Shown here: positions 1-64,000 of the stretch, piece after piece
Position numbering within the stretch: position 1 is the stretch's first letter
How the letters are laid out: the number at the start of each line of letters is the position of its first letter
Source of the DNA: Hyalella azteca
Lineage: Eukaryota > Arthropoda > Malacostraca > Amphipoda > Hyalellidae
Assembly (NCBI RefSeq): GCF_000764305.2
Contig: NW_025934572.1
Coordinates: forward strand, 548,850 to 612,849
Direction of reading: 5' to 3'
DNA length: 64,000 bases
Made by a program: the position numbers and the translations under genes
Notes under the pieces: generated by a model
Seen by the model: the letters and a program-made list of their open reading frames with translations, nothing else
What the model was told of the DNA's origin: nothing
Databases searched by the model: none

Positions 1-3000
1 CCGGCACTTACTCTATTTATGGGTCATACTGACCTATTATTGGCCCTTAAAATTTCAGGAATAGTGGAGTTAAATCGCTCTGACGTCCAGATGCTCCCTA
101 CGTATCCATGCTACGGGTGGCGTCACAAGCGATTTGAGGCCTCAAGTGATTCATACTTGAAATTTAAAAGGTAAGTATGACTCACAACTCGGGCAAGTGA
201 GTCAAAAAAGTGCATCGATATTTAAATAAAATTAGCTCGTCTAAGTGGGTCATCCAGACCCACCCATTTCTCTCTGTGTAGATTTCTTATTACTAAAGTG
301 ATTTGTAAAAACTGAATTCTAAAATTGCAGGGGTTATCGGGCCTGCTATTTAGATATTTATGCGATTGTTTGTTATACATTAGAATGATACGTAAAATAT
401 GAGACACCAATTACAGGTATATAACACCAATTAAACATCTGGGACACCAATTAAACAACTCTGGTTTAAATTATGAGATTTTGCATGAAAGTCCATTACT
501 GATCCCTTATGGTGCCTTTCGACTTCTTTCATGTTTTTGATCTCAGTTTCCCTAATGAATCTTCGTGGTCACGAATAAAAGACAAATGCTGAGAGGCCTT
601 GAGCGAGTGTAATGAGGAGAAGCTTCCACAAAACTAACCGAGTCATGACTTGAACTAGGGAGAGAGCAGCCATGCGTGCGATGAATTAAAATAATTTATT
701 GTACAACAGCGCATAATTTAACAAGGCCGAATACCTTCAGTTCCTTGACCATAATAAGGTCGAAAAATCTGTCAGCTTGTGACCTTAAACAAGCCAGATA
801 ATTAGCAAAGAATTTTCACATGGTATATTGCTTAGTCAATTGATTATTATTCCCGTTGAATTAAATTTGAGTATTGTGATAGGTAATTCGTAACAAATTG
901 GTTTGAACCATTGCCTGTTTCGTTATATTCGGTAAATTTTGTGTGCAAAATTAATTTTTTATTCATAAATTAAGTAAATCATCGCATCATTATGTAGTTT
1001 CGTGTTACATTATAACTCGTTACTTATCAAGTCATAAATTTCCGTCAAAAATAATCAGACTCAATTTTCGCACCTGTATATTTGTACTGTTTTATATTAA
1101 ATAATAAAACTATATCTGACCAAAATTTTACGAAAAAGATGGAGCGTCGAGTACTCAATCTTAAAAAGTCCATCGTTACCGAATTTTTTAGTTATCATGA
1201 AAGACATTCCCGTGAACACCCTGCAGGAATACAAATTTTCTTGAACATAGTAGAAGAATTTACCTTTCCATAGAAGAATTTATAAAGAAATAAAAAAAGA
1301 ATTATTTCCATAGAAAATACCATAGAAGAATTTACCTTTCATTTCAGTGTAAATTATAGGTTGATTTAAAAAGAACATCTTCTGGAATTTTTCATACGGA
1401 TGAGCGAACAATAAATAACATTTATGTTTTACATATTGTTCCTTCCCTGGGAATTTCCTACCATTCTTCTTTGATCATCAATGACTGAACTCCCGATGGT
1501 TATTCCTTAGGTTCTGGTCTCATTATGTTTACGTTCATGCTTTAAAGGCAATTAATTCAGGCGTTAAATTACAGTTTCTTATTTATGTTTTACGGTCAAA
1601 GAGTAAAAAAATCTGAAAATATCGCAGTATTCAATTTGGATATATTTTCAATAGTTCAAATAAGTCTTATTTTTTCATATAGTATTCGGCAGTTGGTTCT
1701 CTCGTCACGTTGAAGACGTCTGTTAAAAACGAGCCTCGGTTTGAAGCCACAAATTTTAGACTGGCAAGCTTCGGAATTACTCAGAGGAATATAAATAAAA
1801 TTCTACAGTTTCTTTTTGAATAAAAAAAAAATCCTCAACCTCCAACTATAATTCATATTTAGGTTCAAAAATGGGTCAAATGCATCCACGTCGAGAAAGA
1901 TTTTCCTCTATTTAAATAATAATCTAACTGAAAATTGAAGGTATTTATAATTTTAAATGTTCAATTTTTCTCAAAAGAGTGGATGAAAACAGTTTTATAA
2001 CATACCATACGTGAAATTCAACAGTCAAATTGTAGCGAAGAGTAATAATAGCATTTCGTTCACAATTAAAAAATTACACGTTTTGCTATATTCTTTGTCT
2101 AGATCTTTTCAACTGCATGTGTTGTCAAACAGCGTCTCATGTACGCTTTAAAAACTTAATAGATAATTAATAAGTTCCTTTTTACCGCCAAATGCACGAC
2201 ATTGAAGTAAATGGAATGTTCAAAGCAAATTAATGAAGAAAAGTTGGGAAATTATTCATTAAAATATTTGTCTAAATGTTACAAATAATTTAAAATAAAC
2301 TTAATTCTATGACTTTCCTAGCTTTCGTTAAAAGTTATCGGAAATTCCTAACGTAAGCGACGTCGTAATGCCTTCAATCAGGAGACCTTCTTTGTCATGA
2401 GCAAAGTTACAATAAAAATCACAATATTTAGAGTAACTTTATTTATAGCCTTTTCTTATTTTTTTTAATTCTGAAACTAGAATTATTTCGAAAGTTCAGA
2501 ATTTTTCAGGGAAAAATTAATATGACATTGACTCATCATCCACCAGATTTAGGGAATAGTACAAATTACTTCTCTTATGTCGCTTCATTTTCATCGTGAA
2601 ATGATTAATTAACTCACTTCTCTGCTATTAAATTTTCCATATGTTCAAGACAGAACAAAAATGAACATTATAATTTTAAAAAATATTCTTCGCGACATGA
2701 TTTTAAATATTCTTTAATTGAGATTGTTTTGATCTGCTTTGGCGAGGTTAAAATAAAATAAAACTGATTTGAACAAGCGAATTTCAATTCGAAAGTTTAG
2801 TTTGATGGGAAACAGGAAAAGCAAGACGCGTGGCTCGGCTAGGCAACTCTTACATTCATTTGCGTAATTAGCAGCAACGAGATAACGCTTCGAATGAATG
2901 TGCTGCGACGGACCTCCGGTCTCGACAAATTCTATCATTTAAACTTAAATTAAATTGTCAGCTTCCCTCCACGGTTCGGTTCACGTTCCAAATTATTTTT

Positions 3001-5232
3001 TTTTTTCGAAATATATCCTGCAAAAAGGCTAAATTTTGCTGTTGTCCAGAGTTGTGTCTTAGCAGCGTACAAAATGTTTTGCTGATGACTTATTTTTCAA
3101 GAAGAAGATTATTGTAGATAATTAATGGAAGCTTAAACGTGAGTTTTCGGAGACTAGGATTGGTAGTCATTTCCACGCATGTTAGGATTTTTATTTTTTT
3201 TCTTGGAAGGCGCCTAATGAATTAGCTGATCCCCGAAGTCTTTTTCGTTAATTTCTATGTGAATTAAAGGCTTCGTTTTTGTTAAATTTATTAACAAGAA
3301 AACTGATCTAAATAAATTATATTGCACTCTGGACATGTCTTCAATAACTGGCATTGGCATGCTTTGATTGTTGTATAATCGTTAAGAATTTAAAATTCAT
3401 GTAAATTGAAGATATGGTGGATCTCTTTTCAATGAAATGGTGGTGAATTTACTTGGCATTTACCAGGCTTCTAAATCCTTAGTGAACTTGCAATTAAAGC
3501 CGACTAATGATATAAGTACTTCAATAATCTTGAATCGTTGCCCCACATAAAAATATCAATTGGGAATTCAGGGTTGCCCGACGGTCTTTTTTTAGGACAA
3601 ATTCCGCGATTTGTTTTTTTTTTCAATTGCGTTGGCCCGCTAAAATTTACACTAGGAGTACTTTATAATTAAATTTGAAGAAATAATAGAAAAGAAATAG
3701 AATTTCTTCACCGGAACCTACAAATATATGCTAGTATATATTTAGTTATAGTCCTTTTTGGCTTTTTAGGCTAAATGGCAACCCTGGTTGGGGTCACAAA
3801 AAATTCATTGAATGAAGTGAAGCTTCGTCACATTTTCCTCTCGAAGGTCACCTTTAAGAGCAGTTGAGATCCTAAATATGTTGAGGTGAAAATAAAGCAT
3901 GCAACTTGTCTTACTCTGTCGCGTAATTTATCGCTAATGATCAGCATGCTATGTAGACAGCTGGACAATCTGAATTAAATAAGATCGAAGCGTGAAAAAT
4001 TCATCCAACAACACAACGTTGAGTACAGTGTAACCTTTATCGAATCATTAAAAATGATAGAGTATAATGAATAGACGAATTTAAACTGGATATTTTTCAT
4101 CAACAATTATGAATATGCAATAGAGATTTGAGGCACGCTCTGGATGGGTTCAAAAACAACAATAAGTCTACGGTTTTTAGTGCAAAGATTCACTTATTAC
4201 CTCATCATCGTACACTTCATAGGAATGGGTTCTTTTGGGAGGCAATGTTGTATCTATAAATATCTCTGTTATGATATTATTGATTTTAGAAACGGTTTCT
4301 TGTTTTTTGTAAGAGATATCGTGTATTTTGATTTTGAAAAACTGTAATCATCATTTGTCTTCAAATTTATGACAATTTAAATTATTCACATGAGTTGAAA
4401 TTAATTCTTATTAAATTTTATTTTCAATATTTTCCTTTGCTTTTAATGCAAAATGTGTTCCAGGGCGCTGTAAATTTTTCTTAATTGTTTCTTGAAATTT
4501 TAAAACGCTTTTTCTATTCATCGGACTAACTATAAACCTTTACCAATGCCCAATTAATTTTTATAAATTCTCTTACAATTTTAGGTGATGCAATGCCACA
4601 TTTTTCTTTTACTTTAGTTGTGTACCGTAGATTAAAAATTTTACTGAGTCACCATGTTAACAAAGTTACATAAATACTTCAATGTAAGACATGAAAAAAT
4701 AATAAGATTTAAGATTAATTATGGATTTGCTAGATTTCCTCACGACTTGTAATAAGGGATTTGTAATTTCTGCACCTGGAATGGCATTTTTTTCTGAAAC
4801 AAAAGACATATCGCAGTTTCTGTCATAATACATTAATTAAAATTGTTTTAATTTTCTTGTCATCAGAATGTCATTTAATGAAGGCAGAAACTTTTACAAT
4901 GGACCACTTTTTGAAGGCAGTTAAGTGGTCCATTGTAAAGGTCTAGTTACTGACGAAATAATTACTCATGGCGAGTGGGTATTGAGAGCATGAAAATGTA
5001 CACTTTTCATAATGAGGTGCATTTATTTTTATTCAGTTTTACAGGTATTTTGCAAATTATTGTCAATCAACATTCTTTACTTGGAAATTTCAAACGTTTT
5101 TAATCCATAAGAAATCTTTAATTATAATTGCAATAAAGAAAGAAATCTTCTTTAATAGCAACTCGATAAAAAAATTTACATTTTTCTTTCGGTTAAAAAG
5201 TTTCTAGCGGTACTCAAAACGCATGATTGTAC
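1..5232. other. AT-rich intergenic sequence, no gene recognised
   Basis: No open frame here resembles a known protein and I see no convincing exon chain. Small local repeats are present: the motif ACACCAATTA occurs three times between about 402 and 465, and a short block CATAGAAGAATTTACCTTTC is repeated with variation between about 1248 and 1340. Homopolymer T and A runs are frequent, as expected of non-coding animal DNA. A perfect hairpin near 4.9 kb is listed separately. Confidence 0.6.
4893..4939. repeat. Perfect 17-bp inverted repeat (hairpin)
   Basis: The arms at 4893-4909 and 4923-4939 are exact reverse complements (TTTACAATGGACCACTT) separated by 13 bases. The word GAAGGCAG also occurs just before the left arm and again inside the loop, so a small local duplication with inversion is likely. 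No transposon features are visible. Confidence 0.75.
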
Positions 5233-5234
5233 TA

Positions 5235-6482
5235 CAGGGTCCGCCATATTTATGGCAACGGATGTTTGTTATATAAAAAAATTGGTTTCTAGGAGACTTT
5301 TCTTTTATAATGAAGCTTAATATCATCTATTATTTCATCTATTTTATATTGCAGAAGTCTAAGGTGTCTAAATTTACTATTACTTATGGCAGTAAATAGA
5401 AATGCAAATGTAACCCTTCATGAAAAGGGCGAGAGTAATTCAGTCATTGCAAAAAATCTCCGAATTCGTCGTGAAACTGTGTGGAAGATGGTAAAAAAAT
5501 TCAAGGAAACTGGTGAAACATGCAATCAAACTGGTCAAGGAAGGAAACGAAGTGTTGGAACAAAACAATTGGTCAAAAACACGAGGGAGAAGTTGAGGAG
5601 AAACCCTCATCGCTCAGCTGCAAAATTGGCTGCAGAAGCAGGAGTCAGTCATACATCAATGCATAGATGCAAACAAGGCATGAACTAACAGACCGTCATG
5701 AACGAATGAGGTTCGAAAGATTCCAGCACACTCTGGATCTCATTGAAGATGGCGCGCTGCCCAACTTGGTGTTCAGTGACGAGAAAAAAATTGACATTGA
5801 ACAAAGCATCAACCGTCAAAATGACGTTAACCGTCAATGAGTTTGGAGTCGGGATGGATCTGTGGCAACCAGAATAGCAACACGACGTTAAAATCCCATG
5901 TCCGTGATGGTTTGGGCCGCGGTAACGGCCACTCGACGTCCCCACTCGTTTTTGTCCCCTCAGGAGTGAAATTGAACAGTCAGCGATACATTTCGGACAT
6001 TTTGGAAGCTGTGTTGTTACATTGGGCTCGTAAACACTTCAACGGCTCACCATGGAGTTTTCAACAAGACTCTGCCCATCACATGGCTCAAACATGACCC
6101 AAAACTGAATTCAGGGTCACATCCCAGCATTCATTAGCAAAAATGAATGGCCCTCAAGAAGCCCTGATCTAAATCCTCTCGACTTTTCTGTGTGGGCTAT
6201 TTTAGCGAGTAGGGTCTGCAGAACACCTCATAATTCTTTGGATAGTTTGAAGTCTAAATTGGGACTTGATCGCTCAAGAAATGCTGCGTGTCTCCTGTGA
6301 ATCTTTCCCGCGTAGATTGGAGGCCGTCATTAAAAATAAGGGTGGTCATATTGAATAAATATGTCAGAGAATTGCTTAGGTAATTCTTGGCTACTAGCTC
6401 ATCAAATAAAAAAACAATGCACCTGTTTGTTTCATTGAGAAATAACAAAAAACATGCGTTACCACAAATATGGAGGACCCTA
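5235..6482 (+). mobile_element. Tc1/mariner-superfamily element, decayed
   Basis: A 1248-bp element is bounded by imperfect terminal inverted repeats: the left end reads CAGGGTCCGCCATATTTATG and the right end, read inward, TAGGGTCCTCCATATTTGTG. Both ends are flanked by TA (5233-5234 and 6483-6484), the target duplication of this superfamily. The body holds one broken transposase gene on the plus strand. The copy cannot mobilise itself because the reading frame is interrupted several times. Confidence 0.9.
5386..6358 (+). pseudogene. Broken mariner-like transposase (about DD37D)
   Basis: The first 100 codons, from the ATG at 5386, encode a helix-turn-helix DNA-binding region (SNSVIAKNLRIRRETVWKMV) typical of Tc1/mariner transposases. 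Shifted frames then give the catalytic core: VFSDEKKIDIEQ with the first Asp (about 5766-5801), VWSRDGS, FQQDSAHHMAQT with the second Asp (about 6059-6094), and WPSRSPDLNPLDFSVW (about 6148-6195) with the third. Second-to-third Asp spacing is about 37 once the frameshifts are allowed for. At least one stop and several indels break the frame, so this is a pseudogene. It lies centrally between the element's inverted repeats. Confidence 0.88.
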
Positions 6483-6484
6483 TA

Positions 6485-7430
6485 TATACAATGGTTTAAG
6501 CTAATCCCTTTATAATCATTTAGCAGAATTGCTGGCTGCCAATCCTTCAGTGAAAATCTACCGAGTCGAATACGATTTTGAAGATACCACAGGCGTTTAA
6601 TCAACTACAGTTATTTTCCGAGGCTGTCAGTAGCCCTGAGGTCCAACGACGAGCTTGATTATGTTTGAGTTTCATGCCTATTTTCTCGATCAATCCTGTT
6701 TTAGTGATCATCTGCGATCTCTGGATAATTTTCATGTTATATGACAACATCTCTTCTTGGAAGCAACGAACTATTGGGCATGTTCGTTCTTAATTCTTTT
6801 ACGGAATTCCATGCCACCCTTCTACTTATTTACAACTTTAATTTAGCCTGCATCACATTGAGAAAAATAGATATCGACACCACCAAATAGAACTAAAGCA
6901 TTGGGGTTCTCTTGATATGAAGTCTTTCTGGTTCTTTTCATGATAGGATGTGCATCGTTTCCCAAAGTTGAAATGACGGCCTATTAATCCATAGCACATT
7001 TCAACGGAATTAAATAGGTAACCTCCATACGAACCGAAAAATTTCAGTTGGATAGTAACGTTGTTTTTTCACCTATGGTGTTTTTACATGCAATGTGGAC
7101 TGTGGATCAGGACTGTAAAGAATTGTAGTTAGTGAATATACTTGCTGTTGCCCCAGAACTGTACTAGATCTCTAAAAAAAATTAACAGCGAAGAAAACTC
7201 CACACAAATTCGCCATATCTCTATTGAAAACATTTTGGAGTCGAGCTCCTTCGTCTGTACAAAAATTCTAGAATACATATGCAATCTGAAATTAGTACAG
7301 TCGAAATTAAAAAAACACATAAGTTTAACCTAAACTTACAAACAAAAGACAGAATGAGAAAGTAAAAAAACAGGCAAAAACCTATCTATTCACAATTTCT
7401 GTTGGGTAAAAGCTATAGGCTGCATTTGAA
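6485..7430. other. Intergenic, nothing recognised
   Basis: The open frames here are short and overlap on opposite strands. I see no domain, exon chain or repeat structure. Confidence 0.5.
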
Positions 7431-7435
7431 CTAGG

Positions 7436-8276
7436 TCTAGAACGTAGCATTGTTCAGCGTGAGTGCGCACAGCCGAATGGAAAGGGCGCGATAATAACTG
7501 TCAACTCCTCCAGCTCCTCCCTTTATGTTCTGAGACCCTAGAATAAAGATTACGTGACGTCACATACAATGTATTCGTTAGTGCAATTCGGCAAAGTTGT
7601 TTTTTATTGCAGGTTTCATTGAAGACCAGAGAGTATTTCTTATCGACAATTTTCTTATTGTATTTCTCTGTACGGCTATTTGGGCTTTTGATAGGACTTT
7701 AAAATTCGATTTAAGCTTTTTATAGGACATTTTATTATAATTTACAACGTTTTGGATACAATTACATTCATTTTCAAGTAAGAAAAGAGTTCTGAACGCA
7801 TTTTCAAAGCATTTTTTAATGACGTTAGTGCAAACATATGGTATTAGTATAGGTTGGCAAAATTTGTTTCTTTAAGCAGGTTTCATAGAAGACCAGAGAA
7901 TTCATTATAGTGGCAATTTTCTTATTAGGCAATTTGACATATGGTATTATGGATACAGATTGAAAATCAAAATTTGAATTAAGAGAACAGTTTAAACGTC
8001 CTAGCAAATCCGGTAGCTTGTAAATTTATAGCTGGAGATTCGTGCTTGATGATGAGAGCCTCAGCTCTCACCAGTATTGTGGTGTCTGGGTACCTCATGA
8101 CGGCGATGCTGGTTTAATTCTCCAACGTCGCGCGAGTTAGGGTCTCACTCTGAGCCTCACTTATATTCAGCGTCACTTCGCACAGTCGAATGAAAAGGGC
8201 GCGATAATTGCTGCCCAGTCCTACAACTCCTCCCTTTATGCTCTGCGACTCTAGAATAAAGATTACGTGAAGTCAT
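7436..8276. repeat. Pair of diverged direct repeats (~115 bp)
   Basis: Sequence at about 7436-7556 recurs at about 8164-8276: both contain CGCACAG(C/T)CGAATG, AAGGGCGCGATAAT, CTCCTCCCTTTATG and TAGAATAAAGATTACGTGA in the same order. The copies differ by scattered substitutions and are in direct orientation about 725 bp apart. The sequence between them carries two related single arms of the foldback family described at 39078-39252. Confidence 0.75.
7605..7930 (+). repeat. Two solo arms of a foldback MITE family
   Basis: GCAGGTTTCATTGAAGACCA followed by GAGAGTATTTCTTATCGACAA at about 7610-7650, and GCAGGTTTCATAGAAGACCA followed by GAGAATTCATTATAGTGGCA at about 7877-7920, match the arms of the inverted-repeat element at 39078-39252. 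The shared flank (GGCAAAATTTGTTTCTTTAA) precedes the second copy and also the 39-kb copy, so these are parts of one dispersed family. Confidence 0.7.
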
Positions 8277-8305
8277 TACACGTAAAGATTACGTGTAATG
8301 ACTTC
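8269..8305. repeat. Perfect 17-bp palindrome with 3-base loop
   Basis: The arms GAAGTCATTACACGTAA (8269-8285) and its exact reverse complement (8289-8305) are separated only by AGA. It sits at the downstream edge of the second direct repeat, which may mark an element terminus or a foldback duplication event. Confidence 0.8.
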
Positions 8306-8439
8306 GGTCCTCCGGCCTCGAGGTGGCATGTTGGGCGACGGCTCAAAGTCGTGCTGATCAAACCGATGTAATTTACATTCTGGATAAGTCTACGGCCTTA
8401 TTTGTGGCATGACTATTGGTTAAAACCATTGTTTTTTTG

Positions 8440-9660
8440 TCGTGTTCTCGTCTTTTTACACGATTATTTTTAATTATTAAATTCTTGCGTTTCTAGTGTT
8501 TATAGTAAATCAGGAGTTTGATTCTGTCGATGACGGTTGTACTTCTGATGTTATTCAGCACAATTGATTTGAGGACTTTTTGTTCTGCCTTATAGACTCA
8601 ATTCATCTGGTTTTGTTAATAAATTGTCGTAATATTTCCGTTGGATATTGGTTCAATGTTCGTTTGGTTTTGACGTGCTCGATAGTTTGAAATTTCGGTG
8701 TCGATAGACGATAGTTTTATTCGCATAACCGTTGTTTACCAGAATTTGCTTGCAGATCACTGGAGTTCAATTCTTTGAGTCGCCAGCGGATGTACAGGTT
8801 TTTAATTTTTATGTATCAGAAGGCGAATATATAGTGGCGGTTTTGCATATCGCTGTGGACATTCGCTTGCTTCGTCTAGTACTTCTCAGACATCTGTAGA
8901 TTTTCGGTAATTTTTTTTCACGACCACATTTTCCTTAACTTGTACGAGTACATCGAGGAAGGACAAAGACTAATTTGGTCCAAATTCGCAGCTGAACTTC
9001 AAGACTGAATTGCAGAATTGAGTTCTACGGCCACTCGTAGCTCAGTCATGTGATCTTCGTCCCGATCAACGACATAAATGTCGTCGACGTATATCTACAG
9101 TAGAGCTCAAACTTGCTTTTTACGTCCAACAATACTCGGTTTTCCGGTTCGCTCATGTAGAATTCAGCAATAGTAGACTCAGAAGGCTACACCGTTGATT
9201 TGATGGTAAATTTTGTTGTCAGGGGTCCGGAATGGCTATTCTAAGGTACAGATGCTGCGGATATCAAGTAGGAGATTTTTAGGGATTGATGGAGCCGGTA
9301 ATTTTTCATTTGAATAAACGTGGTTGGCAATTATTTCCAACATTTCTTTTGTAGGAATGATGGTAGAGAAGCCAGTGACGTCAAGTGAAGCTAGCAAACT
9401 AGATGGGCCCCCCGACCGCGAAGAATTTCAAACAAATCGAAATCGCCTCTAAATGATCTAAGTGAAAATTTCTCAGGTTGTATGGTTTGATTAGAGCATC
9501 CAACTCTTGGGCTGTCCTGTAGATTGGAGATGTAACCTGATAGGCTGATAAGTTATCTGAGCAGACTGTTCGCTTTATGATTTGTAACGTTGCCGTAGAA
9601 CCGAATCGACACTTCTCCGGACCCGCCTGCGAATTCGCCTGCGGACTCAATCGTAAAATT
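8440..9660 (-). pseudogene. Penelope-like element reverse transcriptase remnant
   Basis: Read on the minus strand through several frames, this stretch gives the conserved order of a Penelope-like reverse transcriptase. There is a D-V-T-x-x-x-T-I-I-P-like block near 9385-9350, NKIYHQINGVA near 9220-9190, the catalytic YVDDIYVVDRDEDH with YVDD at 9080-9091, SFLDVLVQ at about 8940-8963, SECPQRYAKPPLYIRLL near 8830-8880, and KQILVNNGYANKTIVYR near 8700-8760. Frames change and stops occur throughout, so it is dead. I did not see a GIY-YIG endonuclease domain; the 3' part appears lost before about 8440. The upstream end abuts the tandem array at 9.7 kb. Confidence 0.82.
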
Positions 9661-9674
9661 TACACGCTCAACTT

Positions 9675-10560
9675 AACCACTCATAAGCCCTTCAATACTG
9701 AACGGATTTGCTTTAATTTTGGGATATAAGTAGTTATAATCAATACGCTGAGGTTGGAATTATTACAGATTTTGCATCAATTAGTTTCCAATTAAAAGGA
9801 ATAAACGCATTCTTAAGCAACCTAGCCACTCTTAACTCCTACAATATACTGAAAGAATTTTATCTAATTTTTGAATATGAGTAGGTAGTTATTATCAATA
9901 CACTGCGGTAGGAATTATTACAAATTGTTACATTAACAAGTTTCTTATTATATCGAATAAACGAATTTTTTAAGCAACCTAACCACTCATAACTCCTTCA
10001 ATACCGAACGAATTTGATTGAATTATTTAATGTAAATAGTTATTATTAATACGCTGCGGTAGAAATTATTACATATTTTTAACATCATTAAGTTTTTCAT
10101 TAAAAGGAATAAACAGATTTTTTCAGCTTCCTAACCACTTATAACTTCTTTAATACTGAACGGATTTTCTTGAATTTCTGAATATAAGTGGTTATCATCA
10201 ATACACTGCAGTAGAAAATTTTTACATATTTTTACATTAATAAGTTTTTAATTGAAATGAATAAGCCCATTCTTTAGGCAACCTAACCACTCATAACTCC
10301 ATCAATACTGAACGGATTTGCTTGAATTTTGAAATGTGAGTAGATATCATCAATACGCTGCGGTAGTAGGCATTAAAAGTTTTTACATAGATACGTTTCT
10401 AATTAAAACGAATAAACGTATTTTTACGCAACTTTCCTGGTCATAACTCCTTCCATACTTAACAAATATGCTTGCAATTTGGAATATAAGTATTTACTGT
10501 AAATGCGCACTTCAGCAATTGTCAAAATTAAATAAATTACCAATATTTCCAATTAAGGTG
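9675..10560. repeat. Tandem array, ~155-bp unit, about six copies
   Basis: Diverged units begin at about 9675, 9825, 9980, 10130, 10284 and 10438. Each starts with a version of CACTCATAACTCCTTCAATA, then CTGAACGGATTTGCTTGAAT, CAATACGCTGCGGTAG and a stretch near AATAAACG before the next unit. The divergence between units shows an old array. It begins next to the Penelope-like remnant, so the unit could derive from that element's flank. Confidence 0.88.
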
Positions 10561-13169
10561 AGAAAACTTAAACATGGGCCCGATAATTTCGGAGAAGCGC
10601 ATGGCGTTCACACATTGACTGTGTTATAGACTGTTAGTTATGTGTGCTTGCTCGGTCCCGAGTTGCGATAGTTCCTCAAAATTTTTTTTATGTTTAAATA
10701 TGCCTTGCATGACCGATACTTCCGAATTGCCCGGAGGCCGTGATCGATATATTTATTATGTTTAAATTAGAAAAGTATAACCTTGGAGTTTTGGTTAGGT
10801 GCAGCCTCGATGCCATGTTCAAACGTGACGTGGACGCACTCGTAATCTTTATCAATAGTTTTGTGAAAAGATAACACTATCTGTATCAGATTACAGTGCT
10901 CGGTGACTTACTCTTCCTTTTCCAGAAATTCCGAGAAGAGCACGGTCGCATTTTATATCAGGTTTGAACGTAGTCTCCTAAGCTGAAAGTAAGAGCTTAT
11001 CTGCAATTAGTTCTGTTTCCTGAACGTGTCGGAAATATTCCATGCGAAAATTTCATAAAACTCGGTGATGAATGAACGAGTTTTTGTAAATGAAGCACTA
11101 CGTTACTTGAACGGCGTGGCTTTTGACAGGGTAAAGGGCAAGATTAAACTGACGCACAAGTCCTTATAGCAGAGCAAGTGGACAATAATTATAACAGCGG
11201 GATTAAGCGCTTGCTTTGCAATTGTTTCAAGTTGCAAGTTGCCATTTACCAGCTGATTTAAGCCATACCGTATAGTACCAGTTTTTTCAATTGGAAATGG
11301 CATTCAACTTCAGTCTGACTATTAAGAAGTCATACAAAGTGGATTCTCGATCAAGTTTAAATATATTCATAACAAACGAATAAAAATAATTATGAAATAT
11401 ATTCATTATGAATATATGCATATACATTTCTATTTAATTGTAGGAAGGTTTGTAGATTTTATCGCTTTTACACATCTTGGCGGGATAGATTTGCTGCAGT
11501 GCAGAAAGAATATCGAAATATTTCGGATTGACAGCTCCAAGCTTTGAAAAGTTTAACGGTGCAAAACGCTACCTGCGCTCGTAGCGGCCAACTGGACAAT
11601 GTCTAATCTAAGGAGAATAAGATAGCACCGAAAAAATGTCGGAACCTTTCTTCTTCTCTGCAAACAGTAAAGCTAACGCCGTTTGATTACTTATATACTC
11701 GAAAATACTTAAGGATCCACGTGGAGCACATCAAGATACTCATTTTGTCATCTGGCACTGTGGGCCATCTGTTAAGGATTCATAATCATTTCAACGCGCC
11801 CCTGAACTGAGTAGTTCTAATTTGGAACACAATAGCATTTAAAGCGCAACTGTCATGTCAGTTTCATCGCTAGTCAAACTGTCGATCAGAAAGTGTACAA
11901 GATGAATGGGATCATATATCGTTTGAAAATCTATTTCAATTACGGTCACTAACGCAACCGGTGCGAATAAGTGCCGAAATTAGAAGTATGAATCGTTGAA
12001 ACGCAACCATAATTCCAGTAAATGGTTTTCCCGGTTCTTCAAGCTCTTGAATGCAAAAAAATTAATAATCCATTAGCTTTCCAGATTTCATGAATAATCA
12101 TTGATCAGAACTAGCTGCAAAATCGTTACCGATACATTCTTTCCCGAGAAAATTACGCATTTCCATACCCATGGTAGTTTACCATCGAATCAACTGCACA
12201 ATAGTGGCAGCGATTCAAAGTCTAGATCTACTTTAATTTCTAATGATTGATTATTATCTTCAGGAGCCTCTAAACTTTAGGTGCACAGAAAATACATTGA
12301 AGTGAGGATAAAGACTAACGCTGTTTCCTCTATAATATACTTGGACTGGTAAGGTAACAAAGGAACAGACCGACAGATGAAATCTGAATCGCATCTACAG
12401 GAATAAATCCTATGAAACTCAAGTCGAATAATATACATGAAGTCCGAAAGTCCAGGCAAGTCGAGAAATTTATCCGTGTAACAATACGATTAAATTTGAA
12501 AAAGATTTACTCCCTACATAAATTTATGTCGAGGATTAGAAGCTTGTTAGACAATCACAAAGTTCATTGCAGAGCACAAATAAAATGTGTACGAATACGA
12601 AGCTGTGAGCACTATAAACTACAGATAGAAAGAAGAAATAGAAGGAGAGGAGTGGAGTCTCATGAGAGCAACATAAACGCTGTAGCTGAGCGTTAGGACG
12701 ACAAAACCGTCCCTATGGATCCGAAGAGAAAAACTGTCGCCAACTCTACTGTTGCGACGAACCATAAAGCGAGGGGCTTGCGATAACAACGACGACTAAC
12801 AACGTCTGAAACATCTTGCAGGCTGTGAAAACTTTGTCTTCAATGTAGAAAGTACCATCAAAATCAAGCTTTAAGTGATATGCTAGACTGTATTGACGCG
12901 AACACCGTCACTATTTAGCTACGGTCCACAAGTTAAATTTAGCAAGACAACCCAACAATGAATTTAGACTTGGCGTCATTTCAGAAATTTAAAATAAACT
13001 ATATGAAAGAGCAAGTACGAGTAACTATTTTAGCAAGTATTGAGTACAATATCTTTTCGCACTATTCATCTGTTGAACCAATACTACAAACTGGAAATGG
13101 AAATCCGGATATCAAGTGGCAAAGTGCTACAAGTCGTAGTTCAGATCGTTGAGTGTCGTTTGTTACAGC
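10561..13169. other. Intergenic, downstream of the antizyme gene
   Basis: No recognisable gene. The longest plus-strand frame (12412-12696) is rich in Arg, Lys and Ser without a recognisable domain and is probably chance. AT-rich self-complementary sequence lies near 11360-11430. Confidence 0.5.
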
Positions 13170-16100
13170 CTAGCCGAGAGCATCAAAGCCTTCATCTTCC
13201 TCGTCATTATCTTCGTCATCCTCGTCTAAGGAGTAGAGAAGGGAAAGGTATTCGCCCTTAGGAGCCAACGGATGACCGGGAGGCACCACAGCAAATCCCA
13301 GGAACATGAACGTCCGAACTAAGCAGGCTGCAAGAAAAAATAGTAGAATATTAGACGCAAGAATAGACAGTATAAACTCACTAAGATAGTGACATTTGTA
13401 AAATGATTCAAGATTAAAAGAAAAGAAATTTCAATTCTATTATTTGAAAGATTTTTGGTGTGTCAATAACCGCAGTTCAGTCAACAGTCCTGGAACTTTC
13501 CTGATCCATTATATTAGCCCTCCTGAGAGAAACACTATCAAGATGTCTATCTAAATTTTAGGCCTAAATTAACCATTCAAATTTAATCTTTAGGGTTAAT
13601 TCCTGCACCTGGCAACACTTTCAAGTCCTATCCTTTATATCTGAATAATGTGCAGATTTTATTTTATTCTTTGTATCTGAATAATGTTCAGACTTATTTT
13701 CCCCCAAGAAAGAGTGAGCGACCCGTGCAAAATTTACCAGTTCTCAATCTCTTATGAACAAACGCGGTTTTATTACGATACACTGGTACGATAAATTTAG
13801 AGAACTCTAAAGGAAACTAACCTCTATTGCGAGCCTGCTTGTTCAAGCAGACGATTATGTTGCGGCATTGCAGATGCACTTCGGTGAACTCGAGTAGGGC
13901 GACAAAAGCCTCTTTGCTGCCATCAGGGAGCGAGTCGCCGGGCTGGAGGTAGAGGCAGCGCTTGAACAGCACTGCTTCCCACACTACCGCCGTCTGCTCG
14001 CATAGCTGGAAGCTGAAGCGCAGGCGCGCTCCTTTCCCGCGACCAGCTACAGCCAACAGCTCGCTTTCCTGCATCAAAAAAGAACTTTCAAAAAATTTTA
14101 TTTTCCATGGTTAAATCACAACTACTAATTGACAGGTTGACTACTAACAATGAAACTTTGCTCAAAAGCAATTTAGAGTCCAACGAAAATCTGCATATAA
14201 TCAAACTTGATTTAATACTTCAAAAATTATGATCAGAATATACTTCAGAATAATAAGCTGTCAGAGCAGCTACAGAAACCCTTGAGGTAATGGTGCATCC
14301 CACTGAAGTGCACAAGAATCTTTAATGCTTTCGCAAGAGGGTACTCACAGACACTGCAAATCCATTCGAGTTGCCATCCTTTTGCTCCGCTACAGGGGGC
14401 TCTACCAGGGACCCCACACCGCTGCCCTCTGTGTTGTAAGACACGTTGGCGGTATGGGGGGCATCAAAACCACCACTGACGTCCCCCACCCAGCTCGATA
14501 GAGAAGAGGGGCACCTTACTGCTCATTGGCTCAAACATGGAGGGATCATCATCCGGAGATCCGAAGCCTTCATCAGTGGATCCTTGCATTGTGTGGCCTG
14601 AACTGCAACACAAATTAAAAGGTTAAGGAAAAGGGATCCAGGTTAAAAGTGCTAAGGGATGATATATAAATTGAATAAGAAATTATAATTAAGTTATAAA
14701 TTTCCGATACAATAGCACAGCCTATGTCAAATACATTATCCTCATGGTATGAATTTTCAAATTGAGGATTAGTCAGACAAGTGATGTTGGATCAATATTA
14801 CATTATCAGGAATAAAGAAAATTTAATGATTGGACACTATATTAATAGTTTAATACACATACAAAAGAAATCAACACATTTAGTCTCCGTTAAGGGGAGT
14901 GTCTGGGGGTAAAAAATATCTCATATCACTAGACGGATCGATTCGAAATTTGGTACACATATGTAAAATGTAATTGTTTTTTTCTTGTTCATCGGAATTT
15001 TTCAAAAAATTGAAAGAAAACGTGAAATTCTTATTAAACGGTAAAAAGGGGATATTGTGAAAGTTAATCAGTCCTATGATTTTCAAGCTACAACATAGAG
15101 ACACATCACACATATCATTTGATGAATAAAGACCATATCTAAAAACATAACTTTGTTTTTTTTTTAATTTCTCATTTATGTGGGTGTGGGAGCATTTTTT
15201 CCAAAATCTTTTGATTTTACCTCTGCCCTCCCCCCTTTTTGCAAAATAAAATCTGAACTATAACAAGCTTGAAAAAAGCCCTAGTTACGTTTGTAGATCT
15301 TTTTATTTGCAAATTGAACGGTATATGTCTCATTGATGTAGCTTCAAACTCGAGGAGGAGATAGGTTTCCAGTGACAATAAGTCAATTAGCACGAATGTT
15401 CAGTAGAGCCTGACAAAGTCCCAGGCGCCTCAAAATCGGCATTCAAGACTGCAAGGAATGCGACTAGATGATACTGGAGCTCAATTTCTGTCAAGGATGG
15501 TGAGAGCGACAGTGCGGGAACCACCCCGTACGACTGCTGCAAGGTTACTGGAGCCGAGTGTCTGTAGACTAGCTAAATATATTGCAATATGGGAATTATT
15601 CCCTATGTTAAATGTGAAAGAACTTCCTCACCTCCTTCCCTTGCGGAATCTGTAGTGAATGCATAAATCAACATACAGAGATGGTTTTGGTACCATTGGA
15701 TAGGTCAGAGTGTCTGCTTTAAGATAAGACTAAAAAACGGAAAAGCCGAAATTGTCGATTTTGGACCCAGATGCTCCCATTAATAAAACATGCTAAGTAA
15801 AAAAAAAGCTTTACTGAAGAACTTTCACTTATGTTACTCATGTTTTAAATTCTTGAAATTATCAGGTCAGTTTTTACTTTCCAGTCTCCACTCTAGCAGT
15901 TCATTTGGCAATGGAAAAATAGCATCTTGCAACAAAACAAATTCAACTCACTGCATCATGTGCAATAGGCTACCAGCATTAAAATGCATTGATATAGAAA
16001 TAGAATAGATTTTTCAAATGAGAAAATTGAAAATAAACTGGTTTGCAGAAATTTCATTTTTACCATTAAGAAAAAAAATATAATTTAGCCTCAGAAATTA

Positions 16101-17332
16101 CCTGAAAGGCTGAACTAGTAACCACCGTACAGAGAGTAACTTCAGTACAGTCCAGACTGGAATAATGGGCAGGAGTCACCCGTACAAGAGCAAAAACCAC
16201 CCGTCAACGAGGGTCAATTTTACCCGTGGCCATGTATAATTTCACCCGTAGCCAATGGCCATGGTTTTCTTCACCCGTGGCCATGGATAAATTTAACCGC
16301 GCCCGTAGAGCTACAATTTCAACAGTAATGGCNAGCTGTTCACACGCTATTTCGTAAAATTGCCCGAGAACAGTAAATTCTTACCCGCGATTTTCGAGAA
16401 GCACCCGGGAGGACGAAAATTGCACCCGCGATTTTACAACTTCACCCTTGAAGAGCCTATTTTTACCCGCGGTATTCTAAAAAATCTGCCCATTATTCCT
16501 GTCTGGAGTACAGTGTAGGGTAAAGTGACCACTGCAATTCGCTCCACTTCATCAAATATCAACAAAAATAATCTTCAAATTTCAATAATGGTTGAAAATA
16601 AACTAGGAGCCTAGGAGGTGCAAAGTGAAAAAAAGTGCATACGGCACTCCTTAATAGCCATTAGCCCCCTTTCTAAATTATTATGCAGAATTTTCACAAC
16701 ATGGTGCCAGTGGGTACTTGCAAGAAGTACAGTTATGAGTTAATTTTTTTTAAATCATGGGTGAACATAGCAATGATATTGATAACATGGGTTTTTTTTC
16801 ACTGAAGAAGTTCAAAATGAGAAAAGGCCAGCCCATAGCCATAGAAACAGTTAGGCATTAGTCAATAGGAAGTTTCAAGTTCTAAGCAATAAATTAAGAG
16901 TTTCTCATTTGCGTCAATGAAGTCAAGCAACAGTAGCACCGAACGTAGAATCGTAGGTCAACGACGGTATAGATAACGTCTGCACTACACAGCGAGAGAA
17001 AATTGGTACCTACTACAATACAATGTACAAAGTTTGCAGTACAGAGGTCTTACATAATCGCGTAAATACTACAACGTAGGTACAAGACAAATAGACAATC
17101 GTTCTTCATAGCGTTAATTCCAGAAATTAAGGAAGCAAGACCACATTCTGGCTTGATATTGGTTAGGGAACAACCGAACAAGAATAGAACTTCCCTAGTA
17201 CTGGTATCTATGCACGCCATTGTTGAATGAATGGATTACTCACCTGTGATCAATTGACATCATGTCCTCCATATGATCGTTTTTATCAAATAGCTTTAAA
17301 CTCGAGTAATTAGAAAATATTTTAATACTCAT
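13170..17332 (-). CDS. OAZ: Ornithine decarboxylase antizyme, +1 frameshifted
   Basis: Antizymes bind ornithine decarboxylase, send it to the proteasome without ubiquitin and block polyamine uptake; polyamines induce the ribosomal frameshift needed to make them. Minus-strand exons: 17332-17244, 14602-14349, 14068-13822, 13327-13170, all GT-AG with compatible phases. ORF1 runs from the first ATG at 17332 (in-frame upstream stop) to the TGA at 14466-14464 (75 codons). Skipping one base gives DAPHTANVSY and an open frame to TAG at 13172, 248 aa in all. The antizyme core is clear: ESELLAVAGR, LYLQPGDSLPDGSKEAFVAL, IIVCLNKQ, RTFMFLGF and PPGHPLAPKG. The C-terminus ends in an unusually acidic tail (DEDDEDNDEEDEGFDALG). 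A second in-frame ATG at 17272 gives a shorter alternative start. Intron 1 carries two MITEs. Family assignment is very secure; the start codon is less so. Confidence 0.93.
14412..14469 (-). promoter_or_regulatory. Programmed +1 frameshift site with 3' stem-loop
   Basis: The zero-frame codons are CAG TGG TGG TTT TGA TGC CCC: TTT at 14469-14467 and the ORF1 stop TGA at 14466-14464. Reading on after TTT by skipping one base gives GAT GCC CCC, matching the D-A-P that follows the shift in other antizymes. Four bases after TGA an 11-bp stem begins: CCCCATACCGC (14459-14449) pairs with GCGGTGTGGGG (14422-14412), with one G-U pair. Inside the 26-nt loop, GTGT can pair with ACAC. Most antizymes use TCC before TGA; TTT is a variant shift codon. 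Confidence 0.9.
14894..15779 (+). mobile_element. piggyBac-like MITE, variant termini (copy 1)
   Basis: The element is flanked by TTAA at 14890-14893 and 15780-15783. Its ends are GGGGAGTGTCTGG and, read inward from the right, GGGAGCATCTGGG, one base inside the TTAA. The interior matches the copies at 29656-30737 and 31212-34689: TTGGTACACATATGTAAAA, GAAAACGTGAAATTCTTA, ATGATTTTCAAGCTACAACA and TATTTGCAAATTGAACGGTA are shared in order. It lies in antizyme intron 1. There is no transposase, so it is non-autonomous. Confidence 0.75.
16152..16506. mobile_element. hAT-like MITE with reiterated ACCCG
   Basis: This 355-bp element has 21-bp inverted ends with one mismatch (left CCAGACTGGAATAATGGGCA, right the complement with CCAGACAGG) and a perfect 8-bp target duplication AGTACAGT (16144-16151, 16507-16514), as hAT-type transposition leaves. 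The inside repeats ACCCG or CCCG more than ten times at 20-30 base intervals on the plus strand. It carries no gene. An N sits at 16333. It lies in antizyme intron 1. Confidence 0.88.
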
Positions 17333-18798
17333 TACGAATACAACTCAAAAGAAATTAAAGGCAATCTTCTTCAGAAACAACCGATAATGAGATATAAGTT
17401 GAGACGAACAGGCGCAACTCCACTCGTAGAAATGTGCGATATCACACTGACACACGAACAGCTGAGCATGCGCACATCCAGGTTCCTATGCTGCCAGATT
17501 ACGCTATTTTAGGTGCTAAATGTGTTCTTCAGAAATAAAAAAAAAAATAATAATTACGTTCACAACCAGGAAACATGGTTGATATTACCGAATTATGCCA
17601 ATTCATTGGATCACCAAAGAGCAGATCCATAAATTATTCATATGATTCAAAAGGAAAAACCGGCATATATCATTAACGATATTTAGAAGAGCTGAACGTG
17701 CATGATTATTAGATAATTTCGTTCATCTAATTTCTTGCTAAACTAAATGATGTCAGATTAAAAAGCTGCTGAGATGAGTTGATTGTATGAAATATCTCCT
17801 CATAAAGATAGATGAAGTACTTCATAAGTGCTCTCTATGACTCCTATCGTATCGCATCGTGCGTAGCTCAAGCAAATTTATCTCACGAACGATTTAAAAC
17901 TCAAGTGGATAAATTGTAGATATTTGCATGTCATGTCAATATGATGCTTAATAAATTCATGAGTGCATTCAAGATTAACAACGTTTTATGACTTTGACAG
18001 TATTCGATAGATACATAATTAATATTACATCTGGAAGGCTCGTAGAGATTTTTTGCTATTTAATAAGAAAAATTACAGTAACTACAATTAACAAATTTAT
18101 TTGTTCGAAAAGTAAAGTTTAAGGCAACCCCTGCATCGGTTTGCTGTATTTCAGGTATGAATGCAAAGCCACCCGGGCCCATACTTTCAAAACTGGCTAA
18201 GTGAACGTAAGTACTTACGATCTATTTTCTTGTCTATGATTGGTGGATTTTGCTTGAAAGGCCGTCAATGATTGGCTGATGAACTTACGATCTCTTAACT
18301 TCTTTTGAAAGTATAGGCCCAGGTCAAGAAAAAAAATCTCGACTGCCTTTAATGTGCCTACATGACTGCAATGCAATCAACTGGTAAATATTACAAGTTT
18401 TACGGACTGTTTTGAAAAATGTGGAAATTTCCCAGCTTTTGGTTCTGCCAATATAGCAAAGGCCAGTCGAATCTCATTTTTTTAGAAAATCAATAAATAA
18501 AGAATTTTTATCAAGGAATGGAAAATCTTCTAGTTTGTCAACCAAGCACGAAACATTCATGCGTAATATTGTCAAAGCCCGATCAAAAGTGGTATCAATG
18601 AAATATTTTGCGCTTCCTGCGCATATTGGAAATTACTCGTAAATCAGAAGCCAAATGTCCGAATTGCTCCAAGTAAGCAGCCAATCTCATTGTTAACCGT
18701 TATTAAAAAAATTACGAAGAAAGTATGCCGCTGATACAGCAGATGAAGGGTGAAATACAAAACATTTTTCAACAAGAAGTGTAATAATTTTTTATGCA
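17333..18798. other. Upstream of antizyme / downstream of helicase gene
   Basis: This spacer would hold the antizyme promoter and 5' leader (next to 17332) and the 3' untranslated region of the helicase gene (next to 18799), since both are read on the minus strand. I could not pick out a convincing core promoter or the polyadenylation site. Confidence 0.5.
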
Positions 18799-21700
18799 TC
18801 ATTTCGACACTTTTTTGGACATGCGTCTCTTCTTCCTCTTCTCTCTTTTCTTTTCAAGCTTCCTTTTATTTTTCTCAAGAATCCTTTCTTCACGGCGAGC
18901 CTTCATCTCTTTCAAAGACTCCTCGGGTTTAAGTAACTTTTTGGTTAGCTTGGCCATGTCTTTTCTGTGTTTCTTGAGGAGCATCGAAGACTTGCTGTTA
19001 GGAGCAGCACTGGTGTGATCACCGTAATGATCGTAATCATAGCGCTCTATGTAAGACAGCTCTGGGTCCTCTGTGAGGGTGTCAACGCGGTTCACTCCTA
19101 TCAGTTCAGAAGGAATGGAACCGGCGTCTGTGCCAAGCCCGGCGGCCAGCGCAGTTCTGCTAGTCGGGTTGCGAAAAGAGAACATGGCCCCGACCAGGGG
19201 TGCTTTCAAGGCCTCGTTTAGACGCCTCTGAAGGATTTTGACTTCGCCCTTGCGACCTCCCGAACGAATGCGTCGTTGCTGCTCGGATGGTAACAGATAC
19301 AAGTCCTCTTGGTCCATCCTGGTGGAAAGAAAAATTGTGACAAAAAAAACAACAGAAACAAAGTGTAGGGATTTTAGCTTGATATTCAGGAGTACTTCGG
19401 GAAACAGATGGGGAATTAGAACAATAGTAACTAATGTGTGAAACCTAGAATAAGTTAAGGTGTTGACCATCCTGCAGCAGCGTACGAATTCAGAGCAGAC
19501 TTGTGGGACAAAAGCAAGGACTAGTATGTGAATTCAAACAACTGCAGAGGGAGAAGTCAACCAGGATACAAGATCACAAGAAGCTTGTATATCTCGAAGA
19601 TTCAGTGTTTGTGCATATTGAAATCTACTGTTGTGTTGTGAGGAACAACATCTACTGTGCTGTGCCCTAGCATAGGAAAGAAGAAACAGTTCTGTGCCCT
19701 GTAATTATGCTCATATGTTCACGTTGACTTTGTTCGATGTTCGTAATTTAAGTGTTCACTTTTATTAAAATTAAAGTAATTGTGTTAATTGGGAGATCTT
19801 TATTAAACCTCGGCACGAAAGATCATTACACAAAGGCTCAAAAAGATAAGTCCTTTCCTCCAGAAAAGATAATATTCCTGCAAGCATTACCAAAAAACAA
19901 TAGTAGATCGTTTTATTCTATCATATTGTTAGATTTGCATTAAAATTGCACAATTCAAATTAACGTTGTGGAAAATTTGCAAGTTTTTGTACGGAAATAA
20001 TTATCATAACATTGACTAAAGTGTCATCGAGAGGTCAACGCTACTCACTCGTCATCTGAAACATTGAGGCCAGCTTCCTGCAGTTCACTTTGATCTTTGC
20101 TGTCCTCATCCTGACGGCGGATCTGGTGCAGCAACTTTTCCAGAGCTGTCGCCAGCTGCACTCGCTCTTGCACCTGCAGTGAGAACACTTTCATATTAAT
20201 ATGGCGTGTAACATGAACTGTCAATTTATATTGTGCTTAAGATAAAGTTATCCTAATCGTAAGACAACATTATGGTAAAAAAACAAGTAAATGAAAGCTT
20301 TCAAGTGTTCGAGAAAACGTCTGGTGGAAATGAAGATTTTAGCGAACTATGTAATCGAAGTACAGCATTTAAATCCTACTAGGATAATACATTCTGATTG
20401 TAATTGGATATAAGTTCTCTATTATTATATATCAGTGCTCTCAAGAAATCAAGGCACAAACCTGTTCGAGGAGCCCCTCATTGACGGCAAACAAGGGGAT
20501 ATCATTAACGTCAGTTCTTCCCAACGTCTTGCAAATTTGTCTGAAACGCAGCACCTCCTTCGGCTCCACGAACACTAAGCTGAGGCCGCTGTTAGAACCT
20601 CGAGCTGTGCGACCACTTCGGTGAACGTATGACTGAAATAGAATAATTTTTTATGATGATCTATAAGGACAGCCAAACCAATTTACTCGAACTTTTTCCA
20701 CTGAACTAAGTTCCTAAGTAATGTTTGTCAACAAACACAAATCATGAGATATATACCACGACACAGCAATCAAATATTGGGCAGTAGCCATTCAGCCCAT
20801 AAGGCATATGATAACTCCGTATTGTGTGTATAGTAGTAATATAATACTTGCATCAATTGGTGCCCGACAAAAATGCCATGTTAAATGATTACTCCAATTA
20901 CCATGAAAAACTAAAATTCATAGTCAGAATAAACTATTTATTGAACGCATTACGTTATGACTGCATTATTGTACGAGAACCGTATAAGCAAATGTTTTAG
21001 ATCAAAAGCTTTTACTAATGCTTGAGATCACAAAGCTCAATAGTAAGGAGACTTCTACTATTGGTCGCGATCGCATAGTTCAATAGTGAGGAGACTTCTA
21101 CTATTGTTCGAGATCAAAGAGCTCAATAGTGAAGGCTGCTACTATTGCTCGAGATCACAGAGCTCAATAGTAAAGGCTGCTACTATTGTTCGAGATCAAA
21201 GAGCTCAATAGTGAAGGCTGCTACTATTGCTCGAGATCACACAGCTCAATAGTGAAGGCTGCTACTATTGCTCGAGATCACAGAGCTCAATAGTGAAGGC
21301 TGCTACTATTGCTCGAGATCACACAGCTCAATAGTGAAGGCTGCTACTATTGCTCGAGATCACAGAGCTCAATAGTGAAGGCTGCTACTAATGCTTGAAA
21401 TGAAAGACCTCAGTAGTGAGGAGGAACTACGCACCTCGGCAGTGAAGGGGACCTGGTAGTGCACCACATGCTCGACGCCCTTGATGTCGAGGCCGCGGGC
21501 AGACACGTCCGTCGTGATGAGGAGGCTCTTGTCGCTGTTGCTGAACTGCTGCAGGTTGCGCAAACGCTGCTTCTGATGCATTGATGCGTGCAGCTCCTGC
21601 ATGGCAAAGTGTCAAGTCATGTTATTCGTCTTCAGTCAGTCATCTTAGGTACCTTGACCAAACCTCCCTAAAACTCTTAAATTCATAGCCAGAACAAACG

Positions 21701-24700
21701 TTTTACTGACATGCGTGCAGCTCCAGTACGCATTCGATAATAATAAAATAGTACCAGAAAATTAGTTTCACAAGCTATTCAATTGTTGCAGTCAAAGCGT
21801 ACTCTCACAGGCGCATATTTAGGTCTATTTTAATTGACACTGCTCTATAATAGCTTGTTACTCATATTTGGAGTGAATGGGAAGAATTATTACATAATAT
21901 ATTGGTCATGAAAAACATGGTAAGTTGTCAAATTCGAAAATCCCTTATCGCTTATGACAAAAATAGCCTGTGCCAAAGGAAATTCGAAGTGATTATACAT
22001 TAGGGAAGTCATATTGGAAAATTCTTTAACTAGAATTCAATCAATACAACCGATAAGCTTTATGAAAGTCAAAAAAAAAATCAACTATCATAAAGCGTTA
22101 CTGTTAAGACTTTCACAACAGACAAAATACAGTGCGAAGTTCGACTTTCATAATTGTGCAGCAGCATAATAAGCATTTTTAAATTTTTCTTTTATCGTTT
22201 GTTGATTGCTTTAGGTTTGCTATCTCTTATCAAAAGTTTTACATTACAGCCTGAAATTCATTTTGCATTTGAAATTTCGAAGTCGGTTTTTAGTAACAGC
22301 AACTGTCCTCAGGGAGTAGCTAGAGTATACCTGGGCGTTGCACTTGAGGAGGGTGAAGAGAGACTTGAGTCTCTTGGTCGCCTCAATGCTGTTGCAAAAG
22401 ACGATCGTGCGGCCAGGGTGACGAACCAGAAAGTAGAAGAGATACTCGTCTTTCTCTTCCTGTAGCGAACAACAGCAATTAAGGCATAATTAATAAGTTT
22501 AATGATAGCTAAAGCCACAGAAACGTCCGATAATTTAAAAAAATTGAAGGAGGATACTTCGCTACTGACCTACAGAATCACTTCACGTCCACTCGAATTC
22601 TACAGAAAGCATGTTTTACTCCTTCACCTAACCAGCATACAAATCATACCCCAACAGCCTTGGAATTGGGCATCATCTGCCTTATGAACACTTCCACATA
22701 GAGATCCTCACATAAAGATCCATTGCCATCGACAGCCTAAGAACAGAAACAGGCGTTCTTAAAGGACCGTTACCCCAGCGTGAATGGAACCAACACAAAA
22801 ACCCACAAATGAAAGTTAATCTAGTAAGGTAATAACAGCTGATTAATCACAGTTCACTCACGCGTTCGCAGTTAATTCGGCACTCAGTGAGGTTCTGGGC
22901 AGTCGCGTGCTTACGAGTCACGTCCAAGATCTTGGCGGAGGGCTTCATGCCCACCATCTTGGCCAAATGCTGAAGTTTTGCATTGGACTTCTCATCGGGA
23001 ACTTCCTACAATACGTGACAAATTAGAAACAAAGAGCTGGTGGCCGTCATGAGAATTTTGCGAGGACAGCATCGTACAAAATTGTTTCACATGTAATCAA
23101 AACTCCCAACATTTTCAAATCCACAATAGCTTGGCTGCGGATCCACCTCGAAGTGCAAAAAATGAAAGCTCGTTATTCCAGCACTAATCGTACAGCGTCA
23201 ATAGTATGAATAAGAGTAAAGTTCTGACCTTCTTCTTGGCCTTGTTTTTGAGTAGCTTGCGGTCAGGCAGTTGATGAACGAGCGTCAGGGTTGCAGAGAA
23301 GACGAAGGTCTGTCGGTTGGAGCTTGCCTTGTTCTTGGCGGTGCCGTCGCCCAACAACCGCACGATCTTGTGAACTTCCTCAAAATTTTTCTTGTCTATC
23401 ATGCGGTCAGCTTCATCAATGGCCAAGTATCTAATAACATCAGGGATTAAAAATATTGTTCAATTTCAAATCAAGAGCTAAGTAAAGTAAATAAACAATA
23501 ATTGAATTTAACTATGATAACGATTTAAATTTAGGAGAAAAAAATGTGATTTAATCATTGTGGTGCTAACTGAGCTTTATGCATCCTGGCAAAGAAATGG
23601 ATGGTGTGAGATTAATTCCTACGATAATGAGAAATTTTTAAGAAAAAAAAAGGTGTCACAGCAAGGGTTTTCTCATACTTTACAATATCACAGATAAATA
23701 TGGTCAGTTTGCAGAGGCATTGTTTGGAAAAATACTAATAATAAATCTTAAAGAACCCGCCATTGATTGCCGCCATTGAACCCGCCAAAAATTGTCCAAC
23801 ACTAAACCCAGACCAGGAACTATGTGTACCTGACGCCTCGAAGTTCCTTGAGATGATCCACGCCCTCGTGTATGAGCTCCCACAGCCTGCCAGGCGTGGC
23901 AACGACAAGCTCTGGGCGCGTGCGTCTCAAGATCCTTTTCTGCTTGTAGGCGTCGAGGCCGCCCACCAGAACGCACGACGTGACGCCCATACGCTCACAT
24001 AGAGGTGATAAGTGACGGTTGATCTGGGTAAGGAGTTCAGAGCAATGATCGTTAGACAATGAAGGGCAATGATCAGAAATTCGTTGTATGTGAGAAATTC
24101 AGGCGGACAAGAATTTTGCACTTCTTGATCAATAGCAGAGTATAGTGTTACTTGCATAATGGATACACTCAAAATGACATAAAAATTACAAAAAAAGCTG
24201 CACGTCAACTTGCAATTTACCCCTTAACATTCTGGTAGATATTTGTTAGTAAACAATTCAATATTAATTTTTCTACACACATATAGCCAATAGCAATATT
24301 TCATGTAATGACTATTTTCGAGAAATTTCATTATTCAAGAGAAGTCTGAAATGATGATATTCATATCTGACCTGTACTGCAAGTTCTCTGGTGGGTGTCA
24401 GAATGAGTGCCCTCACTAACTTCTCCTCAGACGTCTCCACAAACTTGGGTTTCCGGATTTCTTCAAATGGAAACTTGACATTATTGATTACTCGCACACA
24501 CTTCAAATCTTCACCATCATCATTCTCGTCATACTCAATGTCAGACTCGTCATCACTGCCGAGGTCGTCACTGCTGGCAGCATCTGAGTTCTGCTCATCC
24601 TCATGATCTTCATCATCATCAGACTGCAGTGACTGCTCAGCATCAGAGTTTATTTCCAAGTCATTCCCACTATCAGACTCTCTTTCTTCTTCTGAATTAA

Positions 24701-26673
24701 TCTCTTGTTCATCATCTAAGTCAGAATCATCTGTAGCCTCAGCTTCACTAAGTTCACCTCCCTCTTCATCACTCTCGTTGCCATCTTCATCAGTACTGTT
24801 ATCATCTTCATCAGTAATGCCATCATCTTCACCAGTATTGCTGTCATCTTCATCAGTAATACCATCATCTTCACCAGTATTGCTGTCATCTTCATCAGTA
24901 ATGCCATCATCTTCACCAGTATTGCTGTCATCTTCAGAATCATCTGCACTCTTAGTATTTTGTTGATCACAGACCCGTTTCTTAGTATCTTTCCGCCTCT
25001 CCTCCAGCTCAGAATAGTCTACATCCAATACCCCATCAGGCCCATTAAACAAGTATTCCTCAACTTCATCACCACTCTCATTGGCGCCCTCAGACTCATC
25101 ATCAGACTCGTGATTGGTATTTCCAGAATTGAATCCAAGCTCATCTTCCTCGTCACTGTCCATGGCTTGTGCCCGTTTTCGTTTCCTGGCTTGAGTTTCT
25201 TCACTGAGTTTGGAGAGAATGTCTTTTTGCCTCTGCTTTTCTTGTCTCCTCAGACGATCGCGATGAACACCAGCTATGATGGGTATCCCAAATGCAAGGG
25301 TTTTTCCACTTCCTGTTTCTGCAGCACCAAGGATGTCTTTCCCTCCTCGTATGGCAGGGGGAATGGACAATGCCTGAAACATTCATCAAAAGCTAATTAT
25401 TGAGGTAGAAAATGATCTTTGGCATGTATATCTTCTACATTTACAGGAGTTTTTCATAAAGGATATTAGGCGTAAAATATATTATGTCTCTGTTTGCCAT
25501 TGCTTTCACAGATAAGGGATTAAAACTTTTTTAATTAGTGTCATTTGCAAAGAAATTGTACAAAGTTATGCACATCATTATAAGACCAGTCACTAATTCA
25601 AGCTTAGCAACCCACCTGAATTTGTGTGGGAGTTGAAAAGCCAAGTTCAGAGATAACATCTAGAAGTGGTTCAGGGATGCCAAGATCATCCCAAGCACTG
25701 ACATCAACAGGCCTGCCACTTGCTGGGGAGCTTCCAATACTGATGTCATCAATGCCGCTGTCTTTTGTGTCAGGCTTCTTGCCATTTGTAATTGCTGGCT
25801 TGTCATAAGTTGATTTAACTACAGGAACTTTTTTTGCTTTCTTTTTCTTCAATGTGACGTCAGATGGATCAAGGAGGGATTCTATTTCATTATCTGCTGA
25901 TAAATCATGGTGATGTTTATTTGTTAACTTTTTAGTAGTGGTTTTCTTCAATTTCTCAGGAGGTTTAACCAGCTTTATTGACTTCAAGGTTTTATGATTG
26001 TGTCCCTGCAAATTAATTAAGAGAAGATCAGGTCAACCATCATAATCAATTACTTGAAATTGTATATACATCATGGCTAGAAGAGTAAATAATTCTAGAA
26101 TTATATCCAAGGGAGGCATCCAGGTCATAAGTTCTAACAAAAATTATAATAATTCCAAATGGAAATTTTATAAGAAATACGTATAGAGATTCTATATGTG
26201 TGGAAATAAATAAAAATTGTGTCATGATTCAGGAGCTGAAAAATACCAAATTAATTAAACGAGTTACTTATTTCACAATACAGCTGCAATATAAAAAAGA
26301 ATAATTTACCATCATATTTGTTCAAAAACCCTTTAATTAAGCTATCACATACCTGGGATGAAGAGCCTTTCTTCCAGTCCTCAGTGTAGGCAGCACCAGA
26401 CTCCTCATCCACTCCCAGAACATTGAGCTCATTAACTTCTTCATATAGAGACAGATCTGTGAACTCACGATTGTCTATCTTCACCGGTTTCTGCATAAGC
26501 TTGATTGCTTCATTTTTTGTTTTGTGTGCTAATATCTTGGCAGCCAAAAGTTCACTTCTGGTGGATTTTCCTTTGGTCTTTGGTAATGATTTTGCTACTT
26601 TGGTTGATTTGCTGGCAACATTACTCCTCTTCTTCTTTTTTATATTTGAGGACTCTTTTCTTTGTTTAACCAT
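18799..26673 (-). CDS. DDX24: DEAD-box RNA helicase, DDX24/Mak5 type
   Basis: ATP-dependent RNA helicase; yeast Mak5 acts in 60S ribosome assembly in the nucleolus and DDX24 is its animal orthologue. Minus-strand exons: 26673-26353, 26005-25616, 25373-24372, 24023-23830, 23430-23229, 23005-22862, 22459-22331, 21596-21435, 20632-20462, 20173-20049, 19318-18799. All junctions are GT-AG and the phases close, giving 1119 aa. Motifs in order: Q-type GFSTPTQIQ (end of exon 2), I AAETGSGKT (about 254-262), Ia PTRELAVQ (564-571), GG then TPGR (614-617), II DEAD (641-644), III SAT (681-683), IV IVFCNS, V TDVSARGLDI and VI HRSGRTAR (852-859). The N-terminus and C-terminus are Lys/Arg-rich, fitting nucleolar location. 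A ~300-residue mostly acidic insert separates motifs I and Ia; DDX24 proteins have an insert here, but this one looks long. The start is the first ATG of exon 1. Confidence 0.95.
21011..21420. repeat. ~41-bp intronic minisatellite beside a splice donor
   Basis: About nine to ten tandem units, best preserved between 21119 and 21400, each approximately CTCAATAGTGAAGGCTGCTA then CTATTGCTCGAGATCACAGAG. CAATAGT and its complement ACTATTG occur in every unit, so each can form a small hairpin. The array lies in intron 8 of the helicase gene and ends within about 20 bases of the exon 8 donor (GT at 21434-21433, minus strand). Confidence 0.9.
24802..24927 (-). repeat. Coding minisatellite, 3 x 42 nt, in helicase exon 3
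   Basis: Three nearly identical 42-nt units (starting at 24802, 24844 and 24886 on the plus strand) encode the 14-residue repeat DDSNTGEDDGITDE in tandem, about residues 386-428 of the helicase. They sit in the acidic insert between motifs I and Ia. The unit length is a multiple of three, so copy number can vary without breaking the frame. Confidence 0.92.
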
Positions 26674-27208
26674 GATTATTGCTATATTTTATAGATATTA
26701 CACAAACCTCAAAATCTGTAGGAAGCAAAATTCAATACATGTACGTACAAAATATTGGTGCAAGTGCAAGATATATTTACCTGTAGTTAGGAAGGTTTAT
26801 CTGAGATCTTCAATGTTATGCTAGCTCACTAATAAATTAAGTACCTAGTCATGCAATTAAAAAACAAGTTTATAAAAAAGTGAGAAAATGAACTTTGAAC
26901 AAACTTCAATACCGATTTTTTTGTAAAAAATGCACATTTTCATTTGGTTTAACTTTTATTCCTGTTAATAACAAACATAACTTCCCAGTTTTAGTACTTT
27001 TAATTTGTGTTAAATGAGGTATTATTAGTTAAAAGAGATAACATAAGATTGGATATTATAGGCTGGATGTAATTAAAATAGAAATAGCATAATACAATAT
27101 TATTCATGTATGTACATGTATATATAGGTTATAATGTCACTAGATTGCTTCAATCGCAGATTCACTAGAAATTTAAAAATGAAGAGAACTATTAAAATGC
27201 ATATGAAT

Positions 27209-27791
27209 AATGACCAGAGAATGCATTATATTCAAATTTCAGGGAATCAAAATTCTTCTGATGACATTAACCGATCAAATGATTTCATTTTACATGCTTG
27301 TGGGTATTGGTTAGTAAATAATTCAATAATAATTTTTCCAAACACATAGCCCATAGAATCCAATCCAAATGCTCACAAGACTGTTGAAGATAGAACCCAA
27401 CAGCATTGTCATCATGCAGTGGCGTCCAATGTTAAACAACTGACAATTGCTAGAGAATATTGGGGGACTGGACTCCAGCTGTCCGTTTACTAACTACCAG
27501 AATTGTCTGAACTTTGAGATAGTTTTCAGTCATTTTCCACTTCAAAAAAAAAAAATTTGCATTATGTCCTATTTATAACATGAATTATGTAGATATGTCT
27601 ACCAAAATATCTTTGTCCAATGCTTTTGAAACTTGAAAATGAATGTTGATTATAGATGATGCATCCAATATGTCATTAAAACATATTATAAGTACTTGCT
27701 GAAACCTGCCTTTTGAAGTTTTGATCAATTAACTTCATTGGAAGAATCTCTGATTCCCTGAAAATTGGAATATAATGCATTATCTGGTCAT
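27209..27791. repeat. Imperfect inverted repeat, ~73-bp arms
   Basis: AATGACCAGAGAATGCATTA (from 27209) through the GATCAAATGA end near 27283 is matched in reverse complement at about 27720-27791, including the shared core TCAGGGAATCA. The arms are separated by about 435 bp. It probably represents two oppositely oriented copies of one dispersed repeat or the ends of a MITE. Confidence 0.75.
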
Positions 27792-27871
27792 TAGTCATAC
27801 ATGTTTCAATGAGAAAATTCTGCCATCTAATGCTAATACCTATAGGTATATATATACAATTCATATAAATA

Positions 27872-27985
27872 TTTCTACACACATAGCCAATAGCAATACT
27901 TCATGTATTGACTATTTTTCAGAAATTTTATTGTTCAAGAGAAGCCTGAAATGATGATATTCATATTTGACCTGTACTGCAAATG
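27872..27985. repeat. Duplicate of helicase intron 3/exon 3 border
   Basis: This segment is nearly the same as 24271-24380 in the same orientation: CACATAGCCAATAGCAATA, TCAAGAGAAG(C/T)CTGAAATG and GATGATATTCATAT(C/T)TGACC followed by TGTACTGCAA. The match includes the splice donor and about nine bases of helicase exon 3. It lies about 1.2 kb upstream of the gene. Confidence 0.8.
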
Positions 27986-28563
27986 CCAAATTGTATGAGA
28001 ATATATACCTACATACATATACCATCAAATGGGATTTAAGGGACGGGTGGGGTAACAAGGGACAGTCCACCAACATTTTGTAGAAATGTTTTAGCAGCTA
28101 AAATAATCAAAATTTTGCAAAACTAAAAATAGTGGCATGAAGTTCAACATTTTTACTATCTATATAGCATAAAGCAGGGTTGGCGATTTTTTTTATTTTT
28201 TCATGATTTTTTTGATTTTTTCAACTTTTTTTGTCTTTTTGATGAGTTATTTTTTATGTTGCAATTAGCCTACTAACAATAACAGTATATGGATCATAAT
28301 GGATGGCTAAAAAGGGCACTTATTGCCTTCAATAATGGCCAACAGGCCAAGGTGGTGTTTACCACTTAGGGATTTTTGGGTAAACAATTATTGGTACTAT
28401 GATTATTCATTAGCTTTGTAAAGTTTGTATGGAGCAAGGTAATAAGCTAAATATTGACCATTTAACTGGCTTCAATATACTAAAACACTTCAGGAATGCA
28501 GATCTTCTAAACATTGAAGAGTCACATAACAGATAGGTAGCTGATAGCACAGTGCACAGCACA

Positions 28564-28654
28564 GGGGAATAAGGGACACCACCCCCGGGGGAATAAGGGA
28601 CACCACCTCCGGGGGAATAAGGGACACCACCCCCAGGGGAATAAGGCACACCCC
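28564..28654. repeat. 24-bp tandem repeat, ~3.7 copies
   Basis: Units GGGGAATAAGGGACACCACC followed by CCCG start at 28564, 28588, 28612 and 28636, with one or two substitutions between units. The reverse frame reads PYSPGGGV repeatedly, but there is no gene context. Confidence 0.92.
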
Positions 28655-28994
28655 TAATAAATCATTTACAGTAGAACCTTGGTTTGCAAATTCTCCAGTT
28701 CACAAAAAATCAATTAACAACAAGAATCTTCATTACCGGTACATATAACTCGCTCAGTGAAAAAATCACAAAATTGTGCATAGAATGTCATAGATAGAAT
28801 TGAACACTGGTCAGCGAAGAATGAAAAGTAAATAACCTAAACTATGATTTATTTCTCCAAAAAAGATGATGGTTGTCACTAAAATATTCCTTCCTGTTTC
28901 AGATGTTTTTTACAGCCTTTTTTGTTATAGTTAAAGCACTTGACTCAATTAAAATTGTGCAAAATTACAAGCTGACAGCTGTCCAACAAGATTA

Positions 28995-31179
28995 CAGATA
29001 CAGAAGAAATGCTTTACGGATACTGATATGAAGCTTGCAAGTAGACATGGTCGTGGTCAATGCTCAATGGCATGTTGATGGATATGGTAATATCACATCA
29101 TTAATCCTATAATGTATGGATAAGGTAATATCATGTCAATAAAAAAAACAGTAAAAATCAAGGAAAATGTCATTTATTCTACATTTACATCATCTACAAA
29201 GGAAGAGGAGAACTTCAGAGTACTGTTAGTAATGGATGAGTACACACAGCATGTTTCAAATATTTTAAAATCAGGTTTTCTTTTAAGTGTCCGTTATTAC
29301 CCCATTCCCAAGAAAATTTGGGAGGCTTTTATATTGCGTCCAGCACCATACAAGTAGCATATGGAATTTTTTTGGAGATGAAATGTTTCATGGTAAGAAG
29401 TTACTAACAAAAAAAAGCTCAAAACCGTCCCTTATTACCTCGTTTGACTTATTGTTTTGTGTTTCACTTGCACTTCTTCAATTGGCAATATAAAAAGAAA
29501 GTTACGGTGATATCAATAATCATGTAGCATTAGTCTCAATGCAGCATAGTATTTGAAATTACTGTCAAACAGAGTACAAGGGACTGTTTTGCGCGTCTTT
29601 TGTTAATAACTTCTTACCATGTAATATTTCATAAACAAGTTTGTGCTCATTTTAACCCTTTACTGTCTAATTTTCTGGGTCAAAAATCGCAAATTTCACT
29701 TTTCCGGTTTTTAGCCTCACCTTAAAGCTGACATTCTGACTTATCCAATGGTACGAAAATCGTCTCTGTATGTCGATTCATGCATTGATGACAGATCGCA
29801 AAAGGGTTAAGGGTAGGGAGTTCTTTCACATTTAAGATAGGCAAAAATAACTGGCCGGGCACATAAATAGACGGACGGAAAACGCTGATCTTCAGTTACC
29901 TGGCTGTTGTTGTGTGGGATAGTGAACATGCAGTTGTTCCCACCATCCTTGACTGAATTTCATCTCCAGTAACGTCTAGTCTTGTATCCATGCCACCATG
30001 AATGCCTATTTCAAGGCACTTGGGACTTTTTCGCGCTCTACTGAACACTCACACTTATTGTCACTGCAAACCTATCTCCTCCAAGAGGTTTTTAAGCTAC
30101 AGCAATGAGAGATATACCGTTCAATTAGCAAATAAAAAATCTAGAGATTGGTCATAGTTTTTTTCAATTTTGTTATAGTTTTGAAAATATCTTGAAAAAA
30201 GAGGGGGAAATTCAAAAAGGTAGGGGATGAAATCAAAATTTTTTCAAAAAAATACCCACCCCACCCACAAAAATTAGAACTTCAAAAAACAGCAAGGACA
30301 AATTGATAGATATGGTCCTTACGCATTGAATGATATGCATCTCGATGATGTAGCTTGAAAATCTTAGTAAGAGATAGATTTCTACAGTAGTACTTTCCTA
30401 TTAGGCTGTTTTCTAAGAATTTCACATTTTCTTTCATTTTTTTTGGAAAATTCACACGAACAAAAAAGTCTTTGATTTATTTTTTACATATGTGTACCAA
30501 GTTTCAAAGTGATCTGTCTGTAAATAACCGAAATAAAATTTCCACAAGAAATTGGAAATTTTATTTTGGTTATTTACAGACAGATAACTTTGAAACTTGA
30601 TACACATATGTAAAAAAAAACTCTAGACTTTTTTTGTTCATGTGAATTTCTCAAAAAAAAATGAAAGAAAATGTGAAATTCTTAGAAAACCTGTGTTTTT
30701 TAAAGGTGACTTGAAAGTCTGATTTGGCGGTAAAGGGTTAAAGCTCTTTGCAAGGGGCCAAGGGCTATCATATGGCATCTCAAAAAAAATTCCATATCAT
30801 GTTATTTGCAAGGTACCAGATGCAAAATAACAGCGTCCTCAGCCCAAATAACCCTTGGGAATGGGTTAATCCATGAAACTTAAAATAAAATTTAATTCTA
30901 AAATGTTTGAAGCATGAGTGTACTCATCCATTACTAACAGTATTTTGAAGTTCTCTTCTTCTTTTGTAGATAATGTAGATGTAGAATAAATGACATTTTC
31001 TGTGATTTTTACTAGTTTTTCTTTTATTGATATGAGTTTACCATATCCATACATTACCGTATCATTGATGTGATACCATCATTTCCATGAACATGAGATT
31101 GAGCATTTACAATGACCTTGTCCCCTGCAAGCTTCATATCAGCAGCCATATATAGGTAACATTTCTTCTGTATCTGTAG
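28995..31179. repeat. Large imperfect inverted repeat around a MITE
   Basis: Sequence from CAGATACAGAAGAAATG (28995) to about 29325 is repeated in reverse complement from about 30845 to CATTTCTTCTGTATCTGTAG (31179). Both arms carry related short frames (KENVIYSTFTSSTKEEENF at 29133 onward and KITENVIYSTSTLSTKEEEN on the minus strand near 30950), probably a dead element's coding remnant. The piggyBac-like MITE copy 2 sits inside the spacer. Confidence 0.78.
29656..30737 (-). mobile_element. piggyBac-like non-autonomous element (copy 2)
   Basis: The element is flanked by TTAA at 29652-29655 and 30738-30741, the target duplication of piggyBac-type transposons. Ends are CCCTTTACTGTC and, read inward from the right, CCCTTTACCGCC. 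The interior is the reverse complement of copies 1 and 3, so orientation is given as minus. A palindrome at about 30530-30580 and a second at about 30590-30680 add internal symmetry. No transposase frame remains in its 1082 bp. Confidence 0.88.
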
Positions 31180-32428
31180 CATGTCTTCTGCAGGGTGGCC
31201 CAATGGCTTAACCTTTTACTGCCAAACCGGACTTTCAAGTTGCCTTTAAAAAACCACCAGTTTTCTAATAATTTCACGTTTTCTTTCCTTTTTCAAAAAA
31301 TTCACATGAACCAAAAAGTCTTGATTTATTTTTTACATATTTGTACCAAGTTTCAAAGTTATCTGTCTGTAAATAACCAAAATAAAATTTCCAATGGCAA
31401 TTTCCAATTTCTTGTGGAAATTTTATTTTATTTATTTATGAACAGATCATTTTGAAAATTGGTACACATATGTAAAAGATAAATTTAAGACTTTTGTTCA
31501 TGTGAATTTTTTGAAAAAAGTGAAAGAAAACGTGAAATTCTTAGAAAACCGCCAAAAAGGGGGTACGGTACTGTAGAAATCTATCTCCTCCTATGATTTT
31601 CAAGCTACAACATTGAGACGCATATCATTCGATGCGTGAGGACCATATCTATCGATTGCTCCTTGCTGTTTTTTCAAAATTCTAATTTTTGTGGGTAGGG
31701 TGGCATTTTTAAAAAAAGTTTTGATTTCTTCTCATACACTTTCAAATTCCCCCCTCCCTTTTTTCAAAATATTTTCAAAACTATAACGAAATCAAAAAAG
31801 GTTACAACCAATCTCTAGATCTTTTATTTGCAAATTGAATGGTATATCTCTTATTGTTGTAGTTTAAAAACTTTAGGAGGAGATAGGTTTGCAGTGACAA
31901 TAAGTATGAATGTTCAGTAGAGCGCAGCAAAGTCCCAAGCGGCGAGCGCCTTGAAATAGGCATTCAAGGTGGCATGGATACAAGACTAAATGTAACTGGA
32001 GCTGAAATTCAGTCGAAGATGGTGGGAACGACTGCATGAGCACCATCCCACACTGGCCACACGACAGCAGCCGCCAGCTGGGTAACTAAAGATCAGCGTC
32101 TTCAGGTCATCTATTTATGTACCCAGCCGGTAATTTTTGCCTATATTAAATGTGAAAGAACACCCCCACCCCTAACCCAGTATGGAATTCTGTAAAGGTA
32201 CCGTAAAATAGGGTAACTTAGACTGGCGGGGTAACTTAGACCACTTTTCGTTTTTTTAACAAAAACCCCCACAACTCAAAAACTATTTGACATAGAAAAA
32301 TTTTGTCAACGGGCATTAAAGGCCTAATACTGAGGCTACATAACACAATAGAAAGATTTGAAAAGTTTGCATATCTAATAGGTTAAAAAATTAAAAATGT
32401 GACCCACAAAAAAAAGNCGTAGTAGTTG

Positions 32429-32465
32429 CTGTCTCTTATACACATCTAGATGTGTATAAGAGACA
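32429..32465. other. Tn5/Nextera mate-pair junction adapter (artefact)
   Basis: CTGTCTCTTATACACATCT is followed directly by its reverse complement AGATGTGTATAAGAGACA. These are two Tn5 mosaic ends back to back, the known circularisation junction of Nextera mate-pair libraries. An N lies 12 bases upstream at 32417. This is not genomic sequence, and continuity across it is unproven. Confidence 0.97.
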
Positions 32466-33399
32466 TGTTTATATATAAGAACGGAAATGACGTTTCTATT
32501 TCAGAATGATAATGGAAATGTTCCTACTATTTCAGAAACTTTTCTTGAATACACTTGCAAAAACTAAAGTTCTGCAATCAATGAGGTCTTCAATAATGAC
32601 AAAATTGTTCAATTTAAAATTTTTAGCTATATGAGTGAGACCGTCAAATTCGTCATTCGTCAATCATCATAGAAGCTGTGAGCAAAAATTCGTTTTTGAT
32701 GTAAAAGAATGTTTTTCAATTAAAAGAAATGCAATACTTAATTTTTGGAAATACGATGCTAAAATTAATGATCCGTATTAGAATTCAATAGACGTTATGA
32801 TTTCAGAATTATCTTCAAAAAGTGTGTTTTCGTTTGTTTGATCAGAAGTTTTCGTTCGTTTTATCAGAAGTTTTTGTTTGTTTGATCATAAACTACATAA
32901 TTATTCATTCTCTTGCACTAAGTATACAAATGATTAGTTGGACTCCATTACTACCACGTAAGCTTGATATAAGCTTTTTGTCCTTTTGATAAACAGAGTT
33001 TATTTAGGTTCTATTGACCGAAATAGCTTAATAGGTAGAACGATGCTACATATTTGCGGCCATTTAATGATCGGTTAACGGCGTTGACTCTTGCTACCCA
33101 TACTATTGTACAAATATTGTGGTAGACACATCATGAAGATGTTTCAATGCAAAGATTCTTACTTAAAGGATAATAAATCGATTCATAATTGTTTACTTCC
33201 ACCTATAGATATAAATGAACATCATTCAATATATTTTAATTGCTTCTCATGAATTCGCATTAAAATATTTATTTTGAAATCAACCATGTCAGAGTAACAA
33301 AATAATTTGTTCACATTTTAGGCTTCCGAAAATATTTCAAACCTCTATCAAAAATATCATAATTAATCATTCTCTTGCATTGAGCATATGAACGTTATA

Positions 33400-34105
33400 G
33401 GTGCCTGTACACAGGGATAGTACTAGCCGCTAGTTCATCCGGCGCTTGAACTGTCCATGCTTTTAGCCTCGTGTATAGGGGTTCAGCCGCTTCAGAGGCA
33501 TGCGCCGGCAAGTGCCTGAGACGCGGTCGAGCGGGACAACGATGTGTTGATATCTAGGCTGGAGAAGTGGCTAGTAGCGCTGATGCAGCCATGGTGAGAG
33601 TATCTGTGCCGCTCCTGTGAAGTATCTTGGGTTAAGTGAATCATGGCATGTTTGAACGATAATGTTTCTAAGAAGAAACAAACTAAGTGGATTCCAGACG
33701 ATATTCAATTATTCTTTGAAATATTCCAAAGATATGAATTAAAGTATAATGTTTTCCATGATGGTTACTCCAACAATATGAAGAGAGAAACAAGTATTTT
33801 GAAACGGAAAGAAGACCTTATTAGTCAGGGTTTAGTTGTTCCTGACGCTGCATTTTCAAGGGCTAGAATAAATAGTATAAAAACGACGTACAGACTAGAG
33901 TTGTTGAAGGTGATCGCACTATCCATTTTCGCAGACCTCACTCAACGGCTTCTAATGACGCACTAACGGGCGTGAAAGAGAAGATAGCGTCACCTTCTAC
34001 TCTCCACGTGTGTACAGGCTTACTTGCCGGATAGTCACCAAGCGACCGTCACTAGCCTGATTTACTAGCCGTCGCCTGTCTGCACTATCCCCGTGTACAA
34101 GCACC
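33400..34105. mobile_element. Inverted-repeat element carrying a MADF-like ORF
   Basis: Ends are GGTGCCTGTACACAGGGATA at 33400 and, read inward from 34105, GGTGCTTGTACACGGGGATA. Flanks are TTATA on the left and TTAAG on the right, compatible with a worn 3-bp TWA duplication as in PIF/Harbinger elements, but not proof. Further inverted matches (CTAGCCGCTAGTTCATCCGG and ACTTGCCGGATAGTC...CTAGCC) lie inside the ends. It holds one short frame at 33643-33966. Confidence 0.72.
33643..33966 (+). CDS. MADF-like protein of a transposon, truncated
   Basis: A 107-codon frame starts at the ATG at 33643. It reads W-I-P-D-D-I-Q-L-F-F-E-I-F-Q near residue 17-30, then RYELKYNVFHDGYSN and R-A-R-I-N-S-I-K-T-T-Y-R-L-E-L-L-K-V, which resembles the end of a MADF/Myb-SANT-like DNA-binding domain (typically KINSLRTTYRKELKKV). 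Such proteins are encoded by some PIF/Harbinger transposons beside the transposase and also occur as host genes. The frame after residue 90 turns into the element's inverted-repeat region, so the protein is truncated. Expression is uncertain. Confidence 0.5.
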   Translation: MACLNDNVSKKKQTKWIPDDIQLFFEIFQRYELKYNVFHDGYSNNMKRETSILKRKEDLISQGLVVPDAAFSRARINSIKTTYRLELLKVIALSIFADLTQRLLMTH

Positions 34106-35256
34106 TTAAGCCTCGTGCTGCCGCATCCGCGATCGTCATTTGTTTCTGTCAATTGCATGCTGGGAGCCTGCTTTCGTTGCTCTATGTAGTCTCGCTCCCA
34201 TGAATTGCGTGTTTAGTGTGTGTATCATGGAAAAGTTCTTTGCTGTCACATTAAGAGACAAATCTTTAACGAACTAGTACTTTTTATAATTTTAATTGTT
34301 GAGTGCAAGCTGCCCTGCAGACACGCAACATTTCCAAGTGAAGTGATTACTTTATAGAAACTTTTTATACCTTTATGGCTTTACCTATACGTGTTTAAGC
34401 CTATAAGAAGTTTATTTTTTTGCCTCAAATAATGTTGTATCAAAAAACTGGTCTAGGTGTAGCGAAAATAATATATGAACTGTAAATTTTAGAATTCCAT
34501 CCTGCCCTAACCCTTTTGCGAACTGCAGTCAAGGCCCAAGGGCTCAAGGGCAAGGCTGAAGGCATAAATCAACATACAGAGATGATTTTGGTACTGTTGG
34601 ATAGGTCAGAATGTCAGCTTTAAGGTGAGACTAAAAACCGGAAAAGTGAAATTTACAATTTTTGTCCCAGAAATTTTGGTGGTAAAGGGTTACGTTCAGA
34701 TTAGGCTACCAAGATTGGTGCAGAGAGGTGCAGGTTTGATCCCAGCTGACAGCTCTGTGTGCCAGTTTCTGGTCAGAATTGGCAAGAAGGCTGGGTGGGA
34801 ACACTGTCAAAAAAATTCATATCCAAGTAAAGTAATCAGGTCAATGAATATTTATCTCATTGTCATTGTGATTCATGAAGCCCGATTGGAAATTTAAGGT
34901 AATGATCAGGAGTACTGCATTTCGAAATTCTCACGGAATTACACCGAGCCGCCATTGCACGGATTTTGTAAGAGATCTTGAACATTCTCACGGAATTGCT
35001 ATGTTTTCACGATTCATAATTTAAAAGACCAACACCTCAATTTCATCTAAAAAAGATTACTCATTGCGTTGCCTTAATCCTCGAGCGTAGAAAATAAAAA
35101 CCTAAACTGTTTTAGTGCACTGAATTACTGCATCCATCGCACGCGCACCACACCTTCCACAGTCACAGTGCACGCTAACAGTTCCGTCTCCTACGATGCG
35201 GACGTGAGCAGCTACTTTATATAATGTAGTAGCAACTCTAATACTGTGATGTTTCT

Positions 35257-35353
35257 TACTAAAAACTGATTCAAGAATCAATGTTTTTCAAGAAACAAAG
35301 GTATTTTTACTAAAAACTGATTCAAGAATCAATGTTTTTCAAGAAACAAAGGT
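35257..35353. repeat. 50-bp tandem duplication, two copies
   Basis: ACTAAAAACTGATTCAAGAA then TCAATGTTTTTCAAGAAACA and AAGGTA occurs at about 35257-35306 and again at 35307-35353, essentially without change. Near identity implies a recent event or a collapsed/expanded assembly repeat. Confidence 0.9.
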
Positions 35354-36232
35354 AAACATTTTAATCATATAAAGACGAAAATATTTAACCAACTGCAAAT
35401 TAGTTGATCATACATGTGATGTATTATTACAGTATTTTTTACGGCATACAGCATGAGACAGTGAGTATTTAACATATTGAAAAATAAGGATTACATATTA
35501 ATATAGGCAAAAAGTATCACAATGTATTTGGTTATGTTGAAAACGCAACATAATAGAATGTTGCCACAGCCCACAGCAAGTGCTCATTATCGTCTCGGAC
35601 AAATTTACGTCCGGACTCGCGCCCGGCGTCTCATTACCTGAGGAAGAGATCTGCAGAGCGAAACATTTTGAAAGCCCTGAATCCAGAGATAATTACTACA
35701 GTTTCTGCGCTTCTGGAATCAATAATTTTCTGCGCGTTATTAGTTCATATTAAAACTTGATTTTTCTTTTTTTACTCGGCATACAGTTGAACTTATTTGC
35801 AGTTCATTTTCATTATTCAACTACATCGTTCTAATAAATCAAATAACTGATAAGATTTCAAAAATGTTTTCTAATGATATTGTGTTTTCTAATAGCATAA
35901 AATAGCACTTTATTAGCATAATTTCCTCATAAATAGTCAATCAGAACATTAATTTAAACATTTTTTTCCAGAAAACCGGCACATATATACAACATGTTGT
36001 TCTCATCATTGATATGTTTCGTAAACTTCGTTTATAAATGGTACAATATTACGTAAACAGCTATGCTGTCATACTAGATCATGCCATTCCTGATGCTTGC
36101 AAATTTTGATGTGCATGAATATTTTATTCTCTAACAGATTACGTAAATGTATCACTTTAAGTCAACAAGCGATGCCATTGATTTTGCACACATTTGAAAA
36201 TAATTTTTTTTGTACCAATGAACGATGGCATG

Positions 36233-36320
36233 CTAGTGGCAGAGTGGCTCTGTGGGTACATTTCAGAGTACAATGATTCGAGCAGTGAGTTCTGGGTTCG
36301 ATCCCAGTTACCTGCAACAG
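36233..36320 (+). repeat. tRNA-derived SINE fragment
   Basis: TAGTGGCAGAGTGGCTCTG at 36233 fits a pol III A box and GGGTTCGATCCCAG at about 36295-36307 fits a B box with a complete T-arm hairpin (CTGGG-TTCGATC-CCAG). The acceptor stem and anticodon arm do not fold as a tRNA, so I call it a SINE head rather than a tRNA gene. Confidence 0.65.
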
Positions 36321-38219
36321 ATGTGGTCAAATAGGCGAGGTGACCAAAAGGTTATGCACATCAAAACTGGAGCGTGCTGAGTGATTTGCATGTTCGAAAC
36401 TGCAATTAGCTGAAAAAATCTGCAAAATTAAGATTTGGGGACAAGTGTAATAGTCTAACGAACGCCGAAACCAATATACTATAATATAGTTTTGTTCAAA
36501 AGATATAAATACTAATGAAATGCCTGCAAACAATATTTATTGGCAGTCGGATTTTAAAATTGTTCGGGCATCTATTGATGTTTTCTCATTCGATAATAAA
36601 GGCTCTAATAAAAAATCATGAGATAAAGACAGGCTGACTAAAGCGTCCGATCAACATAATGTGAACATTTAAAAGCTATATAATTTCAGCATTCAAATTG
36701 TCTGAAACATCACCCACGGATCACGCAAACAAAAACTCACGTTTTAATGTTTAAATGTACGTCCATACTGAGTTTTGGATAGAGAAACTTCTTACTGTTA
36801 TTGTTGATTATAGCAATTCAAATATTATATGTATTTTTTAAAGGATTTATTATGTAAAATATGCACAAATGCAATTTCCACAAATTAATATGATTACCCA
36901 TTACGACTTAGACAAATTACCAACGCATGTAGACATAAGGTAGATATTGCATTCAACTGGTTGAGTGATGTCGCAACTTACTTTTAGAAACAAGTTAGAA
37001 ACATTATTTTCATTGTAAAATATGATCAAGTCAATAAGTGTTATGGTGGGCACTTCACAGGAAGCATCTCCGGCAAAGCAACGACAGTTACGAAACTCAA
37101 GAAAATAAAAAATGATGAACGAACTTATATTTTCTTTCCTGTTCAGGAGAACTTAAATGTTCTACCAAAATGTAGGCAGAAAACAAAACAATATGCTAGG
37201 CGAAAAAAATGATTGAGTTTTTCTTAACCAAAGCCGCAGCTACGTTGCTTATCGTTAGGCTGCTTCAACTAGGGTCACAGTCTGTCTCTTATACACATCT
37301 AGATGTGTATAAGAGACAGATATTACACTCCGCAGAATACTGAAAAACTAAGAAATTTATAATGAAGAAGATGGATTAGTCCTTGGTTTTTATGAAGCAA
37401 TGTTCGAAAATTTAAATGAACTTTGGAAGACACCGACAGCTGACACGTGACAGCGCAGTAATGAGTAATGTTCCATGTCTTCAATTGAGAGCCTCACCAA
37501 AGTTCCCACTCCTATTTACTATAGGAAAATACATTATATCAAACATACATTATTTAGTTGCAAAGGAATGAAAACCAGTTCGACTCACCATTGGTTACGG
37601 TGCTCAAACAATTCAGAGATGTGTTATATCATGAAGGCAACCCCACAACAGTAATAGAGTACACTGCCCACCCGCACATTAGCAGATCATCAACTTCAGG
37701 GTTGCTGACTTGTTTTGTTGTCTCATTACTCTCGTACTTGGTGTTGGTAAGCCGAAGGGCGGTATTCGTACATCGCGTTCACGGCGTCACGCTTGCGTTC
37801 ACGTCATATTTGCTTCTCAAGCAATACTACGGTTGAGTGGGTTGACGAACATGAACGTTGCTCCTGGTCCAGTAGCTTCTGTTCGATCGCGCGTGTCTGG
37901 CTTCCGTATTTTCTTCTTGGCTTCGAACTTTGCGCGGATTTTGCTTTGCTGATTGCGCTGCGGAATTCGTCTTGAATTCATTATCAATTTTGTGCATCTT
38001 ACGGAATTAGTGCCAATTTTTCGCAGCCTAAGCCCTCTACGGAATTCATTAACAGGCGAACTAATCCATCTGAAATCGCGTTTTTTCCACTTAGGTCATG
38101 AAGTTGTGAGGCTGTGAGTGTGAGCCTTGTCTGTCTTGTAACTTTTACATGTACATTTTATGGAATATGAAATAGAATACTTATTTATTTTTTAATTTAT
38201 TTGATGACTTTGAAAATCA
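36321..38219. other. Intergenic, no gene recognised
   Basis: Apart from the adapter at 37282-37319, I see no conserved domain or repeat. Frames around 37558-37975 overlap in three registers and carry no recognised domain. Confidence 0.5.
37282..37319. other. Second Nextera mate-pair junction adapter (artefact)
   Basis: The complete 38-base junction is present: CTGTCTCTTATACACATCT followed by AGATGTGTATAAGAGACAG. As at 32429, this marks library-derived sequence that survived trimming. Order and distance of the sequences on its two sides should not be trusted. Confidence 0.98.
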
Positions 38220-38257
38220 GGTAGCACACCTTCCACTTTAGGCTGACACTGCAGACT

Positions 38258-38320
38258 GTCTGCACTCTGCAGTCAGTCAGCAGTCAGTCAGCAGTCAGCA
38301 CTCAGCAGTAAGGCACTGAG
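38258..38320. repeat. CAGT/CAG-rich microsatellite
   Basis: CAGTCAGTCAGCAGTCAGTC and similar words repeat with short interruptions near the start of duplication unit A. Unit B lacks most of this expansion at the matching place. Confidence 0.75.
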
Positions 38321-38427
38321 GCTGCAGCCTGCGAGCACAACTGAGACTGTCAGAAATTTGGATACTTCACAGTTCACCGCTGCTTTTCGATAACTCCAGT
38401 CTCCACTTTTGTAGCCTGTAGGACTAG

Positions 38428-38640
38428 TAGGAGCATATGTTCAGTCTTAAAATGCCTAGCAAATTACGGATCAGGCAATAAGACCAGCAGCTATCTCAAT
38501 TAATCGTCAGCTATAGAAAGATCGGGTTCCAAAGGCCGGATCCCTTGTGAATCAAGTCACGAAAAGTTCAAGAATCGGCAACAGGCCATGGGCCTATTTC
38601 TTCAACGCCGACACTTCTATTCATCACTTTACTATTTGCA
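38428..38640 (+). pseudogene. LINE 3' fragment
   Basis: This stretch (AGGAGCATATGTTCAGTCTT, GAATCGGCAACAGGCCATG, GGCCTATTTCTTCAACGCC) matches in reverse complement the 3' part of the LINE remnant at 44400-44600. It is therefore the tail of a second, plus-oriented copy. Only the terminal part is present and the frame is broken. Confidence 0.7.
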
Positions 38641-39077
38641 CTTCCAGTCTTCCACCAGCCGATGGGGAAGGAAATTGTGATAAGGAAGATTATGATTGAA
38701 ATTTGAATCAAACTTTGTAGAACATTCATACTTCAGTTCATAGCGTGGTCACTGTGGTCAGTGGTCACCGCATTGCAACTGGGCTGTCTGGGCTCTGGGG
38801 CAAAAATTGAAGTTACTGTAGGTCGGTAGCGTTTTTTTTTTCTTTCGCAGCCAACTTTTCGTCTGTCTTCAACTCTCAACTGATTGCGCTTCAGACGTTG
38901 GATTAAAACTCAAATAACTCAATAAGCTTTTTGGAAGCCGTAAAAAACAGAAAATCACTATTTGAGCAAATTTTATTAAAAATTTGAATAATTTTTCAAT
39001 AAAATTCCTAATCGTTCATCATCATAAATAGTAGAATAGAATATTAGTATATTTTTGGCAAAATTTGTTCCTTTAAC

Positions 39078-39252
39078 AGCAGGTTTCATTGAAGATCAGA
39101 GAATTAGTTTTATTGACAATTTTCTTATTAGTTTTTTCAATAGATCGAACAACATTTTTCGTTTGCACTGGTATTGTATTGTGGTATTACACTTTACACT
39201 GGTATTGTGATTGTCAATAAAACGTATTCTCTGGTCTTCAATGAAACCTGCT
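39078..39252. mobile_element. Foldback MITE with 43-bp arms
   Basis: AGCAGGTTTCATTGAAGATC (39078 onward, arm to 39120) is matched in reverse complement at 39210-39252 with about four differences over 43 bases; the spacer is about 90 bp. It has no gene. Solo arms of the family occur at 7.6 and 7.9 kb. It lies in the 3' flank of deiodinase copy A and is absent from the equivalent place in unit B. Confidence 0.82.
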
Positions 39253-39822
39253 TATAGAATAGAATAATGTATTTATTTTCTTTTCAAATTTTACTATATA
39301 TAAGTTCCGTAGTATATTAATAAGTCGCTGCATCAGTTAGTAAAGCTCAAAATAACTTCTATTCCGAATGAATATCCGTTGGAAGGGGGAAATCAGAAAC
39401 ATTTTGATCCACGATACTGTATTGCAGAAGTAATGCAATACCATAATTTTGGCGCTTACCAAAATGAACAACAAACCGAGCAGTTAAGCGAAATTCGTCT
39501 AAGAAGTTTATGTAGAGACGTTAACAAATATATGTACGGTGCGATTAAATGTCAGTCTTGGAGTGTCGCATAAGCACTTTGGGATCCAAGTCTTCATGAG
39601 AGTTATATTATGGCAACGTCTCTCATCACTGCTTAGCTTGTCAGCAAACGCCGCATCAGTTTGATAAAAAAGCTCGAACGATATATGAGCTCAAACCATT
39701 ACAATGAATAAGACACATATTTGAGCATAAAAATGATTAAAATTTTGTTACATAGTAGTATTGATGCTGTTAGAAGTTGAGTGATCCCAACGTAGGCTAG
39801 GTCGTGGTGGACTGCAGGTGAT

Positions 39823-42482
39823 CTAGGCTGATGTCTTCCAATTAGACAACCACGTTTCCAGTTCAGCCATCTGCGGACCAAATAAAACCGGAAGTATTAA
39901 ATGGTTAATTTAAAACACTGGCTGACCAGAAAACTATCACTCGCCTCATTACTAGATACCCAACCACTAACCTTATAGCCATATGGTCCTTGTGCACCGT
40001 GGTAAACGATTTTGCCGTCAAGCACTACGAAAAGCCTCTCCGGCAGAGCGGTGTATTCCTCACAAGCTGCGCCGCTCTCGCTGTCCACCACCACGGGACA
40101 GTTGACGGGCTCGAGCTCCATCATGTAGCGCACCGCTGCCAGACGATCTTGTACACTCCTAGACAGAAGATTCGGTTATCGACCAAAATCTACTTCGTAT
40201 ATATATAGATTTTCGAGCAAATTATTAGTATATACACNNNNNNNNNNNNNNNNNNNNNNNNNNNNNNNNNNNNNNNNNNNNNNNNNNNNNNNNNNNNNNN
40301 NNNNNNNNNNNNNNNNNNNNNNNNNNNNNNNNNNNNNNNNNNNNNNNNNNNNNNNNNNNNNNNNNNNNNNNNNNNNNNNNNNNNNNNNNNNNNNNNNNNN
40401 NNNNNNNNNNNNNNNNNNNNNNNNNNNNNNCAACTAGTGTTCAAAGCGCGCGGTCTCAAACAACCGAGTACAAAAGTAGTGTAAACGGTTGTGCGCGGTG
40501 AGGCACTGCAGCAAACGACTCAAAGCGCATGTCGTTGCCACTAGTGTAAACGGGCCTTAACTCGCGGCCGCATGCTCAGCAGCGCCACGCATCGCTTAAT
40601 TTCCTCCCATGTTCACCAGAGCGACTGGGTATCCATTGGAAATGAGCTGCTCTCACTGGTATTTTGGCAAGGTAGTTGTGAATGGAGGTTACGATGTGCG
40701 CGTGACTGGAAGTTAGTCGCGAAATTAGCTGCAGATATGACATACTGTCGGGGCTGATTAGGGGCTAGGATAGAAAGGTTAGCAGCGCGGTAGACCATTG
40801 CTTGGTATTATTCAGGTATTATCTGGATGCTGTATAAGAAACGGGGATACTACTCAGAGGTTTTTCTTTTAACGCTCCCCGTTTTGGGCCCGATACATAT
40901 TTTTCACGAACATGGTGTGATGACTGCATTTCTTCAAACCAAACAAGTTATACATGGTAAGATTATAAGAGCCCAGAATAGTTTTGATCGCCAAATGGCC
41001 ACAAAAATTATTTAATTGGTGTATTGTATGTTTTAATGATAGCCAAGGAAATGAGAGGAGTGAGAACTTAAATTACATTGATGGCATGCCCTCTTATATT
41101 ATCATTCTACATCATTATTCCATTGCATTTTGCTATTATGGCTAATTGTTTTGTTTACCAAAGACGTACGCATTATACGCTGTAAGCGGTGCAGTACATA
41201 AAACTTTAAACAGACATTCTTTTGCATGCCGCTTTTTAGCTTCCCTCGGTGAAGCCGTATTTAAATGCCATGAGGCGCTTTCATTGCTTTCAGTTCTGCC
41301 ACGCTCTGTGCTAAACAACTGAACCTAGTGCCTGGCTACATCTCTATGCGTACTTTGCCGGCATTTTCAGGGTTTGGATGGGTTTGGATAGGAAAATCTT
41401 GTCGGGACTGCATAATGCCGTAATATAATTTTTTTTCTATATATTACCTTTCGTGACCTCGGACGAATCAGGAGCGCCTACAAATCCTCAATTTCGAAAC
41501 CTGAACTTATAGTCTGTGCGACTGTGCCAATGAAACCGATGATCTCCCATCAAAATTCCTGTCGCGTCCCCAGCACGTCACACTACCAAGCACCGAATTG
41601 GAAGCATCGGAGGAGAACAGTTTAAATTCTTTTAACTCATCCAGACATAATAGTAACGTAAATATTTCACTATCCGTTTTACATCGAATGAACTAGTATT
41701 AATTTCGGGCTTCCCGAAATAGAGCCCTAAAAATAATTGCTCCGCTGTTGGCGCTACAAGCTACCCACTAATTATTTTTCACTGAAAAGGAGTAAGAAAG
41801 AAACGCACAACGGGATCTAAAGCCGCCGCCAGAATATTTGCGGTAATTTTACTACGGTTTATTAATTAAATAACCCACGCATCAGCTTGATTGCAATATA
41901 TAAATTAAATGCATTTATGTTGGATAAAATTAAGGTGTATTACCTTCCTGAACTTGACGAGGTCCTTCATGAATGGAGGTCAGGAACAAGACCCGAAGTT
42001 GAGGACAAGAGGACGACCTTTTGAGGCGGCGTCCAACATTCGGCACGTCGTCTCATCATCCTCTCTCACCACCACAGGGTTAGGGGCGGATCCACCAACT
42101 TTGGTCTTACGGCGGTATTCCAGTAATGCCCTGTTTGAACTCCATGATTAGTTCTAGAAATTGATTTTAGGTATAAAGAAACCGTTTTAAAGATCGAGGA
42201 CTAAATTTGACTCGTTTCTTTGCCAAGTTTACTTTCATAATGCGATTTTTATTTATTGTTTGCAAGCTTAAACATAGAGAAAGTCAAAAGAATGGCCATA
42301 GACAATAAAATTTACATGCGTAACCCCAGGTTCTGCCTGAAGAAGAAGTAAGACAGGTTGAACACGTTCTTCGAGTGGTCGGACGCATAGGGGGCGAGGG
42401 CGAGAGCAGACCGGTACAAGTTGTAAGCTATCCACCCACAGCCATCCCATGCGAGCTTCAGCGCTCGCCAGGCTGCTTCCAT
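39823..42482 (-). CDS. Iodothyronine-deiodinase-like selenoprotein, copy A (exon 3 in gap)
   Basis: Deiodinases are membrane-anchored thioredoxin-fold selenoenzymes that remove iodine from thyroid hormones. Minus-strand exons: 42482-42316 ([20 protein letters not shown]), 42130-41944 (ending in the active-site block), 40158-39972 ([33 protein letters not shown]) and 39870-39823 ([15 protein letters not shown], stop). Lengths 167, 187, 187 and 48 nt equal those of copies B and C, with GT-AG borders. The active site reads [16 protein letters not shown]; the TGA is at 41982-41980. The 110-nt exon 3, carrying the two conserved His residues in the other copies, should lie between 40158 and 41944 but is absent, and an N gap is there. 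The gene is therefore incomplete in this assembly and perhaps intact in the genome. Confidence 0.85.
40238..40430. other. Assembly gap (193 N)
   Basis: A run of N interrupts deiodinase copy A. By alignment with unit B, sequence equivalent to about 48170-49780 (some 1.6 kb, including exon 3) is missing here, so the gap length is not real or the locus carries a deletion with a MITE insertion. Confidence 0.97.
40431..40556. mobile_element. Right end of a PIF/Harbinger-like MITE
   Basis: The sequence after the gap ends CACTAGTGTAAACGGGCCT then TAACTCGCGGCCGC. Unit B has CCTAACTCGCGGCCGC without it, so an element ending in GGGCCT, flanked by TAA, was inserted here. The terminus resembles that of the element at 59377-60404 (AGGCCCGTTTCC inward). 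Its left end is lost in the N gap. Confidence 0.65.
41980..41982 (-). promoter_or_regulatory. Selenocysteine TGA codon, copy A
   Basis: In-frame TGA between TCC and CCT in exon 2, at the position of the catalytic selenocysteine in deiodinases (GSCT-U-PPF type). Coding sequence continues after it to the exon end. The hairpin that follows it in copies B and C is broken by one substitution here (ATGAAGG instead of ATGGAGG). Confidence 0.87.
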
Positions 42483-44419
42483 CTCGTCAGGAGTTGAGCG
42501 GCTGACGGCAGCAGAAAGCAGTTAAAGTCGTACTATCAATTGACAATTGGCTAATCCTGTCTCGAAATAATTTTAGGGAAGTAATATGACATAAGTGTTG
42601 TAAGCAGTAGTTACGTGGTTACGCGTGGCGTCTCTTATCTCACGTTGTTTGATTGCGTGCATGTAAAGAAGCTGCTCCTGTCCGCTGACACTTTATGACC
42701 TGACATACTTTGCTCGTGGTTTCTTCCTGAAACTAACCCACCCAAATAAAAATTAAGGATGACGCATCGATGATTAGCATTCACTTTCTAAGAATTTTAA
42801 CAGAAATGATATTTACGAGAAATTCAAATAAAAATAATCGTCATAATAAATATTTACTGTCCGCATGCCCAGCCTCTGGAAAGAAGTAAATCAACCAGGT
42901 AAACTTTTAACCAGGATCATGGACGCGACGACCTGCTTGGTATGGAGCCGTGGACCATAAATTTAACATCACTACTAGAAACTTACATATTCTTTAGTAC
43001 ATTGTGATTGACGATAATTAATTGAGCAATATCGAAGAGTCAGTTGAAATATTCACTGCTGAAATGGAGTGTACGTACCTCCTTACGATTATAGGGAGAC
43101 ACTTGCTTCCCTGAGTTTCAGTGCAGAGAACTTTTTGTCTCACTCCTACCACGCCCACCTCATACCGTCAACTAAGTTCTCAGAGAAGAGTCAGAAGACA
43201 GAAGATGCTCGCCACTTTCAAGGCCATTTATTCAACTATATTTGGACAGCGCTAACGCTCTTCATTAATCTAGTCATGCACATTATTATTTTTAATTGTA
43301 ACAAAAATTCGTAATTTGAAGTGGAATTTGCAACCCCAATTGGATCTTGTCAAGAGTAAGCACCCCAGACATTACTAAGGTGCGTATTTTTGACAAGGTT
43401 AATGGGATGTATAATACAAACAAATTACGACTATTTGAACATTTTTTTAAATAAATGTACTTCAACGTAAAAAAATTACATTGCAAAACATTAAATCGCA
43501 AATGATAAGGCTGCATATGATATTCAGAAGGCGAGGAACAATTTATTGAAATACGTTATAATCCATGAAAGGGAGGATTAAACTCACTCATTAACAAAGT
43601 TATTATACAAAGGCTTATGCTAGGGTGCGTTTTATTAACAAGGTATACTAGGGAACATTTTCTTAACAAGGTCATATTTGGGTGCTAATTATTAACAAGA
43701 TCCCTCAGATCTATCGAATTTTTAATTTTTTTCTTATCAAATACCACATTTGAAGCGCTCTTAACAGGGCGAGTATGAATTTTACACACATATTAGTAGG
43801 TAGATTTGTGGTGCTAATAGACAAGAAAATTTAGATCATGTGCACTCAAAAGAAAAAAAAAAACGACACGTGTAGCCTTGAAGAAGTGTTTAGTAACTGA
43901 AAGGCGTGTGGTGTTGAAACTAATAGATTCTTGCTGAAAGGGTATGAGTAGCTAAGTAACAATTGGCGTCGCAACGAGCAGATTGTGTATCGTTACGCTA
44001 GATGCTTACTTCATACTTCGAGCGCTTCTTATGAATTTGAATTGTATTCTTAGTTTAATAATAATTCCAAATTTGCAACTTAATACTGTTCCTTGATTTG
44101 TTATTCCCGAAATTTCAATTTGCTGCAGTCATATTACGCAGTTGATTTTGCGTAAAGTAGTCTGTGACTCCTTAGATGTTACGGAATTTGGTTCCCAACA
44201 AAGTGATGGGTCACTATTGATCACCTATAGTATAATTATGGTTAACTTCGTTACGGTCAACAAGATGTTGACGCTGGTCTAGCATATTAGTACCTATTGA
44301 CGTCTGTATTACTCTGAGTTACGCTGGAATGTAATGGTATTACGTCGTATAGACCCCCAATTATAAATATTAGTTATTTATAGAATGGAAATGTCGGCAC
44401 TGAAGAAATAGGCCCATGG

Positions 44420-44900
44420 CCTGTTGCCGATTCATGTACTCTTCGTGACTTGATTCCATAAGAGATCCGGCCCATTGAACCCTATCTTTCCATAACTGAC
44501 GATTGTTTGAGATTGATGCTGGACTCATAACCAGTTCCGTGAGGTGCTAGGAATTTCAAGACTGAACATATGCTCCTCCATAGCTTTGTCTAGTCTGTTC
44601 TTGAAGGCGTTCATATTCGGAGCGTCAACGATGCCAAATAAGGGAGGCTGTTCCACATGTCGGTGACTCGAAGCGAGAAGAAATGTTGTCGCATGGATGA
44701 GTTACAACGCAGTTTTTTTAGTTTATAGCTGTGGCCCCTGGTGTTGGTTCTTATTTCAAATTCTAGTAATCCCTCTGGGACCTTGTAATTACAAATCCCT
44801 CTGGGACCCGTGGGTATACTTGTATACTTCATTGAGGTCACCACGCAGACGTCGATAACAGAGGCTTGGAAGCTTCATAGTCTTTAATCTTTCTTCATTT
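44420..44900 (-). pseudogene. Non-LTR retrotransposon (LINE) 3' ORF remnant
   Basis: The minus strand gives, with one or two frameshifts, EERLKTMKLPSLCYRRLRGD, LNEVYKYT, then TRGHSYKLKKLRCNSSMRQH, FFSLRVTDMWNSLP, and VDAPNMNAFKNRLDKAMEEH. This is the standard C-terminal end of many LINE reverse transcriptase ORFs (RRxRGDLxEVYK ... FFxxRVxxxWNSLP ... FKxRLDK). The upstream reverse transcriptase core is absent, so the copy is 5'-truncated, as most LINEs are. Confidence 0.88.
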
Positions 44901-47762
44901 TTTATGGAAATTTATAAAGAAAAAAATGATCAGGAATTTTTATAAATAATTATTTCGATTATTTATTCAAAACAAATTGTTTGATTTATAATTATTAGGT
45001 TCATATTTTGAAGAATGTGTACTCTGGAGTTTTAATGGTGTTCTGCACCCATATGGCGTTTGGGCTCGCGACATTTAAAATTTGGAAAAGGCAGAGAGCA
45101 TCGATAGAGACGACAGAAGAGTGATGAAAAAGCGTCGTAGAACAGACTCAAGGCGTAAATTTATATGTATAAAAATGGGTGACGGGACTTAAGGCCCTGT
45201 GTAATATTGCATCAAATTTGGTGAACAAAGAAGTCTGTGCTATGAACGGGGAATGGGACCCGAATGTCTGCAGTGGAACATGACCCGCTGCCAAAGATTG
45301 GGTCTCCCTTGTTTTAATGGATTTGAACAATTGTGCAGAAACAATAGAGGAGCAATTAGATTTAAGATTTACTGCTGATCACCACGGGTATTCGAGGAGA
45401 AGTTTTGAGAGAGCAAAGGTTCTTTTGCAAGTCCTGCTTTTCTTCACATTTGGCTTCTCTAGTGAAAATATAAGGTCTGTTAATTATCAAATGTTGATCA
45501 ATTTTCATATCTCCAATTCACACAACTTGATAACCTTCTCCATGACCTCCAGCCGTGCTGGATATTCGGATTTTCTCGCCAACGCAATGTACAGTAGACT
45601 TTCTATTGTAGCCAGTACGAGTTGGAGGTTTCCCGCTACAGCATTCATGAACAAATGTTCACCTAAAATCAATTACAGGCAGCGAATAAACGAATTTTTT
45701 CGCAACTATTAGTATCTATGAAAGTGTACAACCTTAAATAGCGATACAGTATTCATCTCGCTACTCTAGAAAATTCTCCCTATGATAGCTAATTCTCCGA
45801 AAACATGGATTTCTGTTTTGGGATTTGGTGAGAACACCTTTATTATTATTACACAGAAAATATTAACATAAGTTTTCAATTCGGTAAACGCTTCGTGACT
45901 TCCAAGAGAAGACGAATTTGCTCGTTACATGTTTTGCTTCGATTTCATGTTCCGAATGACAGTGCATGAAAGGCAACACTGCTAACTGATGAAAATTTTA
46001 TCTCGCTTGTTAATTCAGAAGTCACGGGGTGAAAACATAATAAACTGACAGTAGGTACTTCGCATCGTCACAAGTGGGCTCCAGAGGTCGGGGTTGTGTT
46101 AAAAAGTCGGCGTCAATATTTTTATTATGCAAAAAAGTAATAGTAAAGTATTATTAAGTTATACTTTAATTAAAAAAGTAAGGTATTATGAATACCTGCA
46201 CTGTCCAACATTATCATACTGCATATATAAGAAATCGGTTTAAATCATGAGTAGACGAGGAAATTAAAAATGAAATGATTCTAAAAAATCTGTGGTTCGT
46301 GGAATGTAAAAAATCTGTGGTTGCAATGTTGCAGGTTGCCTGGAATGCTAATAATATTAGCCGCACCTGCATTTAAATATCTTCTGATTTTGTTATAATA
46401 AAATCTCAATACTACGACGAATAGTTTGTCCCTAGACTTAAACTCGTGAAGAATTTCACGCCAATGAGCTTAGTATTCCAGGCTCCAGCCCGCTGAGTCC
46501 AATAAGTGAGTAGCTGGACTCTGGAGTCTGGCTGGATAAGGAATTATGTGTATGGCTCTGTTACTATGAGTTACTACATATGATATTAGTAATATCATAT
46601 ATGATATATGTCAACTGTTCATGTCTAGCATGCCATAAAAACGCTGTCCTAAAAATTTCATATTCAGGTAATCTAGTCAATGAAATCTTTTTCTCGTGGC
46701 TCCTAATTCTACATCTATATTTTTTGTGGTATATGAACAAATGAAGTTATTTTTTTTATTTGAAGGCTTCGGCTATGCAGGTAGCACACCTTCAAAGCTG
46801 AGCAGTGAGCACAACGGATATTTTGGACACTTCGTCACTTTTAGATTACTTCACTTTTGGATCACTTTACGTTTAGTTTTAGTACCTTCACCAGCCGATG
46901 TAACTGGAGATTTTGATGAGGAAAAATATAATTGGGCCTTGAAGAACAATCAAAACCAGTCCACCGAATTGCAACTGAGAAAAAATTTAAGTTACCGAAG
47001 CGTTTTTTTTTTGCAGCCTACTTTTCGTAAGTCTTTCAAACCCCAACTGATTGCGCTTCAGACGTTGGATTGACTCAAATAACTCAATAAGTTTATGGAA
47101 GCCGTTTAGAAACAAAAATTCAGTATCTGAGCGAATTTTAATGATAATTTGAATAACCTTGCTTGAAAATTCTAAATTAGTTATCGTGATATATAGTAGA
47201 ATAGAATAATGTATGACGTTTCTATTTGAATCTCAATATAAACAAGTGCCGTAGTATATTACTAAGTCGCTGCATCAGATAGTAAAGCTCAAATTAACTT
47301 TTATTGCAAATGAATATCCATTGGAAGGGGGAAATCAGAAACATTTTGATCCACGATACTTTATTGCAGAAGTAATGCAATACCATAATTTTGGCGCTTA
47401 CTAAATGAACAACAAACCGAGCAGTTAAGCAAAATTCATCCAAGAAGTTTATGTAGAGACGTTACCAAATATATGAACGGTGCGATTAAATGTCAGTCTT
47501 GGAATTTTGCATAAGCAATTTGGGATCCAAGTCTTCATCAGAGTTATATTATGACAACGTCTCTAATCACTTCTTAGCTTGTCAGCAAACGCCGCCTCAG
47601 TTAAATGAAAAGGCTCATTCGGAGTAAGAGAAACCATCAAAATATATGAGGAAATTATTTGATCATAATAATGATGCAATTTTTGTTACACAGTAGTATA
47701 TTGATGCTTTTAGAAGTTTTGTGATCACCACGTACGCTAGGTCGTGGTGGACTGTAGGTGAT

Positions 47763-50700
47763 CTAGAGTGATGTCTTCCAATTAGACAACCACGTTTCCA
47801 GTTCAGCCATCTGCGGACCGAATAAAACCAGAAGTATTAAATGGTTAATTAAAAACACTGGCTGACCAGAAAACCGTCACTCGCCTAATTACTAGATGCC
47901 TAACCACTAACCTTATAGCCAAATGGTCCTTGTGCACCGTGATAAACGATTTTGCCGTCAAGCACTACGAAAAGCCTCTCCGGCAGAGCGGTGTATTCCT
48001 CACAAGCTGCGCCGCTCTCGCTGTCCACCACCACGGGACAGTTGACGGGCTCGAGCTCCATCATGTAGCGCACCGCTGCCAGACGATCTTGCACACTCCT
48101 AGACAGAGGATTCGATTATTGACCAAAATCTAGTTCATACTCAGCGGGTTTCGAGCAATGATACAACTATTGTTGTTTTTTTTCCGGCACCTACATACGA
48201 TAAAAATCAAAGGCGATGAAGGGATGAGTGCGGCCAATTTGTATGAAAATAATCAGATCACGTGATGAATTAGGACCCACTTGTGAGTAGGGATTTCGAC
48301 AGTATTTGGGATGAGCCACCCATCTGTGGGATGCGCCTCTTGTATGTACACGATCAGGAAGTCCGCAACGTCACCGTACATAGTCACCACCTGCGCATCA
48401 ACATTTTGTTATTATAGATGTCTAATTTGTACTGGAATTGTTTTTGTTATGAATACTCAGAGAAATGTATCGCCTCTGAGCACTCTTGGCTACATTTTTT
48501 CTCCTTATGAAGTCTCGGTGATAAGCGTTTTCTAACTCCAGGTGCTGTTGCAATAAAGCGATTAACAGCAGACTCCTAGATTCTTTTTCTAGTTTTTCTT
48601 AAGAGCGTCTGATCAGTACTTGCAGTTCGTTCTATTAACTTGCTTTTCATATGCTTAGAAAACCTAACTCCTTTTCCACATGAGCTTACAATTATTTTTC
48701 CAGTTGACTATTCGTGCACCACTCAAGCGTTGCACACATGTATTCAATATTTAAAGCTTGCCGTTCTTTATTGTTGTTAAATTGAAATGCGTGAGACTCG
48801 TCAGCATGAAAAGCTAGCTACTAAGTATCAGCCAAAGTAACTGAACTATCATTATTACAGTGCAGCTGCACTTTTTTCCGACGCATAATTCACAATTTTT
48901 TTTCATTTGGTCATCACACATGAAGCACAAGCTTGATACTGCTTCTGGTAGATCGCTTATAAACACATAATAACACGTAATGAGATCGGCCCGAGAACGC
49001 TTCGCCATGCGGCACGCCGCTGTGCACCTATCTCCAGTCCGACACTTCACTTGACACCGGCCCGCTGACGTCATCCTATTGTTGTTGTTGGTGATGGTTT
49101 CTTCGTTGATTCATCCCGTAAGCTGATGATGGCTCATTCCCAGGGTTAATAAAAAAATTTCTAGCGGATAGGAAGTGTCCACAGCCGCGATGCCTGTGGT
49201 GGGATTGCTAGGGCGCATGCAGAGCAGAATGTGCTAATCGGTCCCAGCTCGCGTGTACTGTCTTGCTTCATTTGGTGAAGAGTATTGTGGAAGAGCAGAT
49301 GTATTCTTCCACAAGCGAGACCAGCTGAGAGGATCAGCAGTGTCTCCTCTAAGCAGCGTGACAGAGCTGTGTACTGTGAAGCTGTGGGTGTGTGAAGCTG
49401 TGTACTGTGTTTGTCACAGGGTAGAACGAGGATCTTCGTATTAGGTCAGTGGTGAAGTTGAGGTGTGCTGTTCCTGGAACCTGACAGTTAAGCATATCTC
49501 GACAGGTGTCAAGGCGTATTTGACAGTTAAGGCGTAGACCCTGGAACGGGTCTGACGTATCTCGTAAAGGGCTTTGCTAAACGAGGCTATATCGAGATGT
49601 AGGAGTGCAAAAAAGGGTCTCTAATGTTGCGTTGAGGGACCACAGTCGGACGGACAGCTTTCACCGTGCCCAAAGCAAACCATCCATGGATTGATGTCCA
49701 TCAGGATTGAAATAATTGCAATGCTTCCTAACCCAGCGTTAACCTCAGCTTGGCTGTGTCAAAGTGGACGTCCACTAAGCAGCCTAACTCGCGGCCGCAT
49801 GCTCGCAGCAGCACCACACATCGCTTAATTTCCTCCCCAGGTGCACCAAGCAACTGGGTATCCATTGGAAGCGAGTTGCTCCAACTGGTATTTGGGCAAG
49901 GTAGTTGTGAATGGAAGTAACGAGGTGCGCGTGACTGGAAGTTAGTCGTGGAACTAGCTGCAAAGATGACATACTGTCGGTGCTAATTAGGGCTAGGATA
50001 GAGCGGTTAGCAGCTCGGTAGACCATTGCTTGATATTATTCACGTATTATCTGGATGCTATATAAGAAATAATACAACTCCGAGGTTTTTCTTTTAACGC
50101 TCCCCGTTTTGGCCCCGATACCTTATTCACGAGAATGGTATGAGGACTGCATCTCTTCAAATTTAACAAACAATATATGGTTAGATTATAAGAGCCTAGA
50201 TAATTTTTTTATCACTGAATGACCACAACAAATCATTTAATCTATTTATTGTATCTGTTTTAATGATAGGCAAGGAAATAGGATGATCGTACGACTTAAA
50301 TTTCATTGATGGCATGCCATCTTATATAATCATTTTATTTCATTATTAAATTGTACTTCGCCATATTGGCTATTCGTTGGGTTACCAAAGCCGTACGTAT
50401 TATACGCTGAAGCGAAGCGGTGCAGTACATTTCACTTCACACTTCAAAGCAAAATTTTTTGCATGCCACTCTTTAACTTCCCTCGATGAAAATGCCACAA
50501 GGCGATTTCATTGCTTGCAGTTCTACCACGCTAGTTGAACTAAACAAAGCAATGCTAAACCTAGTGCACGGCTATTTCTCGATGCATGCTTCGACATTTT
50601 CATGGTTTGGATCGGAAAATCTTGTTGGGACTGCATAATGCCACAATATACTTTTTTCTTCCCTGTAAATTGGTCTTCGTGACCTCGGACGGATCAGGAG

Positions 50701-51718
50701 CGCCTCTAAATCCTTCAGTTATAAACCTTAACTTATATATAGTCTGTGCCGATGTTACCAAGGATCTCTCGTCAAGATTCCTGTCTCGTCACCAGCACGT
50801 CACACTGCCCAGCACCGTATTGGAAGCATCGGGGCAGTAGAATTTAAACGCTCATCCCGCCATAATCTTATCGCAAATATTTAATTGTTCGTTTTACTTC
50901 GAACGAACTAGCGTTAATTTCGGGTATCCTTAAATAGAGCAAATTGAATTGGAGCCCTAGAAGTAACCGCTCCGCTGCTTGCGCTGCAAGCCACCCACTA
51001 ACAATCTTTCACTGAAACGGAGTAAGAAAGAAACGCACTACAGGATCTAAAGTCACCGCAAGAATATATGCGGTAATTTTACTACGGTTTACTAATTACA
51101 TAACCCACGCATCGGCTTGACTCCATTATATAAATTAAATTCATTTGGGTCGGGCAAAATTAAGGTGAAATACCTTCCTGAACTTGACGAGGTCCTCCAT
51201 GAATGGAGGTCAGGAACAAGACCCGAAGTTGAGGACAAGAGGACGACCTTTTGAGGCGGCGTCTAACATTCGGCACGTCGTCTCGTCATCCTCTCTCACC
51301 ACCACAGGGTTAGGGGCGGATCCACCAACTTGGGTCTTACGGCGGTATTCCATTAATGCCCTGTTAGGACTCAATGATTAGTTCTAGAAATTGATTTTAC
51401 GTGTAAAAGTGTTATAAATATCGTTCAATAAATTTTTACGCAATTCTTTGCGAGGTTCACTTTCATAATGCCAGTTATATATATATTGTTTGTGAGCTCA
51501 AACACAAGAGAAAAAAAAAACAGAAGAATGGCCATAGAAAATGAAATTTACATGCGTAACATCTGCTTCTGCCTGAGGAAGAAGTAAGACAGATCGAAGG
51601 TGTTCTTCGAGTAGTCGGACGCAGAGGGGGCGAGGGTGAGAGCTGACTGGCACAAGTTGAAAGCTATCCATACAACGCCATCCCAGGCGAGCTTCAGCGC
51701 TCGCCAGGCTGCTTCCAT
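47763..51718 (-). CDS. Iodothyronine-deiodinase-like selenoprotein, copy B
   Basis: Minus-strand exons: 51718-51552, 51360-51174, 48390-48281, 48098-47912, 47810-47763, giving 699 nt, 232 residues counting TGA as selenocysteine (residue 106). GT-AG borders and phases all close. Order: weakly hydrophobic Trp-rich N-terminus (a likely membrane anchor), [14 protein letters not shown] linker, [17 protein letters not shown] active site, [16 protein letters not shown] with conserved His 138, IPTHKSVQDRL with His 154, CPVVVDS and [16 protein letters not shown]. Human type 1 deiodinase (249 aa) has the same order of blocks. The frame stays open upstream of the ATG to a possible acceptor, so a further 5' exon cannot be ruled out. 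Substrate is inferred from family only; other thioredoxin-fold reductase activity is possible. Confidence 0.9.
51195..51212 (-). promoter_or_regulatory. Selenocysteine TGA and adjoining hairpin, copy B
   Basis: The TGA is at 51212-51210. The next 16 bases, CCTCCATTCATGGAGG, are a perfect inverted repeat (7-bp arms around TC, or 6 bp with a 4-nt loop). A stem just 3' of a Sec UGA recalls the selenocysteine redefinition element of SELENON, but this stem is short and overlaps the codons for PPFME. Confidence 0.75.
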
Positions 51719-53230
51719 CTCGTCAGGAGTTAAGCGGCTGACGGCAGCAGAAAGCTGTTACATGTCGTGCTATCACTTTGCTAATCCTGTCTCAAAAGAA
51801 TGTTTGGGAAGTTATATGACAACTATTGACAAGTGTTGTAAACATTAGTTGCGTGGTTACGCGTGGCGTCTCTTATCTCCCGTTGTTTGATTGCGTGACT
51901 GTAAATAAGTTACTCCCGTCCGCTGACAGTTTATGATCAGCATTCACTATTCTTGAATTTTAATACAAATTATATATACGAGAAATTCAAGGAAAATCAA
52001 TTTTCATCACAAATGTTTACTGCCGGAAGTTTTCTTGCCAAGCCTCGGTAAGGAAGTGGATTCAACCAGGTAAATTTTTAACCGGATCATATATGTACTA
52101 GTCTAGATGACCTGTTTGGTATCGAGCCGTGGACCATAAATGAAACATAACTACTGGAAACCTACTACTTCTTCTTTAATTTATTGTGACTGACAATTAT
52201 TTGAGCAATGTCGAAGAATTGGTCGAAAAATCCACTTTTTGAAGAATTGGTCGAAATGTACCTCCTTGAGATAACAGGGATACTCACTTGCTTTCCCGAG
52301 ATTGAGTGCTGAACTGTTTCTCGCTAACCTACCACGCCCACCTCAGACCGTCAACTAACGGAACTAAGTTCAACTCAGAGAATGAGAAAGTTGCTTGTCT
52401 CTTTGAAGGCCATTCGTCCCAGTTCCAACAACAGTTAAGCGCAAAATAATTATTAATTGTTGTCTTGAAGTGCATAAAAATGCATGATTTGAAAATCTAT
52501 AGTGGAATTTCCAAAGCAAATCGCTGGAATTTTTAATGTTTTCTTATCAAATATTATATTTGAAGCATTTAACAGAGTGAGTATGACTTTTACACACATA
52601 TTAGTAGGTAGATTTCTAGTGATAATAGACAAGATAATAACCATGTGCACTCAAAAGAAAAAAAATAACGATACATGTGGATATTAAGAAGTGCTCAGTA
52701 ATTGAAAGGCGCCTGGTGTTGAAACCGATAGATTCTTGCAGAAAGAGTATGAATTGCTCACGAACAATTGGCGTCCCAACAAGCAGATTGTGAAACGTAA
52801 AGGCCAGTCCACACGCTTAGTTTACACAACGCAGTCTTTTGTCTGAGCATTGAGTCGCAGTCTACAGTCGGAATTAAATCGTAGCAATTTTTAGAGCGTC
52901 CAAACGTTGCCGACATAGGTATTTGTGTAGTTGCTCAGTTTTGTGGGATCTTACCATGGAGGAGGTACTTTGGTCAATTTTGGCATTGTGCCTTGTTAAA
53001 AAAAACATTGGAACGTCACAGAAGTAGCTGGCGTTCAAAGTGGTTGCAGAAGTGGACTTTTTTCACACTGCATTGCTGCGCGAATTACATGATGAACCTC
53101 GTGCACATACTTAAGGAATTGCTTAAGGATGGACGTATACACACGTACATATTTATTAGAATTAGTGACACCTCATATAATAAGATAAAATACAGTTATG
53201 AGAACAGCAATATCACCACACGAAAGATGA

Positions 53231-54049
53231 AAGCCCCGTCCACACACTCAAACTTATCGTCAGTCTTGCATGTTATGCCAAAGTTTGACAGAGAAGACGG
53301 AAGACTGACGAGCGTCCACACTATTCAAATTTTCCTTCAGTTTAGTGCGTTCTAGAGCCGGCAGCGGAGGAGGTTGTGTTGTTCGCTGCAGTGATCGCAG
53401 TTTGTACCACCAAAATTAGGTTAAAGCCATGTAAACGTACGCTGTGGTCCCGAAAATGGTTTAGAAAATACCACAATGCAGGTTGATAGACAGCCTCCCT
53501 ACCAGCACCAGCCCGCATTGACGACTTCATTTAGGCACATTCTTTTCGATAAACCGTACGAAAAGTTTATTTTCTTCGTTACAAAGTCTTTGTTTGCTGT
53601 AGGATCAAATTCTTTGCACTTAGCTATCAATGCCGCCTAGGCCAGTGCTCTCTTGTTATTGACACTAGATTTTTATTGATTATGCCACAAACAAGGAAGC
53701 TACGGTAGTATTCAATTAATTCACGAAAGAAAGCGTGCGACCAGTGTCGGATATCTTGAGATATCATTTTGATGCGAGCGAACAATGTCACAGATCACAA
53801 CATCAATACAGACTGAGACAAAGTAAAAGCTTGACCAATTAGTCGGTTGCTCACACTCAAACTTATCGTGTCTTGCATGAACCCAATTAAAGGTCTCGCC
53901 CGTCCGTCTTTTCCAGGTTTGTCAAACTTCAAACTCCACCCACCCGTCATGCAAGACGTCAAACCTTGAGCGTCCACACACTCCGTCTTGTCGGTCAAAC
54001 CTGGCATGACATGCAAGACTGACGATAAGTTTGAGCGTGTGGACCGGGC
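53231..54049. mobile_element. MITE with ~45-bp inverted ends
   Basis: CCCGTCCACACACTCAAACT then TATCGTCAGTCTTGCATGTT at 53231 is matched in reverse complement by CATGCAAGACTGACGATAAG then TTTGAGCGTGTGGACCGGG at about 54003-54049. The words GTCTTGCATG and CAAACTT are reused further inside. It has no transposase. It lies upstream of copy B in the interval shared with copy C and is absent from the matching part of unit A. Confidence 0.8.
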
Positions 54050-55231
54050 TTAACGCCTCGTCCACACACCCCGTCCGTGCGGTAAGCTATTCCTGATTTT
54101 CCAAAGACGAATTTGTTCGATAGTTGCTTTGCTATGATTTCATCTTCCGAATGACATTAAAAGGCAACACTACTAGCTAATGAAGATTTTATCTCGCTCG
54201 TGAATTCAGAAGTCACGGGGTGAAAACAAAATAAACTGGCAGTAGTTATTCGTGTTTACACAGGTGGGCTCCAGAGGTAGGCATCATAATGAAAAGGCGG
54301 CGTCAATATTTGACTGTTTGAAAAGCGGCGTCAATATTTGACTAAAATAGCTAGTAGTAATTATGACTAATTACATGAACGGATAAATACGTTATGATAG
54401 ATTTTATTCATTAACATGCTAGAGCTAAGCTAACATTGAGAAAAATTGTTTTGTATGATGATGAACCAAGGCATGCTGCAGATGTTCCCGAAACTTTGAG
54501 ACGTAAAAAGAAGCAGCGCATATTCCTAGAAACAGCCAGTTTCGAATGATGAAGTCCAGAGCGTTCCTCAATCTTCTTGAACTGCAACTCTGGCCAAAAT
54601 CACAAACTTCTGTATTAGCAACTTAAACTGCTAGCAACTTTTTCATGCAACAGAAAATTGTCTCCGGGAAGACAGAGATTTCATTTACCTATAAGTTAGA
54701 TAGAAAAATAATCAATCATATTCTGAATAATGGTCACATTTAAAGTGTTACGTGACGGTAACCATCAGTGCAAGTCATTTTGCGCTCACTAACAACGCAT
54801 CATTTTTGGTAGGATTGAATGATAATATCGCTCCGGTTACTCATGTCAGGCGGTAGAGGATTAATAGCTCCTTGTGAAAGACTGTGTAAAGCATAAATGC
54901 GTAGAGTTGAATAATAATGTTTGGCGAAAAACATCTCATTAAGTAAGCACAAAGGATATACGAATAGAAAAGAAACATGGCCTTTTATGCTATGAAAGTG
55001 AAAGTGTTCGACAACCTTTTGGCCTTACTGGCACGTAGTCGATAAACGGCAACCACAAACTTGGCCTCAAGATTGAACCCCTTAAAATTGAATGGATTTT
55101 GCGGAAGATTTCGACTCCTTTTATTTGAATAATTAATATTAAAAAATGATAATATTCTCATGCTCGAAGCCGGAAACATAAACCTGCAACCTTAATCTCT
55201 GACTCAATGGCACAATTATTCGGCCACTTTC

Positions 55232-55350
55232 CGATATTCAGTTTATCATGATTTCATTTATACAGCGCAATTTTATTGTATTTTTGCAGCGGCCGGTACA
55301 TTAAATAAAATTACTCTATATAAATGAAATCATGATAAAACCGAATATCG
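55232..55350. repeat. Foldback repeat, ~31-bp arms
   Basis: CGATATTCAGTTTATCATGA (55232 onward, to 55262) returns in reverse complement at 55320-55350 with one indel and one substitution. The spacer is about 57 bases. It lies between the divergent copies B and C. Confidence 0.85.
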
Positions 55351-56633
55351 TTGACCGTAATTTAAGCGACTACTCCGTTAGTGACCTAAGTAATGACTGC
55401 AGGCCGAAAGTACCAGGTCACCTTAAGTACACTGGCCTGCATTCCGCCCAGCTAGACCTATGCAAGACGATATTACGGGGAAATTTTTTTTGTCATTAAG
55501 CGCGCGCGCAATGTGAAGTAAGCATCTCGCAACGCAATAAGCTCGTCGCGAAGCCAATTGTTTCTGAACAATTTATACTCACTCTTTCAGGTTGCAACAC
55601 CACGCGCCTTTCAATTACTTTAAACACTTCTTCGAACCTACATGTGTCGTTGTTTTCCTTTTGAGTGCACATAATCTAAACTTTCTTGTCTATTAGCTCT
55701 ACAAATCTACCTCCTAATATGTGTGAAAAATTCATACTCACTCTTTTAAGAACGCTTCAAATGTTGTACTTGATAAGAAAACTTTAACAATTTTATTGAT
55801 TTGGGTTGGAAATTCCATCAACGTTTTTCAAATTATGCAATTTTGTTACTGTAAGACAACAATTAATAATCATCTTGTGCTGTTGTGCATGACTGCATTG
55901 GTGGAGAGTGTTGGCGCTATCCAAATGTTGTTGGACGCATGGCCTTCAAAGAGACAGCGAGCAGCCGAGCACCACTGCACCATCTCCGAGTCTACGAGAT
56001 CGAGAACTTAGTTGACGGTCTGAGGTGGGCGTGGCAGGTCAGAGAGAGGAAGTTGTGAACTGAAACTCAGGGAGGCAAGTCTCTCTCCAAATTATCGTAA
56101 CGAGGTACATGCACTCCATTTCAAAAGTTGATTATTTGACTGACTCTTTGACATTGCTCAAATAATTACCGTCAATCACAATGTATTGAAGAAGAAGTAA
56201 GTTTCTATTTGATTAGTTATGTTTCATTTCTCCACGGCTCGATACCAAGCACTGTATCAGGTCATCGCGTCCATGATCCTGGTTAAAAGTTTACCTGGGA
56301 TTATCCCCTTTTTTCCCGAGGCTGGGCCAGAAAACTTCCGGACAGTAAATATTTGTGATTACTATTAATCTTATTGTTATTTTTCGGAAATATCATTTCT
56401 GTTCAAATTTTTAAAAAGTGAATGCTGGTCTAAAAGCGTCAGCGGACGGGAGCAGCTTTACAGGCACGCAATCAATCAACAGGAGATGAGAAACGCCACG
56501 CGTAACTAATGTTTACAAAACTTGTCTCAGATTACTTTCCTGACATTCTTTTGAGACAGGATTAGCAAAGTTATATCACGACTTCCAACTGCTTTATGCT
56601 TGTGTCAGCAGCTTCGGCTCAGCCGCTGACGAG

Positions 56634-59346
56634 ATGGTTGCAGCCTGGCGAGCGCTGAAGCTCGCATGGGATGGCTGTGGGTGGATAGCTTTCAACTTTT
56701 ACCAGTCTGCTCTCGCCCTGTCCCCCTCTGCGTCCGACTACTCGAAGAACGTCTTCAACCTGTCATACTTCGTCCTCCGGCAGAAGCTGTGGTTATACAT
56801 GTAAATTCCATTGTCTATGGCCATTCTTTTGACTATTTCTGTGTTGTTTTGGCTCTTACTGTTCAGCTTGCAAACAATAAATAGAAATCGCATTATGATT
56901 AAGTGAACCTGAAAGAGAATCACGCCAAATTTAGTGGCCGATATTTACAATACTTTTACACCTAAAATCAATTGCTCGAAACTAATTATCGAGTCAAAAC
57001 AGGGCATTAATGGAGTATCGCCGTAAGACCAAAGTTGGTGGATCCGCCCCTAACCCTGTGGTGGTGAGAGAGGATGATGAGACGACGTGCCGAATGTTGG
57101 ACGCCGCCTCAAAAGGTCGTCCTCTTGTCCTCAACTTTGGGTCTTGTTCCTGACCTCCATTCATGGAGGACCTCGTCAAGTTCAGGAAGGTATTTCACCC
57201 TAATTTTACCTGACCGACATACATTTAATTTATATACTGAAGTCAAGCTGATGCGTGAGTTATTTAATTAGTAAACCGTGTAAAATTACCGCAGATATTC
57301 TTGCGTCGACTTAAGATCCCATGGTGCGTTTATTTTTATCCGTTTCATTGAAAAATAATGAGTGGGTGGCTTGCAGCGGAGCGGTTACTTCTAGGGCTCC
57401 AAATCAATTCGCTCTATTACAGGATACCCGAAATTAACGCTAGTTTATTCGAAGTAAAACGGGCAGTGAAATATATGCGATAAGATAATGGCTGAATGAA
57501 TTAATAGCGTTTAAATTGTACTGCTCTGATGTTTGCAATTCGGTGCTGGGCAGTGTGACGTGCTGGGGGACGAAACAGGAACTTCTTGTTAGAGATCCTG
57601 TGTTACATCGGCGCAGATTTTAACTATGTTCAGGTTTCGCAAAGAAGGATTTGAAGGCGCTCTTGATCAATCCGAAATCACGAAGACCAATTTGCAGGGA
57701 AGAGAAAATTATATTGAGGCATTTTACGCAGTCCCGACAAGAATTTCCGATCCAAACCCTGAAAATGTCGAAGAAGCACTCTTTGCGATGTAGGCTGGCA
57801 TTTGGTTTAGCATTGCTTTGTCAAACTCAACAAGCGTGGCAGAACTGATAGCAATGTAAGCGCACTGTGTCATTTATATACGGCTTCATCGAGGGAAGCT
57901 AAAAATTGGCATGCAAAATAATGTTGGTTTGAAATTTTGTGTACTGCACCGCTTACAGTGTATAATGCGTGCGGCTTTGGTAACTGAAACCATTAGACAA
58001 TATAGAGATATGCAATGATATGATGAATGATGTAGAATGATAATATAAGATGGCATGCCATCAATTAAATTTGAGGTGTCGCTCCTCTTAATTCTCTGCC
58101 TATCATTAAAACAGATACAATACACGTATAACATTATTTTAGTGGCCATTCGGTGGTCAAAATTTATCCGGGCTCCTATAATCTTACGCTATATTACTTG
58201 TTTAATTTGAAGAGATGTAGTCTTCCTACCAATTTCGTGAAAAATGTTAAAGGGAGGTAAATGGGAAAATGGGGTTTTATGATTATGTGGTTATGACCGC
58301 ATTATGATCGAGACTGCATAAGGAGAATCAATTTTGCCAAGAGTGTTCAAAGGCGATTCATTTCACTGAGTATTAATAACGAAATAAATTCCAGGACAAA
58401 TTAGACGTATCTTTAATAAAAAAATGTTGATACGCAGGTGGTGACCATGTACGGTGACGTTGCTGACTTCCTGATCGTGTATATACAAGAGGCGCACCCC
58501 ACAGATGGGTGGTTCATCCCAAATACTGTAGAAATCCCTACTCACAAGTGGGTCCTAATTCATCACGTGATCTGATTATTTCATTTAAATTGACCGCACT
58601 CGTCCCTTCATCGCCTGTGATTTTTATCATATGTAGGTGCCGGAATAAACTACAATAGTTGTAGTATCATTGTGTATACTAATAATTGGCTCGAAAACCG
58701 CTACTACTACCGAGTATATGCTAGATATACTAGTATATACTACCGATTATATACTAGATTTTGGTCAACAATCGAATCTTCTGTCTAGGAGTGTACAAGA
58801 TCGTCTGGCAGCGGTGCGCTACATGATGGAGCTCGAGCCCGTCAACTGTCCCGTGGTGGTGGACAGCGAGAGCGGCGCAGCTTGTGAGGAATACACCGCT
58901 CTGCCGGAGAGGCTTTTCGTAGTGCTTGACGGCAAAATCGTTTACCACGGTGCACAAGGACCATATGGCTATAAGGTTAGTGGTTAGGTATCTAGTAATG
59001 AGGCGAGTGATAGTTTTCTGGTCAGCCAGGGCTGTACGTTTACCATCAAATTTCCAAAATTCATGTGTTGTGTGTTTTTCGCTTTAATCATAAATCTGCC
59101 CGACACACGTTTTTTGGGGCGAGCCATAATTTATTTTCTACTTTTTAGTCCACAAGAAAAACGTGTTTTTAAAAAAGTTTTTTTAGGTAATTTATTTTCT
59201 ACTTTTTAGTCCACAAGAAAAACGTGGTTTTTAAAAAAGTATTTTTAAGTATTTTATTTATTAACCATTTAATACTTCGGGCTTTATTCGGTCCACAGAT
59301 GGCTGAACTGGAAACGTGGTTGTCTAATTGGAAGACATCAATCTAG
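56634..59346 (+). CDS. Iodothyronine-deiodinase-like selenoprotein, copy C
   Basis: Plus-strand exons: 56634-56800, 57003-57189, 58438-58547, 58789-58975, 59299-59346, again 699 nt and 232 residues with U106. Start [14 protein letters not shown]; active site [17 protein letters not shown] with TGA at 57151-57153; [13 protein letters not shown] with His 138; [15 protein letters not shown] with His 154; the last exon encodes [15 protein letters not shown]. Exon sequence differs from copies A and B mainly at scattered sites, and no copy has a frameshift or extra stop, so selection has kept all three. Copy C is inverted relative to B, with start codons 4.9 kb apart, so the two may share upstream control sequence. 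Intron 4 and the 3' flank contain insertions unique to this copy. Confidence 0.92.
57151..57168 (+). promoter_or_regulatory. Selenocysteine TGA and adjoining hairpin, copy C
   Basis: TGA is at 57151-57153, directly followed by CCTCCATTCATGGAGG, the same perfect inverted repeat as in copy B. Read-through is supported by the open, conserved frame in the rest of exon 2 and in three further exons. Confidence 0.78.
59127..59248. repeat. ~61-bp tandem duplication in copy C intron 4
   Basis: TTATTTTCTACTTTTTAGTC followed by CACAAGAAAAACGTG and a T/A run occurs twice in tandem. It lies within an insertion (about 59033-59255) not found in intron 4 of copies A and B. Confidence 0.88.
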
Positions 59347-59376
59347 ATCACCTGCAGTCCACCACGACCTAGCTTA

Positions 59377-60404
59377 AGGCCCGTTTCCACTACGGGACTG
59401 ATTCTGAAGGATTGAGATTGGCCTGAGACCAATAAGCCACATGGCTGGACTTGAAAACTGGCGTGCGCGTTTCCACTACACGAGTGCTGGGACTGGGATT
59501 GAGACTGACCGTCTGGGCTACCTTACTCGTTGGCCTTTGAAAATAGATTATGCTGCCCTTCTTGCTTTACTAGCTGTTGTCACAATGCGCAGGAGGAAAC
59601 AAAAATCTATTTACCTAATAGCAGTAATGAAACGCAAGCATGGTTTCAAACTTCTCATTAACATAGTTTATCCGTGTAATAACATGCATTCACCAAGGGA
59701 TTAAGAAACAGCATTATCTTATTATACCTTTAATGTGTCGAAAAAATTATATGTAATAAATACACCACAATGTTTAACCATGTCTGGTTTTTGGTCTATA
59801 GATTTAGATAGGTATCATAGCGTGCTTCACAAATGCTACTACTATTATTGGTTAATGTGTTTGGTTAATGTGTAATTTACTGAGTATACATACACTGTAA
59901 GTACAATAAGATAATTAAGATTTTTTAATTGACGGACGAGTGAATCTATGTCAATAAACAGATAAAATCGGTCAATGAGAAGTTAGGAAGTATTATTTCC
60001 ATTTTTCGATGTTCGTGGATGGATATAATTTTTCCATTTCTTTACTTATTTTCTTTTATTCTCAAGATTCTGTCTTTGCAAAAAAAAACTTTTTACTTGC
60101 CAGAAGCAAGGTGCCTCTCTATACAAATCGATAAGCCTTTCAGTGACACCTCTGCTCCAGTCTCCGTCGTGCGACATGGCAAAGAGGCAGGCAATGGTGC
60201 GTCTATTGGAGCGCCAGCCCAGCACACAACCTCCTTAAACGAAAGTCACAGCGACACTGCCCCTTGCCCGTCGGGCCGTCACGCAAGTCCAGTAATAGAT
60301 TGAACAGCGCTTGACTCCTCGTCACTCAAGTCTTGATGGTCCGGACTGAAAAAGCCAGTTTTTCAATCGTCAGTCTCGCAGAATCTCATAGTGGAAACGG
60401 GCCT
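59377..60404. mobile_element. PIF/Harbinger-like MITE in copy C 3' flank
   Basis: The element is 1028 bp, with ends AGGCCCGTTTCCACTA and TAGTGGAAACGGGCCT, exact inverted repeats of 16 bases, flanked by TTA on both sides (59374-59376 and 60405-60407). Aligning units A and B shows the empty site. A 3-bp TTA duplication is the hallmark of PIF/Harbinger. The frames inside (59441-59704, 60019-60303) resemble nothing known. It begins 30 bases after the copy C stop codon, so it lies in the presumed 3' untranslated region. Confidence 0.9.
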
Positions 60405-60950
60405 TTATGTGGTGATCAATAAACGTCTAACAGCATCAATACATACTACTAGTTTACTATATAACAAAATTTTCATCATTGTCATGATCAAATATTTTTC
60501 TTATTTATTGTAATGGTCTCTTCATATTTCGTTTGAGCTTTTTAGTCAAACTGATGCGAAGTTTGCTGACAAGCAAAGCAGTGATGAGAGACGTTGCCAT
60601 AATATAACTCTCATGAAGACTTGGATCGCAAATTGCTTATGCGACGTTCCAAGACTGACATTTAATCGCACCGTACATATATTTGGTAACGTCACTACAT
60701 AAACTTCTTTGACGAATTTTGCTTAACTGCCCGTTTTGTTGTTCATTTAGTAAGAGCCATATTCAAGTTATTGCATTACTTCAGTAATAGAATGTCGTGG
60801 ATCAAAATGTTTCTGATTTCCCCCTTCCAATGGATTTTTACTAGCATTAGAAGTTACTTCTGAGCTTGACTATCTGATGCAGCGACTTAGTTATATACTC
60901 CGGCACATCTATATATTGAGATTCAAATAGAAACTTCATACATTATTTTA

Positions 60951-63900
60951 CCCTACTATACAACATGATGAATAATTGAAAAATTTTAAGCAAATTACCA
61001 AATTATCATTAAAAACGACCGAAGGCACCAAAAGACAAACAAAAGGAAATTAATTATATGAAAATAAATTAGAATTTTAATGATAATAAATCTAAAAAAT
61101 GGCAATAGAAATAGAAAAAACGAATTCAGCAATACAGACTAGCAAAACTCCGGAGGGAGAAAGCCAGTCGTGTAAGTATTGTGAATAATCAAGCAATACA
61201 TTATTTTCCTGGATATTTGAAAATTTTTGATTAACTTATAGAACTGACCTACAATATTCATCTTAGTCTTGCAGTAACTACATCTTTCTACCGTAGAAAT
61301 AGGTTAGCAATAAATCGATTTTTATCTTCCAGGTATGGAATACTTTACCGTCAACAAGCCCCGCCGCCTCGGGCAACGTTGCCACATGATATATTTATAT
61401 ACCAGATTTAACAAATGTGCTATTTTCAGAAGGTGTCTGGTATGAATATTTTAGATCTGGTACATTTGCCTAAATCTAGTATTTCCTGACTTACTGCAAA
61501 TGTACTGCATTAAGCTCAACCGCTGAAGTTTGAACGTTCCCCAACGTAGGCGTGGATTTTATAGATTACCTTCAGAGCGGCGCGACTAGAGGTTTCCCGC
61601 CATTTTTGGAACCGCGAGATTACCGCTTAATGAAATAACCCCAATCTAATTGTAAACTTTTAACAAAAGTGCTTAGTGCAATATAAGCACGAGAGTGATG
61701 ATCCTTGATTGATTACTGATCAGCGATGAAATGGCCTATGACGAGTGAGGTTGTCGAACCGATCTGTGCGACGCAAGCTCCACCATTTTTGTTTGATGGT
61801 TTTGAATTCTAGAGTGCCACTTGAATTCTGGGGTGCATTCAATATTTCACTGATCTTGAAAGTCGTCATCCATTCATGGAACTGGCTGCCTACTGCATCA
61901 CTTGTCAACTTTGACCTGTCTTCAATGCATTCGAGAGCGAGCGTTTTCACAAGTCACTTATGTGAAAAACAAGCAACGAAGTAAAATTTCAACTAAGGCA
62001 CTGGAGTCCCTTATTCGGACCAAAAGCTATCTGCTCAGCCGCCACAAGTGATCACACCCGAAATGTTAGATAAATGCAATATGCAAGCATGCACGAAAAT
62101 AAGCAAAAGGAAGATGACCTGTTTCCGTGGCTTACTCATCTCGGGTGAAGAAGAAGAAGTGACACACTGTGATAAAAAAGGAAAAAGTTTCAATATAATC
62201 AAACACAGGAAAAGAAAAGTGTCAAAATGTTTCAAACAGAGGGAAGAAATATAACGTGTTCAATTTGGTTAATTATCGTCAAGCCAGATAAATGCACAGT
62301 ACATAAGATAATTTTTTTTTCTTTTTCTCACCAACGTTTCTGACGAATAGTTTCATTGATTAAATTTGGAGGTATTAGTCTGTTTTTTAACAATAGAATT
62401 TCTGCTATTTTGAGCTAGGCAATCTGGTATTCTCGCCAATAAAAAAGCTGGCCACACTGGAGGCGACCAGGGCAGAGATTAACGAAACTTCGCTAAGTTC
62501 ACGTAACTTTTCGTACTTACGTTCAAAAAGTTACGTATGGCGTAAGTCAGTCAAAATTTGGCATCAACAAAACTGTCTTACGCATGACTCATCTGAAAAA
62601 CAAAATTTGTACGTAACTCCGCTTACGACACCTCCGAGCAGGCGTACAGTTATGCACAAATTTTTGTACGTAGCTTCCCGCGCAAATGTTTCGATAATAA
62701 CACTCAGTAGAGTCACGTCTACTTAGCTGTACTTACGCTAAACGTTAGCGGCTACGTATACTTAGCATGTTTTGATAATCCGGCCCCAGGGCTCACAGCG
62801 CTGGGTTTTTCTACCCAGATCTGGGTTTTTGGCCGTCACCTGGGTGTCTGGGTGGATTTTTCTTTTAAATGGCAAAATCTGGGTTATTTCCCCACAAAAT
62901 CTGGGTGTTTTTAAGCAATCATCTAAGTTTTTCTCAAATTATTGGCTGGGAGTCCCTGGAGGCGACCAGCGTTCGACAGTCGACGGCGACGCCGCTTGTC
63001 AGTTGTCAGTGTTGCGTCATCTGTGATAGGTTGCGCAGTGCGTATATTGGCGCTCAAGCAATGTCTAATTATCCACCAGATCCTGAAGATCGGAACGAAT
63101 TAGAGTTTCGTCACTTCCTGACTAGCAGACTTCAGCCGACATATTGGCTGGTATTTAGAAGGCTCAAATTTCATGGAAGAGAACTGGAGTTCGATTGAAC
63201 GCTTGTCACGAAAAAGTAAAATAGAATACAAGCTAACCACCGGTGTGAATTTTCTGGCAATGCTACCTAACCACATATCAGACGTTCTCAGAGTCACAGG
63301 CGCTTTTGAATTACCATATGCACTGTGGTCCAAATTGTATACTACGGTATTTCATAGCTACAAGAAGTCTTTATAAAAAAGTTTACTTGGCATTACTTTT
63401 TCAAGGGACACTTCTGTAAATAGGTCGAAGAAAATTTTTCAGTTTGATCTACGGAAGAATGCATACTAGCTTCCAGCTTGACATGGAAAATTAATATTGG
63501 ATAGCAAACCTATACAGCGACAATGTCATCCATGACACAAGAAAAAAGCGTTATTGAAATTCGTTATTCGTTCTTGCATGCACAGACGTAAATTATTAGT
63601 CCTGGATTTTCGATGCGGCCCCGAGGAGTAGGGCTATATCGTCCCTCCTCCTTGGGTGAATATGGTGCACAGTTTTATTAAAAATATCGCTCTGTAAGAC
63701 TAACCAGTTATTCACCACCTCACCCCCCTTCTTCTTTTTCTTCATTCATTTTACACTTTTTTCCTTTATAATACACACATCTTACAACAATGTCTCTCAT
63801 TCGCTTTAGATTACAAATTTATCTAAAGCGAAATTTATCTTTTATTTACACTCCACCAAAAAAAGTCAATGACCAGCAACGCCTCAAGGAAATTGGCCTC

Positions 63901-64000
63901 TTCTTCCTCACTTTACGCAATACGGGGGGAGGGGTGAAACACACTAACCGAACCTGTACCTGACTCGACCTAACCCCAGTGTGGTGGGCATAGGCAATCA
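60951..64000. other. Intergenic, no gene recognised
   Basis: Frames at 61720-61950 (minus), 62048-62254 and 62869-63376 (plus) do not resemble any family I know. The word CTGGAGGCGACCAG occurs twice (about 62457 and 62956), and a stretch rich in GTACGTAA/TTACGTAC-type words lies at 62500-62770, suggesting a decayed small element. CTGGGTTTTTGGCCGTCACC and similar words repeat near 62800-62910. Confidence 0.5.
63800..63832. repeat. Perfect 12-bp hairpin
   Basis: TTCGCTTTAGAT (63800-63811) and its exact complement ATCTAAAGCGAA (63821-63832) are separated by nine bases. The word AAATTTATCT occurs in the loop and again right after the hairpin. Confidence 0.75.

Follow-up and report, generated by a model that had tools for sequence, protein, structure and literature searches.

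Selenocysteine (Sec) occupies the catalytic position of vertebrate deiodinases. Outside the chordates, Sec and a SECIS element have been described for a deiodinase homologue of the amoeba Dictyostelium, with no gene cluster mentioned in the relevant passages of that report (PMC2375036). Crustacean genes bearing the deiodinase name are in print as transcripts of krill (PMC9259678) and prawn (PMC12071124), in passages that treat expression alone, without Sec, SECIS, or a gene cluster. An annelid deiodinase is represented by an EST (PMC2762978), and a paper on an oyster deiodinase is cited in the reference list of PMC10361620. For selenoproteins in general, counts of 20 are given for a centipede (PMC4244043) and of 16 and 17 for Daphnia and a sea louse, respectively (PMC5330540), many are stated to occur in shrimp on the basis of the authors' unpublished EST data (PMC2375036), and a type 2 SECIS was predicted for a crayfish glutathione peroxidase (GPx) (PMC8872551).

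The window analyzed here is the 64,000-base end of a contig, 612,849 bases long, from Hyalella azteca, a freshwater amphipod crustacean with a 519-Mb assembly. It contains three deiodinase-like genes (copies A, B, and C; Table 1) which, with high probability, encode selenoenzymes of the deiodinase family. Like the krill and prawn genes, they belong to a crustacean and their locus carries the deiodinase name, here in a database; like the Dictyostelium homologue, they combine a probable Sec codon with a candidate SECIS. Unlike any of these as reported, they form a cluster, with copies A and B on the minus strand and copy C on the plus strand, coordinates 39823 and 59346 being the final bases of copy A exon 5 and copy C exon 5. 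A six-frame search of the genome using the T4_deiodinase profile returned eight matches, all eight of them inside this cluster. The first-pass annotation, made from the letters alone, had proposed a local expansion in a probable arthropod, and both proposals agree with the identity of the source and with these genome-wide matches.

Table 1 Coordinates of the deiodinase-like genes and associated features in the window
Feature	Position	Strand	Remarks
Copy C exon 1	56634..56800	+	167 b
Copy C exon 2, TGA codon 106	57003..57189	+	187 b; T4_deiodinase profile match
Copy C exon 3, EAHPTDGW	58438..58547	+	110 b; profile match
Copy C exon 4	58789..58975	+	187 b; profile match
Copy C exon 5, stop TAG	59299..59346	+	48 b
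Copy C insert in 3' region	59377..60405	.	1,029 bases; no counterpart in A or B
Copy C 3' block common to B (84% identical) and A	60406..61014	+	SECIS candidate inside
Copy C SECIS candidate core, AUGA to GA	60613..60658	+	starts 1267 b past last base of stop codon
Copy B exon 1	51552..51718	-	
Copy B exon 2, TGA codon 106	51174..51360	-	
Copy B exon 3	48281..48390	-	
Copy B exon 4	47912..48098	-	
Copy B exon 5	47763..47810	-	
Copy B SECIS candidate core	47493..47538	-	starts 225 b past stop codon
Copy A exon 1	42316..42482	-	
Copy A exon 2, TGA at equivalent place	41944..42130	-	
N run, copy A exon 3 expected	40238..40430	.	193 bases; position inferred
Copy A exon 4	39972..40158	-	
Copy A exon 5	39823..39870	-	
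Copy A SECIS candidate core, weak stem	39552..39597	-	starts 226 b past stop codon

Spliced copies B and C consist of exons of 167, 187, 110, 187, and 48 bases that together encode 232 residues with one in-frame TGA (codon 106), and all four introns of copy C have GT/AG borders. The claim of three five-exon paralogues with identical exon lengths, A lying partly in a gap, was confirmed; in A, four of the five exons (1, 2, 4, and 5) were placed, with matching lengths, and exon 3 was not found in the assembly. Judged by the distance between exons 3 and 4 in B, exon 3 of A would fall in the one long N run. The TGA claimed for all three genes was recovered at codon 106 of B and C and at the equivalent place in exon 2 of A. 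The conserved block said to follow the TGA and the YTALPERLF block are both present in B and C; in A, just the parts carried by exons 4 and 5 are visible.

The three database models examined for this locus are broken in three ways, by a stop at the TGA, a start after the TGA, and an apparent fusion of two copies. HAZT_HAZT011269 terminates in LVLNFGSCS at the residue preceding the TGA, P0095 ("type I iodothyronine deiodinase") matches copy B starting at the Met after the TGA, and HAZT_HAZT011267 apparently runs from copy B, with its exon 3 plus a portion of exon 4, into the end of copy A.

Elsewhere in the window, an open frame at 24315-25382 (minus strand) matched the DEAD-box family (43.7 bits) and includes a long acidic stretch overlapping a 42-base tandem repeat; we take this frame to resemble DDX24. 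A second frame, at 25607-26032, matched nothing in Pfam. Tandem arrays were present at 9669-10480 (152-base unit, 5.3 copies) and 21013-21419 (41-base unit, 9.8 copies).

Family membership was determined by comparing the translated copies to Pfam and PDB. The two complete proteins scored 206.3 and 207.2 bits against T4_deiodinase (cut-off 27), and the sole other Pfam family matched, Redoxin, fell below its own cut-off. The best PDB matches were mouse Dio3 (4tr3, E 6e-46) and Dio2 (2.4e-35), followed by a third and last match, a thioredoxin family protein (E 0.87). The database search proposed alongside the first-pass annotation thus returned deiodinases, and not another family, as the best matches.

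In alignments, codon 106 falls on the catalytic position of the solved Dio2 and Dio3 chains, and relative to it the Hyalella proteins retain Ser (-3), Cys (-2), Tyr (+27), Glu (+30), His (+32), and the second His. Counting along the alignment from the Dio3 catalytic residue, which we take to be number Sec170 and which corresponds to codon 106, residues S103, C104, Y133, E136, and H138 correspond to Dio3 167, 168, 197, 200, and 202, and W143, H154, C175, and Q211 to 207, 219, 239, and 275. Across 18 aligned rows S103, Y133, E136, and H138 were invariant and H154 nearly so. A proton relay of Ser127, Thr129, Tyr157, Glu160, His162, and His182 has been proposed for Dio2, along with a substrate clamp at Dio3 Arg275 (Lys241 in Dio2) (PMC11592359). 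The relay Thr position is Ser105 in the Hyalella copies, a conservative change, and Gln211 takes the place of the clamp; the substrate may therefore be gripped differently. Relative to mouse Dio3, the catalytic domain is alignable over 169 residues and shares the catalytic position, the Cys at -2, the Tyr, the Glu, both His, and likewise the loop D Trp; the Hyalella genes differ in having Gln for Arg275, Ser for the Thr just before the catalytic position, a weakly hydrophobic predicted N-terminus, a five-exon structure, and a three-copy cluster. No strong transmembrane segment was found in A, B, or C by 19-residue mean hydropathy, the best values being 0.89 (C), 1.32 (B), and 0.65 (A), with the N-terminus predicted from sequence alone.

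The TGA at codon 106 is very probably read as selenocysteine, given a tRNA-Sec, SepSecS, three Sec GPx matches, and purifying selection past the TGA. The tRNA-Sec match reached 76.3 bits (cut-off 47) and was the lone one above the cut-off among 11 in the genome; sub-cut-off matches mean little, as they were present in 14 of 14 control genomes (five of 14 had matches above it). ARAGORN classified this match as tRNA-SeC with anticodon tca. SepSecS was represented by four exon matches, all above the cut-off (controls: three of 14). SelD-like matches, four in number and all below the cut-off, are weak evidence because the same search responds in 13 of 14 control genomes. Six glutathione peroxidase matches were found in the genome, five of them with one TGA each. 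The TGA lies at the canonical Sec site in three of the six, L025 (NVASKUGLT) and the near-identical pair L027 and L028 (NLATYUGLT); L026 has Cys at that site and a TGA elsewhere, L029 has a TGA elsewhere, and L030 has none. The Sec reading offered by the first-pass annotation, which a host genome lacking Sec machinery would have contradicted, is supported, and that machinery is present.

Were the TGA an ordinary stop yielding a truncated protein, as in model HAZT011269, which ends exactly there, the lack of an Rfam SECIS match (below) would fit too. Against this, the family match is strong and the ratio of nonsynonymous to synonymous change is low beyond the TGA. In the comparison of C with B, dN is 0.0099 and dS 0.107 over codons 56-231, with purifying selection to either side of the TGA; the 126 codons after the TGA carry seven synonymous and three other changes, which indicates that this latter region is under selection as protein. 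Vertebrate deiodinases have Sec at this position, other Sec genes are present in the genome, and several relatives show W, or C, where we read the W in their models as a TGA translated as Trp. An ordinary stop is accordingly very improbable.

A candidate SECIS with a common layout (AUGA and, after 13 bases, AAA, then a short upper stem and GA) was identified behind all three copies. In each fold the lower stem has 2 + 6 pairs, interrupted by a single A-A mismatch, and the lower-stem letters, AUGA, AAA, and GA are identical in the three copies. A three-way common candidate arose in none of 1000 column shuffles and was absent on the antisense strand. Shuffles of the core folded as stably in 1.1% of cases for C, 0.8% for B, and 13.8% for A. 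Single SECIS-like stems at -8 or better numbered 14 on both window strands (0.11 per kb), the three candidates included. In a relaxed scan (32, 32, and 59 raw matches, ten listed per copy) the candidate came top for C and was third for B; that of copy A fell outside its ten and only surfaced in the search for candidates shared by three copies. A hairpin from the strict scan (C 60584, A 39626) was discarded because its AUGA is part of the stem and reads AUUA in copy B, and window candidates at 5698, 36515, and 45648 (-10 or better) were set aside as not lying behind deiodinase genes or not being common to the copies.

Rfam gave no match on the whole window, five chance matches on 29 kb with SECIS not among them, and no SECIS_1 match on the 3' stretch of any copy even with E up to 10. 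Genome-wide, SECIS_1 (150 of 12,875 first-look candidates scored) produced four matches, the deiodinase candidates not among them; none reached the cut-off of 35, the best scoring 32.3 bits at C4362:89150-89212. In the controls the model responded, below the cut-off, in four of 14 prokaryotes. A similar stem scan of the 8 kb downstream of the three Sec GPx genes yielded three, two, and one candidates on the sense strand and two, one, and three on the antisense strand, so the scan is not selective alone. The single sense candidate of L034 (position 2460, G000:C4362:89159) coincides with the best SECIS_1 match. Since SECIS_1 stays under its cut-off throughout the genome, even behind a Sec GPx gene, the silence of Rfam is weak evidence.

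Several sub-cut-off SECIS_1 matches lie elsewhere. One, at C1356:678440, is about 4.4 kb past SelD-like matches (G000:C1356:671585-674036) and close to the end of a contig that also carries the Cys-type GPx L026 (G000:C1356:317297). Two others, L042 (G000:C190:24248, minus strand) and L040 (G000:C3429:12592), have the AUGA...AAA layout and may mark other selenoprotein genes.

Between copies, exons 2-5 differ at 0-6 bases and exon 1 at 18-25; for codons 1-55 of C and B, dN was 0.152 and dS 0.230. Identity of C and B, gaps aside, was 79.0% over the upstream 500 b, 73.7% in intron 1, 82.1% over the initial 1000 b of intron 2, 90.1% in intron 3, and 89.2% in the 3' block. The coding part appears to have been kept alike by selection, and perhaps by gene conversion too. 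The profile search returned 301 proteins, the best 120 of which include corals, molluscs, and vertebrates. The tree suggested with the first-pass annotation was built from 53 rows, namely copies B and C, each starting at residue 56, and 51 of 128 database proteins; nine rows were long-branched. Left out were 77 proteins, among them P0001, P0002, and P0095, which are broken models of the genes in this cluster. Copies B and C formed a clade (100/94), as did Hyalella and Trinorchestia (99/90). Among the matches listed, the deiodinase of Trinorchestia longiramus (P0116), like Hyalella an amphipod of the superfamily Talitroidea, showed 62% identity across 53% of the query; its model begins beyond the Sec position. 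The tree and the identities between copies fit a duplication that postdates the split from Trinorchestia, an apparently recent triplication. Also among the matches listed were four deiodinases (P0069, P0070, P0073, and P0076), each on a contig of 1,751,612 bases, perhaps another local expansion.

Not every copy need be functional. Sec insertion could be failing in one or two copies, or copy A could be a pseudogene, and the missing exon 3 and weak SECIS stem of A would be in keeping with such decay, as would the 1-kb insert in copy C, which lies between the stop codon and the SECIS candidate, has GGCCCGTTTCCACTA inverted at its ends and TTAA/TTTA at its borders, and looks like a DNA transposon. 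However, exon 4 of A equals that of C over all 187 b, the other A exons found keep frame, exon 3 is expected inside an N run, and the lower-stem letters, AUGA, AAA, and GA remain the same in all three copies; we regard decay as unlikely.

Function was considered through a proposed mechanism. The UGA at codon 106 would be read by tRNA-Sec as selenocysteine under the direction of a 3' UTR SECIS element. In the resulting thioredoxin-fold enzyme, the Sec selenolate would work with a Ser103/Tyr133/Glu136/His138/His154 relay, iodide or another halide would be removed from an iodophenol-type substrate, and the enzyme would be reset by a thiol. The likeliest role, at roughly an even chance, is to clear or recycle the iodine of iodothyronines and comparable haloaromatics that come from the diet or the environment, and not to activate a hormone that acts through a nuclear receptor. 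Possible, if somewhat doubtful, is that an arthropod apparently without a thyroid hormone receptor has retained and tripled these enzymes as general dehalogenases for receptor-independent detoxification or salvage of iodine and halogens, with copies distinguished by the fast-evolving N-terminal exon.

Alternatively, these could be endocrine deiodinases that activate or inactivate an iodothyronine signal governing moulting or development, with copies specialized by tissue or location via the divergent N-terminal exon; this differs as to role alone, the selenoenzyme identity being common to both. The faster divergence of exon 1 relative to the catalytic part speaks for it, as do the krill and prawn deiodinase-like genes reported among seasonally or diet-regulated transcripts (PMC9259678, PMC12071124). 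On the other hand, a genome search with the human THRA ligand-binding domain (E <= 1e-3, seven candidates scored) found no clear thyroid-receptor ligand-binding domain. Its three matches were closest in PDB to Rev-erb (NR1D2), to the ecdysone receptor (EcR), and, for the third (53 residues), to an entry titled "nuclear receptor domain-containing protein," for which VDR, THRA, and DAF-12 scored similarly. An endocrine role could run through a receptor that is divergent or split, or along a non-genomic route, but we consider it somewhat unlikely. A receptor-independent deiodinating or dehalogenating role is favored because no clear thyroid receptor was found.

The first-pass annotation overstated the novelty of the locus, as deiodinase-like genes had already been named in krill and prawn (PMC9259678, PMC12071124) and the locus itself already bears the database name "type I iodothyronine deiodinase." With crustacean deiodinases and rich non-insect selenoproteomes in print, the Hyalella cluster is a well-supported further case of a known family. 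No literature on this cluster was found in a search covering mostly papers available without subscription. New here are the triplication, which appears to be recent, the candidate SECIS, and the finding that no ligand-binding domain in the genome is clearly that of a thyroid receptor, by a search with the human THRA domain.

In ecotoxicology, Hyalella azteca is a standard animal. Having these enzymes modelled correctly is important for studies of selenium and of pollutants that are halogenated or disrupt the thyroid, and the three models examined are broken. If a thyroid hormone receptor is truly absent, the cluster would be a test case for deiodinases beyond thyroid endocrinology.
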